Part shown: positions 1-64,000 of the stretch, one piece after another
How positions within the stretch are numbered: position 1 is the stretch's first letter
Layout of the letters: each line of letters opens with the position of its first letter
Assembly: GCF_947623445.1 (NCBI RefSeq)
Contig: NC_135247.1
Coordinates: forward strand, 18,168,501 to 18,232,500
Origin: Clavelina lepadiformis
Lineage: Eukaryota > Chordata > Ascidiacea > Aplousobranchia > Clavelinidae
Direction of reading: 5' to 3'
DNA: 64,000 nt
Notes under the pieces: model-generated
The model's database searches: none
What the model was told of the DNA's origin: nothing
Seen by the model: the letters and a program-made list of their open reading frames with translations, nothing else
Made by a program: the position numbers and the translations under genes

Positions 1-4
1 ACTG

Positions 5-1159
5 CTAATCATTTGAGCACGACAAAAACATTTCGCGAAATCTGGGATGATCTAATCTTACTTCGACCACACGTTTGCACAATCCATCATCTTCTATTTT
101 TTTTACAACCCTTAGCGTGCTTTTCAGTTTGGTCCCGCTTGGGTCGGTAGTGGCCAAGAGAAACGTGTTGAAAATCAGAAGACCCCCCGACTTAAGAACT
201 CGGATACAATCCTAAACATATCCAGTGTTTATTGTAGCTATAACATACACACATCTCAGGGATATGGCCTATAAGATAAAGACAGGGTTAGTTGTCGGTT
301 TGCTTTTCTCCATCTGAAAATGGTTTACTTACAAAAAGGCATTCATCAGGCACGTGACCTGGAGTCAACGCCGTGCTGACGACAACCACGTCATATGAGT
401 CATCATCAAATGACAGTGGATTCTGGAGAGTAATTAGACCGTTTCTGAGATCACTAAAATTGCAAAATGTACGTTAAAACATGTGCGTATTGTGCTGTCT
501 GTTACAAATACAAAGTCTACCATACATACATCAGACTTTAAAGAAAACCAATACATACTAAACAATGAATGAAGTCACAGAATATAGCAGGTTGAACATT
601 TCACCTGTAAATTCCTTTTTCCCTTGCGATCTCACACATCCCGTTCGCTCCTTCAATCCCATCTAAACGACCTGTGAATCCAGCGGCTCGAAGTCCCTCG
701 GCAAACAAACCTGTGCCTTTAAAATATTTGACAACTTAATTCTACATTGCACATATTCCTGCTATAGGCTACGTACCATTAAGCAGGAGAAGTTCTAAAC
801 ATGCGCCCGGCATTGAAATCTACAAAACGATACTTAGAATGAATGATAGTTGGGCAATGTGGTTTTTTTGCAGTCATATTCCACTAAATCCCAAATTGTA
901 AACCTTTCAGGCTACCTGCGGCTACATCAAGCACACGGCAGTTGTCCACATTCTTCTTCATGCTTTCGGTCAAATTGTCCATGCAAAGTCTGGCCAAATG
1001 ATTTGCCGAATGGAAGTGGACGTTCCTGGCCAAATCGTCATACTCGTCAGCAATTTTGTTGTAGACGTTTTTGTTGCTTTCAACGTCATCGGTAAGTGCG
1101 CTGACGAACTCCAAAAAGAAAAGTTCTTTGTTGTGAGGAATGTTAACTCCGCTGGTCAT
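5..1159 (-). CDS. METTL27: METTL27-like SAM-dependent methyltransferase, tandem copy 1
   Basis: A class I S-adenosylmethionine methyltransferase of the METTL27 (WBSCR27) type; its substrate is not known. Exons on the minus strand are 1159-916, 716-605, 453-333 and 211-5, giving 227 aa, and the phases fit throughout. The N-terminal part contains the family-like motif ADEYDDLA. The SAM-binding motif I, VLDVAAGTG, is split by intron 1, and an acidic motif (DGIEGAN) follows about 25 residues later. Exon 3 encodes the strand YDVVVVSTALTPGHVP and exon 4 the strand after it (LKSGGLLIF). Introns match the second copy at 3246-4462. In that paralogue a donor follows the residues VDE and a fifth exon is used. 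Here the frame stays open past the equivalent point to a TAG at 5-7, so exon 4 probably runs to the stop. The alternative is a splice at 60-61 into an exon beyond the window edge. Confidence 0.8.
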
Positions 1160-3245
1160 ATTGTAAAATTAGCCTATTCGTTGATCTGCTGAGTCCAGAA
1201 AAATCACAATTTGAACGCTGTTTGGTAATTTAAAATCTCTTGTTGCTAAACATATTCGAAAATATAATCATATAACAACGCTCAGTCATATTAACAACGA
1301 ACTTATCAAATAGTAAGAACACTTAAGGAAATTCTCTGACTGAATCCCACTATATTTTTCGTGTCTCTGCTATAAAGCAGTTATATTCAACACAACGCGT
1401 TCATCATTGGATTGCGAAACTGCAAAGGCTGAAATTCAGCCAGGAGTGTTGTAAAGGTTGTCTTCGTGATCATAAGTAAAATAAGCACCACTAACCAATG
1501 CATGCATTAACACCATGATGACGTATCTTCCTCTCTATGGGACACTGTAATGAAAGGAGGCTTAAGTTCTTAGAAGTGTTTCTGTTTTTACCGTTTAAAT
1601 ACACTATAACCGGTAATTCTTTCACACAGCTTGTATACAAATGTGATAATATATCATGCGCTGCTTAATTTAGGACGAGACTTTATTAAATTTTATCGCA
1701 CAAGTCCTCAGGGAAAAGCGAAGAATTAAACGAAGCATTAAAGATAAATCGTTCATAACTACAAAGCGGTTTATCGCTGTTTCCTTCCTATTGTGTTTCT
1801 CGTTATAAATCGCGCAATTTTGACTTCAGCTTTTACCAATTACCAGTACATCTCGATAACAAATGCCTGATCTTATGTCGTCAGTGGTCCGAATAAAACA
1901 AACACTCGTTCTGCCGAGCCAAGAAACCCCGCCCTAGCTTTCGATGTGCTGTGGTAGAAGGAGTTTTGTTCAGAATATGACGGTTATAATTTGTGGAGAA
2001 AAAGCAATAACCTGCAGTCGGTGGAAAAGGAAGCAAAATAATTGGATTTTACTTTAAATACTGAAATGATCTCAGTGGAGTTTTTGCGCCTATAGGTTAT
2101 AAAACCAAAGGTTAGTTGTAAGCGAAACATCCTTGAAACAACAACTGTTTACTAAATGCTTTTGATTCAAGCTTTCGGATACTTTCGAAAATCCATACTA
2201 GGTTTGACCTATAAATGTATCACAAACTGCCGTTAGTTTGATATCAAACATTTTCAAAGACAGTTTACGATCGAAAAGACAAATACTAGTTTACATCCCG
2301 GACCTGGCATTGGCAACCATAACAATGAAACTGTAATTTTACTGCTAAAATGTGTGATTTTTGTGCGCCATTGCAACTGGGGTCATGAACGAATCAAAGC
2401 ATCCAGCAGTGCCCGCTCCAGTTCCATGTAAACGTATAGACCAGAAAAAACCTGATGCATTATGTTATTAAATGAATGCGAGGGCGACAACGCAGCAAAT
2501 GCCACCAAGTCATTACAATTTTCGGTGGCAATTTATTCTGCCAGCGATAATACTTTGTGACAAAACAAGCAATCATAATACAGCTCTTATGACTTCAGAA
2601 TACAATTTGATCATCTTTTTGAAATTACGACGTTTTTATCGTAAACATAATCACATGACCCATACATGTTATTGGCTTGGTTGTGTCGGAGTTAGAACGT
2701 CGGACGTTAATCAAACATCCTGAGTTCAATTCCCGCGGAGGCACAAAACTAACGCCGTGATGCCCCAAGGCATTTATTGTCGTTTTGGCGCTGGTTTAAT
2801 AAAAATGTTATGCTTACATAAAACTCGCATATCTCAAAAGATAACCATGCTAGCATGACGTCATGAAATCTCTTACAATTGGAACGTGTTACGCAAAGAA
2901 CTTTTATAATTTATAAAAGTATAATTTATAATCCCAACCAAAAGCTCACCTTATAAATTAATTTCCAAAATGTTATGGACCTGTTTCATCAGAATTCGTT
3001 TGCAAAAACTTCAACTAAGTCCAAAAACTGTGACTTGACAAAAAAATCACAACACAAAGTGTCTTATTCTTGTGAAACGAACACGTATTTTTCGTCATAC
3101 ACATCACGACGTATAGTACATCACATCTTCATACATTACCAAATACACAATTGCTAAACTGTTTAATAAAATGACTTCTTTGTAGCAATGCATAAATACA
3201 CAAGCGAGTAGCAATGTGCTTGTCCCACACAGAGCTCATGGAAGA
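1160..3245. other. Intergenic region between the two methyltransferase genes
   Basis: This AT-rich stretch holds no open frame with recognisable similarity. The only structured item is a tRNA-like sequence near 2674-2745, listed separately. It contains the upstream region of methyltransferase copy 1 and the 3' flank of copy 2. I cannot place a promoter or a polyadenylation signal with confidence. Confidence 0.6.
2674..2745 (+). repeat. tRNA-like sequence, probable SINE head
   Basis: The segment resembles a degenerate tRNA gene. A B-box-like GAGTTCAATTCCCG follows an anticodon-arm-like stretch (GTCGGACGTTAATC). The 5' half does not fold into a clean cloverleaf, so a tRNA-derived SINE or tRNA pseudogene is more likely than a working tRNA gene. 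The 3' end of the element is not defined. Confidence 0.4.
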
Positions 3246-4462
3246 CTAATTCTTCTGGAAGCAGTGGATCACATTCTTCCGCACTTTGTGATATTGAGAG
3301 TCCAGGTCAAACATTTGGGCGTCAAACTGAAAAGGAATTGATGCATTGACTAACAAGCGATTCTCACTCCCACTTGCAACTTTTATCGTGAACTTTTTCT
3401 TGAAGAAAATATTCTTATTCTTTGGATACAAAGATTTGAAAGACACAAAGCATTAAACGTTTCATCTCACCTCGTCCACGCATTCACACCGTCCATCGTC
3501 ATGCATCTTCTCGACGATTCCCTTCGTGCACTTCATGCACTCCCCGTCGGGGTCAGTGACCTCGAAGTGAGACAAGTTGAACAGCAGGAGGCCTTTTGGT
3601 TTGAGAACTCGAATACAATCCTGAGAATGGGTTATAGAAGTTTTAAGGTGTGAAAAAACGTCATGAAATTCCTATCACTTACAAAAAGGCATTCCTTTGG
3701 CACGTGACCGGGAGTCAGAGCCGTGCAAACTACAACTACGTCATAAGTGTTGTCGTCAAATGGAAGTGGGTTGTCTACTGTGACGAGACCGCTTCTAAGG
3801 TCACTGGTATCAAAAACAAAACAACTGCCCTAAAACAAAATCTTGCGACAGATTAATACCAGCAAATGCGAATTAAAAAAACTAGGCCTACATGCAGAAA
3901 GCAAGCAATGAGAATGGTGACGTCATGCCGTAACACTGTATAGAGTTAAACACTGTGATGGGGTATTTCACCTGTAAATCCCCTTTTTCCTGGCAATCTC
4001 GCACATATCGTTGGCGCCTTCAATTCCATCAAAACTTCCCGTGAATCTTGCCGCTCGAAATTCTTCGACTATCAAGCCTGTGCCTGAAACATATTAAACA
4101 TAAACAGGTTTATCACCTTATAGAAGAAATAGATCACATATACAATACTTATGAATTACTGCATGCAATGCATTGCTGTAAGTTTAGACAAGTGCAGGCA
4201 AATCGTAAAGCGCATTACCTGCAGCTACATCAAGAACGCGACATTTGTCCAAATTCTTCTTCATGCTCTCAGGTAAGTTGTCCATGCAAAGTTTGACCAA
4301 ATGATTTGCCACTTTGAAGCCGAGATCCCTGGCCAAGTCGTCATATTCATCCGCGTATTTATTGTAGACTTTTATGTTGTTTTCCAAATTTTCGTTGAGT
4401 TCGTTGACAATGTCAGAAAAATGAACCTCTTTGTCGTGGGGGATAATAACTTGAGTGGCCAT
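3246..4462 (-). CDS. METTL27: METTL27-like SAM-dependent methyltransferase, tandem copy 2
   Basis: Paralogue of the gene at 5-1159 and the better defined of the two. Exons are 4462-4219, 4083-3972, 3803-3683, 3620-3471 and 3326-3246, all with GT..AG borders and consistent phase, giving 235 aa. The start is the ATG at 4462; an upstream in-frame GTG at 4471 is not needed. Motif I (VLDVAAGTG) spans intron 1, with an acidic DGIEGAN after it. The central strand region reads DVVVVCTALTPGHVP and the following one LKPKGLLLFNLSHFE. Exon 4 is unusually cysteine-rich for this family (CMKC, then CEC). The gene lies head-to-tail with copy 1, about 2.1 kb upstream of it. Membership of the METTL27 branch rests on my recognition of the motif order; the substrate cannot be told from the sequence. 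Confidence 0.85.
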
Positions 4463-7208
4463 GTTATTCACTTAATTGTCTACTTGTGCTTTTCTGCAAA
4501 CACATATAAGTTACAATCTGCTAATGAACCCTTATATCATAATTGCATGTAGCTGAATGTTTGAGTTGAGCTATACTTAGGTTTGAACCATAGATTGATT
4601 GAAGAAGATAAAAACATATCAAGACTTCGCTGCTTAAAGCTTTGCTTTCAAAATTCTAGGTGTGAAGCAAATATTTTCAGTTGGGCTACAAGGAAGTGAC
4701 GTATTTTATTATTTTTTTCTTTCTTTTGTTTGACAAAAATCATGCTTTTGCACAGCGTGTAACTAGTCATTTTATTTTCGGCCGGTAGCTTTTTGTTTCT
4801 GGAAAAATCGCGAGTTCCTCTAAGTGGTTTCTGTTATAGGTTAACAGAGCACGACACCTGGCAACCATGCTGTGGAAGGATGACTCATTGATGTTGTTTT
4901 GCAGCAAAATACTTGCAAAAAGTTTGTCCATTTACTGCAAACAAATTCCGGACTCAAACTTGACAGGAAAACACAAAACAAATTTTGGCAAAACCTTTTC
5001 GATCTAACACTAAAAACCTACTAAATTCTAGTATTGTTGCCAGTGAATAATTTTTCATCAAGTTTATGGAACCCAACGTGTTACCTTTTAAGTTTTGGAT
5101 TTTGGGAAGGTTTTAATACGTGTCACAAAATTGCACGAATAGTTTTACTGGTTTACTTCTTCGGTTTTCAATTTTCGTCATAGCAGGCTTTAAGGCTAAA
5201 TATGAATTAGTTTGAAACGATTTATTTGAAAAGCTACGGGAACAACCGACAACAAAAACTCATACACGCCATTTACAGAGTACTTGAGTGGTCACGTGCA
5301 TTTTCTCATATCCACAATAACATCTAATCACGTGTCTAGAATCATATTACAGTTTATAATTCAGCAAACTCTCTCTCTGCCTTACTACTGTATACAATCA
5401 ACAGCAATTAGCTTACCAGTTACCAAGGAGCAGGCTAAAACATGTTGCAGGAATATTTTCTTCGCTTTGGGTCCCGCTTTTTAAGAAGGCTTCAACGCTG
5501 TAAAAAGAAATCGGAGAATTCGTGCAAAACAGTAAACCAGCAAGCCTTTTCCTTACAAGCTAAATGGAAAGGAAAGGAAGCTGTATAGTTCTTAGAAATG
5601 CTTCTATTTAGTATACAGTATCATCATACACGCAAGATAGTTGAAACGTGTGATGTAAAATACCTGTGTAGAAAATTGTTCTGTTTATCGGCACCAATAG
5701 TCATTTGATCACCGGATGCTAAAGTATGTTGCGCCAAAGACAACAGCATAGCAATGCGATTTTTTGGTTAAATATTAACTAACAAGTGACAACCAGGGTC
5801 CACATTTGGAGCAAACCCAAACATACCACGAGAGTTACAAGCATGATAACGAAGTTGTTCGTTTGCTCTTTTAAACGTTTTTTTATTGGATGTAGGGCGT
5901 TAAAAAATGTTGTCGTTTCGTTCACAAGAGGAAATACTTTCACCAGATAAATTTCTATTTTGCTATAGTAATGGTTGTAAACGGATTTTATCAAAGTGTG
6001 ATCTTTTAGGCAGTGTACTTTCCACCTACAACTTGTGGTCCAGAATATCGTGTATATAGTTACTGGCGGCTGGATTTATAACCTGCGGATTCATTATAAT
6101 TACAGATTTTACTCCAAGAATAATGAACACATGAAAATTTGAACACGTCTATATCAGTCACGTTTAAAATAGTAATTGGTCGCCAGACGGTGATAGCGGA
6201 AAAAGCGCGACCAAGAAACAGACAAACGAAATCATATGAATAAGAAATACCACTTAGAAATTATCACGTGACAAGTAACTTGTGGTTGAGTCAAAATCTA
6301 AGTGTGCTTGTCGCTACATCCCATTTAATACATAAAATATTTGCTGAGAACAATTACATGTTTTGTGATTAACACCGTTGGCTGTACAACTTTACTGTTT
6401 TCATGAGTTGTAATACAGTAATTATCGAAAAAAAAATTTATTAAAAAACAAATCAAACAAAACAAAAAGCTATATTTTGCTAAACTACTTGCACCAACTC
6501 AACTTCAAAGTAACATGATATACGTCTCCCACGTTTCAGCAATAGGTTCCTAGATTGAAGTTTACCAAAGACATCGCCTAGCTGGCAATCTTCCGCACAA
6601 CTGAGCTCAACAATGGGTTCTAAATTGCCTAGATACATTAAGTAAAAAATGTATCAAAAAAGTGACCCATCGAGTTAAACAAAATGACTTTTTACGTGGT
6701 ACTTTCCAATTTCCCTAATCTATCAATTATTAATTTTCGTTTGCTTTGTTATCTACCTTGAAAAACGTTTTGTTTTTGCATATGTTTCAATACAAAATGT
6801 TTATGCGCATGATATCAAAACTTACAACGGTTTTTGCTTAACTTCACATCTTGAAAACGTCCATTACAAACAGCCCATTACAAAAACACGTAGGTTTCAG
6901 TCGCTCTTGAACATTCTGCAATTACAACTGGAGGTTTTGTTTGCTACGCTATCCAGAAACTTGCGTGATGGTACGAGCAGTTCTTTATTTTCAAAATTCA
7001 ATCTTCAATTGTAAAATAAGCTTCGTGTAAACCAGTAACAACATCACATGTCACTGTTTGCCATTTGATTGATTGATATTCTTCTATACCTGGGGACCAC
7101 AAATGCCAAACTCTTTGTTCGTTTTACAAACGGACTCCGTATAACACAAGCTATCGGAATTTTTATCCTCGGACTGAGAAAGTCTATTCTTTGCAGGCTG
7201 CACAGTTT
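4463..7208. other. Intergenic region, nothing recognisable
   Basis: About 2.7 kb between methyltransferase copy 2 and the left end of the KYAT/GST duplication. The short open frames on both strands are low-complexity and match no family I know. I see no transposon ends, tRNA or tandem array. The region presumably holds the promoter of methyltransferase copy 2 near 4463-4700. Confidence 0.6.
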
Positions 7209-9349
7209 AAAAAGTGCAGCTAATTTCCTTTCAATGAAACTACGGATGTAAGGTTCCCAAGCAAATTTACGCATTACATTTACCGCAATGATTATTAGCA
7301 AAAGTTGAAGTGAACGCAGTTATTTTGTTCCGTCATTATGATTGTTTATTATTGTTATAACAAGTTTTCGTGAGTTGTACAAATATTTATTCGCGCGTAC
7401 TTTTTCCTTTGAAAAGTGTGTTATGCGAATAAAACAAAAACACGAAACTACGGATGTAAGCTTAGTAACATTTCTGTAGTTGAGCAGTTCTGAACAGAAA
7501 TGACCAACACAAAGCCACAAACTGCACCGCAAAACCTATGAAAACACGGCACGCTTGACCGATTTGCTTGAAAATAAATACATATGGATTTAGTAACAGT
7601 AAACTTGCTGAATTATGTAATATAAATTATAAATAAAAATTTAATCCAGGAATTGGAGTGTATAAGCAACCGATGGCGCAGTGGTGTGTGTCACGACTAA
7701 TTATTTTTACAAACTAGTTAACTGCAGACCAGGCGAGCTTTGCTTTCACCAGTAGAAAAGATTTGTTTGTTTTGGTTTGCCATCTCCACTTGGCTGCCTT
7801 GGCAAATCAGAAGTCGCTATGTATACCGATACTGCAAGAAGAATGCTGTGTAAAATGCTGGTACGAGCAAATCAAATATTAGTTTGTGTCATAAAATTTG
7901 ACTAATATTCATTTAGGGTTAGGCCTATGCATGCATGCAACGTCGTGTTGTTTGCAATTATCGTATCGTGTTAGGGAGTTTAGCTTACGTGGGCTTGCAC
8001 TTGTGCAGCACGTCGGTGCTAAATGTTTGGTTTTCGGCCAAACTGCAGCTTTCGTTAGTACACTTGATCAAGTTAATGGCGCAATTTATGGCCTCAAATT
8101 ATTCTGATTGACGCAAATATGCAATATTAACTTACTAATGGTGATCTTGAGCTGAATTAAAAGATTAACTATTAAATCATTTCAAGATGCCGATTTTGTA
8201 CAAAACATGTCTATTTCAGAAGGCTTGCAGCGTAGAGGAAGCTGTTAATCGTTTTGCAAAAAACGAGTTTAATCTTGCATAGTTTGCTTAACTGAACAAA
8301 CCAAATTGTTTTACACTGCAGCCATAGTTCTGAAGTTAAGTACAACAAAATAAACTTTAGGCTAATTGGTTGTATCTGCTTTATAAATGGTATTATCAAA
8401 ACTGGTCAAATGTTTGGAATGCCAATTAGTTTGGATGAACTGTAAGCTTAAAACTAGTACATCTAAGCGAGGAAGCCAGATTGAAGCTTTTGTGGTGATG
8501 ACAGTGAACACCATATCGACCTTTATAGAAAGCAGGTCTAGTATGCAAGCGCACAACCACAAGATGCCTTTGTATACTAGACCCCAGCTACTTAAATTGT
8601 AACGTCATCTGGTTGTGCACTTGTTTACTAGACCCCGGAAAGCTGGTTATAAAGAATGCACCTTGAGCACCGAGTAATTTCAGAATTTTGTGGCATGATT
8701 TACACCCGTGGACTTGCGTACGTTCCTTCGTTTGAAGTCTCCATTAAAGATATTTAATTAATTATCTTGTCATTTGAAGCGAAATATTTAAACTATGATT
8801 AAAAACATGTACAGTATTTAGACCAGGGTTTCTCAAACAGTTTTTGATGTGACCCTATTATACTCAATTGTGATGAATGCTTGCAACCCAGTTCTGCACA
8901 AACGTATTATGAAATGCTGCAGTGTAAATTATGAGTCCAGTGCTAACGAGCCATAGTTGAAATTGCGACACACTCGCACATGAGAGTTATCAATATACAT
9001 GCCAAACTTTTCAGTAGATCCAACATAGTATCTACTTATTTGTGTTACATTTTATTGCACCCTTAGTTTTGTTGTGTTTTCCTCTTACAGTCTTGCTTTA
9101 TTGTCGTCAGTGTACAAATTGTATTGGGTTTTCTGCCGTAAATATTTTGCAGAAAGACCCTAGCTTTCAGTTTGGCCTAATGCCTTTTAAAGCTGAACAG
9201 ACAAGGAATCTAAACACATGTCATTTTACTGTAGAATAGTAATCATGTTCATGTCTCCTTTATTATTATTATATTGTATGTATATAAAGCATTAGATTAA
9301 TAGTGGCCTAATCTCTATATTTTTACAGAAAACTGACTCATTACTTAGA
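7209..9349 (+). other. Upstream region of KYAT copy A
   Basis: No protein-coding exon is recognisable here although short frames are conserved with copy B; their conservation is explained by the duplication. A TATA-like TTATAAAG lies at about 8647-8654 (repeated in copy B). A polypyrimidine tract ending in a splice acceptor (TTTTTACAG) lies about 21 bases before the KYAT start codon. That acceptor means the mRNA has either an upstream non-coding exon or a trans-spliced leader. Copy A retains sequence at about 8168-8400 that copy B has replaced with an LTR fragment. Confidence 0.5.
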
Positions 9350-12300
9350 ATGGCATCTACAAAAATATCTCCTGCTTCCAGACTGGAGGGAGTGGACAAG
9401 AATGTCTGGTATGTTCAGATGAAATTATAGTGTGTCCTACATAGGCTAGGTTTGCTGTGATTCTATGTATGACAGGATTCCTCCATTTCTGTTTCTAATG
9501 TTTGAGTTAAAGATTTTTGCTACATTTGCTTTTATGGATTTTTTGCTGTGTCAGTTATTCACTGTACAACACTTTTGACAACTTTATTTTTCTGCAATAT
9601 GAAAAGTTGTTGACCCCTGCTGCCCCAAACGTGTGGTGGTTATAGCGTCGAACCTTTCGGCTCAAAATTTGGCAGCGCTTCATTGGCTACACAAATGAAT
9701 GTATAAAATTTTTCAAAAAATCCCATTTCCATTGACAACGATATCTCGCATGACACTAACCTGGAAAGCAACATTTTTGCAATATCTTGAAATTATGCTA
9801 CAGTGCCTATGGTGGAGAGTATGAATTTAGCCAGAACATTTTTATTCGAGATTTTGTTGTTGTGAAAACTAAAAAGTATATGTATTTTTGGAAGGGAGTG
9901 CAGGTAGGCCTTTTATTAATCCAATGATGAGCCTGAACTTCTTAGGCTTACACTGTGCTTTAGGCTCTTCAAGGCTGTACTCCGAGGCTGAACTTCTTAA
10001 GCTTACACCTGCACAGTGCTAATTGTGTTGTTGCGCAGAACTTTAAAAATACAATAAAACAAGTAAAAATGTGTTGGTCGAAAATTTTGACATGGGCAAG
10101 CAAGGTACCATAAAATTCTCTGAGTTTGCCTTGGGAAATTGGGTACTTTTCAACACTCCGATAAAGGATGGATAGCAATAAAGCTATCTCTCATAATAAT
10201 TCCTCTGTTCTTCTTGTTTAGGGTTGAATTCTCTGCACTTGCAGCAAAGCACAAAGCAGTCAATGTTGGGCAAGGATTTCCTGACTTCAGCCCACCCAAC
10301 CATGTTAAAGAAGCCTTGAAGAATGTCGGAACAATGAGTACAAATGACATGATCCACCAATACACAAGAGGCTTTGTAAGTTTGATATATATATATCAGT
10401 TTTATATGCTGTTAAGCTTAATTATATGTGTTTTTGTTTAGAATTATCATGTTATACTGTAAATCTTGCTGTGGTTTGTTGCTTAAATTAGGCTATTTGT
10501 TTCTAAGTTGTTTTAGAACTGGGGAATTGCATGATTATGATAAGTATGTATATTATTATGTGAGGCAACAGCTGTTTGACAAAGATTAACTGCATGATTG
10601 TGTATTGTGTCAATTTAAATCCCATTTTTGTATAGGGCCATCCAAAGTTGGTCAACACACTGTCAAAAATGTTCAGCCCACTGTTTGGTGTCAACATTGA
10701 CCCGAACAAAGAAGTTCTAGTCACTGTTGGAGCTTACGGGTCTTTGTTTTGTTCAATCCACGCTTTCATTGAAGAAGGTGACGAGGTATTTGACATCATT
10801 TTGCTTGTTATGTTCACTGCAGAGATCTTTAGTTTAATGCATTATGATGTATTTTAGTATACTTAACTAGGTACTGAGCAACATGCTTTTATACCTAGAA
10901 AAGTCAAAGTAGCCGTTACCTTGATTTTTAAAACTAAAATTAAAATTACCAATGTCTGGGTAAAAGTCTTTCTTTGCACAGGTCATTATAATTGAACCAT
11001 TCTTCGATTGTTACCAGCCAATGGTGAAAGTTGCTGGTGGAACTTGTAGGTTCATTCCTCTGAGGCCGGTAATGCTGCAATTGTGTCAACGTAGACATAA
11101 AATAATCATTACTATGATATAACAATCACATAATTGTGTATTAGGACTTATTCAATAGGATGTTACACTATGTAACTTTGTACCACGCATGTAGACGTTT
11201 TAACTTGGTAAATTTAATTACATTAGAATTCACCAAAGAAAGGAAATTTTGCCACTAGCAGTGACTGGACCCTTGATCTTGATGAACTGGAGTCGATGTT
11301 CACCAAGAAAACAAAAGCAATTATTCTAAATACCCCAAATAACCCTTTGGGTAAAGTGAGTTAAGAATATATCATATTGGTGTTCTTTGTGTGGGTTTGG
11401 TGACACTTAATCACGCGACAATTAATCACGCGACGCTTAATCACCGACACATAATCACTAGGACATTTAATCACGCGACATTTAATCACACATTTACAAT
11501 ATTTTTTTACATTTACAATTTACAGCAATGTTATGCATGGGAAATGTAAGCAACTGCACGAAGATAGACTAAAATCTCGCTTGACAGATAACGGTCAACT
11601 GTGTTTTGCACGTGCAGTTTCAGTGCCTTGTACCGCATTGGAATAGAAGGTTGAGTACCAGCAATTCCTTGCAGAAACGTTGCACGTTGCATTTGAATGT
11701 CTTTTTCAATTCCCCGTATGAAAGTCCACAATGTCGGGTGGTGGCATTGAAAAAGCACTTGGAGACCAAAATACCAACCTTCGACTGCATTTGTGGTTCT
11801 TGCAATGCAACCTGCCCCGGCTTCGTAATGATTCCAACTTTCGATTGGAAAGATGGCTGAGCCGTAATTTTCACCACGTCCCGGACGTCGTCTGCCTCTG
11901 ATATATGTGTGTTCGAAATACGAAAGCAGCTCAGGCATCTTTTCGTGATCGGGCATGCTATCAGCTAAGATCAGAAATGACTCGACTACGTCAGAGGAAG
12001 GGACCATGGCTAAGGCTGGTAAACACCGAACAGCTGTTCTTAATTCTTCATCAGACTCGTAGTCACACTTCATGCCAATTTCATTAACTTTGCGCAGGAC
12101 GCTTTGCGTTAGGTGAAAATAACAACTCCTAACATTTGCTGTAGGAAATGCTGTGCGGAAAGCACTTACTGCGGCAGTCTCAAAATCGAGCAAAACGCAT
12201 TCCGGTGAAGCAGTGGGGATCATTGTTTTAATTGCATCAAGGATGCGATCGTACGTTGCTCGCGTTTTATTTTGAACGAGGCAGTAAACTGCTGCAGGAA

Positions 12301-15300
12301 TAAGACCGGGAACAAGTTCAAAATGTACTGTGTACAGTTGAAAGAACAAAGACGGTACAACCTTGAACGTTCCATCAGCTAGCCACAATTTCGCTCTGGC
12401 CAAACCGTCTAGCAGATCCCTGCTGCCAAGAAGAATCAGACGATTGTTTCCAGGTCCAGAGTCGTGCAAAATCATGCGCTGGAATGTTTCTGGTATTGTG
12501 AAATTAGTATTCATCGGAGACTGTAGAGCGGCCGTACAGTGTGCAGTCAGCATATCGCGACGTTTTCTCTGCAAGGTCCGCTTCAAAGATTGCTTTTTTG
12601 GCAGCGCCATGAGTTCACCTGGTTCCAAGTCTCTGCTTACAGACCCGATGACGTTGCTTGTACTGGCTGACAGTTCACCCATATTCACCTTCATTTGACT
12701 GATAGGCTGTCTTGCCAAAGCCGACTCTTTGTTGCCGCCGTGGTTATGTTCAGGATCAGCGTCAGTTATGATTTGGTCTCCTTCAGTTGTTATACGAGCC
12801 TGGCACCGACTTTTCTGGTAGAGTTTGCAACGCCACTGAATCGTTCCGTTTTTATTAGTCATAGTAATGTCCGTTAAATTAAAATAATCACGATTTACAA
12901 CTGTAAGACAGCGGCAGGCTATAGTATAGACAAAGACACTGTATAAATGTCGTGTGATTAACTGTCTAGTCATAGTAATGTCCCCTGAATTGAAATAACC
13001 ACGAGTTACAACGGTAAGACAGCGGCAGGCTATAGAGTATAGACCAAGGGTCCGCAACCTAGGGCCCGCGGGCCGTATCCGGCCCGGCCCGAGACATAAA
13101 ACTGGTGCGAAGGCGGTAGACTAGTATCTCGTACTAAGTACGAGATTGTCTGTAGGCTAGACTAGTCGTTATAGATACAAAGAGATGTGGCGGTCGTGAT
13201 AGTAAATTGTAATAATTCATTCATTGGCATTGTTCCAGAGTTCCAAAACCGACGCTCTGACACAGTTTCAAGTAGCATTGTATTTTACGGTGTAACGTTT
13301 TGATGGTACTTTGGTCAAGAGCTTCGGTGACAATGCAGTAGAATAATGTTAGATATTACATAGGTTATACTTTCGGACAATGTAACAATTAGACTTTATG
13401 AAGCTGGTGTTGATTTAAAGAAACATTATAGAGAAAGCCGGCGCAACGGAGTCAAAACAATTGTCGGGGAGTTCTAAAAGAAAGACCAAGGAAGCCTTTG
13501 GCAGTCGCATCCAAGTGATTATGTGTCGCGTGATTAAATGTCGCGTGATTAAGTATCCAAGTCGCGTGATTAAATGTCCTAGTGATTATGTGTCGCGTGA
13601 TTAAATGTCCTAGTGATTATGTGTCGCGTGATTAAATGTCCTAGTGATTATGTGTCGGTGATTAAGCGTCGCGTGATTAAGTGTCGCGTGATTAAGTGTC
13701 GGTACACCCTTTGTGTGACTTAAAGCTGAGAGCTTTAGAAATGCAAGAAGCTTGTTGATACAAATTTGTGTTTTTCTTTTTGGCTGTGATATTCAGTGAG
13801 TTGTGACTTTGGTATTCAACTGGATTTTACTCATTTTACAAACAGACATTACGTTATGTTCAAAATGATTCAAACTTAATGAAGCTACATAGAATGTTAC
13901 TTAAATGTGGAACTAATTTGGGTTGTTACTTGATAGGATTTATCATCCAAGGAATTGTGTTGTATGGTATACTTATATATGATACCATCAGAGAGCAGCA
14001 TTTTAAATCTGCTTTGTTGCTATCATTCTCAGTGCATATCAAAAACACATTTTACTAGTTAACGTCTTCCACCGCCATTGATTCGGATTCTGTTTCTTAT
14101 TTAAAGGTTTTCACAAGAGATGAACTGCAGATGATTGCAGATCTTTGTGTAAAGTACGATTGTCTTTGTATATCGGATGAAGTTTATGAATGGCTTCTGT
14201 ATGACCACCATGAGCATGTTAGGATAGGTGCGTCATTTCTATAATGTACGGCGAGGTGACATTTTTTCATTTGCTTGTGTGCACTGAACACTAAGTGTCT
14301 ATATTTTGTGCAAGTCATGTCTCACTCAACACCGCTCCTGTTCACTCACTTTTGTTGCGTTTTTTGTCCGTTTTTATTTCTTCAACTGTTTCTTCAATGT
14401 GCACCTTATGCCTGTACATTGATGAAACACATTTAAGGTGTTGATGTCTATGCTCCTAATTCTTTCCACAGGCTCTCTACCTGGGATGTGGGATCGCACG
14501 ATAACCATCGGCAGCGCTGGCAAGACCTTCAGTGTTACTGGTTGGAAGGTAAAGGCAGAAATTTTATTAATTTCTTCAACGAAAGCAGGATTAGGTGACA
14601 ACCTATTAGGTTGTTTGTTGCCTATTAGGCATGGTTGACAACCATGAAGGTCGACACGAACGAATCCCGAATCTATTCGAATTAGAACCAAACAACAAAA
14701 TTTCATCCAAAATTTATCAAATCTTGCTTGTAACATGATGTAATCGATAAAGAAATCGCTTTCTTTCGAAAAATAGTGTTTAAAAAATGATTGAAAAAGC
14801 AAAATCTTTAGGAAAACGACCTTCATTGTAAGTACTGCTGATTCTAATTTAGCTTTGTCGGGAAACTAGATCATCATTTTAAGCTAAAGTCAGTAAATTT
14901 ATGAGTAATATTGTATTCGGGTTCGCCATTGTTGGTATTCGTGTTTGCCCGAATCTTCCATAAAGGCGATATTCGGCGAATCTATTCGGGTTTGGGTTCG
15001 TATCGACCCATCCTTACAACCTATATCGTCAGAATTTATGGACGATGGTAGAGAACAAAACTTGCTCATATATAGTAGCTGATCATTCTGCCCCTTTCCT
15101 GCTTTGCACTGTGTTATGTATCTATGTGTGCTCTTAGGGTTACATTAGTGCTTCTCAATCTTTTTTGCAGCGACCCAAATATTAAATATAAATTATTAGC
15201 GAACCTTTGGCCACCCTATTTTCGAAACTACATTTCACACAACTTTTTGTAAGCATAAAGTGTCACAGAGACATTCGTCAAGTTTCAATTTCTTACTACA

Positions 15301-17223
15301 GGAAAAGTCCATCAGTAACGCTATATGTATGGTAGGGTACATTTATGCATAGCAATGTGTGTAGTAGAAAGTTATTTTAACTTTTTGCCAGCTCTTAAAT
15401 AAATAACATTTCTTTTAGATTGGTTGGGCAATGGGATCAGCCAATTTAATACGACATCTGCAAACTGTTTGGCTGAACAGCACCTGTGGATGCCCCACAC
15501 CTATTCAAGTGAGCTGGTAATGTATATTCTGTTTGTTATCTCACACTGCTGTGTGTCGTAGTAAGGTGGTAACGCCGTAGCATTTTGTTGTCACGCTGAT
15601 ATGTTTTCCTCCACATGTTTAGGAGGCGGTTGCCGTTGGTTTCGAGGAGGAGATTTCACGCTTGGGCGAGGAGCACTCTTACTTCAAGGAGCTTCCACGA
15701 GAGTTGAAAGTGAAGCGAGACAAGATCGTGAAAACTTTAACAGAAATTGGAATGATGCCAATCATACCAGACGGAGGATACTTCATGGTGGCCGACGCTT
15801 CAAATATGAGTAAAACGAAAGTTTTATTTATTCAATCAGTCCTTGGTACCAATACAAGGGCACTTTTATGGATATTTGTAATACAGAGATGCTTCTAACA
15901 TTAGAACGACAAACAGTGGTTCCCAAACCTTTTCCCAGTTGCTGACCGCTATAATAATTTCTTTCTCTTGGACCCCCATCTTCATATTGTTACTTCATAG
16001 GCTATTTATAAGGCATTAAAGTATAACTTGTGCAATCCAGGTTGGGGCCCACTGCTATATGATGTACTTTAGCTCCTCATACAGCTTCATTGTATTATAC
16101 TGTAACCTTAATTGTCTTTATTTTCCATTTACGCTAAAATTATCGCAAAAAATTAGATACTTGTATATACTAAGTTAAGAAAAGTTAAGAAAAACCTAAA
16201 TTTTGACATCTTTTGTATGTTGGGAACTACATTGTGATTTGCACAAAAAATATGTCAAAACTTAGGTTTTTCTCCAACAACTTTTTTTCTAGAGCGAAAA
16301 TGCAATTAAAATGTATTGAGTGGTTATAGGAAACCAGTCATTCTGCATCTTTTGACACCTTGATAATGGCCCTAGCTCAATCGGTTACCAAGATATCGCC
16401 AAATTAAAACAATGCACCTCCACTGAAACTTCAACAAGGGGGTGCAACCTCAAAATGACGTCATAAATCAAAAAAAAGTTTAGATTCTTCCATTGTGCAC
16501 AAAATACCGCCTAGGCGAACCCCAAGCTTTTTTAAATTCCAAAATGGTGAAAAAATGAAACATCCTAATATACTTACTGGATATAGAGGTTGACTTGAGT
16601 GAGAGCGAGAACTCCGGTGAGACATGGGATTACCGCTTGGTCAAGTGGCTCACAGCCAACAAGAAGGTGGCCACAATTCCCATCTCTGCATTCTACAACA
16701 GTGGCCTCAAGTCCATGGGAGAGAAATATATTCGGTTTTGTTTTGCAAAGGTAGGCACCTGAAGTTTTAGAATCGGTTGTTATAAAGCTGTTTTTTTCCT
16801 GATTCTGTCATTTCTGACTGATACAAGGCTGCAAGTATTTTTTGATGAACTTTGAAAGTCTATAAACATTAACTTGATGGCCCTGCAGCTGATATTGTCT
16901 GATAATTTGGTTTTCTGTATCACAAAATGCAGTTTAGTGTTCTCTCGAAATAGTTTTTTTGATGTTTTTATAATGTATTTGTTTTTATTTTGGATAATCA
17001 TGTTGTAGACGTGGGAGGAGATTAGCATCCAATTACCATGTTTTTATCTTAAATACGATTTATCCTGAAAGCAAGCTCTTCGTGTGTTGTGAGAGTCAAA
17101 GAAGAATGAAATCGTTTTCAAAGAAGTCACGTTACATTTTACTTCTTTTTTATTTTGCAGGAAGATGAAACTTTGGATAAAATCGAAAAGATTTTTAAGG
17201 AATGGGCCAAAGAACTCCGATGA
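9350..17223 (+). CDS. KYAT: Kynurenine aminotransferase / cysteine S-conjugate beta-lyase (KYAT family), copy A
   Basis: A fold-type I PLP aminotransferase that in known relatives (KYAT1/KYAT3) transaminates kynurenine to kynurenic acid and cleaves cysteine S-conjugates. Exons are 9350-9408, 10222-10375, 10636-10785, 10982-11068, 11227-11355, 14107-14227, 14472-14548, 15419-15508, 15623-15809, 16587-16750 and 17161-17223. They give 426 aa, close to the usual ~420. Visible motifs are [10 protein letters not shown] near the N terminus, the cofactor-loop region [26 protein letters not shown] (cofactor-ring Asp and Tyr) and [12 protein letters not shown] with the Schiff-base lysine at about residue 251. 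The C-terminal domain ends in [15 protein letters not shown]. No leader is evident, so a cytosolic location is inferred. Exon 8 reads [10 protein letters not shown], where copy B and the family have Gln-Asn-Ser..Cys-Pro-Thr. Intron 5 is enlarged by a MULE and intron 9 by another insertion. Confidence 0.93.
11531..12862 (-). CDS. MULE transposase with FLYWCH-like N terminus
   Basis: Open frame of 443 aa from the ATG at 12862 to the stop at 11531; the frame stays open upstream to about 13057. Near the N terminus W-R-C..C-x-A..H-N-H resembles the second half of a FLYWCH/WRKY-like zinc finger, used by related transposases to bind their ends. The catalytic triad of the MULE domain is visible: LWLADGTFK (first Asp), [13 protein letters not shown] followed by CYFHLTQ (second Asp and the C-x-F-H signature), and TTNAVEGW (Glu). 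The frame has no stop or frameshift, so the protein may still be functional. The stretch upstream of the ATG consists of two diverged copies of a ~93-bp unit (about 12860-13050), so the first part of the zinc finger may be lost or displaced. Confidence 0.85.
   Translation of the reverse strand: MTNKNGTIQWRCKLYQKSRCQARITTEGDQIITDADPEHNHGGNKESALARQPISQMKVNMGELSASTSNVIGSVSRDLEPGELMALPKKQSLKRTLQRKRRDMLTAHCTAALQSPMNTNFTIPETFQRMILHDSGPGNNRLILLGSRDLLDGLARAKLWLADGTFKVVPSLFFQLYTVHFELVPGLIPAAVYCLVQNKTRATYDRILDAIKTMIPTASPECVLLDFETAAVSAFRTAFPTANVRSCYFHLTQSVLRKVNEIGMKCDYESDEELRTAVRCLPALAMVPSSDVVESFLILADSMPDHEKMPELLSYFEHTYIRGRRRPGRGENYGSAIFPIESWNHYEAGAGCIARTTNAVEGWYFGLQVLFQCHHPTLWTFIRGIEKDIQMQRATFLQGIAGTQPSIPMRYKALKLHVQNTVDRYLSSEILVYLRAVAYISHA
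13043..13200. repeat. Non-autonomous hAT-like terminal fragment inside the MULE
   Basis: The stretch beginning AAGGGTCCGCAACCTAGGG is rich in GGGCCCG/CGGGCC motifs, like the ends of common hAT-type miniature elements. About 55 bases around 13130-13190 (ACTAAGTACGAGATTGTCTG onward) recur in inverse orientation inside the second MULE at about 43880-43930. No second terminus or target duplication is visible, so this is a fragment. Confidence 0.4.
16166..16571. repeat. Unclassified ~0.4-kb insertion in KYAT-A intron 9
   Basis: Comparison with intron 9 of copy B shows about 400 extra bases in copy A, between GATACTT on the left and ATACTTA on the right. These may be a ~6-bp target duplication. 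The insert is AT-rich and contains two inverted stretches, AGAAAAACCTAAATTTTGAC near 16190 and GTCAAAACTTAGGTTTTTCT near 16255, which could form an imperfect hairpin. There is no coding potential and I cannot assign a family. Confidence 0.5.
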
Positions 17224-17323
17224 AAAAGATTTAAATTCGAACGAGTTTTTTTTCAGAATAATTTTCAGCTAAGTTCCACTATTTTCTCTTGATCAAGAGA
17301 ATGTCACATTTTTTCTTGTAGAA

Positions 17324-18228
17324 CAGGGGTGTCAAACTCAATCGCACCAGGGGCCAAATTTCAAAACTTATTTAACGCCGTGGGCCGTAAGGATGATAAC
17401 TGATTGAACATACAGGAATTGGAACAGGCAGCGAAACAATACAAAGTTTTGATGTTTAAAGCTCGGTTTATTATTCTTCGAATACAAGTCAAACAAATAT
17501 TGATTAAAAAAAGTATAATAATATATAGATAATATACCCTACCAAGAAATAGAATAAAAGCTTATCTACCGAGAAGTAGGCTTATTATTGAAAACAAGGC
17601 TTTGGGAAAACCAGTGTATTTCACGGAAATTGGGCCGCGCAATCAGGTGGAACAACACGAATTGAAAAATATTTTATTAAGTCTGTGCTGCATTGTTCGA
17701 TGTTTAAAGAAGCCGCTCTCAAATATGAGCTCAAAGTAAACTGATAAAATGAATATGTAAAAAATGAATGTACGCGGCTTACGGTATGCTATCTAACTCT
17801 AAGCTCATAAACAGAAATGCAGTTATAAGATGCTATCAAACACGACCGTACTACAGATAGCCTGCATCAAAAAGCGTTAATTAAACCATGCATTTGGAAG
17901 TTAAAATTAGAAATTTTTGCCATATTGAAAGGTGACGTACTATTAGACTTGCCAAAATTAAACTGAGGCTGCTGAATAAGAGCAGTTTTGACTGGGCTGT
18001 TTTTAATTATTCTTTTATTGCATCCCGGGTTACAAGCGATGTATTCTGTCGTATGGTGGGGCAACTGCTGTGCTACTGTATTGTGCGATTTGTTATAATC
18101 TTGTTTCTTGCTTGATAAAAGTAAATTATACTGTACCATGATCTCGCGGGCGGGAAATAGTTCAATGTATGAAATAACTGCGCGGGCCAAGTTTTATTGT
18201 AAAGCGGGCCGGGAGTTTGACACGTATG
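17324..18228. mobile_element. Non-autonomous hAT-type element with 8-bp target duplication
   Basis: A 905-bp element starts CAGGGGTGTCAAACTC and ends GAGTTTGACACGTATG, an imperfect inverted repeat typical of hAT miniatures. It is flanked by the perfect 8-bp duplication TTGTAGAA (17316-17323 and 18229-18236). Copy B has the unoccupied site as TTTTAGAA at about 28754-28761. The sub-terminal parts contain GGGCC/GGCCC motifs. The longest internal frame (107 codons, minus strand) has no transposase features, so mobilisation would need a transposase from elsewhere. Confidence 0.85.
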
Positions 18229-18672
18229 TTGTAGAATATTTTCTCTCTTTAGATCGCTTTTTTATTTTTCCTTTTTTATTTTCAAATATTTACCAATTTA
18301 GTGTTATCCTTTACCGCACTTATTCTAAATTATATATCCGATATTATGTCATCTTGAAGTTTTTGCAACCGATGTTTTGGGGTGTGAGGCTTCGTTGACT
18401 TCTGATTGTTCTGAAAAGGGCAGGAAAAAAACTAATTTAAAAGTTGTAATGACCAATATAGGTTGTGGATACAGACCTGTAGTTACCTGTTTGTAGCTTT
18501 AATGATGGCAGGCGCCAAAGCAAAAAGGCAAACCCAACAATACATTCTTAAAGGAAGTTGTTTGTTGTAGCTGAAGGAGTGAGCATGTCTTTTGATTTAA
18601 CTAACCGATGGCAGGTATAACCGTTTCGTTTATAAGGTTAAGAAGAGCATTAACTGACAACTGAAAATCGTC

Positions 18673-18802
18673 ATGCCTACTTACAAGCTGGTTTACTTCG
18701 ACGGTAGAGGGCGCGCTGAGTTGCCTCGCATGTTGTTTGCTGAAGCTGGCGTAAAGTATGAAGATTTTCGGGTAAAAGACAACTGGGCCACCGAAAAAGC
18801 AA
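18673..18802 (+). pseudogene. Sigma-class glutathione S-transferase, copy A: exon 1 only
   Basis: The 130 bp correspond to exon 1 of the complete GST gene at 31754 and begin with the same ATG. They encode [17 protein letters not shown] with the catalytic Tyr at position 8. The splice donor (AAGTATGA) is intact. Ten bases after the exon an LTR retroelement begins, and exons 2-4 are absent between here and copy B. A transcript could therefore yield only a ~43-residue N-terminal fragment unless it is spliced to something else. The loss most likely followed retroelement insertion plus deletion of the rest of the gene. Confidence 0.85.
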
Positions 18803-18811
18803 GTATGAAAC

Positions 18812-19830
18812 TGTAGCGACCTGGGTGGCATTTTAATACCATTACATCATTTCTTGGAAAAGCGTTTTCTAGTTGTTGATTGAAGTTGATGAACTTGTTT
18901 TTTAATAACACTTCAACTGTCGTTTGATATTTGGAAACTTGCTCTGAATAACTTCGTGTGAACACTCCCTTTAGTACGTTCCCAGGTTGTTTCCTGCACC
19001 TGTGCTGATAAGAAATCTTTATTGCAAAAGCCCGCTTCTTAACTTTGTACTGATTGTATTTATCTACACGTCAGCTTCAACTACATGTAACTCCCATTGC
19101 CAACACATTGTTTTTTTCGCTGCACATGTTTTGAAATGCTCCGTTTTTCTTGTCGAATATTTTCACTCCCATCGCTTCACGTTTTGTAAGCTCGCACCTG
19201 TACCGGCTAGCAGAGAGAGGCAAATGAGCTTTCTGTGCTAGTCATGTTGATCGCAACTCAATAGACATCTTATAAGCAGTGGTATTACTGTGTTCTTGAT
19301 TTAATTATGCGTAATATTGGGAAAGTGTAGGCTACAGCGCCTACAATAAAAACCTTTTCTTATAAACTATTTCTGTTATAATATTAAAACCTTTCGGCTG
19401 ACAAGAGGTTAGACGCAGGGGTCGGGAACCTTTTTGGCTAAGGGAGCCATTAAAGCTACATATTTTTAATTGTATTTCCGTGAGAGCCATATAATATTTT
19501 TCAACAATTAATGCAACTAACGTGTGCATTTTTAAGCAAAACCAGCAACTTTAGACTACTGTAAATGTCTGAATTTACTCTTTAATAACACGTTTCTTAC
19601 TGTTAATGCGACTTAAAATTACAGAAAAAGTTTTATTCGTAACAATCGAGCTAAGAAATGCCAGCTTAGATTTATCTGCGAGCCAGATACCGTCATGAAA
19701 AGAGCCACATCTGGCTCGCGAGCCATAGGTTCCCGACCTCTTGGTTAGAATATTCTAACCGCACGCAACAATAGAGTCAGATAATTTAAAAGGTAACATA
19801 AGTTAAGCATCTGCATTAATAAGCCCTGCA
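18812..19830 (+). repeat. 5' long terminal repeat of the LTR element
   Basis: It begins TGTAGCGACC and ends CCCTGCA, keeping the canonical TG..CA termini. After subtracting the miniature element nested at 19416-19743 and its 8-bp duplication it is about 683 bp. That matches the 693-bp solo LTR at 59374-60066, with which it shares the start (TGTAG(C/T)G) and the stretch CCGCACGCAAC..GAGTCAGAT near the end. Confidence 0.8.
19416..19743. mobile_element. hAT-type miniature element nested in the LTR
   Basis: A 328-bp insertion with inverted ends CAGGGGTCGGGAACCTTTTT and GGTTCCCGACCTCTTG. The flanks GTTAGACG (19408-19415) and GTTAGAAT (19744-19751) are an 8-bp target duplication with two changes. 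The related solo LTR near 59975 has no insert. It is AT-rich with no coding capacity. Confidence 0.8.
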
Positions 19831-19833
19831 TTT

Positions 19834-19852
19834 TGGTGACCCCGACGTGATT
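19834..19852 (+). other. Primer binding site complementary to tRNA-Trp
   Basis: Three bases after the LTR end, TGGTGACCCCGACGTGATT is the reverse complement of the 3' end of eukaryotic tRNA-Trp including the CCA tail. This is where the primer would anneal for minus-strand DNA synthesis. The perfect match helps to fix the LTR boundary. Confidence 0.75.
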
Positions 19853-20362
19853 CAATCCTTGCAGCCGTTTCTGCTAGTTCTATTCCGCTAATCAGATTGT
19901 TTTCTTGACTGGTAAGTTTATTTTTCACTTTTTATTCATCTAGCTGCAACCCTAGTTTGTAATGCATGCTCATCAGCTTATATTTTATTAATTTAGATTA
20001 TCCTTTTTTTAAATCGTGCTGTAGTTCGAAATAAAAGTTTTTTGTCGAATTTTTTTAATTTTTGTTTTCGATTTCATTTGTGAACAATTTTTTGCTGTAA
20101 CCAATTTAACTCAACAAGGCACCAACGATCTCCACACTAAAATATTGGACGGTTTCATAAATCATTGAACAGCAACCTTTTTAATCGAGATAATCACAGA
20201 CCACACGTTTCCTCCTTTCCTAGCAAACGCACTGACAATTTTTCCTTTTCTTCTCCCACTTTTCAGAAACCTGTCTATCAATATTTCAATTACCCTTGAG
20301 CTTCCAATATTTCTAATGGCGTTATGGTATTATCACGTCCGCTTTGGTAGGGATGCGCGCCG

Positions 20363-21936
20363 TTGTCATCCATCATGTTCCCTGTGGGAAAATCACTCGC
20401 CGTCTACAAAAAATGCTTGGCGGTCGGCGCTACATTAACCCGGTCAGTCCCGTCGATCGCGTCTGCTGCCAAAAGAGGTTGCCCTTTGTTGAGCGCTTAT
20501 GATGACTCCAATTTTATTCATTTTTATGTAGATAGCGCTGCCGCAACTTCTCTTTTATCGGCTACTTTGGCGGATAAATCAAACCGCAAGCCGCAAACTC
20601 CTCTCTTTGTTGCTAACAACACTCCTATTACTATATATGTATGGCACTAAACAACTTAATGTTTCTCTTCATCCTCGCTTTTCTTATCCCATGGAATTTG
20701 TTCTTTCGGACACACCTTTTTGCATCTTGGGTTTAGATGTTCTCACTACCTACAACTTTGTCTTGGATCCCAAAGCCAAACATCTAATAGATGTACCGAA
20801 CCAACATCAATATACTTTAGATCCTGTTGCATGTGATCCTGTTCGCATATCCATTCTCAGCCAAATAGATCCTGTTGGATACCTTTCACATCAATTTCCG
20901 GACTTGCTACAACCCAATTCAGCTGTTAAACCGGTGAAACATTCCATCGTTCACCACCTTCATACTACCGGCCCTCCTGTGCGTGCACGTCCACGTCGAT
21001 ATAGCCCAGAAACTATAAAGATCTTGAAGACAGAGATTGACAGCTGGCTTGAGCGGAAAATCATCCGCTACAGTGATTCTCCTTACGGAAGTCCAGCTTT
21101 ACTTGTTCCTAAAGGCTCTTCTTGCAACAAATATCGTCTTGTCATTGATTATAAATTGGTCCATAAACAAACAATTGATAGCTGTTATCCTCTTCCGTTC
21201 TTACATAGTTTTTCTAATGTTTTGTATTGTAAGACTGTCTTTTCTAAATGTGATTTGTCAGCAGCTTATCATCAAATAAGTGTGGCTCCAGAAGATGTAT
21301 ACGAAACGGCATTTGTTTGTCCTCTTGGACAATTTGAATATACAAGACTTCCGTTTGGTTTGTTTGGCGCTCCACGGACGTTTTCCAGACTCATACGAGA
21401 AGTAGAACGTCCCCTTCAACACCTTGGAATCTTTGCCTACCTCGATGATATCATCATTGGAAGTAGTAGCCTGTCCGAACACCTTAAGCAACTTTTTCAA
21501 CGTCTTGATGAATTTTGGCTTAACGCTGAATTTAGACAAATGTGAATTCAACCGCACGTATCTTGACTACTTTGGCCATCACATAAATTCCCAAGGTATA
21601 CGACCTACTCAGTAAAAAGTGCAGGCCATTCTTGATTACCCTCAGCCCCAAACCTGCAAACAGTTGAAACGTTACTTGGGCATATATTGCTATTATTTTC
21701 GTTTTCTGAAACATTGCTCTACCATCTTGCAACCACTTTACAAGCTCGTTCCGAGCAATCGAAGCAAACGTTCTCCCTTAAAATGGAATGTAGAAGCTGA
21801 ACGCGCCTTTGCAAACAGCAAACAAGCTATTGCTAATGCTAGCACCTTGGCGTTTCCTAAACTCCATGCTCCGAAAAGTCAAAGTGTTTTGCAATTTCTG
21901 TCTTTTCATTTTTGTGTGATTAACGTCATGCAATAA
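20363..21936 (+). pseudogene. Decayed gypsy-type pol (protease, reverse transcriptase, start of RNase H)
   Basis: The coding remnant lies in at least three frames. The first (20363-20650) carries a protease-like FYVDSAAAT, with Asp-Ser-Ala where active enzymes have Asp-Thr/Ser-Gly. After a frame break near 20640 the second frame (to 21545) holds the protease C-terminal motif ILGLDVL. It continues into reverse transcriptase with KYRLVIDY, FSKCDLSAAYHQI, LPFGLFGAP and the catalytic YLDD. A further frame break near 21535 and a stop near 21613 interrupt the thumb. The continuation to about 21880 covers the connection region and the start of the RNase H segment, then ends. The Ala in the protease triad and the breaks indicate an inactive copy. 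Confidence 0.85.
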
Positions 21937-21938
21937 AA

Positions 21939-23876
21939 AAAAGTGCGGCTAATTTCATTACAATGAAACTACGGATGTAAGCTTAGTAACATTTCTGTAG
22001 TTGAGCAGTTAGTGTTAATCAGTTAGTGAACAGAAATGACCAACACAACACCACAAACTGCACCGCAAAACCTATCAAACGACGTCACACTTGACCAATT
22101 TGCTTGAGAATAGATACATATGGATTTTAGTATTAGTAAACTTGCTGAATTATGTAATACAAATTATAAATAAAAATTTAATCCAGGAATTGGAGTGTAC
22201 AAGCAGCCGATGACGCAGTGGTGTTTGTCACGACTAATTATTTTTACAAACCAGTTAACCGCAGACTAGGCGAGCTTTGTTTTCACCAGGAGAAAAGATT
22301 TGTCTGTTTTGTGCTGGTTTGCCATCTCCACTTGGCAAATCAGAAGTCGCTATGTATACCGATACTGCAAGAAGAATACTGTGTAAAATGCTGGTACGAG
22401 CAAATCAAATATTAGTTTGTGTCGTAAAATTTGACTAATATTCATTTAGGCCTAAGCATACATTTTTCCAGCGAATTAACGTTTTAGTATTCGGCCTTGC
22501 TCAACCAATCTGCTGTTTTTGGTTCCAGCCGCAACTTTGATTTGTATTTCAGTCACAACAATGGATGCATGTTGAATTGGGTTGCAACGTCCTGTTGTTT
22601 GCAATTATCGTATCGTGTTAGGGAGTTTAGCTTACGTGGGCTTGCATATGTGCAGCACGTCGGTGCTAAATGTTTGGTTTTCGGCCAAACTGCAGCTTTC
22701 GTTAGTACACTTGATCAAGTTAATGGCGCAATTTATGGCCTCAAATTATTCTGATTGACGCAAATATGCAATATTAACTTACTAATGGTGATCTTGAGCT
22801 GAATTAAAAGATTAACTTGTAGTGGCTTGGGAGCCACATCCAATACCACTATATGAATTGTGGAAACATGCGCCATTTAGTTACTGAAACATTGTTCATA
22901 ATAAAACTGCAACTAGCATTTCTGCAAGCTGGTCAAATGTTTGGAATGCCAATTAGTTTGGATGAACTGTAAGCTTAAAACTAGTACATCTAAGCGAGGA
23001 AGCCAGATTGAAGCTTTTGTGGTGATGACAGTGAACACCATATCGACCTTTATAGAAAGCAGGTCTAGTATGCAAGCGCACAACCACAAGATGCCTTTGT
23101 ATACTAGACCCCAGCTACTTAAATTGTAACGTCATCTGGTTGTGCACTTGTTTACTAGACCCCGGAAAGCTGGTTATAAAGAATGCACCTTGAGCACCGA
23201 GTAATTTCAGAATTTTGTGGCATGATTTACACCCGTGGACTTGCGTACGTTCCTTCGTTTGAAGTCTCCATTAAAGATATTTAATTAATTATCTTGTCAT
23301 TTGAAGCGAAATATTTAAACTATGATTAAAAACATGTACAGTATTTAGACCAGGGTTTCTCAAACAGTTTTTGATGTGACCCTATTATACTCAATTGTGA
23401 TGAATGCTTGCAACCCAGTTCTGCACAAACGTATTATGAAATGCTGCAGTGTAAATTATGAGTCCAGTGCTAACGAGCCATAGTTGAAATTGCGACACAC
23501 TCGCACATGAGAGTTATCAATATACATGCCAAACTTTTCAGTAGATCCAACGTAGTATCTACTTCTTTGTGTTACATTTTATTGCACCCTTAGTTTTGTT
23601 GTGTTTTCCTCTTACAGTCTTGCTTTATTGTCGTCAGTGTACAAATTGTATTGGGTTTTCTGCCGTAAATATTTTGCAGAAAGACCCTAGCTTTCAGTTT
23701 GGCCTAATGCCTTTTAAAGCTGAACAGACAAGGAATCTAAACACATGTCATTTTACTGTAGAATAGTAATCATGTTCATGTCTCCTTTATTATTATTATA
23801 TTGTATGTATATAAAGCATTAGATTAATAGTGGCCTAATCTCTATATTTTTACAGAAAACTGACTCATTACTTAGA
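21939..23876 (+). other. Upstream region of KYAT copy B
   Basis: Equivalent to 7209-9349 with the differences listed for the duplication. No coding exon is recognised. The TATA-like TTATAAAG and the TTTTTACAG acceptor just before the start codon are both kept, which is expected from the recent duplication and is not independent evidence of function. Confidence 0.45.
22818..22931 (+). repeat. LTR fragment (5' part) of the same LTR family
   Basis: About 114 bp starting TGTAGTGGCTTGGGAGCC match the first part of the solo LTR at 59374. The fragment ends near GCATTTCTGCAA, where similarity to copy A resumes. It coincides with loss of about 230 bp present in copy A (8168-8400), so it is probably the scar of an insertion followed by deletion. 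Confidence 0.65.
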
Positions 23877-26800
23877 ATGGCATCTACAAAAATATCTCCT
23901 GCTTCCAGACTGGAGGGAGTGGACAAGAATGTCTGGTATGTTCAGATGAAATTATAGTGTGTCCTACATAGGCTAGGTTTGCTGTGATTCTATGTATGAC
24001 AGGATTCCTCCATTTCTGTTTCTAATGTTTGAGTTAAAGATTTTTGCTACATTTGCTTTTATGGATTTTTTGCTGTGTCAGTTATTCACTGTACAACACT
24101 TTTGACAACTTTATTTTTCTGCAATATGAAAAGTTGTTGACCCCTGCTGCCCCAAACGTGTGGTGGTTATAGCGTCGAACCTTTCGGCTCAAAATTTGGC
24201 AGCGCTTCATTGGCTACACAAATGAATGTATAAAATTTTTCAAAAAATCCCATTTCCATTGACAACGATATCTCGCATGACACTAACCTGGAAAGCAACA
24301 TTTTTGCAATATCTTGAAATTATGCTACAGTGCCTATGGTGGAGAGTATGAATTTAGCCAGAACATTTTTATTCGAGATTTTGTTGTTGTGAAAACTAAA
24401 AAGTATATGTATTTTTGGAAGGGAGTGCAGGTAGGCCTTATATTATTCCAATGATGAGCCTGAACTTCTTAGGCTTACACCGTGCTTTAGGCTCTTCAAG
24501 GCTGTACTCCGAAGCTGAACTTCTTAAGCTTACACCTGCACAGTGCTAATTGTGTTGTTGCGCAGAACTTTAAAAATACAATAAAACAAGTAAAAATGTG
24601 TTGGTCGAAAATTTTGACATGGGCAAGCAAGGTACCATAAAATTCTCTGAGTTTGCCTTGGGCAAATTGGGTACTTTTCAACACTCCGATAAAGGATGGA
24701 TAGCAATAAAGCTATCTCTCATAATAATTCCTCTGTTCTTCTTGTTTAGGGTTGAATTCTCTGCACTTGCAGCAAAGCACAAAGCAGTCAATGTTGGGCA
24801 AGGATTTCCTGACTTCAGCCCACCCAACCATGTTAAAGAAGCCTTGAAGAATGTCGGAACAATGAGTACAAATGACATGATCCACCAGTACACAAGAGGC
24901 TTTGTAAGTTTGATATATATATATCAGTTTTATATGCTGTTAAGCTTAATTATACGTGTTTTTGTTTAGAATTATCATGTTATACTGTAAATCTTGCTGT
25001 GGTTTGTTGCTTAAATTAGGCTATTTGTTTCTAAGTTGTTTTAGAACTGGGGAATTGCATGATTATGATAAGTATGTATATTATTATGTGAGGCAACAGC
25101 TGTTTGACAAAGATTAACTGCATGATTGTGTATTGTGTCAATTTAAATCCCATTTTTGTATAGGGCCATCCAAAGTTGGTCAACACACTGTCAAAAATGT
25201 TCAGCCCGCTGTTTGGTGTCAACATTGACCCGAACAAAGAAGTTCTAGTCACTGTTGGAGCTTACGGGTCTTTGTTTTGTTCAATCCACGCTTTCATTGA
25301 TGAAGGTGACGAGGTATTTGACATCATTTTGCTTGTTATGTTCACTGCAGAGATCTTTAGTTTAATGCAGTATGATGTATTTTAGTATACTTAACTAGGT
25401 ACTGAGCAACATGCTTTTATACCTAGAAAAGTCAAAGTAGCCGTTACCTTGATTTTTAAAACTAAAGTTTTTTTAAAATTACCAATGTCAGGCTAAAAGT
25501 CTTTCTTTGCACAGGTCATTATAATTGAACCATTCTTCGATTGTTACCAGCCAATGGTGAAAGTTGCTGGTGGAACTTGTAGGTTTATTCCTCTGAGGCC
25601 GGTAATGCTGCAATTTCGTGAACGTAGACATAAAATAATCATTACTATGATATAACAATCACATAATTGTGTATTAGGACTTATTCAATAGGATGTTACA
25701 CTATGTAACTTTGTACCACGCATGTAGACGTTTTAACTTGGTAAATTTAATTACATTAGAATTCACCAAAGAAAGGAAATTTTGCCACTAGCAGTGACTG
25801 GACCCTTGATCCTGATGAACTGGAGTCGATGTTCACCAAGAAAACAAAAGCAATTATTCTAAATACCCCAAATAACCCTTTGGGTAAAGTGAGTTCAAGA
25901 ATATATCATATTGGTGTTCTATGTGTGACTAAAAGCTGAGAGCTTTAGAAATGCAAGAAGCTTGTTTATACAAATTTGTATTTTTTTTTTGGCTGTGATC
26001 TTCGCTGAGTTGTGACTTTGGTATTCAACTGGATTTTACTCATTTTACAAACAGACATTACGTTGTGTCCAAAATGATTCAAACTTAATAAATGTTACAT
26101 AGAATGTTACTTAACGTGGAACTAATTTGGGTTGTTACTTGATAGGATTTATCATCCAAGGAATTGTGTTGTATGGTATACTTATATATGATACCATCAG
26201 GGATCAGCATTTTAAATCTGCTTTGTTGCTATCATTCTCAGTGCATATCAAAAACACATTTTACTAGTTAACGTCTTTCACCGCCATTGATTCGGATTCT
26301 GTTTCTTATTTAAAGGTTTTCACAAGAGATGAACTGCAGATGATTGCAGATCTTTGTGTAAAGTACGATTGTCTTTGTATATCGGATGAAGTGTATGAAT
26401 GGCTTCTGTATGACCATCATGAGCATGTTAGGATAGGTACGTCATTTCTATGATGTAGGGCGAGGTGTCATTTTCTCATTTGCTTGTGTGCACTGAACAC
26501 TAAGTGTCTATATTTTGTGCAAGTCATGCCTCACTCAACACCGCTCCTGTTCACTCACTTTTGTTGCTTTTTTTGTCCGTTTTTATTTCTTCAACTGTTT
26601 CTTCAATGTGCACCTTATGTCTGTCCATTGATGAAACACATTTAAGGTGTTGATGTCTATGCTCCTAATTCTTTCCACAGGCTCTCTACCTGGGATGTGG
26701 GATCGCACGATAACCATCGGCAGCGCTGGCAAGACCTTCAGTGTTACTGGTTGGAAGGTAAAGGCAGAAATTTTATTAATTTCTTCAACGAAAGCAGGAT

Positions 26801-28660
26801 TAGGTGACAACCTATATCGTCAGAATTTATGGACCCTGGTACAGAACAGAACTTGCTCATAGTAGCTAATCGTTCTGCCACTTTCCTGCTTTAGTTGAAG
26901 AAATAAATAAAATTTCAGTCTTTACCTTCCAACTTGAATCTTGATTGTTGAATGTTCGCTCGAATCTTCTATAAAGGCGATATTCGGCGAATCTATTCGG
27001 GTTTGGGTTCGTATCGGCCCATCCTTACAACCTATATTGTCAGAATTTATGGACCATGGTAGAGAACAGAACTTGCTCATATATAGTAGCTAATCATTTT
27101 GCTCCTTTCCTGCTTTGCACTGTGTTATGTATCTATGTGTGCTCATAGGGTTACATTAGTGCTTCTCAATCTTTTTTGCAGCAACCCAAATATTAAATAT
27201 AAATTATTAGCGAACCTTTGGCCACCCTATTTTCGAAACTACATTTCACACAACTCCTTGTAAGCATAAAGTGTTACAGAGACATTTGTCCAGTATCACT
27301 TTCTTACTACAGGAAATGTCCAATCAGTAACGCTAAATGCATGGTAGGGTACATTAATGCATAGCAATTTTTGTAGTAGAAAGTTATTTTACCTTTTTAC
27401 CAGCTCTTAAATAAATAATATTTCTTTTAGATTGGTTGGGCAATGGGATCAGCCAATTTAATACGACATCTGCAAACTGTTTGGCAGAACAGCACCTATG
27501 CGTGCCCTACACCCATTCAAGTGAGTTAGTAAAGTATATTCTGTCTGTTATCGCACACTGCTGTGTATCGTAGTAAGGTGGTAACGCTGTAGCATTTTGT
27601 TGTCACACTGATATGTTTTCCTCCACTTGTTTAGGAGGCGGTTGCCGTTGGTTTCGAGGAGGAGATCTCACGCTTGGGCGAGGAGCACTCTTACTTCAAG
27701 GAGCTTCCACGAGAGTTGAAAGTGAAACGAGACAAGATCGTGAAAACTTTAACAGAAATTGGAATGATGCCAATCATACCAGACGGGGGGTACTTCATGG
27801 TGGCCGACGCTTCAAATATGAGTAAAACGAAAGTTTTTTTATTCAATCAGTCCTTGGTACCAATACCAGGGCACTTTATGGACATGTGTGATACAGAGAT
27901 GCTTCTAACAGTAGGACGACTTACAGTGGTTCCCAAACCTTTTCCCACTTGGCGACCGCTAACTACAATAATTTCTTGCTCTTGGACCCCCATCTTCATA
28001 TTGTTACTTCATAGGCTATTTATAAGGCATTAAAGTATAACTTGTGCAATCCAGGTTGGGGCCCACTGCTATATGATGTACTTTAGCTCCTCATACAGCT
28101 TCATTGTATTATACTGTAACCTTTATTGTCTTTATTTTCCATTTACGCTAAAATTATCGCAAAAAATTATATACTTACTTGATATAGAGGTTGACTTGAG
28201 TGAGAGCGAGAACTCCGGTGAGACATGGGATTACCGCTTGGTCAAGTGGCTCACAGCCAACAAGAAGGTGGCCACAATCCCCATCTCTGCATTCTACAGC
28301 AGTGGCCACAAGTCCATGGGAGAGAAATATATTCGGTTTTGTTTTGCAAAGGTAGGCCGCTGAAGTTATAGAATTGGTTGTTACAAAGCTTTTTTTCGCT
28401 GGTTCTGTCATTCCTAACTGATACAAGGCTCTAAGTATTATTATTATTAAGTGATTAATATCGAATTACCATGTTTTATCTCAAATACGATTTATCCTGA
28501 AAGCAAGCTCTTCGTGTGTTGTGAGAGTTAAAGAAGAATGATTGAATGAACTCTTTTTCGAAGAAGTCACGTAGCATTTTATTCCTTTGTTATTTTGCAG
28601 GAAGATGAAACTTTGGATAAAATGGAGAAGATTTTTAAGGAATGGGCCAAAGAAATGTGA
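23877..28660 (+). CDS. KYAT: Kynurenine aminotransferase / cysteine S-conjugate beta-lyase (KYAT family), copy B
   Basis: Same role as copy A: PLP-dependent transamination of kynurenine and related beta-lyase activity, inferred from the family. Exons are 23877-23935, 24750-24903, 25164-25313, 25515-25601, 25760-25888, 26316-26436, 26681-26757, 27431-27520, 27635-27821, 28188-28351 and 28601-28660, giving 425 aa. All frames are open and all borders canonical. The Schiff-base lysine lies in [12 protein letters not shown]. Exon 8 reads [10 protein letters not shown], the family-like form of this active-site segment, which copy A has lost. Only about ten residues differ from copy A, including the last two. 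Introns are free of large insertions. I regard this as the more ancestral-looking copy. It is followed by the complete GST gene about 3.1 kb downstream, the same order as in copy A. Confidence 0.94.
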
Positions 28661-28798
28661 TAAAAAAATTTAAATTCGAACGAGTTTTTTTTCAGAAAAA
28701 AATTTCAGCTAAGTTCCACTATTTTCTCTTGATCAAGAATGTTACATTTTTTCTTTTAGAATATTTTCTCTCTTTAGATCGCTTTTTTCATTTTTCCG

Positions 28799-30549
28799 GA
28801 ATGAACGGTGTCGTTGAGAAACCGGATACGATTTGTTGAATGTGTTTCTGGTTTTGTCTTTTGAGTCTTCATATACTGTAATATCTACTTCAAATTTCTG
28901 ACTATTGCCAAATTAACTTACTGCAAAAATACTTCCCATGATTTATGATTTCGTGACTAGCATCCATTATTCTGTTAAATCATACTCGCTTACATATTGC
29001 GTCATACTCAAACAATGTTTGTAGTCGATTGCTGACGTTAGGGTAAAGGTAGTTAAGAAGGGAAATACCCAAATGTACTGCGATGGTGAACGAGAAAAAA
29101 TTCCCGTCGTAGCAGAGGTGAAATGAGATTTTCGCCAATTATTCCCTTTGCAGCAAACTCGAAAAGGTGCAATAACTGTGCAGAAATTTGTGATTTACCC
29201 GTGAATATAACTTGGGCTATACAACGATTTTTGGACGCTTCATACTCGGCGGTTACTTGTTTCCCTAGTTTACAGCCGATAAGGGTTTCCAAGCAAGAGA
29301 ATGCGACGAACAAATTGAGTTTGTGACGATGTCATGGCTCAATGCCGGTCTTAATTCGCCAGTGACGACAGCTGCTTAGTGTGAATATCGCAAATAACGA
29401 AGAAAAAACTTTTCAAAAGTACGATGCGTGAAATGCCCGAAGCTGTCGCCCGTCAGGCCGCTGAACGCTACAATAAGTCTGAAGGACGAAGATATAAAGA
29501 AATTCTATTACAAGGACGGGAGTTCCGGTTACTGTTTGAACTGCAGTGTCATATTACCCAACGCACTGTGACTCGGCACCTTTTAAAACGCCAGTCACGA
29601 CGGAAAGTTACCGCAGCGTGTCATGGTTTACCCTTCGGTTTCCCGCTATGTCTTTTACAATGCAGTATAAAAGGAAAGCATCTCAGGCTGCTTTTCGTGT
29701 TTTCATGAGGAAGACTTAAGTTGCTGCAGCGTGTTTACCGGAGTCGCAGAGGATTTTGGCAGAATCCATCGAATTGGAATATCTTAGCTAATATAATTGC
29801 GTTGCTGTTGTTACTATTTAAACGCAGATTTCCTTTTCTAATTAAGATGTTGCAGATGTCTCGTTAAACAGTCGCAGACTCGCGATACTTCAATCGCTAC
29901 TGCTGCGGAATACCAAGATCGACATCAGTCAGTTGCGAAAATGCCGGGTGCTGTGTGTAGAGTATAGCGAGACACGTAGAATTTTGCCTGATGTAGCTGA
30001 TGATGATATAGCCCGCGCGGTGGGATTAAAAATAAATGCAATCCAATATCCTGCTTTTTTATTTTACTGTGTAGGCTGCTGATTAGGCCTACACCGGGTG
30101 TTCACAACTCAACCACCGTTAACTTTGTAGAGTATTACGGAAGCTTAAAACGCTTTGCAATAACCACTTATTTTATGAAATCATGCCGTAAGTCACATTT
30201 CAGTTATTGACGCGCTGGTAGAGTGATAGAATGAGATGACATTTCTCTATTTGACATCATCCATTTTCGACATCTCATTGATGAATTTGAGTCACTCGTC
30301 CAGCAAACGTGCCGGTTACTAAGCTATGCTTCTAATGCTGTCGCTTAGGACGAGCGTAAGCAACGGTTAGTTTGGCAAACACAGTCCTATCAGTTGCTGT
30401 ATCGGGTAACTAGTTGGGTGCTGTATAGCTCGACATTGGCTTTGTTAATATTTAGACTACAGGGACGCCATCTTGTAAAAACTAAGAACAAAAAAGTGTT
30501 GCCCAAACAGAGTCATGGCTTGAACTATGGCTAAATTTAAACCTTCACC
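28799..30549. other. Copy-B-specific 1.75-kb segment of unknown nature
   Basis: The segment is present between KYAT and GST in copy B and absent from the same place in copy A, where flanking sequence is continuous. It could be an insertion in B or a deletion in A. Short frames exist (minus 29053-29313, 86 codons; plus 29424-29708, 94 codons), but neither matches a family I recognise. I found no inverted ends or target duplication. Base composition is less AT-rich than the surroundings around 29400-29780. Confidence 0.4.
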
Positions 30550-30610
30550 AATTGTTTTCAAATATTTACCTATTTAGCGTTATCCTTTACGGCACTTGAT
30601 CTAAATTATA

Positions 30611-31413
30611 AGGTACCTGTACTGAATAAGGCCCACCTAACACTTTTTGGAAAATAACTCAAGAACCATAAATGAGAATAGACTGAAAAATCGTATTCTA
30701 TTAGTGAGGGTATATGACTACAACATATTCAAACCACAATAACTGACAACCCCTCAACAAAATTTTATAAAGAAATTAAAAATTCCAAAAAATGGGCCTT
30801 ATTAGGAGCATAGGCTCCTAATAAGGCCCACCAATTTTGTGAGTATTTTGATTCAAAACATAGTAATAGACAACATATAACATTATTAGAAATTTCACAT
30901 TTTAAGTTGTACAAACATTTAAAAAGATTCCACTAGGCGCATCAAAGTAATTGCAACAATTTGCCAACTGATGACTGGAACCACTCTTGAAGTCTGGACA
31001 TCAATTAGCCAAGCATCTTGTATGGGCCTTATTAGGCGCATGTGGCATCCACGAAAAAAACGTCACATTTTTATCATCAGAAAAGTTTTAGCAAAAAAAA
31101 GTGCATTATCCTTTTCAATACTAAGTTGGTTGTTACATGAAAACTTCAGCCGGCAGACAACAGTTCATTTAACCGGCCAAATTCTCACTTACTTTTTTTC
31201 TAAATTAACAAAACCACCTTAACTGCAAGTATCAAATTTTTGTTGTGCTCTAGCGAATCGGTTGATCACGTGACAAGGATGAAATCTGGTAAACCATCAT
31301 GAATTTATATTAGTTTTTATGTAGGGACAAAATCTTTTATTTATTTGCACGGGTTTGCGAAATATGAGCAATGGGCCTTATTAGGGACCCGGCCTTATTC
31401 GGTACAGGTACCT
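30611..31413. mobile_element. Non-autonomous TA-flanked element with 23-bp inverted ends
   Basis: An 803-bp insertion specific to copy B. The ends AGGTACCTGTACTGAATAAG and CTTATTCGGTACAGGTACCT are inverted repeats with one mismatch over the first 20 bases. Comparison with copy A (TTATATATCC) shows duplication of TA at the insertion point, as in the Tc1/mariner-type superfamily. The inside contains several copies of GGGCCTTATTAGG and a perfect hairpin (30793-30830). The one moderate frame (30971-31222) has no transposase features. Confidence 0.75.
30793..30830. repeat. Perfect 17-bp-stem hairpin inside the TA element
   Basis: TGGGCCTTATTAGGAGC, a 4-base loop ATAG, and its exact reverse complement form a perfect inverted repeat. 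The stem reuses the GGCCTTATTAGG motif that recurs near 31023 and 31373 and, in inverse form, next to the left terminus. It may be a transposase-binding or folding signal of the element, or the remnant of a nested insertion. Confidence 0.8.
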
Positions 31414-31753
31414 TATATCCAATATTATGTCATCTTGAAGTTTTTGCAACCGATGTTTCGGCGTGTGAGGCTTCGTTGACTTCTGATTGTTCTGAAAAAG
31501 GCAGGATAACAACTAATTTAAAAGTTGTGCTGACAAGTATAGATTGTGGATACAGACCTGTAGTTACCTGTTTGTAGTTTTAATGATGGCAGACGCCAAA
31601 GTAAAAAGGCAAACCCAACAATACCTTCTTAAAGGAAGTTGTTTGTTGGAGCTGAAGGAGTGAGCATGTTTTTTTATTTAACTAACCGATGGTGGGAATA
31701 ACCGTTTCATTTATCAGGTTAAGAAAAGCATTAACTGACATCTGAAAATCGCC

Positions 31754-33207
31754 ATGCCTACTTACAAGCTAGTTTACTTCGACGGTAGAGGGCGCGCTGA
31801 GTTGCCTCGCATGTTGTTTGCTGAAGCTGGCGTAAAATATGAAGATTTTCGGGTCAAAGAGAACTGGGCCTCCGAAAAACCAAGTATGAAACAACTTATA
31901 ACCTAAATACATTCCTAATAGGGCTGGGAAGTGCTGGTTAAAAACTGCTAGCGGCTAAAAGTTTTTAGCAACTAACAGCTTTGTTTGCCATCAGCCGAAA
32001 ACGTACATGTACGAGATAATTTAGAGCAAACTTTTTTTGGTAATCCATGGACTCGTGGAAATGTGAAGCACTGCTATTTGTGTTAATGCTGGAATAGTTT
32101 GTTTCGTTGATAAACTTATGTTGTCATGATGTAGCCTACGTTGCTAATACAGCGCTTTCTATCGCGCGATTTAAGAATAACCCGTCGTTTAGACTGCAAT
32201 TAACAGTGTGACTTGACAATTAGCGGGTATGGCGGCTAACGGCTAATGCCACCCAGCTAAAAGCTAAAGAATATCGGCTAAATTCGCATCCCTAATCCTT
32301 ATAAGCTTGTTGCTAATACATATGGAAAGGATCAAAATAAGATATTAAAAACTGTAGGCCTTGCAATAAAACTTGTGTCGCATTTTTGCTCAATCTTTTT
32401 GCAGAAACTCCTTTCGGGAAACTCCCTGTCTTAACTGTCGATGGTGGAGAACCGCTGGCCGAAAGTGGCGCTATTGTGCGCTATCTGGCTAGGGAATTTG
32501 ATCTCGATGGTGGAAGCTCCATTCACGCAGCGCAAGCAGATATGATCCACACCGCCGTCATCGATCTTTCCAATGATTTCCCCTATTTTGAAGAAGATAA
32601 AGCGAAATTAGTTAGTTGTGACGTTAAATTTACTTCTTTTGACGTCAGAAAGTTTTATTAAATTGTTGAAGTTTGTGAAACGATCTTCACCAGCATGAAG
32701 CAAATCTATAACTTAACAAATAAAGAATAATGCTGTTGTAAAATTCTTTTTCCTGAGAACTTGTTACTGATTGTTAGGCGGAGAGAGTGAAAACTTTAGA
32801 AGAGAAGAAAGCGAACCTCGTCTTTGAAAAGATCGAAGAACGACTGAAGGCGTCTGGAAGCCAATTTCTGGTCGCTCGGGTGAGATTTAATCAAAACGAT
32901 ATCTATAGAACGATCAGGTTAAGCTATTACTGTCTTGACTGACTGACTCGTCACATGCAAAGAGCGCACACAGCATCGAGGACTCTAAACCGACACCGAA
33001 ACCGGTTACAATGTGTGCGTCTGTTTTTCTTTTTTGCAGAAACTAACTTATGCTGACATAGCTGTGGCAAGCTTCGTGGATGCGTTTAAGGATTTCGACG
33101 ATTCGTTCATAAAGAAGTTTCCGTGCTTGGACGCTCTGCAGCAACGGATCGCGTCAAGACCAAATATAAAAAAATGGTTCGATAACCGACCAAAAACGAT
33201 GTTCTAA
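31754..33207 (+). CDS. Sigma-class glutathione S-transferase (HPGDS-like), copy B, complete
   Basis: A cytosolic GST that conjugates glutathione to electrophiles; sigma-class relatives also include prostaglandin D synthases. Exons are 31754-31883, 32405-32610, 32778-32879 and 33040-33207, giving 201 aa, the normal length. The thioredoxin-like N-terminal domain has Tyr8 ([13 protein letters not shown]), the cis-Pro motif KLPVLTVDG, and [13 protein letters not shown] with the Glu-Ser that binds the gamma-glutamyl group. The helical C-terminal domain includes [15 protein letters not shown] with the conserved Asp and ends in [10 protein letters not shown]. Intron 1 carries a miniature element (31920-32294). 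An AATAAA lies at 33375-33380. Exon 1 is nearly identical to the orphan exon at 18673. Whether the enzyme is a prostaglandin synthase cannot be decided from the sequence. Confidence 0.93.
31920..32294. mobile_element. Probable hAT-type miniature element in GST intron 1
   Basis: About 375 bp bounded by TAGGGCTGGGAA and TTCGCATCCCTA, which are inverted with two mismatches in twelve. The flanks ATTCCTAAT and AATCCTTAT look like a degraded 8-9-bp duplication. GGCTAA/TTAGC motifs repeat inside (for example GCTAGCGGCTAAAAG and GCGGCTAACGGCTAATGCC). There is no coding capacity. Copy A ends just before this point, so there is no empty site for comparison. Confidence 0.5.
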
Positions 33208-34763
33208 ATTTGAATTAGCATGTTTCTATGGATATAAAAGTTGTGTAAGAGCGTAATTTCAAATCAATGAAATATTCGATTGTTTCCAAAAAGATCCATC
33301 CTGTAAAAAATTATTTACTTGAAGTTATTGAAATTTTGTTTAAATGAATTTTTCATCAGCTGAAATGACTTTAAAATAAACTGATTAAACAAGAGTAGCT
33401 GTTACCGTTATTTTCATATTCTTACGCTGGCGGATGTAAGTTTAGGTCAATATAAATTTGTAGCCTACGACGTAAAAGAATGTTAGTTGATTTGAAAAAA
33501 TCTGCACCTTGCCTGCAGCTAAATAAAATTAAAAGTCATCTTTTAAAGCGGAATAATCGCTGGCATATTTACACGCTATTATCAAGTTTGGTAGGCCGTA
33601 CTCTACTTCACAGCACAAGCACTTATTGTGTCTGCAAATCCTGTAAAACCACAGAATGCAGTCATAAGTCATTCTTATCTCCTTCACACATATGTTTTGT
33701 ACTGATATGAGCGGTTTGTATCACATATACTAAGATAAATGTTCCGGAACCACAACAGATAACTTTTTAATGCGATTTTAACGCGTTTTTCGATTATTTT
33801 TTTCCCTAGTAAGACGAAAGCCGACCTGCGGTAGAAGTGTTTGTATATTTGTCTGCCAGATTTCTTAGAAAATCGCGTAGTGTAATATGATGAGGAGGTC
33901 GTACTCTGGTTGTGGTGACGTATTGCGTGAATAAGCTTACTGTATAATCCTGGGGAAATATTGGAGAGTTTTGAGTTAGTCTTTAACTTGTTGTTTTATA
34001 ACTTTTTTTGCGAAACATCAAGGAAAGCGTACATAATCAGATTGTAGTATTGATTACTGCCTAAAACAGATTGAAAAATAAATTTGTACAATGTCTAAAT
34101 TTTTCAATATAATACAACAAAACAAAATGCGATTTGTATGAAGCGCATTCGTCACTTTCTTTATTACAATTAATTAAATGTCGAAGTGATTTACTTAGTT
34201 GAAACAACATTTGCTATTTTGTAATCTTTCAAAACAGCCTTTGAATTAACATCGTTTAGACAAAATAATCACAGAAGAAATTTTCTGATCATTAAAATCA
34301 GTTATTGAAGATGTCACAGCAAATAAGTTGAGGATTTAATGAAATAAAAGACATTTTCCCGGGTAAACTTGTTCTGTGAGTAAAAATTGCAACAGCACCC
34401 ACAGTAGCTTGAACAGTTCTTAGCAGAGATGTTTTCTACTTTATTGCCCCAAGCTTTGAGGCAGATAACACACAGAAAAAGGCAAATAACATAATAAAAA
34501 GCGCTCATCCAAGAAAAGTTTGTCAAATCGTGAAGAAAGTTCGTTTTAAGCTTGCTTTAAAAAGTTCTTCGTCACTGAGCTCGTGGCTTCGGAATCTGGT
34601 TTAATGTTTATGAGATTTTCATGTTTAAGTCTTTCTACGCTCATCTAGGATAGAGCAAAGGCTACAGTAGAAGCGCAAGAACCATTTTTCTGACCATTTA
34701 CAAAAGCGGTTTTGTCGTTCAGGAACATTGTTGCCAACTGCTGTTCTTTAAGCATATCTGAAC
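33208..34763. other. Intergenic region between GST and the discoidin gene
   Basis: About 1.5 kb of AT-rich sequence with only short frames that lack family features. No tandem array, transposon end or RNA gene was recognised. The promoter of the discoidin gene should lie at its right end. Confidence 0.55.
33375..33380 (+). terminator. Candidate polyadenylation signal of the GST gene
   Basis: AATAAA about 170 bases after the GST stop codon on the coding strand is the first consensus signal downstream. It has not been confirmed by any transcript. Confidence 0.45.
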
Positions 34764-36462
34764 ATGTTGCGTCTTACTTTCTGGCTTGGCCTGTGCGCAT
34801 CACTTACTTCGAACCTGGTCACTCAAGGTCTGACAGAGTCAGACGAACGTGTTTGTTTCGCCGTCACTCAACTTCGGGGTACTGGGGACGGACAATGCGC
34901 ATGCTCGAACGATGACATTCGGCGCATTATAAGGGACGAACTAGGAGATGTGTTAGGTGAGCAGATACCTAAGCATTGTTGAATTGTTGTGAAAGCATCA
35001 GTGAGTTTTTACGTCATTTGACGTTGCTCTATTGGTGGAAAAGAGTATGCATAAAAATTTTTGGCTTGTGGTCTCGGATGCCTATAGGCATATTTTGACT
35101 ATAAAGCTATCTCTTGTGCAGATTCAATCGACCGGTTGCAAGACATGATCTCTGACATTAATTGTGGTGGAGGCGGCTCAACTGGCTCATCCCCTGGTTT
35201 GTGATGATTTTGCTGATACTGTATATGTTGTTACTATTGACAAATATCAACATATGACGAGTATAATCTGACGGTTATATAATATTTCACATTTTAAGTT
35301 AATGATTACTGATTATGACGTGACACTGGCAAATAGATGTAAAATCAAATATATAATTGTAAAAAATTAAAACACGTTTCACCTTGTTGTATAATAAAAC
35401 GTCATTAAAAGTTTCGTCAAACATTTCTTGCATTTATCTGATTTTTCAAAAGCATTAAATATCTTGAAGGTCCGAGCAGAGATCCTTGTAACCCTGACCC
35501 TTGCTCTGGTCAAGGAGTCTGCAGAAGGCAAGGCAACAACAACTTCTTATGCCAATGCAATCCAGGCTTTGTCGGGCTAGATTGTTCTGCGAGCAATGGT
35601 GAGAAGCAGAGCAATATACAGCATAGCGGCTAAGTCTTATCTTAAAGAATATTTTCAGCTCTTAAACCAGACCAAAGCAATTCATGAATGCAACTATTAT
35701 AACTATTATTAACTATTATAACTATTATTAACTATTATAACTATTATTACTACTATTATTCCAACTATTCATAACCATTTGAAAATCGTTTTCTCATAAA
35801 ATCTGTTTGTCTACGCTTTGTAGTGGGTAGCTGCGCGATTTCTGTCGGGATAACGGACAGTCGTGTACCGGACAGCGCAATAACAGCTTCGTCGATCTAT
35901 TCTCACCACTACGAAGCTCATTACGGGAGACTTAATCGAAGAGTAGGACGTGGACAGGCTTGGTTCCCGGCAAGACGTAGGCTTATTTGCAGCTGAATTT
36001 CTGAATTTACTCGATCTTTTCTAACTATTTGCATCTTTTCTTCAGCTTATCGTGCTGGTGAATGGATTCAGGTCGATTTAGCTGCACCGACAACTGTTGT
36101 TGCCGTGGCAACGCAAGGTAGCCCACGTGGTCATTGGTGGGTTACCAGCTATAAGGTGAACTACAAAGCGGCGACAAATTTGTTCCAGGCCGTATCAAGC
36201 AACACCGGAAGCTTGGTAAGAATATTTTGCCAAATTGTACACTGTTAAACCGATGAATTTTTAGCCACGTTTGACAGTGCTTCCAAACCAATGTTTTATA
36301 TCAAACCAGATCTTCCAAGGCAACAGGGACCGTAACACGGCAGTCCGAAACAACTTCGCCAAACCGGTTAGGAGCAGATATTTCCGGCTTGTTGTCCAAA
36401 CGTGGCACAGGGAACCAGGACTTCGTCTTGATTACTTCACTTGCCAAACAACTGTTTTTTAG
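34764..36462 (+). CDS. Secreted EGF-like plus F5/8C (discoidin) domain protein
   Basis: A secreted 290-aa protein. Exons are 34764-34956, 35122-35196, 35470-35598, 35824-35976, 36046-36215 and 36310-36462; all phases fit. The N terminus (MLRLTFWLGLCASLTS) is a signal peptide. A short polar region follows, with a likely helix (DDIRRIIRDELG..RLQDMI) and a glycine-serine linker. One EGF-like domain then has six cysteines (CNPDPCSGQGVC..CQCNPGFVGLDC). The rest is one discoidin domain running from GSCAISVGITDS to LRLDYFTC, including EWIQVDLAAPTTVVAVATQG and RYFRLVVQTW. Discoidin domains bind carbohydrate, lipid or matrix ligands, so extracellular recognition or adhesion is likely, but the ligand is unknown. 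Two decayed relatives of its last exons lie at about 45.8-46.5 and 60.5-61.1 kb on the minus strand. An AATAAA is at 36610. Confidence 0.88.
35692..35762. repeat. ACTATTATA-type microsatellite
   Basis: A short-period repeat of AACTATTATAACTATTATT units within intron 3 of the discoidin gene. It is likely to vary in length between individuals. Confidence 0.85.
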
Positions 36463-36609
36463 AAACAATCAAGTTGAGCAATCCAAGTATCAATCAACAA
36501 ATGGTTCAACTGATCATCAATGTCAATTGTTCCTCACTAACCTGTTGCAGTGTATATTCTCGTTTAACAAACATAAGCTATAATGTGAATATACTGGCAG
36601 CTAATGACG

Positions 36610-36615
36610 AATAAA
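36610..36615 (+). terminator. Candidate polyadenylation signal of the discoidin gene
   Basis: AATAAA about 150 bases after the stop codon. It lies only about 300 bases from the stop codon of the convergent receptor gene on the other strand, so 3' ends may approach or overlap. Confidence 0.45.
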
Positions 36616-36698
36616 CTAAAAGGTATATATTTAATAACGTAACCGTAACATACAAGTTGTTGGTAAAGTAAAAAATCGTCTACAATGAAAATAGGATT

Positions 36699-36704
36699 TT
36701 TATT
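36699..36704 (-). terminator. Candidate polyadenylation signal of the left receptor gene
   Basis: AATAAA read on the minus strand, about 210 bases after the receptor stop codon at 36916-36918. Confidence 0.4.
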
Positions 36705-36915
36705 TTAAAGTTAAACATAACACACCATGAAATCATAGACAGAAAGAGTAAAACGAAATAATAAATGCATCAAAGCACACAATAACATTTGTTTACAGTA
36801 AAAATGTTTTGCTACGTCCGAAAAACATCCGTGGGTTAAACATACAAGAGGTTAAAAATGAACTTATTCTAATGAAATTCCACAACAATTTAAGCATCGC
36901 TTTGTACGGTTGACT

Positions 36916-39900
36916 TCAAACAGAGCCGCCACACATAACAACATCGTAAGCATTTTCGGAATCAAACGCGTGGTTGGTTGCTGTGACATTTTCATAAATT
37001 GCCTGGCTTTTGTTTTGAAAAGGTTTCTCATAAATACGGTCAATTGCTACAGGGATATGATATACTTCGTCTTCCCTTATATATTCTACTTGATCTGAAG
37101 AAAGTAAATAAAATAAAGATAGAAAGTTTTAGGCTCAAACTTTCCCAACTTATGTTCTTATATGAACTGCTGTATTTAGGTGTTTATCAGGAAACGACTA
37201 AAACAAAAAAAAACATTCCTTTTTTCGCTTCTGCTGCGAATGGCAATTTTGGTAAACTTACGTAAAGTAAAATTTCCAGGTGGAGTTTTTTCTTCGTTTT
37301 TCCGTGGACATTGACACAAGTATCTGAAAATGGTTTATTGCTAACTTTTGTTGGTAGTTGGCAAATACAAGGATGAATGAACTGACAAACAAACAGACGG
37401 ACGGATGGACAAACAGGTAGATAAGTAGATAGAGAAATGTTTATGTTTAAAACAGTACAGAGTTAGTTAGTTAGTTTCTCACTTGGTTTTGTAAATCAAC
37501 ACTCCCACCATTAACAGTACCAGGAACGTAGGCAGAACAACTGCGACGGAAATGTAGGTCGTCTGAAGCTGAGTGCTGGGTGTTGTAGGGATTGGGTTAG
37601 GATTAGATTTTGAAACACAATATCCCGTAATGTCGAGTGCATTGCTCGTTCCTAAGCAATTGTTGGCAAATATCTGTAATATGTAAGTAATACACAATGA
37701 ATTTATCTGAACGTTGGTCAATTTTCCAGGTTGTTTATTACCGCTCGCATTAAAATTTATATAAATATCACAAAGCATAAATAATAACTAATAAAAAAAA
37801 AAACAGAAAAACTGATAGAAAAAAATAAACTAAACTAATGGAAAAACCATTTTTTCCCACAATAGCAGTATAAACAAAATTTTAAATGGCTCGCCAACAA
37901 GACGGTAGTCTAATGAAAGTGTTGTTCAAATTTCTCAGATCTCGAAAAGGTGAACACCTTATTAAGAAAACATCAAGATTTAAGTTGATAGGATTTTTCC
38001 AAACCTTAAAACTTATGTTCCTGTTATATCCATATATAACCAGTTGCTCAGATGGTATCGTGTATCGAGCGTTTCCAATCTCAAACAACCAGGAAGTGAC
38101 GTTTAATTTTATGCTCGAGTTGAAAAGGTTGTTTGCAACGATCTATGGAGGTGTTAATATTAATATGACGCGTTGGTGTCGTTACGCTTCATTAAGCAAG
38201 TTATTGTTCCAAGTTAAGACACAATTTTTTTGTTTTACGTCAAACAGCTAAGACTACCTCATAAGAAGTGGTGTTTCCGTCAGCATTGTCACGTGACCAT
38301 TCTATGACACAATCATCGGATGCAGTATTGTTTGCTACGTAAGCCGTCGTAACTGCTTCCGGTTTCCCATAACTTGTTGTCACGTAAACATCATCTGACT
38401 TTAAGTACTTCGTCGAACACGAATGCCAAAATTCTGCCTAGATGAAACGACACGTATGTAATGTGTTAACAAACAGAAATGAAAATCATTTATAAAACCC
38501 TTCCAAATAATACTGAAAAAACACTATATATTTTGTAATTTATTACTTGCATTATCAAAAAAAAAATGTTTTTTTTTTAACTTACGTAGGAATGCTAAAA
38601 TTTGGCTAAACAGAACGATATGGAAATGTGTAGAACAACTATAAACTAACTCAAAATAGTGTGTATATGGTTTAATTATTTCAAAGTGTTATACTTGCTT
38701 TTGCCCTATATTTATTGCGTTTCTCCCTAGCGGACGATTACGCTTTTTCGTGTTTAATTAAGCAAGTGTGTCTTTTTCGACTTGTTTCTACAGGTAGTCG
38801 CACGGTCAGTTTTTATATGGGAGCTCCTGAAATGAGCTGTGTCAACGAAACTTAACTAAACTGTTTTTAAATAAAAGATGTGCCTGTAAATCTGTAAATC
38901 AAAGAGCGGGGACAACAAAACGTAACAAACGCATAAACTAATAGATTTGTAAAACTTTCAACAAATGTTTTTAAGTTGACTTACAAAGATTCTATATGTT
39001 GTTCGTGGCTTCAAATTTGGAACAATAAAAGTCCCCAATGTACCATTAATCAGATGAAAGACGGGTCCCACATGTATCTACACATGAATAAACGTCATAT
39101 TTTAATAGTCGCTTTAAAAACTTTTAAATACTATTTGAAATTTGCAAAATTACATTTAACGTGACATTTTCATTCCCAGAAAACAAACTTTTGTACAAAG
39201 TCAGATTCCACGAAACTAGAACCGACGTGGAGTTGCACATAATTGCTTCAGCTTGAATAGAAACTAAAGACAAGAAAATGATAGACAACGATCTTGTAAT
39301 ACCTATGAGATTAGTTTCGCAATTTTGTTCAAAATACGGTTGTTTTTTGTAATTTACGTAACTTGGTCAAACACTATTTTATTTGCCACTAACGTTGAAT
39401 TGAGTAAGATATTTTGTGCACAGTGTAAGGTTAAATTGATGGAACAAAACATGGAACAAACTTACATTTGATCTGACACGCGTAATAATAAGACGTTGTA
39501 CTTCCACATTCAACTGCACTGGCCACCCAGTCTACGTCGTTGTAGCGAAGTGCGAGTTGTTGACATTTGTCTTTGTTTGCTGGTGGAAGATCAAATGGAA
39601 ATGAGTTGACGACGTGGTTGTCCGATAACCAATCAGACTGATTTACGGCAGATCGGATGCCCGTTTGGATATGTAAATCTGGTAAAGATTTTAAGTCAAA
39701 TTTAACAAAACAGAACAAACAAAATATCTTCAAGCACATCGATGAGTAGGAATGGACAAATTGAAATGACCAGGTGTCGCTAAATATCGCCATCAAAGAC
39801 TTGTTCAAGTTTCATAGATTTATGACGTTTTTAGTTTTGTTGTTTAAACCAATTAGTAGTTTCGTATTTCTAGGTTTGCTTGGTCAGCCTGGACGTGAAC

Positions 39901-41391
39901 CTGCTGTAGCGCATGCGCTGTAATTAAGTTCTGCACTTTCCTTCTTGTTTTGCTGTAGAATTATTCCCAATATTCTTGATGGAATATATGAGCACTTCGT
40001 TGAGCATGCAGAATGATTTAAGGTGAAGTGTAGTTTACTGCTAAGCCGATAGGCTTAATTACGTATACGCGTAGCAGACACGTGACATGAAATAACTTCA
40101 ACATATTAACGTCTCTCTAAAAACTGCATTGCGGTAAAAACCTACATAAATTATTGCGAGTTTGTCATAAATTTCAAGTATTTTATTCCTAAACGTAAAA
40201 AAGTTCAGTGATTGACAAAATTGTTTTCATGCCTGGGTGGTAAATAGGAATTCTCACCTGGAATGTACAGAGGTGAAAGCCGGGTGTCATAGTTAACTGT
40301 CCTGGGCCACTCTGTAGTAGATGGTTCATCAGACAAAGAAAGTCGAACCGAATATGCAGAATTATGATATCGATAAACTGGTTTAGTTCCTCGGTCTTTC
40401 TCTCCTCCGTACAAAGTGAAGTCGTGTGTCCATCCATCAGTGCAATTGGTGTTTTGCACAGACCATTTTTGCCATACTTTATAATGCTGGTTGTAGGAAG
40501 CTTTGCAAAATACAAACTTTGCGTTGTATTCTGCTCTAGGTCTGCAAAACATATTCACAGTGTGGTCATATTATACATTAAAAACTACATCAATTTTAAA
40601 TCTACTGCATTCTTTATGATTTATTTTACTTTTTGTAGAGTTTGAAAGTAGGGAAAGACGAATCCAAACTCCCAAGTCCATTAAATGTTCCCTTAAGCAC
40701 ATATTTGTAGTAAACAGTGTATTGATATACTTCCACTTCGCTTAAACCTGCTGAAGTACAAATAACGAAAAATTGTTTGCATGTGGTTGTAAAGTAACAA
40801 ATATGATTTCTGTTGCATCACAATCAAGGTCGCACCGATCTCATAAATTTCGTTCATCTTTTGTTTGATGTCCGCTGCAGTTCGAAGATCCTGGAAGTGA
40901 GCCAACCTTCCTCCCATGGCTGCGCATTGCTTTTCAGCTCCGAAGAAATCCAACTGATCATGTGACATGGCGTAGAACGTCTCTCCTACGCGCACGGTAT
41001 TGTTTGGGCATTCTTGAGACACAAAATAAATTCGAATTGTTTTCGCTTTACTTAACTGTTTTATCAACAGAATGTAATCATTGACGTATTTGTATATATT
41101 TGGTAAAAAGGTTTTACCGATATAGGAATTTTTCGGCAAAAGAAAAGATAAAAGTGAAAAAACAAGAAGCAAACGCCGGTAAAATGAATTGCTTAAACGC
41201 AGCATACAACGATTGTGTATAGAGGCAGAAACAGATCAAAAATTGGTAAAATTTCAGAATTATGTTTATAAATATACTTTCACAATAAACAATATCCGTT
41301 ATTTTCACTTACCAGCTTGTGACAACGGAACAATCCACAGAAGTAATGTTACTAAAATAACACTTTTTCTTAAAACGTAGCAATCGTCCAT
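36916..41391 (-). CDS. CTLD / fibronectin-III-like receptor with short tyrosine-rich tail (left member of the pair)
   Basis: A predicted type I membrane receptor of 561 aa. Exons on the minus strand are 41391-41313, 41012-40836, 40747-40630, 40541-40258, 39678-39466, 39263-39154, 39077-38985, 38437-38258, 37673-37483, 37323-37262 and 37094-36916; all phases fit. The signal peptide contains [11 protein letters not shown]. Residues ~27-85 start a C-type-lectin-like fold ([18 protein letters not shown]). An insert of about 125 residues follows, and the fold then closes with [27 protein letters not shown]. About 130 residues of fibronectin-III-like strands lead to a membrane segment near 459-479 (ISVAVVLPTFLVLLMVGVLI). 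The ~80-residue tail has several tyrosines (EDEVYHIPV, DRIYEKP, QAIYENV, ENAYDVV) and no enzyme domain. YENV fits a Grb2-type SH2 site (YxN). The gene is divergent from the phosphatase receptor at 47910, with which exons 1-8 are nearly identical. The protein family name is unknown to me; cell-surface recognition is inferred. Confidence 0.85.
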
Positions 41392-41769
41392 TTGTGCAAA
41401 AGAATTGTGGAACATAACACCTTTTTATATCGATAAATTGACCTGTGCATAATAAACAAATATAATGCTTAATTTTCGTTATAAATGAACGGAAAATCAA
41501 CTTTAATTATGAATCGAATATTATTATGAATATTAAATTTGAATGAATGAATTATAGCAAGGAAGAAGTATACTGTCTTTCCCTGCTCCGGCAAAGCTAT
41601 AAACTTTCAGAAAAGTATAAAGACCATAACCATAACCCTCGTTGCAAAACGTGTTTATCGATACACTTTATACCAAGGAACTGTCAAGCCAAGACTGTAA
41701 CCCCACTGTACAGTATCTATTATGTTCTTGTGTTTGGTGTTTGAGCGGTTTTTTTTCTCGCCGCATTAT
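37999..41769 (-). repeat. Left arm of a large inverted repeat
   Basis: Read on the minus strand, this arm matches 47210-51080. Similarity runs from GCGGCGAGAAAAAAAACCGC (upstream of the promoter) through exons 1-8 and their introns to a point about 260 bases after exon 8. The arms differ by substitutions and by indels, notably about 400 bp in the upstream part present only in the right arm. The transmembrane exon lies outside the arm. Confidence 0.88.
41422..41429 (-). promoter_or_regulatory. Candidate TATA box of the left receptor gene
   Basis: TATAAAAA on the minus strand lies 31 bases before the ATG, in the context TTATCGATATAAAAAGGTGT. The same sequence at the same distance precedes the right gene. 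With a usual TATA-to-start distance of 25-30 bases, the 5' leader would be only a few bases long. Confidence 0.5.
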
Positions 41770-42586
41770 CATTTCAGGTCTTGGAAACTTAACTTTAACA
41801 TTCGTTTGTTTATAGGGAAAACTTTAGGCTACGAAGTCGGTCAGTGAATTTTTTAATGTTGGTTTTTATTGTCACAAGTTGTGAATCGAAATCAAAACAA
41901 TCGAAACCTAAGAACCGTTCCATGTCCAGTCAATTTTAATAAAATTGTTGTTGATGTTGGCACAGAAACTATCTGTTAAATTGTTTGTATTGTGATGAAT
42001 TGTTAAGCAATAAACTAGCTATACCAATCAATTCTCATCGACAAGCAAACAGCCATTAGTCATGTTCATTCTAAATTAAAATCAAATGTGACAAACTAGG
42101 CAAAATTTTGCAAACATACTACTACAGTGTATACAAGGTTGAAGTGACTTGAAGACATATAATGTTGGTCAATCGCGTTTATATCACTGAATACTATATG
42201 TCAATATAAGCCATTACTATCAGCCGTTTTATCAATTTGAAGTTTATCAACCTGATTATTTTGTATAAACATTTTGCAAAATTATACTTGTTAATTCAAG
42301 GTAGGCTACCGATTTGTTTGCGTACTTAACCCTGGTTATAGCCTGACGTCATTGACCGAAGTCATGAATTGAAAACACGTATTAAGGTAAATCTCATGTA
42401 TATAATGTTTCTTAACACGATTCAAAAAACATTATATAGACTCTAAAATCTTATCAATGTCTTTGCTCTTCACATCAAGGCTGTCATTTCATATTAACTT
42501 CATTTTAACTGACAAAATAAACTGCTTTCATTTGTGTAACAAAATATTGTTAACTTTATGTTAAAAATATGACAGTAAGATAAAAT
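41770..42586. other. Spacer between the left arm and the second MULE
   Basis: AT-rich and free of recognisable genes. It forms part of the 5.4-kb spacer between the inverted arms. The 9-bp target duplication of the MULE (AGATAAAAT) sits at its right end, 42578-42586. Confidence 0.5.
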
Positions 42587-43299
42587 CGTGACCCGACACC
42601 TTATCGAAAGACACTTTATCGAACGACACTTAATCGAACGACACTTTATCGAAAGACACTTAATCGAACGACACCTGATCGAAACGACACCTGATCGAAA
42701 CGACAGTTGATCGAAAGACACTTTATCGAACCGAAAGTTGATCAAACGACACTTTATCGAACCGACAGTTAATCAAAACGACAGTTGATCGAACGACACT
42801 TTATCGAACCGACAGTTCAAGCAAGATTTTTGCGTGTTTCTCAAACATTGAAACAATGGGTCATTGTGATGTTCAGCTATCTGTCCATGTTTGTTTGATA
42901 AAGTTAGATTTTGTAATTTTTGAGATATTGTGATATTTATATAATTTTGCTCTCTCTCCGCATTGAAACGTATTACTCATTTACGCACCAATAACTTGAC
43001 TAACTATTCTTTTTCGTTCTCTTTTCACAGCGGGGGCGCGGCGTAACAAGAAGAATTTATAGAAATGTGTCACTTTTAGAAATACCTAATTTACACTAAA
43101 TTCACTTTCTTTAGTTTTACAATTATGATGTATACAGGAAGCCAGATGATGTTTCTACTAACCTGTAATAATCTCATCGTCTACGACGCATAGGTTTCTA
43201 GTAATTAACGATTGCAAATGTGTGTGCGGGGTTGGCCACACCTAGTTTTTTTAGTAAACTCGCGAGCCTGGTTAGGATAGGGTTAAAAGATCCACAATT

Positions 43300-43392
43300 T
43301 ATTGAAACAACTGACGATATGCACTGTTAAAAGAACGACAATTTATTAAAAGAACTGACAACATGCACTGTTAAAAGCACGACAACTGACGA
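43300..43392. repeat. Two-copy tandem repeat of about 45 bp inside the second MULE
   Basis: TTTATTGAAACAACTGACGA and TTTATTAAAAGAACTGACAA begin two consecutive ~45-bp units, each followed by ATGCACTGTTAAAAG. They lie just downstream of the transposase remnant on the minus strand. Confidence 0.6.
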
Positions 43393-43420
43393 AGTGCACA
43401 TTTCAATCGCATTCATTTAA

Positions 43421-43747
43421 TCACAAGTTGTGTGCAATTGCTCGAAGATAACTTTTTATGTCCATATTTGTTGAGTCATAATTTTCAACTATGCTCCTCA
43501 GACGTTGGTTGACAGCGTCGTAGCGCTTCTTCCGTGGTGGGCCATCGATTCCAGCACTCAATTGTTCAATTAACAATTCGTTGGAACCTTGTTCCTGCTT
43601 AATTTTTTTGACGAGTCTGCGAAGCGTCGGATGGGATATTGAGACACGCTTGCTGAACGCATTGTGCCATCCTTCAATGCTATTATTCGTTCGTGGAAGG
43701 TCATCTTGAACCCGGTGGAAGACATTCACATGTGTACGTGCTACCAA
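43421..43747 (-). pseudogene. MULE transposase remnant (C-terminal part)
   Basis: A 108-codon frame matches the C-terminal portion of the transposase at 11531. It includes the Glu segment (TNNSIEGWHNAFSKRV against [16 protein letters not shown]) and a shared ending (IKSYLRAIAHNL against [14 protein letters not shown]). The first two catalytic aspartates and the DNA-binding domain are missing, so the element must depend on an enzyme supplied elsewhere. Confidence 0.8.
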
Positions 43748-44394
43748 GCATCGAAGCCATTTATTTTGCGCTGTCGGTCAAGCTGGGATAAAGACCACTT
43801 TCAAGAAGCTACTTTGTGTAAAAGTCAGACAGCGACATGCCCCTTGCTATTAAATTTTGCCTTCAATTCCTTACTCTTTGTATCTATAATGACTAGTCTA
43901 GTCTACTGTACAGACAATCTCGTACTTAGTAATTCTCGTGCGTATTCTTGTGATATCTTATTAATATGTGGGCGGGCCGGCCGCCATGCGAAATCGAACA
44001 CTTTATGATACAAATATAAAATATAGATATAAAATATAAATCGTCAACTTTATGATATATACATCACAATTCATTAATGCACACCATTACAAAGACCGCA
44101 CATCACAATGGCTCATTGTTCCAATGTTTGAGAAACACGCTAAAATCTTGCTTGAACTGTCGGTTCGATAAAGTGTCGTTCGATCAACTGTCGTTTTGAT
44201 TAACTGTCGGTTCGATAAAATGTCGTTCGATCAGCTGTCGTTTCGATAAAGTGTCTTTCGATCAACTGTCGGCTCGATTAACTGTCGTTCGATAAAGTGT
44301 CTTTCGATCAGCTGTCGTTTCGATCAGGTGTCGTTCGATAAAGTGTCTTTCGATAAAGTGTCTTTCGATAAGGTGTCGTAGTACCAGATAAAAT

Positions 44395-45780
44395 AACTTT
44401 TGTCGCAATCAAGTCTAACTACTACAGCAATTCACATATTAGTTCTTTCAAAGTTCTTCCTTGTACCGTTTTGGCTTTATTTACCCTTAAATAATATTTA
44501 TTTCTTCGTGTGTACATGGCGCCACATTTGCCATCCTTTGTTGTAGCCAAAGCTGCTTTGATTGAAAATAACTTTGTGACATTTTGAGTGGGCGACCATT
44601 TGCACCAGCAATTTGATTATGTGTCGGCGTTTGCTGCTGCTTCAGTTGCTACGGATTATTAAATGGCTTCCTTTGCCCTGTTTACAGCGAATATATATCA
44701 CAGTATGGCAGCAAAATGATGGTATTGATTTTCATGCTTTGAAAGTATGTTAAAAGCATCATACGCGCTCAAATTAAATTTTTGCCATCGAAATCTTGAA
44801 ATTGCACAACATTCGGCATGATTATACCGAAGCGCAACCATTGTCACGATAAAGAAAAGGTTTTGCTAAAGACCACAAATTCATTTGCACAAAAAGTCAA
44901 TTTTGCCGAAGGTATCACTGTGATTGTCTTGGAAAGGCAATGTATTTAAAAAGGCTGAGTTCCCGACCATGATTAACTGTAACAATTTTGACTGTGTTTT
45001 ATTCATTGACAACACCATTTTCATCCTTTTGACGTCACCACCTTAGGTATTTTACGAGCGCGTGTTTTATCCTTAAGTACTTTATGCGTTCATCACTGCC
45101 TTAAGTATTTTACACTTTTGTGTTTAATCTTTTATTGCTTTGCCGTGTTTTATAGATGCCTGTCTGTACCTCGCTTGTATCTAAGACTAGTGTCGTTTGC
45201 GCCGATAGTTCAGTTTATAATTTGTCTGTGTCCGCTTACTGCGGTGCCGAAGAGTAAAAGTATGATGGATCTTTCCTAAAAGTAAAGTTGTTGTCGCGGT
45301 TCACGGTTATTGCGGCACAGAACCAGGCTGAAATCAGGGAAAGGTTATTCTCGTTACATGATTAACTACTTGATAAACTTGTATTAAATGCAATGAAAAT
45401 GGGTGAAGTATCTAATCAATTTTAAAAACAACTTCAAGCTAAACACTCATGTGATACTGGTAGCCAGGTCTCTGCTAATTGATTATTCGGTTACTTATCA
45501 AATCTGTGTAAATATCATTATTTAAGAATAATTAAAGGAAAAGCAACTATCTAGTATTTAACCAAATTCATCTGCAAACAATTGACTGTTTAAGAAGCAG
45601 CAGCAGCAGGAAAAGCCTAGCAAACTTGACTTGGTAAACTAAACCAAGATATCACTCAGAAAATATGTGAAAAATAAATATAGTTTCTGCGCCGACATAA
45701 AAAAATTTTTGTTAAAATTGACCGAACTTGGAACGATTCTAAGGTTTTCATAGTAATTTCATTGAATATCCGAAGTTTTG
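44395..45780. other. Spacer sequence, nothing recognisable
   Basis: About 1.4 kb of AT-rich sequence between the second MULE and the decayed discoidin copy. I see short low-complexity stretches only (for example CAGCAGCAGCAGG near 45600), with no open frame of note and no transposon ends. Confidence 0.5.
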
Positions 45781-46550
45781 TTAGATTCCTGTCTGGAACC
45801 AGTAACCGCTAAGTGGTGTTGTAGAGCCACTCAACTTTAGTAGAAATGTTATTAAGAGAAATTCGCGTTGTCGAAAATCACAACACACAGTAAATGATGT
45901 ACGAAGAGCATAAACAGTATTAAAAATCTGGATTATCAACCAGAAATATCTTGCAGTCTCTGGGGGTAGAAATTCCGTCCAAACTTCGGAGTATCTATTC
46001 CGGTTACCTTCAAATATCTGCACAGGTTTAAGAACAAATTTTAAAACTCAACTGAAACAGTTTAAACCAATCACTACTTACAACTTAATACTGTAGCGTA
46101 TTATTATTTATGAAAGAGATTTGTACATAGATTTGTGTATTATGTATATGATATAAGACGCGTTAATAACTTACCGAATATCGCCGTGAATCTCCTAAAC
46201 TACTAATTGATCAGATGCCAGAAAATTTCAGTTCCCATAATTCAGCTTGTAGCCTGATGACCAAGTTATCATCACCATTCATCGACCAAGAAACAGCTAT
46301 CGTCGGATTTTTCAAGTTTATACCTGGTGTCACTGACCGAGTGATCAGTCTTATTAGCTTTTTAGGATAAGTTTTGTGCTAAATGGACCAAAAGTTTATG
46401 TTGGTTAAGCATTGGTCAAGTTTGAATCAACATTTCTCTACGAGAATCACAAATCAATTTCAGCGCATGTCTATGATTTCCTATATAACGCTAAAGAGGA
46501 AACGATTCTTATAAGTTGATCCTGAGCAGTATGAAACACTTCTTGATCAC
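45781..46550 (-). pseudogene. Decayed discoidin-domain gene fragment 1
   Basis: On the minus strand, after an acceptor near 46018, the frame encodes IFEGNRNRYSEVW and TARYFWLIIQIFN. This resembles the last exon of the discoidin gene at 34764 (IFQGNRDRNTAV..RYFRLVVQTW), but the terminal Cys-stop is lost and the frame runs on to 45781. Upstream (about 46195-46330) traces such as TWSSGYKLNYGN match the preceding discoidin exon with frame breaks and stops. About 46490-46550 matches 61075-61135 outside coding sequence, so this and the copy near 60.5-61.1 kb come from one duplication. No functional product is expected. Confidence 0.65.
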
Positions 46551-47209
46551 AGATGGGTGATTAAGATATATTCATTATGAAATTTGGAGCGACTCAGTAC
46601 AGACAATTTTATTGTAATTTACCTTCTGAATGCCTACATGCTGCTCTATGAGCAAGTATTTCTGTCTGGACAACATCTTGTGACAATAGAAGCCAACATT
46701 ATAAGACTAACTGACCGGCTTCATAGCCTATAATGGTTAATTTTTCTTGTTAAATGGACTCAAAGTATAGTGAGACATAAGTCATTTTTTAATCAGTCTC
46801 TCAAACATAAACCATTAATAGCGGAATCTATGACTACCCGTAGCACTCAAGAGGGAATAATTCGTGTAATTTGTTCACCAATAATATGAAATAATTTTCA
46901 CTAGATACTGACCATGAGGATAATTATTGAAATGAAACATGTGTCGATTTAGGTGCAATAAATTACAGCCAATACATTTATGTGGGAAATGTGTAAAAAT
47001 AAGACTTTGCTACATGGAAGTTTTTTCTATAACTGAAGTAATGTGATTCAATGATATATTATAAAATGCGTAAAAACTGCTCTGTGTTTTGTATGATGCC
47101 CTGCTTACCATAAAACGTGTTGATGCGGTTACTTTTACCTGTTTAAAGTTTTGAGTCGAGTTGAGTTTTACAAACAATAGTAAAGCTGAAGTCCCCAAGA
47201 CTTATTATA
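46551..47209. other. Spacer left of the right inverted arm
   Basis: AT-rich sequence without recognisable coding or repeat content. It ends where the inverted arm starts at about 47210. Confidence 0.45.
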
Positions 47210-50200
47210 CTAATGCGGCGAAAAAAGAAACCGCTTAAACACTAAACACAAGAACATAAAAGATACTGTACAGCAGGGTTACAGTCTTGGCTTGACAGTT
47301 CCTTGGTATAAAGTGTTTCGATATACACGTTTTGCAACGAGGCAACTGGTTCCATTTTTCTGAACAGATTATGTCTTGCTATGGTCGAATCGAATAGATC
47401 ATTACAACTATAGCGAGCAATACAAAACATGCGGTTATTAATGGCACCAAAGTCATCCAATATGAGAACTATCCTGTGATGGGCTTCTGACGTCAGTAAG
47501 ACGGAACAAGGAAGCACTTCAGACGGAAATGAGATGTGAGGGGGCCTTCAATAAAAAGACCAGGTTGCGTTTGCTGAAATGGCCTTTTAAGATTGAGAAT
47601 ATTTACTTGCAACTTTGCTCATACTGTTAGGTTAGGGTCAGCGCTAGTCAGCAGACAGCATAGAAATTGTCTTGGTAAATCGCCAGACGAAGGCAAGAAT
47701 AGCAAAGTATCACGTATATGCAAAAATACCATTTGCGTTTTTAATTAACCGCCTTAAGAAATGCAAAATGATCTCAATAATCACAAATGACAAAAGTAAA
47801 CTGATTTTTTGTTCATTTATAACGTAAATTTAGCATTATATATGTTTATTATGGGCAGATCAATTTATCGATATAAAAAGGTGTTATATTCCACAAATCT
47901 TTTGCACAAATGGACGATTGCTACGTTTTAAAAAGAATTGTTATTTTAGTAACAATATTTCTGTGGATTGTTCCGTTGTCACAAGCTGGTAAGTGAAAAT
48001 GACGGATATTGTTTATATTGTGAAAGTATATTTATACACATAATTCTGAATTTTTACCAATTTTTAATCTGTTTCTACCTCTATACACAATCGTTGTATG
48101 CTGCGTTTAAACAATTCATTTTATCGGCGTTTGTTTTTTGTTTTTTCACTTTTGTCTTTTCTTTTGTCGAAAAATTACTAATTCGGTAAACATTATTTAC
48201 CAAGTATATACAAATACGTCAATGATTACATTCTGTTGATAAAACAGTTAAATAAAGCGAAAGCAATTCAAACTCATTTTGTGCCTCAAGAATGCCCAAA
48301 CAATACCGTGCGCGTGGGAGAGACGTTTTACGCCATGTCACATGATCAGTTGGATTTTGTCGGATCTGAAAAACAATGCGCAGCCATGGGAGGAAGGTTG
48401 GCTGACTTCCAAGATCTTCGAACTGCAGCGGACATCAAACAAAAGATGAACGAACTTTATGAGAACGGTGCGACCTTGAATGTGATACAACAGAAATCAT
48501 ATTTGTTACTTTACAACCACACGCTAACAATTTATCCTTATTTGCACTTCTGCAGGTTTAAGCGAAGTGGAAGTATATCAATACACTGTTAACTACAAAT
48601 ATGTGCTTATGGGAACGTATAATGGATATGGGGCTTTGGATTCGTCTTTCCCTACTTTCAAACTCTACAAAAAGTAAAATAAATCATAAAGAATGCAGTA
48701 GATTTAAAACTTTAAAATTGTTGTAGTTTTTAATGTATAATATGACCACACTTTGAATATGTTTTGCAGACCTAGAGCAGAATACAACGCAAAGTTTATA
48801 TTTTGCAAAGCTTCCTACAACTGGTACTATCGCTTATACCAAAAATGGTCTGTGCAAACCACAAGTTGCACTAATGGATGGACACACGACTTCACTTTGT
48901 ACGGAGGAGAGAAAGACCGAGGAACTAAACCAGTTTATCGATATCATAATTCTGCATATTCAGTTCGACTTTCTTTGTCTGATGAACCATCTAATACAAC
49001 GTGGCCCGGGACAGTTAACTATGACACCCGGCTTTCACCTCTGTACATTCCAGGTGAGAATTCCAATTTAACACCCACGCATGAAAACAATTTTGTCAAT
49101 CACTGAACTTCTTCACGTTTAGGAATAAAATACTTGAAAGTTATGACAAACTCGCAATAATTTATGTAGGTTTTTACCGCAATGCAGTTTTTAGAAAGAC
49201 GTTTATATATTGAAGTTATTTAATGTCACGTGTCTACTACGCATATACGTAATTAAGCCTATTGGCTTAGCGGTAAACTACACTTCACCTTAAATCATTC
49301 TGCATGCTTAACGAAGTGCTCATATATTCCATCAAGAATACTGGGAATAATTCTACAGCAAAACAAGAACGAAAATGCAGAACTTAATTACAGCGCATGC
49401 GCTACGGCAAGTTCACGTCCAGGCTAACCAAGCAAACCTCGAAATACGAAACTACTAATTGGTTTAAACAACAAAATTAAAAACGTCATAAATCTATAAA
49501 AATTGAACAAGTCTTTGATGGTGATATTTAGCGACACCTGGTCATTTCAATTTGTCCATTCCTACTCATCAATGTGCTTGAAGATATTTTGTTTGTTCTG
49601 TTTTGTTAACTTTGACTTCAAATCTTTATCAGATTTACAAATCCAAACGGGCATCCGATCTGGTTTTAACCAATCTGATTGGATATCGGACAACCACGTC
49701 GTCAACTCATTTCCATTTGATCTTCCACCAGCAAACAAAGACAAATGTCAACAACTCACACTTCGCTACAACGACGTAGACTGGGTGGCCAGTGCAGTTG
49801 AATGTGGAAGTACAACGGCTTATTATTACATGTGTCAGATCAAGTGTAAGTTTGTTCCATGTTTTGTTCCATCAATTTAACCTTACACTGTGCACATAAT
49901 ATCTTACTCAATTAAACGTTAGTGGCAAATAAAATAGTATTTGACCAAGTTACGTAAATTTCAAAAAAACAACAGTATTTTGAACAAATTGCGAGACTAA
50001 TCTCATAGGTATTACAAGATGTCTATTATTGTCTTGTCTTCAGTTTCTATTCAAGCTGAAGCAATTATGTGCAACTCCACGTCGGTTCTAGTTTCATGGA
50101 ATCTCACTTTGTACAAAGATCTGTTTTTTGGGGATGCAGACGTCACGTTAAATGTAATTTTGCAAATCACAATTAGCATTTAAAAGTTTTTAAGCGACTA

Positions 50201-51080
50201 TTAAAATATGACGTTTATTCATGTGTAGATACATGTGGGACCCGACTTACATCTGATTAATGGTACCCTCGGGACTTTTATTGTTCCAAATTTGAAGCCA
50301 CGAACAACATATAGAATCTTTGTGAGTCAACTTAAAATCAATTGTTGAAACCTTAAATAATTAATCTACTAGTTTATGCTTTAAAATAATTAAACCGTAC
50401 ACACACACTATTTTGAGTTAGCTTATAGTTGATCTACACATTGCCAAATCGTGCTATTTAGCCAAATTTAGCATTTCTATATAAGTTCAAAAAAAAATAT
50501 TTTTTTAAATAATGCAAGTAATAAATTATAAAATATAACTTATAATATTTTTTCAGTATTATTTGGAAAGGTTTTAGAAATTATTTTCATTTCTGTTTGT
50601 TAACACATTACATACGTATCGTTATATCTAGGCAGAATTTTGGCATTCGTGTTCGACTAAGTTTTTAAGATCAGATGATGTTAACGTGACAACAAGTTAT
50701 GGGAAACCGGAAGCAGTTACGACGGCTTACGTAGCAAACAATACTGCATCCGATGATTGTGTCATAGAATGGTCACGTGACAACTCTGACGGAAACATCA
50801 CTTCTTATGAGGTAGTCTTAGCTGTTTGACGTAAAACACAGAAAATTGTGTCTTAACTTTTGTGTCTTAACTTGGAACAATAACCTGCTAAAAGAAGTGT
50901 AATGACACCAAAGGGTTATATTAATATTAACACCTTCATAGATCGTTGCAAACAACCTTTTCAACTCGAGCATAAAATTAAACGTCACTTCCGGGTTGTT
51001 TGAGATGGGAAGTACTCGATACACGATACCATCTGAGCTACTGGCTATATATGGATATAACAGGAACATAAGTTTCAAGG
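47210..51080 (+). repeat. Right arm of a large inverted repeat
   Basis: Inverted counterpart of 37999-41769, carrying the promoter and exons 1-8 of the phosphatase receptor. It has about 400 extra bases around 47360-47800 compared with the left arm. The two arms face away from each other with 5.4 kb between them. Confidence 0.88.
47872..47879 (+). promoter_or_regulatory. Candidate TATA box of the phosphatase receptor gene
   Basis: TATAAAAA lies 31 bases before the ATG at 47910, in the same context as in the left gene. Conservation within a young inverted repeat is weak evidence by itself, but the motif and position are good for a core promoter. Confidence 0.5.
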
Positions 51081-54000
51081 TTGGCAAATCGCTAATACGC
51101 TAGAAATAGAAACAGCAATATTTTTTTTGAACCGGAAGAATTTTCGTTCTTGGTCTTTCCATCAACTCAATTTAAATTTAATGGTTTTAATTAATTTTTT
51201 TAGGCTAAATTAGCAATAATTTTTAATAGAGTATGAAATATACCAGTATTGTATTTTCAGATTATTGCTTACTCATGTGAAGGCTCAAGCATGCCGATGT
51301 CGGTCAATGGTTACTGCGTCGTTGTCCCACCAGTCACTACTCCCGAGGCCTCATCATCTAGCGTTGAAGTGTATATTGTTGCTCCGTCACTGGTAACGTT
51401 GATTCTCTTACTGGCAATAACTGGAGTTTTTGCTTACAGAAGGTGAGGCGTTGTGTCATCTCAAATCATAAATTATCATAAGTAATTCATTGCTTTCTTA
51501 AGAGAATTCATTTCGTTGTAGGAACACCGGTCGGTTTCATACTTCAACAAAGAGAGATGTGTCAATTGATCCAGGTAATAATTTTGTATCAGTTGATTAA
51601 TTATTGTTTTACTATGAATTTATTTTTATTCGTTTTTATCTTGATTAGTGCTAACAGTAATTTTCTAAGTTAATCTAATCCAGTGCTTGTCAACACTGGA
51701 GGTGTAATTGAAATTAACATTATTAACATAAATATTAACATAATTTGTATTGTTGTGCATTGTACTGTCCTTTGTATAAATTTCAATTTATTCGTATTTT
51801 AATTGGTGTAATTTGTTAGGTAATGATTGCAACCACTGTTCTAATCGTTCAAATTTTTGTAACAACTTAAGTTTTGTAAATTCTTTTAAGGAACAGTTAT
51901 TCAGCCACGGATGCAAGATAACGTTACCCCTGCAGCAATGAAGGTTGAATTTCTGGGTTTTAATCAGTTCAAACTCTTGTAAAATTCAAACTCATTTACG
52001 AATTTAAAACTTAATTACAATGCTTTGCTGTTACACAATTTTTCGACGTACATAGCATATAATAATGTCAAGTCTTTTACAGGATGAAGAAACCGTTGTT
52101 GAAAGAGAAGGTATAGAGCCTGTGTATAATAAAAGACATGAAGCAAATAGTACGTGTTACAAGCGATACAAAATACTGTGCAGAGCGTTGCTGAAATGTT
52201 TTAACACTCACTCGTTACTTTAGCAAACTTGGCGTACTCGGAAGAAGTGAGCGTGTACGAAAACGTGTCATCGACCAACCTCAGTGGGGGTGTGCACATT
52301 GATAAACTTGAACATTTCTACAATACACGTAGCTCCAACGATTTTCAAAGCATCAAAGATGAATTTCAGGTTTCTTAAATATCATTATGTAGATAGAGTA
52401 TATGGAATCTGCTTTAAAGTTTTAATTTTCAAGTGCACGAGTTTAATTTTGACTGATCATGTTTGGTCGATACCAATTATTAAAGTATAAAAAAATTCTT
52501 TTACTGCTTGACAGAGTATAAAAAAAAGGAGCGCTAACAAACCACACGAGGCGGCAAATCTGAACAAAAATAAAAAGAAAAACCGCTACAAAAATATTTA
52601 TCCTTGTAAGTAAAATGATCCAAATTCTTGTTTATGAACCGGACGTTAAATCATGGTTCTGGTAAGACAATGTTCTTACTTCAGTGAATTTTTACAATGT
52701 TTTGCTTTTGCTTCTGTAGTTGATGATTCGAGAGTTGTGCTGCAAAGTGATGACGATTACATCAACGCCTCTCACATTAAGGTGTATTAATGGGTTCGAC
52801 CGAATATGTATGTATTGAAACGGTTGCTTTAATGGATGTTGCCATTTTAGGGCTTCTGCGGAAAAAAGACATACATTGCAACACAAGGAGCAAAAGATTG
52901 CACCATTCCTGACTTCTGGCAAATGGTTTGGGAACAAAACTCATCAGTGATTGTGATGCTGTGTAAATTAAGAGAAGAATCCAAAGTAAGAATTAACTGG
53001 GGATAGTCTGATTTTTAATCTGAATGCAATGTAAACCAACCACTATAAAATTTTCTTTTTGCTGCATGCTTGTCGCTACAGATAAAATGTTCAGCATATT
53101 GGCCGGTTCAAGGATCTACAGTGACACATGGCAACTTTACAATCAAGACAACATTTGAAGATGACTTGGGTTGGGTCATCACCCGTAGGTTTTGCGTCAT
53201 AAATAAAAGTTCACAGGTAATGATAAATTCAAATAGTTTTGCCTTAACGCTTTCAAAGTGGACATTAACATACTTCTGAAAACCTTTGAACCTATGCAAC
53301 AATTACACTGTGCTGCGTTTGAAAATTTTTTTTCATAGGTCAAAGATGTTTTAACTGTTTCTGAATCGATTTTTTGCGCTGAACTCAAAAATGCAACCAG
53401 TTTTTTTCAATCAGGTCAAGTTTTTTTTCTATCACATATTTAATTATGCTAGCTTTGGTCGTTATTGTGCACAAAGAAACTAATTTCTGGGGTAGCTTAA
53501 TTGGTCATGCATGTTGTCAATTTTCGCAAGATGGTATTTTTATTTGAATGTAAGGTTTTTGCAATGACAGCCATTTTAAATACTACAAAAATATAATGAC
53601 ACAGTTGAAATAAAGGCACTTACAACTAACCAAGAAAGCTTCCTAACACATAATTTTGTTCAACGGCGCTCAACCTAAAAGTAGAAGTTAATATGTTACA
53701 TTATAGACACGTAAACACTTAACATCACAAATGTGTTTTAAATGTGAAATACTTGCAAACATCAATGTGTGAAATAAAAACGAAGTGTTCAAAATAGCTT
53801 AACACAGAAAGCGTTGTGCGGCACATGATGATATTACGACATTAAATGCAATAACAATATAAATACAAATGATTTATGCTGACAAAAAGTGTTGCTTCAA
53901 AGATTTTCTTCTATGTGTGGTGTTGGGAAGATCTCTTTTTAAGCACCAACAGTAATCTGCAAGCATGTTTACATCCCAGCATCCTTGGTACCTTTCTTCC

Positions 54001-57000
54001 ATATGGCGAAGGTCTTGGTGGAATCTCTCTCCCTGTTCTTCGCTGTAGTCACCACAGTTGTCAGGAAAGTAATCTAAATGCGAACTCAGAAAGTGCATTT
54101 TCACAGACATCCGAGCTCCAAGGGATTGAAAACTTTCAAGCAGCTCTTTAACCTGTGCTTCATAATCAGGGATTCTATGCTTTCCAAGGAAGTTTGAAAT
54201 TACTGCTCGAAATCCTGTCCATGCTCTTTTTTCTACTGCACTCATGTGTGCAGTAAAACCTTCGTCTTTCATCAGCTCACGGATCTATGGCCCATCAAAG
54301 ACTCCTGCTCGTAGCTTCGCTTCAAAGATGCGGGGAAATTTCATTTGTAAGAACTTGAAGGTTGGGCCATCTTTATCAAGTGCTTTGGTATAGTTTTTCA
54401 TGAGACCAAGTTTAATGTGGAGAGGTGGCAAAAGAATATTTTGTGGATCAACTAAGTAAGCAAATTTGACATTTTTAAAACCAGGTGTAAAACTTGTTCT
54501 GGGTAGCCAGCTAATTTGTGTGTAGTGGCGATCATCAGCCCTCGAGTCCCACAGACACAAAAAACATGGATGTTTAGTGTAACCGGCCTGTAACCCAAGA
54601 AGTATTGAAATCATTTTTAAGTCACCACATATTTTCCATTTGTGTTGGCTATACTGAAGAGATTTCAAAAGGTATTTCATGTCTTCATAGCATTCAGTGA
54701 GCTTCACTGAATGTCCAACAGGAACAGAACCAATCTTATTGCCATTGTGTAGTAATACTACCTTCAAACTCTTTACAGATGAGTCCAAAAACAATCGCCA
54801 TTCTGCCGAACTGTATACTATGCCCAAAGCTGATATTAATCCTGAAACATCTTGACATCATCTAGGGAATGGTCTTCGTCATAATTGAAATATTTTCTAA
54901 ACTATTTATCTTCATACCGATACCAGAAATATGTGGTGCATGGAGCTAGCAAGTTGTTCTCACGTAGTCGTGATCCTAGGAGCTGAGCGGATTCTTTGGT
55001 GAGATTTAAATCTCGTGTTAGGTCATTCAGCTCAAGCTGTGTAAGAGGCTTCGGTTGGCTTGTACTTTGCTCTGCATCCCATGTGTCTTGTTCACTTGCT
55101 TTGCTCGCTGCAGATGAACAACACTCCATTTCACTTATTTCTCCAGGTGGTTCTGGAACAGGAATACCAGGGCCATGTGGTACTGGTTTCATGGCTGAAG
55201 GAACATCAGGGTACTTCACATGTTGTTTGTTCTTCCGGTTTATTCCTAAAATGAAAAAGAACACTTTTACTCTTAAATCAAGCAATTAATGAAAATGCCT
55301 CCATACAGTGCAAGTATCAGCATACCTTGTAAGTTGGTCATGCAAAAATAACAATCAGTGACATGGTCTTTTCCTTCTCTCCATACCATAGGAATACCGA
55401 AAGGAAGGCTCTTTATTTTCTTTAGGCTCCATAATCTCAAGTTTTCAACGCATGCTCTACAACATATGTGCGGAGCAAATGCCTTGTCCTGATCGCCTAG
55501 TTTTACTCCAAAATACGCATAATATGCTTTTTTAACAAACTGCGTAATTTTTGCTTGGCGACTGCGCAGGGTGACCTTGCCACATATGTAACAGAACCTG
55601 TCTGGATCATTTTTGCACTTTCTCATTGTACTGTAAAAACAAATCATCTAAACTGCACACTAAACTAGCCTGTAAAAACAAGTTCAGATGTTTAACTTTT
55701 CAAGCACCAGGTGTATTCGTTATGTTCTTCTCATTGTGATGTCACTGAAGTTTCATCAAAACTTAATTCAAAAACTAAATCATTTTTATGACACCACAAA
55801 TCTCAATCGCAAACGCTGAAAGCTGAAGTTGTCAAAAATTTCAAACGCAATTTGCCAAAAAACTAGACCTGATTGAAGAAAACGGATAACAGTTTTGGAT
55901 TCAGCATCAAAAAGTACACTAAGAACCGTCAATACTTTATTAACCTAAAAATTAACGCAGCACAGTGTTATCATTGTAATTGTAACAATTGTAACATTGT
56001 AACAATTGTAAAACATTTCTTCATGTCGTTTGCTTGACAGAAGAACAGAGAAATCTTCCACCTCCAACTTGTATCCTGGCCAGATCATGGCGTGCCAACT
56101 GCAACATCTCCTCTCATGTATCTTCGTCGAATGGTAAAAGAAGCGACAGATGATGAACCAAATCAACCTGTCATCGTTCATTGCAGGTATATTTCTAACT
56201 ATTACACATCTTGTCTAGCCAAAGAAAACAACCGCTGCGATTGGCTATTACAGCCCTAAACTAAAGCAAAGGCTCACTATACAGTATAATTGAACAATAA
56301 ACGTTAATTTCCAAACAATTTGAAGTGTATTCTATACAAAGACAGTGTGTACTTAGTTGCCACAACATGTAAATAGTTTTTATTTTTTCTGTTCTTTGAT
56401 TCAGTGCTGGTGCGGGTAGGACTGGTACCTTTATTGCCATGGATATTCTCTTTGATGAATTGGATCAGACTTCAGTTGTGGATGTTCCGGGTGCAATAAC
56501 TCGCATGAGAGAAAGGAGAGTGGATATGGTTCAAACTGAGGTTAGTGTTTCAGTTTAAATCCGTTGTAATTTCAAGTGTGGTGTTGTGGCTTACAATTTT
56601 CAGGATCAATATGTGCTGGTATACAAACTGCTTGTGGAGCATGCTGTCTACAAAGATACTGACATATCAGCTCCTGATTATCTGAAGTTATCTCGACAAA
56701 GTCATTGGTAAGAACATGACATACAAAAATATCATTACAAGTGCACAAACTAAACTGTCTTCAAGTTAATTGAACGCAAAAATAGAAAAATAAATTAACT
56801 GTAAATTGTCTATTGATATATTTTTAATTTAAATCCTTGCTGTTTCACATGTTTAAAGGGATTCCAGATTCGAGAATGAATTTAAAATTTTTACGAGATT
56901 GTCGTCAACAGAACAATTTTCTTCTAATTCACCAGAAGGGACACAGTCAAGCACTGGTAAGGTTTCTATTGGGATCGTTAATGCGTAAGGCTTAGCAATT

Positions 57001-58660
57001 TTTGTTTGCTAATATGAAGCAGCTTTTTTACTTAAAAAGCACTGTAACCAAACCCTTGTGTTAATTTAGGTGATATCAACCGATTTAAAACTTCTTTCTC
57101 TGGGTTAAGCACAAAAAGACTAGAGGTAAAATCTGAAACCTAGCTATATATCCATCCACATTTAAAAAAATACAAATAGCGGTAAGTTTAACTATGCTAC
57201 TGAATTTTCTTGAAATATGTCTCATTTATGTACCAGCGTATTTCAAGTTTTCTGGGAAACATATTTGCGGTGAGTGGCCCCGTTCTTGAAGAAGAAAAGC
57301 AATTTTGGGACTTTGTAGCTGACCTAAACACAAGCGTTTTAGTCTGCCTCGAGACATTGGTATGATTTTGAAATTTGCTAAAGAAAAAGTTTTATTTTTC
57401 TTTCACTTGGTGTCGCCATATTTATAAAAGAATTTAAAATTGTCTTTTAATTCACTTAAGGAAGCGGATTTGGTTACAAGATCCACTGAAAGAATTAGCT
57501 CCCAGATTCCAAACTCTGACAGGATTCTCAGCGTTGAGAACGTCCAAAGAAGTGAAGGTTTAGTAGAAAGAAAAGTTACGCTTTCCACCTCCCACACAAA
57601 GGTAAAGCAGATGTTTAAGATTAAGGTTGTGGTTTAAACAAGCTTCGTTTATACATAACATCTTTGCATACTTTTTCTTTTACATAAAACTTAACTATAT
57701 ATGTGTAGTTTGTTTTACATCATAGTTCCTTTTTATAACATCACTTTTTGAGTTTCGCTGCTGCGCGTCCACCTCCAACTATATGCACAGCCCAATCATT
57801 TCTTATGAGGATATAACGAAATTAAATTACATTAATTGTTTGTTTTTCGTCGATCAGATACAATTAAATCATTTGCAAGTAGAAGGCTGGAATGGGGAGG
57901 AAGCCAATCCTGACAGTAGTTATTTGTCAAACGCCATTAACATGTTGCAGACGCTGGTGAAAGAGAAAGAAAGAGTTGTTGTTTATTGCAGGTGATCGCT
58001 TTTACTGTCTAACTTTTCTTTCAAAACATCATTACTGTTCTTTAAATTTTTATATGTTATTTTAATGAGGTATGACGTTGTAATTGTAAATATAACGACA
58101 TTTTAACTTACAAGGGACGGTTGTACACGAACGGGAACTTTCATTGCTCTGCTTAATCTGGTCGAAAGATTGAAAAGTGAAAGCAGGATTGACGTTTTCC
58201 GAACAATCAAGGACCTGAGAGACATGAGACCAAATATGGTCAATAATTTGGTAAGAAATGTGTCAGAGAGTCAATTTTTAAAGGGGTCAATTTTTAAGTC
58301 AATTTTTTAAATTTTTCGAAGGCAAAGTGAAAATATTCCACTTAAGAAATTAGGTCCATAAATTTGATAACTGTCAAAATGATTTTGAGAGAATGACTTA
58401 ATTTTGCGAATAAACTAAAAGTTTTGCCAAAAACTTGTGCTTGGAGTTCTTATATCATATTGTTGCTATTCTCTTATTCTTTTTATTGTTTGAATTATTT
58501 CATTACTGTATCAGAATTATAACTGAATCATTATTATATTATGCTGATTTTTCATCGATCTTCTACTTTGTACTTTTGTTTTCAGGACCTATACAGATTC
58601 TGTTACAAGTTCATGGAAAACTATTTAAAAGATTTCCAGACTTATGGGAATTTTCAGTGA
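47910..58660 (+). CDS. Receptor-type protein tyrosine phosphatase with CTLD / fibronectin-III-like ectodomain (right member of the pair)
   Basis: Type I receptor phosphatase, 1108 aa in 27 exons. Exons are 47910-47988, 48291-48467, 48556-48673, 48770-49053, 49633-49845, 50044-50153, 50229-50321, 50632-50811, 51261-51442, 51522-51574, 51891-51943, 52083-52149, 52224-52369, 52515-52605, 52720-52781, 52851-52985, 53082-53216, 56041-56186, 56405-56540, 56604-56707, 56859-56956, 57070-57125, 57237-57359, 57461-57601, 57858-57991, 58115-58250 and 58586-58660; phases fit throughout. It has a signal peptide, a CTLD with ~125-residue insert, FnIII-like strands and one membrane segment (~456-478). Phosphatase domain D1 has all key parts: [30 protein letters not shown] (Asp741), [10 protein letters not shown] (Cys774) and the Q-loop MVQTEDQY. 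D2 keeps [10 protein letters not shown] (Cys1038) but lacks the WPD aspartate and Q-loop Gln, as in regulatory D2 domains such as that of CD45. The juxtamembrane region has tyrosines, including [10 protein letters not shown]. Intron 17 is enlarged to 2.8 kb by a transposon-like insertion in opposite orientation. Confidence 0.92.
53874..55647 (-). mobile_element. Decayed transposon-like coding unit of a widespread uncharacterised animal family, in RPTP intron 17
   Basis: Four minus-strand pieces line up, from right to left, with one protein type that I recognise from many invertebrate genomes and know only as uncharacterised. Piece 1 (55647-55328) has paired cysteine motifs ([22 protein letters not shown]) suggesting zinc binding. 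Piece 2 (55245 to about 54905) has the proline-rich [19 protein letters not shown] and NDLTRDLNL. Piece 3 (54827-54285) has [43 protein letters not shown] and [15 protein letters not shown]. Piece 4 (54272-53874) has [12 protein letters not shown] and [12 protein letters not shown] splice (donor after 55328, acceptor near 55246) joins pieces 1 and 2. At least two in-frame stops and a frame break separate the rest, so it is dead. High copy number in other genomes suggests a transposable element, but I see no terminal repeats here. Confidence 0.7.
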
Positions 58661-59373
58661 TTGATTTCAAAAGAACAGTGACAATGTTAAGGAAATAGAT
58701 TTTGTTTTTTCAACTGTCAGTACAATAGAGACACTATACTTTAACTCTGCACTTGGACTTTTAATTTTAACTTAGACTATATGCCATATGGTGTACCTTG
58801 TCGTTTTCGCTGTAGTTCTCATAAACACTGCTCTGATGGTGTTATACTCACATTTCTGTTCTTAGAATTGGAACCTTTCTGTGCATTTGTTTTCATTCAT
58901 TTAATGTATTGCATACTTGGTGCAAAATTTTCTTCGTGGTCTAGAACTACTTTCTCTGTAACCAAATTCCATTTCCATGTGTGCACATTTATAACACATT
59001 TCACAATTAACAAATTCTTTGTACTAGAAAACATTCAGAATATTTAAATTTTTCACCTTGCACAAGCCGCAGTTTATTGCTTCTGCCACTTCTAAATAAA
59101 GTCTTTTTACCCGGTAAAATTTATTCCTACGCAAGGTGTAACATCGGGTTACTGATGTAAATATAGATGTGTCAGGTTATACTGTATAACCTTTTGTACT
59201 TTTAAGATGATTTTAGGATTTCGCACGTTTTAAGCGATGTATCGTGTTTGTCTGTTCACCTTTTCAAGCAATTTTTTTGAACCTGCCTCCCCTAGACAGG
59301 AAACGTTGCACCCATTGTCAAGATTGTAGGTATTTTTTTCAGTGAGCTGCTTTTGTTATATGTGTTATGCTGC
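58661..59373. other. 3' flank of the phosphatase receptor gene
   Basis: Untranslated and intergenic sequence. It contains the candidate AATAAA at 59095-59100; nothing else recognisable precedes the solo LTR. Confidence 0.5.
59095..59100 (+). terminator. Candidate polyadenylation signal of the phosphatase receptor
   Basis: AATAAA about 435 bases after the stop codon on the coding strand, before the solo LTR. Confidence 0.4.
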
Positions 59374-60066
59374 TGTAGTGGCTTGGGAGCCACATCCAAT
59401 ACCAGTATACCAATTGTGGAAACATATGCGCCATTTAAACATTGCTCATTGATAAACCTACAGCTAGCATTTAATATTTGCAATGCAGATGCAATTCGGC
59501 TGCAGTCACAACTTTACAAACTGCAATCGTTATGCAATATTTGGAAACTTGCACTAAATAACTTTATGTGAAAGCGCCGTTTAGTACGTTACCAGGTGAT
59601 TTCATAACATCCGAGTTTTAACTGTAAATAATTCCCATCTGCCAACGCTTTGCTTTTATCGTTCACACATTCTGAAATATGCGTGTATTTTGTGTTGAAT
59701 ATTTCCGTTCACAAGCGCTCTACGCTGTTATAAGCTTAAACTTCTGTGCGTGTAGCGCCCAGACAGAGAGATACCGAATCGTACGAACGTATTACGTCAG
59801 TCGTGTTAGAATGTAATTTGTTAGACTTGTTTTAATTGGTGAATGCTAAGTTTGTGCTTGTGTCATAATAATCGGAACCTGTACAGTTCCTACAATAAAG
59901 GATTGTTTCTGATAAACTGTATCTGTTAATCGTAATAGCTTTCGGCTAGTAACAGTAGTAACACGTTAAGGTTAGAGATTTCTAACCGCACGCAACCTCG
60001 GAGTCAGATCATTAATTCGGCAGGTAAACTAAGACCTAAAGGTTAAGATAAGCAGTAACCTCCGCA
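59374..60066 (+). repeat. Solo LTR of the same family as the element at 18812
   Basis: A 693-bp LTR beginning TGTAGTGGCTTGGGAGCC and ending TCCGCA, flanked by the 4-bp duplication CTGC (59370-59373 and 60067-60070). There is no internal region, so the two LTRs of a complete copy have recombined. Short target duplications of this size are usual for Ty3/gypsy elements. Confidence 0.78.
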
Positions 60067-60514
60067 CTGCTTTTGTTATATTTTGATGCGTTTACAGTTT
60101 GCACCCTTTCTGTCTCTACTTTATTGCCCTTTTAAGGTAGTCTTATGTTCTAGTATAGGCGCAACCTTTTGTTTTGACGAAATTTAATGTATTCTTATTG
60201 CACAACAGAAACTTCTGTCGTCTGCTTTAAAGCGCGTAATAAATTGTATTAGAAATTCTCATTTTGATCACTGAAGTCGGTGTTTTATCACAGAATTAGC
60301 CACATTTCGTTAATTGCCTCTGCTATCATGATACACCTTAGGTGTAGGATATTGATCTTTTTATAGCAAATATCTCGACAAGTCTAAAAGGGCTTTCACA
60401 TGCATCACGTGGGCTATATTATTTACAAAAATTGCTTTAGTCGTGAAGTGTTCACATACTTTGAAGATTTCAAATAGTGACGTATCAATTAAAGTCTAAA
60501 TAGGACTGATGATG

Positions 60515-61140
60515 TCAGCAGGTTATGTACTTGAAATGAAGAGCAGGAATACCGTTAAAAGTCTGGATTATCAACTGGAAATATCTTGCAGTCACTGGGT
60601 GTGGAAACTCCTTCTGAACTTTAGTATTTCCATCCCGGTTACCTTCAAATATCTGCGCAGATTCAAAATAAAAGCTTAAACTTCATCAAACATCGTCTAA
60701 CCCAAAACGAAACACATAAAATCATTATTTCTGAGAGTTTTCTCTGGTATAGTACCACCCAGCACACATATAACTATACTGGATCGTCTCCATGGTTGTC
60801 TTCAACAACTTATAATTGATCAGTTGATTTCCCATAACTCAGCAAGTAACTTGATAACCAAGTCATTCCGTTTGCACGACCTTGCGTGACAACAGCAACC
60901 ACCATTTTAGGAATTTTTAAGTCCACCTGAAGCCACTGACTAGCTTGATAATCTACAAAGTTATGTTTTTGTTAACTTCACAGTTTGGAATCGGTTGTAG
61001 ACGTTCTTCGTTAGTGATTCAGGTCCTCCAACAGGAACCTTCAATCAACTTTATAGCCCAGTGTATAACTTCCTATATAGCGCTGAATAGGAAACGACTT
61101 TTATAAGTTGATCCTGAGTAATATTAAACACTTCGTCACT
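60515..61140 (-). pseudogene. Decayed discoidin-domain gene fragment 2
   Basis: On the minus strand, exon 60652-60515 is intact and encodes IFEGNRDGNTKVQ..TARYFQLIIQTFN..YITC then stop, the canonical end of a discoidin domain. The preceding exon starts at 60952 after a good acceptor and encodes QWLQVDLKIPKMVVAVVTQG, but it has a TAA at 60810-60812 before its end. Farther upstream (to about 61140) only non-coding similarity to 46.49-46.55 kb remains, and no signal peptide or EGF exon was found. It could be a recent pseudogene, or the in-frame stop could be an allele or an assembly error. Confidence 0.7.
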
Positions 61141-61431
61141 ACCAACTTGCTACGAAAGAAATGTATATACTAGCTTGAAATAAACTAGTACAAATAATAT
61201 CTCGGATTTTTTGATTTTCATCCAATCCCAACCGATTGAATAAATCGTCCTGATAAAAATAAAGATCACCTATATAGCCGGAACAAACTAAATTGTAAAC
61301 ATACTGGTGACTCGCTTAACTACGGTATCTTTTGCATGGCCTTTGGTTTGTAAACTTTTTTTTTCTGGGATTAAAAAACATAATTTGTGGATTTTTTGCT
61401 TGCCAGAGCTCGAAGACAAACTGTTTAAAAC

Positions 61432-62242
61432 GGTGGTCGGACGATTCAACCCACGGACGATTTAACCCCGGACGATTCAACCCCGGACGATTCAACCTGC
61501 GGATGATTCAACCCCCAGACGATTCAACCCACGGACCTTTCACGCTTTACTTATAGCTTAGATTATCACCAAGTTACTTTGTAGCCAATTGTAAGCTTAA
61601 TGTTGGACAGTCTAGACTGTAGAGTCTAGAGTTAGGCAATTCTGAATAGGCCTGATCGTCGTGGTTAACGGTTATGGTACCATTGCAATCGTACCGTATT
61701 TTCTTCAGGTGCAAACTTTAAACTAACCACAACGAAATAAGCAGAACTATAGCACACAGAATCCCTCTCTCTGCTATAGGAAAGGTTATTCGTTTATTTT
61801 CAAAATAATAAATTGAATGGAGACAAGCGACTTCTACCACTCTCAAAATGTTCGATCTCCCGATTCAAACTTTTTTTTTGATGGGAAATCTTCCCGTTGA
61901 TGGGATATTTTCATTCCCATCTACATACAGTTGTTTCTAAAGTTTGAATTTTAATCGACGTGTAGGCTTTATTTATTTTTTGCTAAACAGGCCTACTTGC
62001 TACAACACAGTACATAAACTTCATTTTATTTCAACACAAGATGTGTATTGGTATAGTGGTAAAAGCGGCATCCTTGCCTGATAACGAACTGAGTAGACGT
62101 TTTTGTAAATAGTTTGAATCGTCCTAGGTTGAATCGATCGCGGGTTGAAATTTCCGCGGGTTGAATCGTCTGTAGGTTAAATCGTCCGGGGGTTCAATCG
62201 TCCGTGGGTTGAATCGTCCGTGGGTTGAAGCGAACTAGAACC
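61432..62242. mobile_element. Third MULE-like element, non-autonomous, with tandem-array termini
   Basis: An 811-bp element flanked by GTTTAAAAC (61423-61431) and GTTTAAAGC (62243-62251), a 9-bp duplication with one change. The left end has about seven ~15-16-bp units of the type CGGACGATTCAACCCA. The right end has a similar number in inverse orientation (GAATCGTCCGTGGGTT). The inside has no open frame of note. The design is the same as in the elements at 11394 and 42587, but the unit sequence differs. A stretch near 62048 (GGTATAGTGGTAAAAG) looks like a tRNA A-box, without a matching B-box. Confidence 0.78.
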
Positions 62243-62251
62243 GTTTAAAGC

Positions 62252-64000
62252 AGCCTAAAACATATAAGTAGATTATTGTTTAACGATTATAGCCGTAACA
62301 TACAACATGTGCAGCCTGCAAAGATAAGACCACGGGATTTACATAACCAAATTTTTCTAAACAATTAGTTTTCTTTTTGTCCTCTACCCATCAATCTTAC
62401 GTCATTGCAAGCGATAGAATTCCGCAACAATCTTTTTCAGCTTTCTTTGCAATAGAGTAACTTTAAATAACAACAGTAACAGTAACTTTAAATAGGCGGA
62501 AGCTATTTAACTCTCTATTCATTGCCACATTGTACATAACATTATTTACGTTCTTATACAAATGCTTTACATTTGCACCCATTTACTTTGTTTGCCACAT
62601 CCCAGTCTTGTTGGGGAAAGTTAGCGTCAGTTTCGGGTTTTATAATTTGAAAATAATATTTTTATGAGATTGTTTGTTTTGAACATCGGTTCGATTGTAA
62701 ACATATTTTTGAATAAGTTAATGCAAAGAATTTGTCCATCACTCCAGCTTACGGAAAGTGTAAAACTTGTTTTAATAATGTGTTACGTTAACTTGACGAG
62801 TATTATAACTTCCTGATTGTCTATTACATTCGTGCTGAAAAAAGATGAAAATTTTAAAAGCAAGATAAATAGTCTTTAAAAATGATAGGTCACAGTATAA
62901 GATTGAGTCTGTTAATTAATCTGCTATTTTGCAATCAATCCTAATTTCTTTATTGAGGAAGTTAGCTAACAACACCCAACTGCTGAAACATTAAAATCTA
63001 AACCAGTATATTAACTTAAATCACTTCCTCGTATTGTTAGGATGATCTATATTCTATATTCTCTTACTTGAAACTACTTGGAACAACACAGCAAGCGTTT
63101 TACACAATATTTTTCGTTTACTGATTTTAGATGTGACATCAGTTTCTATTTTATTTTCTAACTTACAATAAGGACAAAGTTGTATCAAAGCGGGTCATGG
63201 AATTTCGACTTGTTTTCAGGCGTTTGTGTATTTAATTTGTTTGAGGCAACGCCTTTACCGGTGACTTTGATTAACAGTATCTGAAAGCAGACTGTTTTAT
63301 TTCAAAAATATTTTAACGTTATTGTAGAAACAAATTAATCCCTATAAGTTGATTTGCGTTAAATTCACGATAAGGTAAAATTAAACTGATTACATTTTGG
63401 TTTTTTCGTTTTTCTCGAAATGGTAAAAAGCAATGGGGTTGAATTATTCATTTCCAGTGTTGCTGGGTAGTTGAACGTACTGTAGTTTGCATTTACAGTT
63501 GTAACGTAGTTGATACGAAATAGCAGTTATGTCTTATTGAATGATATGAAATTCCTGAGGTAAATAGTAAGACGTGGAAAAATCTGAAGAACTTACAATG
63601 CTAAATAAATGATATTGGCTGTTAACTGCAATGGAACGTATGTAATAATAATAACTGTATAGTCGTAAGTGTTGCCTTTACTTAAATTCGGACTTTTACA
63701 CTAGTCCTTCGTCGTAGTATAAAGTTCAGTACAAGGTTGTTTTCATGCGGATACCTGGTCTGTTTCTCTCAACAGCTGCGCTGATTACCGTTTCCTTCTT
63801 TTCACGAGATCTGTTGGCTCGGGTTCAATTCCCAGACCAGTTGTTTTGAAACTGGAAATAACAGAGAATCGTAAAAAGACTTGCTTGATTGGTTCGGTGG
63901 AGCCTGCGCTAGCCTCAGTGCTACATGTAACCGAAAATATGACGCATCCTTTGAGATGACTATCATAATTTGTCAAGCTTTAGGTGTTATGGTGTTGCGT
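62252..64000. other. Intergenic region at the right edge, nothing firm
   Basis: AT-rich, without recognisable exons. A B-box-like GGGTTCAATTCCC at about 63819-63831, with flanking TGGTCTG and CAGACCA, hints at a tRNA-derived SINE, but the fold is poor and I do not call it. Confidence 0.5.

Follow-up and report, generated by a model that had tools for sequence, protein, structure and literature searches.

The window, a 64,000-nt stretch of the genome of the ascidian Clavelina lepadiformis within which all positions for genes L and R are given, contains two genes lying head to head, 6.5 kb apart. According to gene model and translation, gene R (plus strand, 47910-58660, 28 exons) encodes a receptor tyrosine phosphatase (RPTP) of 1,154 aa, and gene L (minus strand, 36916-41415), whose frame is intact across all 12 exons, encodes a protein of 615 aa without a phosphatase. 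Both models have GT-AG introns and frames that are open throughout, exons 1 to 10 are alike in phase, and the signal peptides were judged by eye. The outer coordinates given in an earlier note on this DNA are exact, with the stop of L ending at 36916 and that of R at 58660. The features are as follows.

41313..41415, minus strand: L exon 1, signal-peptide-like by eye; start codon at 41415, or at the in-frame ATG 41391, which corresponds to the start in R
40836..41012, minus strand: L exon 2, apparent N-terminal half of a C-type-lectin-like domain (CTLD)
40258..40747, minus strand: L exons 3-4, inserted DUF7023-like domain, a phase 1-1 cassette with the highest omega
39466..39678, minus strand: L exon 5, apparent C-terminal half of the CTLD
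38005..39263, minus strand: L exons 6-9, FnIII-like region
37483..37673, minus strand: L exon 10, stalk and transmembrane segment, tail-type
36916..37323, minus strand: L exons 11-12, cytoplasmic tail with six tyrosines, and stop
47910..47988, plus strand: R exon 1, signal-peptide-like by eye
48291..48467, plus strand: R exon 2, apparent N-terminal half of the CTLD
48556..49053, plus strand: R exons 3-4, inserted domain
49633..49845, plus strand: R exon 5, apparent C-terminal half of the CTLD
50044..51079, plus strand: R exons 6-9, FnIII-like region
51261..51442, plus strand: R exon 10, transmembrane segment, phosphatase-type
51522..52369, plus strand: R exons 11-14, juxtamembrane region, with SVYENV in exon 14
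52515..56707, plus strand: R exons 15-21, D1 phosphatase domain with intact catalytic motifs
56859..58660, plus strand: R exons 22-28, D2 domain, WPD lost and C(x5)R kept
57070..57125, plus strand: 56-base exon of R, needed for an open frame in D2

For comparison we used the deposited C. lepadiformis proteins P0001 to P0005, of which P0001, P0003, and P0004 come from a second assembly; the models of P0003 and P0005 stop at the transmembrane exon, and that of P0004 part-way along the tail. P0001 corresponds to R over its full length (1,154 aa, 10 differences, 99.1%). In the translated D1 domain [17 protein letters not shown] and QTEDQY are both present, leaving the catalytic motifs intact, while D2 lacks WPD and retains C(x5)R. 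The right-hand gene is a receptor phosphatase whose D1 motifs agree with the catalytically intact enzyme described earlier. Intron 18 of R contains frames resembling those of transposable elements.

Across exons 1 to 9 (464 codons), DNA identity between L and R is 93.7% and protein identity 88.8%, which agrees with the earlier description of head-to-head genes with nearly identical ectodomains. DNA similarity including introns is 89 to 93% and stops at the ectodomain/transmembrane junction, with the homology boundary at position 37996, 9 bp into intron 9, past exon 9. An assembly artifact, which the earlier note had raised for the inverted arm, is unlikely because the arms differ by approximately 7% and P0003 and P0004, from the other assembly, carry the transmembrane type of L. 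The left-hand gene had been described as lacking an enzyme and ending in a tail of about 80 residues with at least five tyrosines; we find 82 residues and 6 tyrosines, including the motifs IYENV and AYDVV. A tblastn search with P0002 (E ≤ 0.01, C8:18158901-18280000) detects no phosphatase over the 46 kb past the end of L. The tail resembles the juxtamembrane region of R (shuffle P 0.0055), and L probably derives from a receptor-phosphatase gene truncated within that region.

The CTLD-like and FnIII-like ectodomain noted previously can be refined: it appears to consist of a CTLD interrupted by an insert of approximately 130 residues, together with FnIII-like repeats. A single CTLD seems to be divided between exons 2 and 5, the insert being encoded by exons 3-4. 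When exons 2 and 5 were joined without the insert in four genes (R, L, C6e, and C6a), the Pfam Lectin_C scores of C6e (32.0 bits) and C6a (27.2 bits) lay above the 22.6 cut-off and those of R (16.3 bits) and L (16.9 bits) below it; UniRef names P0003 to P0005 “C-type lectin domain-containing.” In profile searches fn3 matches in the ectodomain are weak and the insert is DUF7023-like. Among nine members, no sushi domain was matched at E ≤ 1, and the only Ig-domain match was one to I-set in a single member (E 0.16). A claim about the fold of the ectodomain was dropped, the AlphaFold model of P0003 (five sequences) having a mean pLDDT of 32. Against solved structures, a profile search with the whole family gave only phosphatases among the best 60 of 297 matches.

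Between L and R, omega is 1.5 in the insert versus 0.41 elsewhere (P 0.015). Because the insert was picked after the per-exon L/R values, the independent replicate is the pair C6b/C6e (1.18 versus 0.39 elsewhere, P 0.0055); between R and gene B the excess in the insert is not significant (P 0.17). In both L/R and C6b/C6e, dS is low in the insert, and conversion may therefore inflate its omega. High polymorphism of the ectodomain, suggested earlier as a check, is not observed in R: exons 1 to 9 of R differ at two positions between the two assemblies and are not hyperpolymorphic. The identity of L to P0003, its putative ortholog, is 87.4%, and variability may instead lie in the tail-type member.

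The arrangement recurs within the C8 family. In the other assembly we observe a second matched ectodomain pair, P0002-P0004 (84.5%), with the same two transmembrane types, P0004 joining a tail-type transmembrane segment to a gene-B-type ectodomain; no tail-type partner of gene B was found in the present assembly. Ectodomain identity over exons 2 to 9 is 87 to 89% within the group of R, L, and P0003, and 65 to 66% between that group and P0002-P0004. Transmembrane exons are 85 to 92% identical within the tail type (L to P0003, 92%; L to P0004, 85%), 52 to 85% within the phosphatase type (alleles aside), and 24 to 33% across types (L to R, 28.6%). Similarity thus follows the pair in the ectodomain and the type in the transmembrane exon. 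When trees were tested with 9 of the 11 rows, P0001 and B being omitted as near-copies, the ectodomain data reject grouping by type (dlnL 310, AU p 0.003) and the transmembrane exon data reject grouping by pair (dlnL 112.5, AU p 6e-7). This tree conflict and the sharp boundary support homogenization of ectodomains between partners, although the boundary alone could also be explained by partial duplication.

Contig C6 harbors one diverged RPTP, C6b, whose phosphatase exons were matched and not joined as a full model, together with two intact genes lacking a phosphatase, C6e (609 aa) and C6a. C6b and C6e have ectodomains 79.8% identical, and their DNA homology stops inside the transmembrane exon; their transmembrane exons are 77% alike, and the split at C6 therefore lies beyond this exon, different from that at C8. 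The phase series 2,1,0,1 of the C6e and C6a tail exons is that of R exons 11-14. Likeness of the C6e tail is not significant to the L tail (P 0.063) or to the juxtamembrane regions of R (P 0.33) and gene B (P 0.22), so that exon phases are the sole evidence for reading the C6 genes as truncated. Two further pieces on this contig, C6c and C6d, are fragments resembling remnants.

Over the three tails of L, C6e, and C6a pooled, 5 of 14 tyrosines lie in YxN (shuffle P 0.007), with patterns chosen after looking; the excess is not significant over L and C6e (P 0.066) or in single tails (L alone, P 0.38). Strict ITAMs are absent from all three tails. Of five patterns tried, chosen after looking, ITAM-like spacing that permits V gives a pooled P of 0.00015. 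Canonical ITIMs number zero in L and zero in C6a, and the C6e tail has two SxYxxV matches (pooled P 0.05). By eye, no charged residue suited to an ITAM adaptor was seen in the transmembrane segments of L, R, and C6e.

The two C8 ectodomain pairs, the second locus on C6, and the conflicting ectodomain and transmembrane trees strongly support the paired-receptor architecture proposed earlier. At the level of sequence, evolution of these genes as paired receptors is well supported, and we consider it likely that L and R form a paired-receptor system with a shared ectodomain and distinct signaling halves, a phosphatase in R and a tyrosine tail in L. Gene conversion or recurrent partial duplication would keep the two copies of one probable ligand-binding ectodomain similar, and the signaling halves would stay distinct. 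The same ligand would engage L and R; a kinase would phosphorylate tyrosines of the L tail, which could recruit an SH2 protein (Grb2-type at YxN, or Syk/SHP-type). The balance between this kinase and D1 of R would set phosphorylation of the L tail, with L as a candidate direct substrate, creating a tunable threshold. We infer from this layout a putative shared ligand, opposed signaling, and an immune or allorecognition role; phosphorylation of the L tail, L as substrate of R, and the sign of each arm are likewise predicted.

The phosphatase arm might instead activate, with D1 of R relieving a Src-family kinase of its inhibitory phosphate and with L serving as competitor, co-receptor, or substrate scaffold, which we regard as possible but doubtful. 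CD45 and RPTP-alpha activate Src-family kinases, and among solved structures D1 is nearest to PTPRS/LAR (PTPRS, E 8.6e-114, the score being summed over that chain's two domains) and PTPRA, with CD45 more distant. In addition, juxtamembrane YxN is present in all three RPTPs inspected (SVYENV, the motif of R exon 14, SVYENF, and SVYVNT), recalling the Grb2 site at RPTP-alpha Tyr789 reportedly described by den Hertog in 1994, a study cited in PMC7959691. However, the YxN of RPTP-alpha is C-terminal, not juxtamembrane. It is improbable that L is simply a by-product without paired function, left when the 5' half of R was recently duplicated in inverted orientation onto a gene that was unrelated or in decay: one partial duplication would also give a sharp homology boundary, and C6 carries remnant-like fragments, but the frame of L is intact, its transmembrane type recurs in P0003 and P0004, and a phosphatase receptor again lies beside two intact phosphatase-less genes on C6. 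That L is a decoy binding the ligand of R without signaling, and so damping R, is very unlikely, for although the deposited P0004 tail ends before the YENV site and L alone shows no YxN excess, the three complete tails pooled contain more tyrosine motifs than shuffling predicts, for patterns chosen after looking.

The paired-receptor reading finds counterparts among vertebrates, where KIR, Siglec, SIRP, and PILR are such receptors, possibly sharing with L and R the combination of one conserved and one variable member. In vertebrate pairs the inhibitory arm recruits SHP-1/2 by way of ITIMs and its activating partner frequently relies on a charged residue in the membrane span together with an adaptor, whereas here the phosphatase is built into one arm and the ectodomain is CTLD-like and FnIII-like, not Ig. 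R resembles PTPRS/LAR, PTPRA, and CD45 in its tandem D1-D2 with D1 intact and D2 degenerate, and differs from them in its interrupted CTLD-like and FnIII-like ectodomain, common to a phosphatase-less sibling; to our knowledge, this ectodomain matches none of the eight human receptor phosphatase subtypes. The arrangement is also like CD300A/CD300C, adjacent genes with near-identical ectodomains and divergent signaling halves, the ectodomains being homogenized by conversion according to the portion of PMC12447643 drawn on here. Another likeness is to the ascidian receptor pairs fester/FcoR of Botryllus, for which the sections of PMC12065747 used here describe haplotype gene-content variation and a YxxI/L/V core motif in the tails of FcoR; compared by domain content alone, FcoR differ in being Ig/sushi receptors, and those sections mention no phosphatase domain. 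Across open-access titles and abstract openings, and the portions used of PMC12065747 and PMC12373286, neither a CTLD-bearing receptor phosphatase nor a phosphatase paired receptor is described. Protein searches for relatives in other species gave C. lepadiformis proteins only (2, 3, and 5). Because these searches need shared 5-residue words and one of them, limited to the 7,993 candidates with the most words in common, returned no C6-type protein, absence of relatives elsewhere is weak evidence. The idea that a wider RPTP expansion belongs to the same family was set aside, since 6 kb of one C1 cluster show FnIII-type repeats by eye.

The pattern is that of immune paired-receptor evolution, here with a phosphatase built into one member. 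CD300A/C-type pairs borrow a phosphatase through ITIMs, and a receptor-phosphatase member would, if true, be a second route to such a balance of signals, found in the vertebrates' sister group. More tentatively, and with doubt, we envisage a chordate recognition system whose opposing arms are a phosphatase and its own substrate tail, with a fast-evolving C-type-lectin insert exchanged between genes, arisen or kept at two loci, and forming a tunicate self/non-self or pathogen set without ITIM-recruited SHP phosphatases. The loci C8 and C6 are natural replicates, the fast-evolving insert points to a possible ligand-binding site, and public polyA RNA-seq of C. lepadiformis (ERR10908613, as given in the part of PMC10884593 used here) allows immediate first tests.

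The two head-to-head genes and a further receptor gene lie at the following positions (window coordinates unless prefixed with a contig).

36916-41415, minus strand: L, the phosphatase-less partner, 12 exons, 615 residues
47910-58660, plus strand: R, the receptor tyrosine phosphatase gene, 28 exons, 1154 residues
C8:18233334-18241294, directly right of the window: gene B, a further receptor phosphatase gene

The anatomy of both L and R is as the earlier note described it. Protein P0001, deposited from another C. lepadiformis assembly, is as long as R and identical to it at all but 10 of the 1154 positions, which gives the whole R model independent support. By eye, transposable element-like open frames lie within R intron 18 (53874-55647, minus strand), with the flanking R splice sites intact, and the L-R spacer (42594-44379) holds short inverted repeats and a transposase-like frame.

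Exons 2 and 5, joined, can be read as a C-type lectin domain. In profile scoring with exons 3-4 omitted, the phosphatase-less genes C6e and C6a of a second contig, C6, reach 32.0 and 27.2 bits (cut-off, 22.6), against 16.3 bits for R and 16.9 for L, both under that cut-off. The interrupting exons 3-4 (the insert) form a phase 1-1 cassette of approximately 130 residues, with weak similarity in R to DUF7023 (26.4 bits; cut-off, 27), and exons 6-9 are FnIII-like (R, 24.7 bits; cut-off, 25). Since all L and R matches fall under their own cut-offs, the domain names rest on the whole family; UniRef names the deposited proteins P0003, P0004, and P0005 “C-type lectin domain-containing.”

In the 209-Mb genome, matches to the R ectodomain are confined to C6 and to C8, the contig that holds the window at 18168501-18232500 (all 33 candidates scored, E <= 0.01). 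C8 has gene B in addition to L and R, three in all. C6 carries one phosphatase receptor (C6b), two intact phosphatase-less genes (C6e and C6a), and two fragments (C6c and C6d), with a short run of N near C6d. No phosphatase match was found in the stretches examined downstream of C6e on its strand or of C6a (approximately 8 kb beyond the latter). The L/R arrangement is not a single event.

Among the deposited proteins of the other assembly, at least five are of the C8 type: P0001 to P0005, each placed on a contig of 8,466,430 bases. P0001 corresponds to R and P0002 to gene B, with 99.1% ectodomain identity between P0002 and B. The transmembrane segment is tail-type in P0003 and P0004 and phosphatase-type in P0005, where the model of the latter ends. 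With three C8 genes here versus at least five there, gene content may differ between individuals, although copies may also have been lost or collapsed during assembly.

P0004 joins a gene-B-type ectodomain to an L-type transmembrane segment. In trees, ectodomains cluster by pair and transmembrane exons by type, and each data set rejects the other's grouping, in tests covering 9 of 11 rows with a transmembrane part of approximately 66 residues and tree bootstraps of 49 to 97. L and R DNA align in two blocks, 93% and 89% alike in introns as well as exons, and intron 7 contains a gap of approximately 250 bases; the likeness reaches 9 bases past exon 9, and the sequences are unalignable further on. 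C6b and C6e DNA are 79 to 82% alike, and likeness stops inside the transmembrane exon. One loop of exon 4 is common as a block to otherwise differing ectodomains: in P0003, whose ectodomain is R/L-type, this loop has the gene-B form (by eye). The proposal that L and R are paired receptors now finds support in this recurrence and the conflicting trees, and we class them as a new variety of paired receptors, outside the vertebrate families.

D1 of R, its first phosphatase domain, has the catalytic motifs, with PTPRS, LAR, and PTPRA as nearest solved structures; D2 has lost WPD. Gene B D2 (C8:18240971-18241106) reads CTQTG here versus CTRTG in P0002, so that the P-loop arginine is lost there in this assembly. 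L is without a phosphatase, and the 46 kb past its end gave no phosphatase match. The L tail, with six tyrosines, resembles part of the R juxtamembrane region (shuffle P 0.0055). The C6e tail showed no significant likeness to juxtamembrane sequence of R (P 0.33) or B (P 0.22); in both C6e and C6a, the tail exons share their phases with R exons 11-14. Because of the L tail likeness and the shared phases, we read the phosphatase-less genes as truncated receptor phosphatases: L looks fairly clearly like one cut short before D1, and for the C6 genes the same origin is suggested.

YxN, which binds Grb2, occurs at 5 of 14 tyrosines over the three complete phosphatase-less tails (P 0.007), is not significant in L and C6e alone (P 0.066), and is also present in the juxtamembrane region of all three receptor phosphatases inspected. 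Strict ITAMs are absent from the three tails; with V allowed, ITAM-like pairs occur in L and C6e and not in C6a (P 0.00015; five patterns tried). The deposited P0004 tail stops at QNKS, part-way through the counterpart of L's last exon, and its model therefore lacks the YENV site.

From Nei-Gojobori counts (permutation P, insert versus rest), L versus R gives an omega of 1.5 in the insert and 0.41 elsewhere (P 0.015), and C6b versus C6e, an independent test since the insert was singled out after the L/R per-exon values, gives 1.18 and 0.39 (P 0.0055), although low dS of the insert in both pairs means that conversion may inflate omega. R versus B shows no significant difference (0.5 and 0.37; P 0.17). 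Between assemblies, the R ectodomain exons have 2 differences, and those of L are only 87.4% like P0003, its nearest deposited tail-type relative. If P0003, a candidate ortholog known as a protein only, is L's counterpart, the tail-type gene would be the variable member, a likeness to CD300, in which the activating CD300C is the variable member in primates (PMC12447643).

Receptor-phosphatase exons (at least 171 matches; best 150 of 194 candidates scored) cluster at C1:4.66-5.05 Mb, C1:9.45-9.73 Mb, C2:20.60-20.83 Mb, and elsewhere; in the 6 kb examined of one C1 cluster, FnIII-type repeats are recognizable by eye. Among the receptor genes of the window, exons resembling EGF and FA58C (discoidin) domains, or remnants of such exons, were recognized by eye at 34752-36462 (plus), 45784-46047 (minus), and 60515-60971 (minus). 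Two gene copies, near-identical by eye, lie at 10124-15895 and 24574-28030 (both plus), which we take to be aminotransferase-like.
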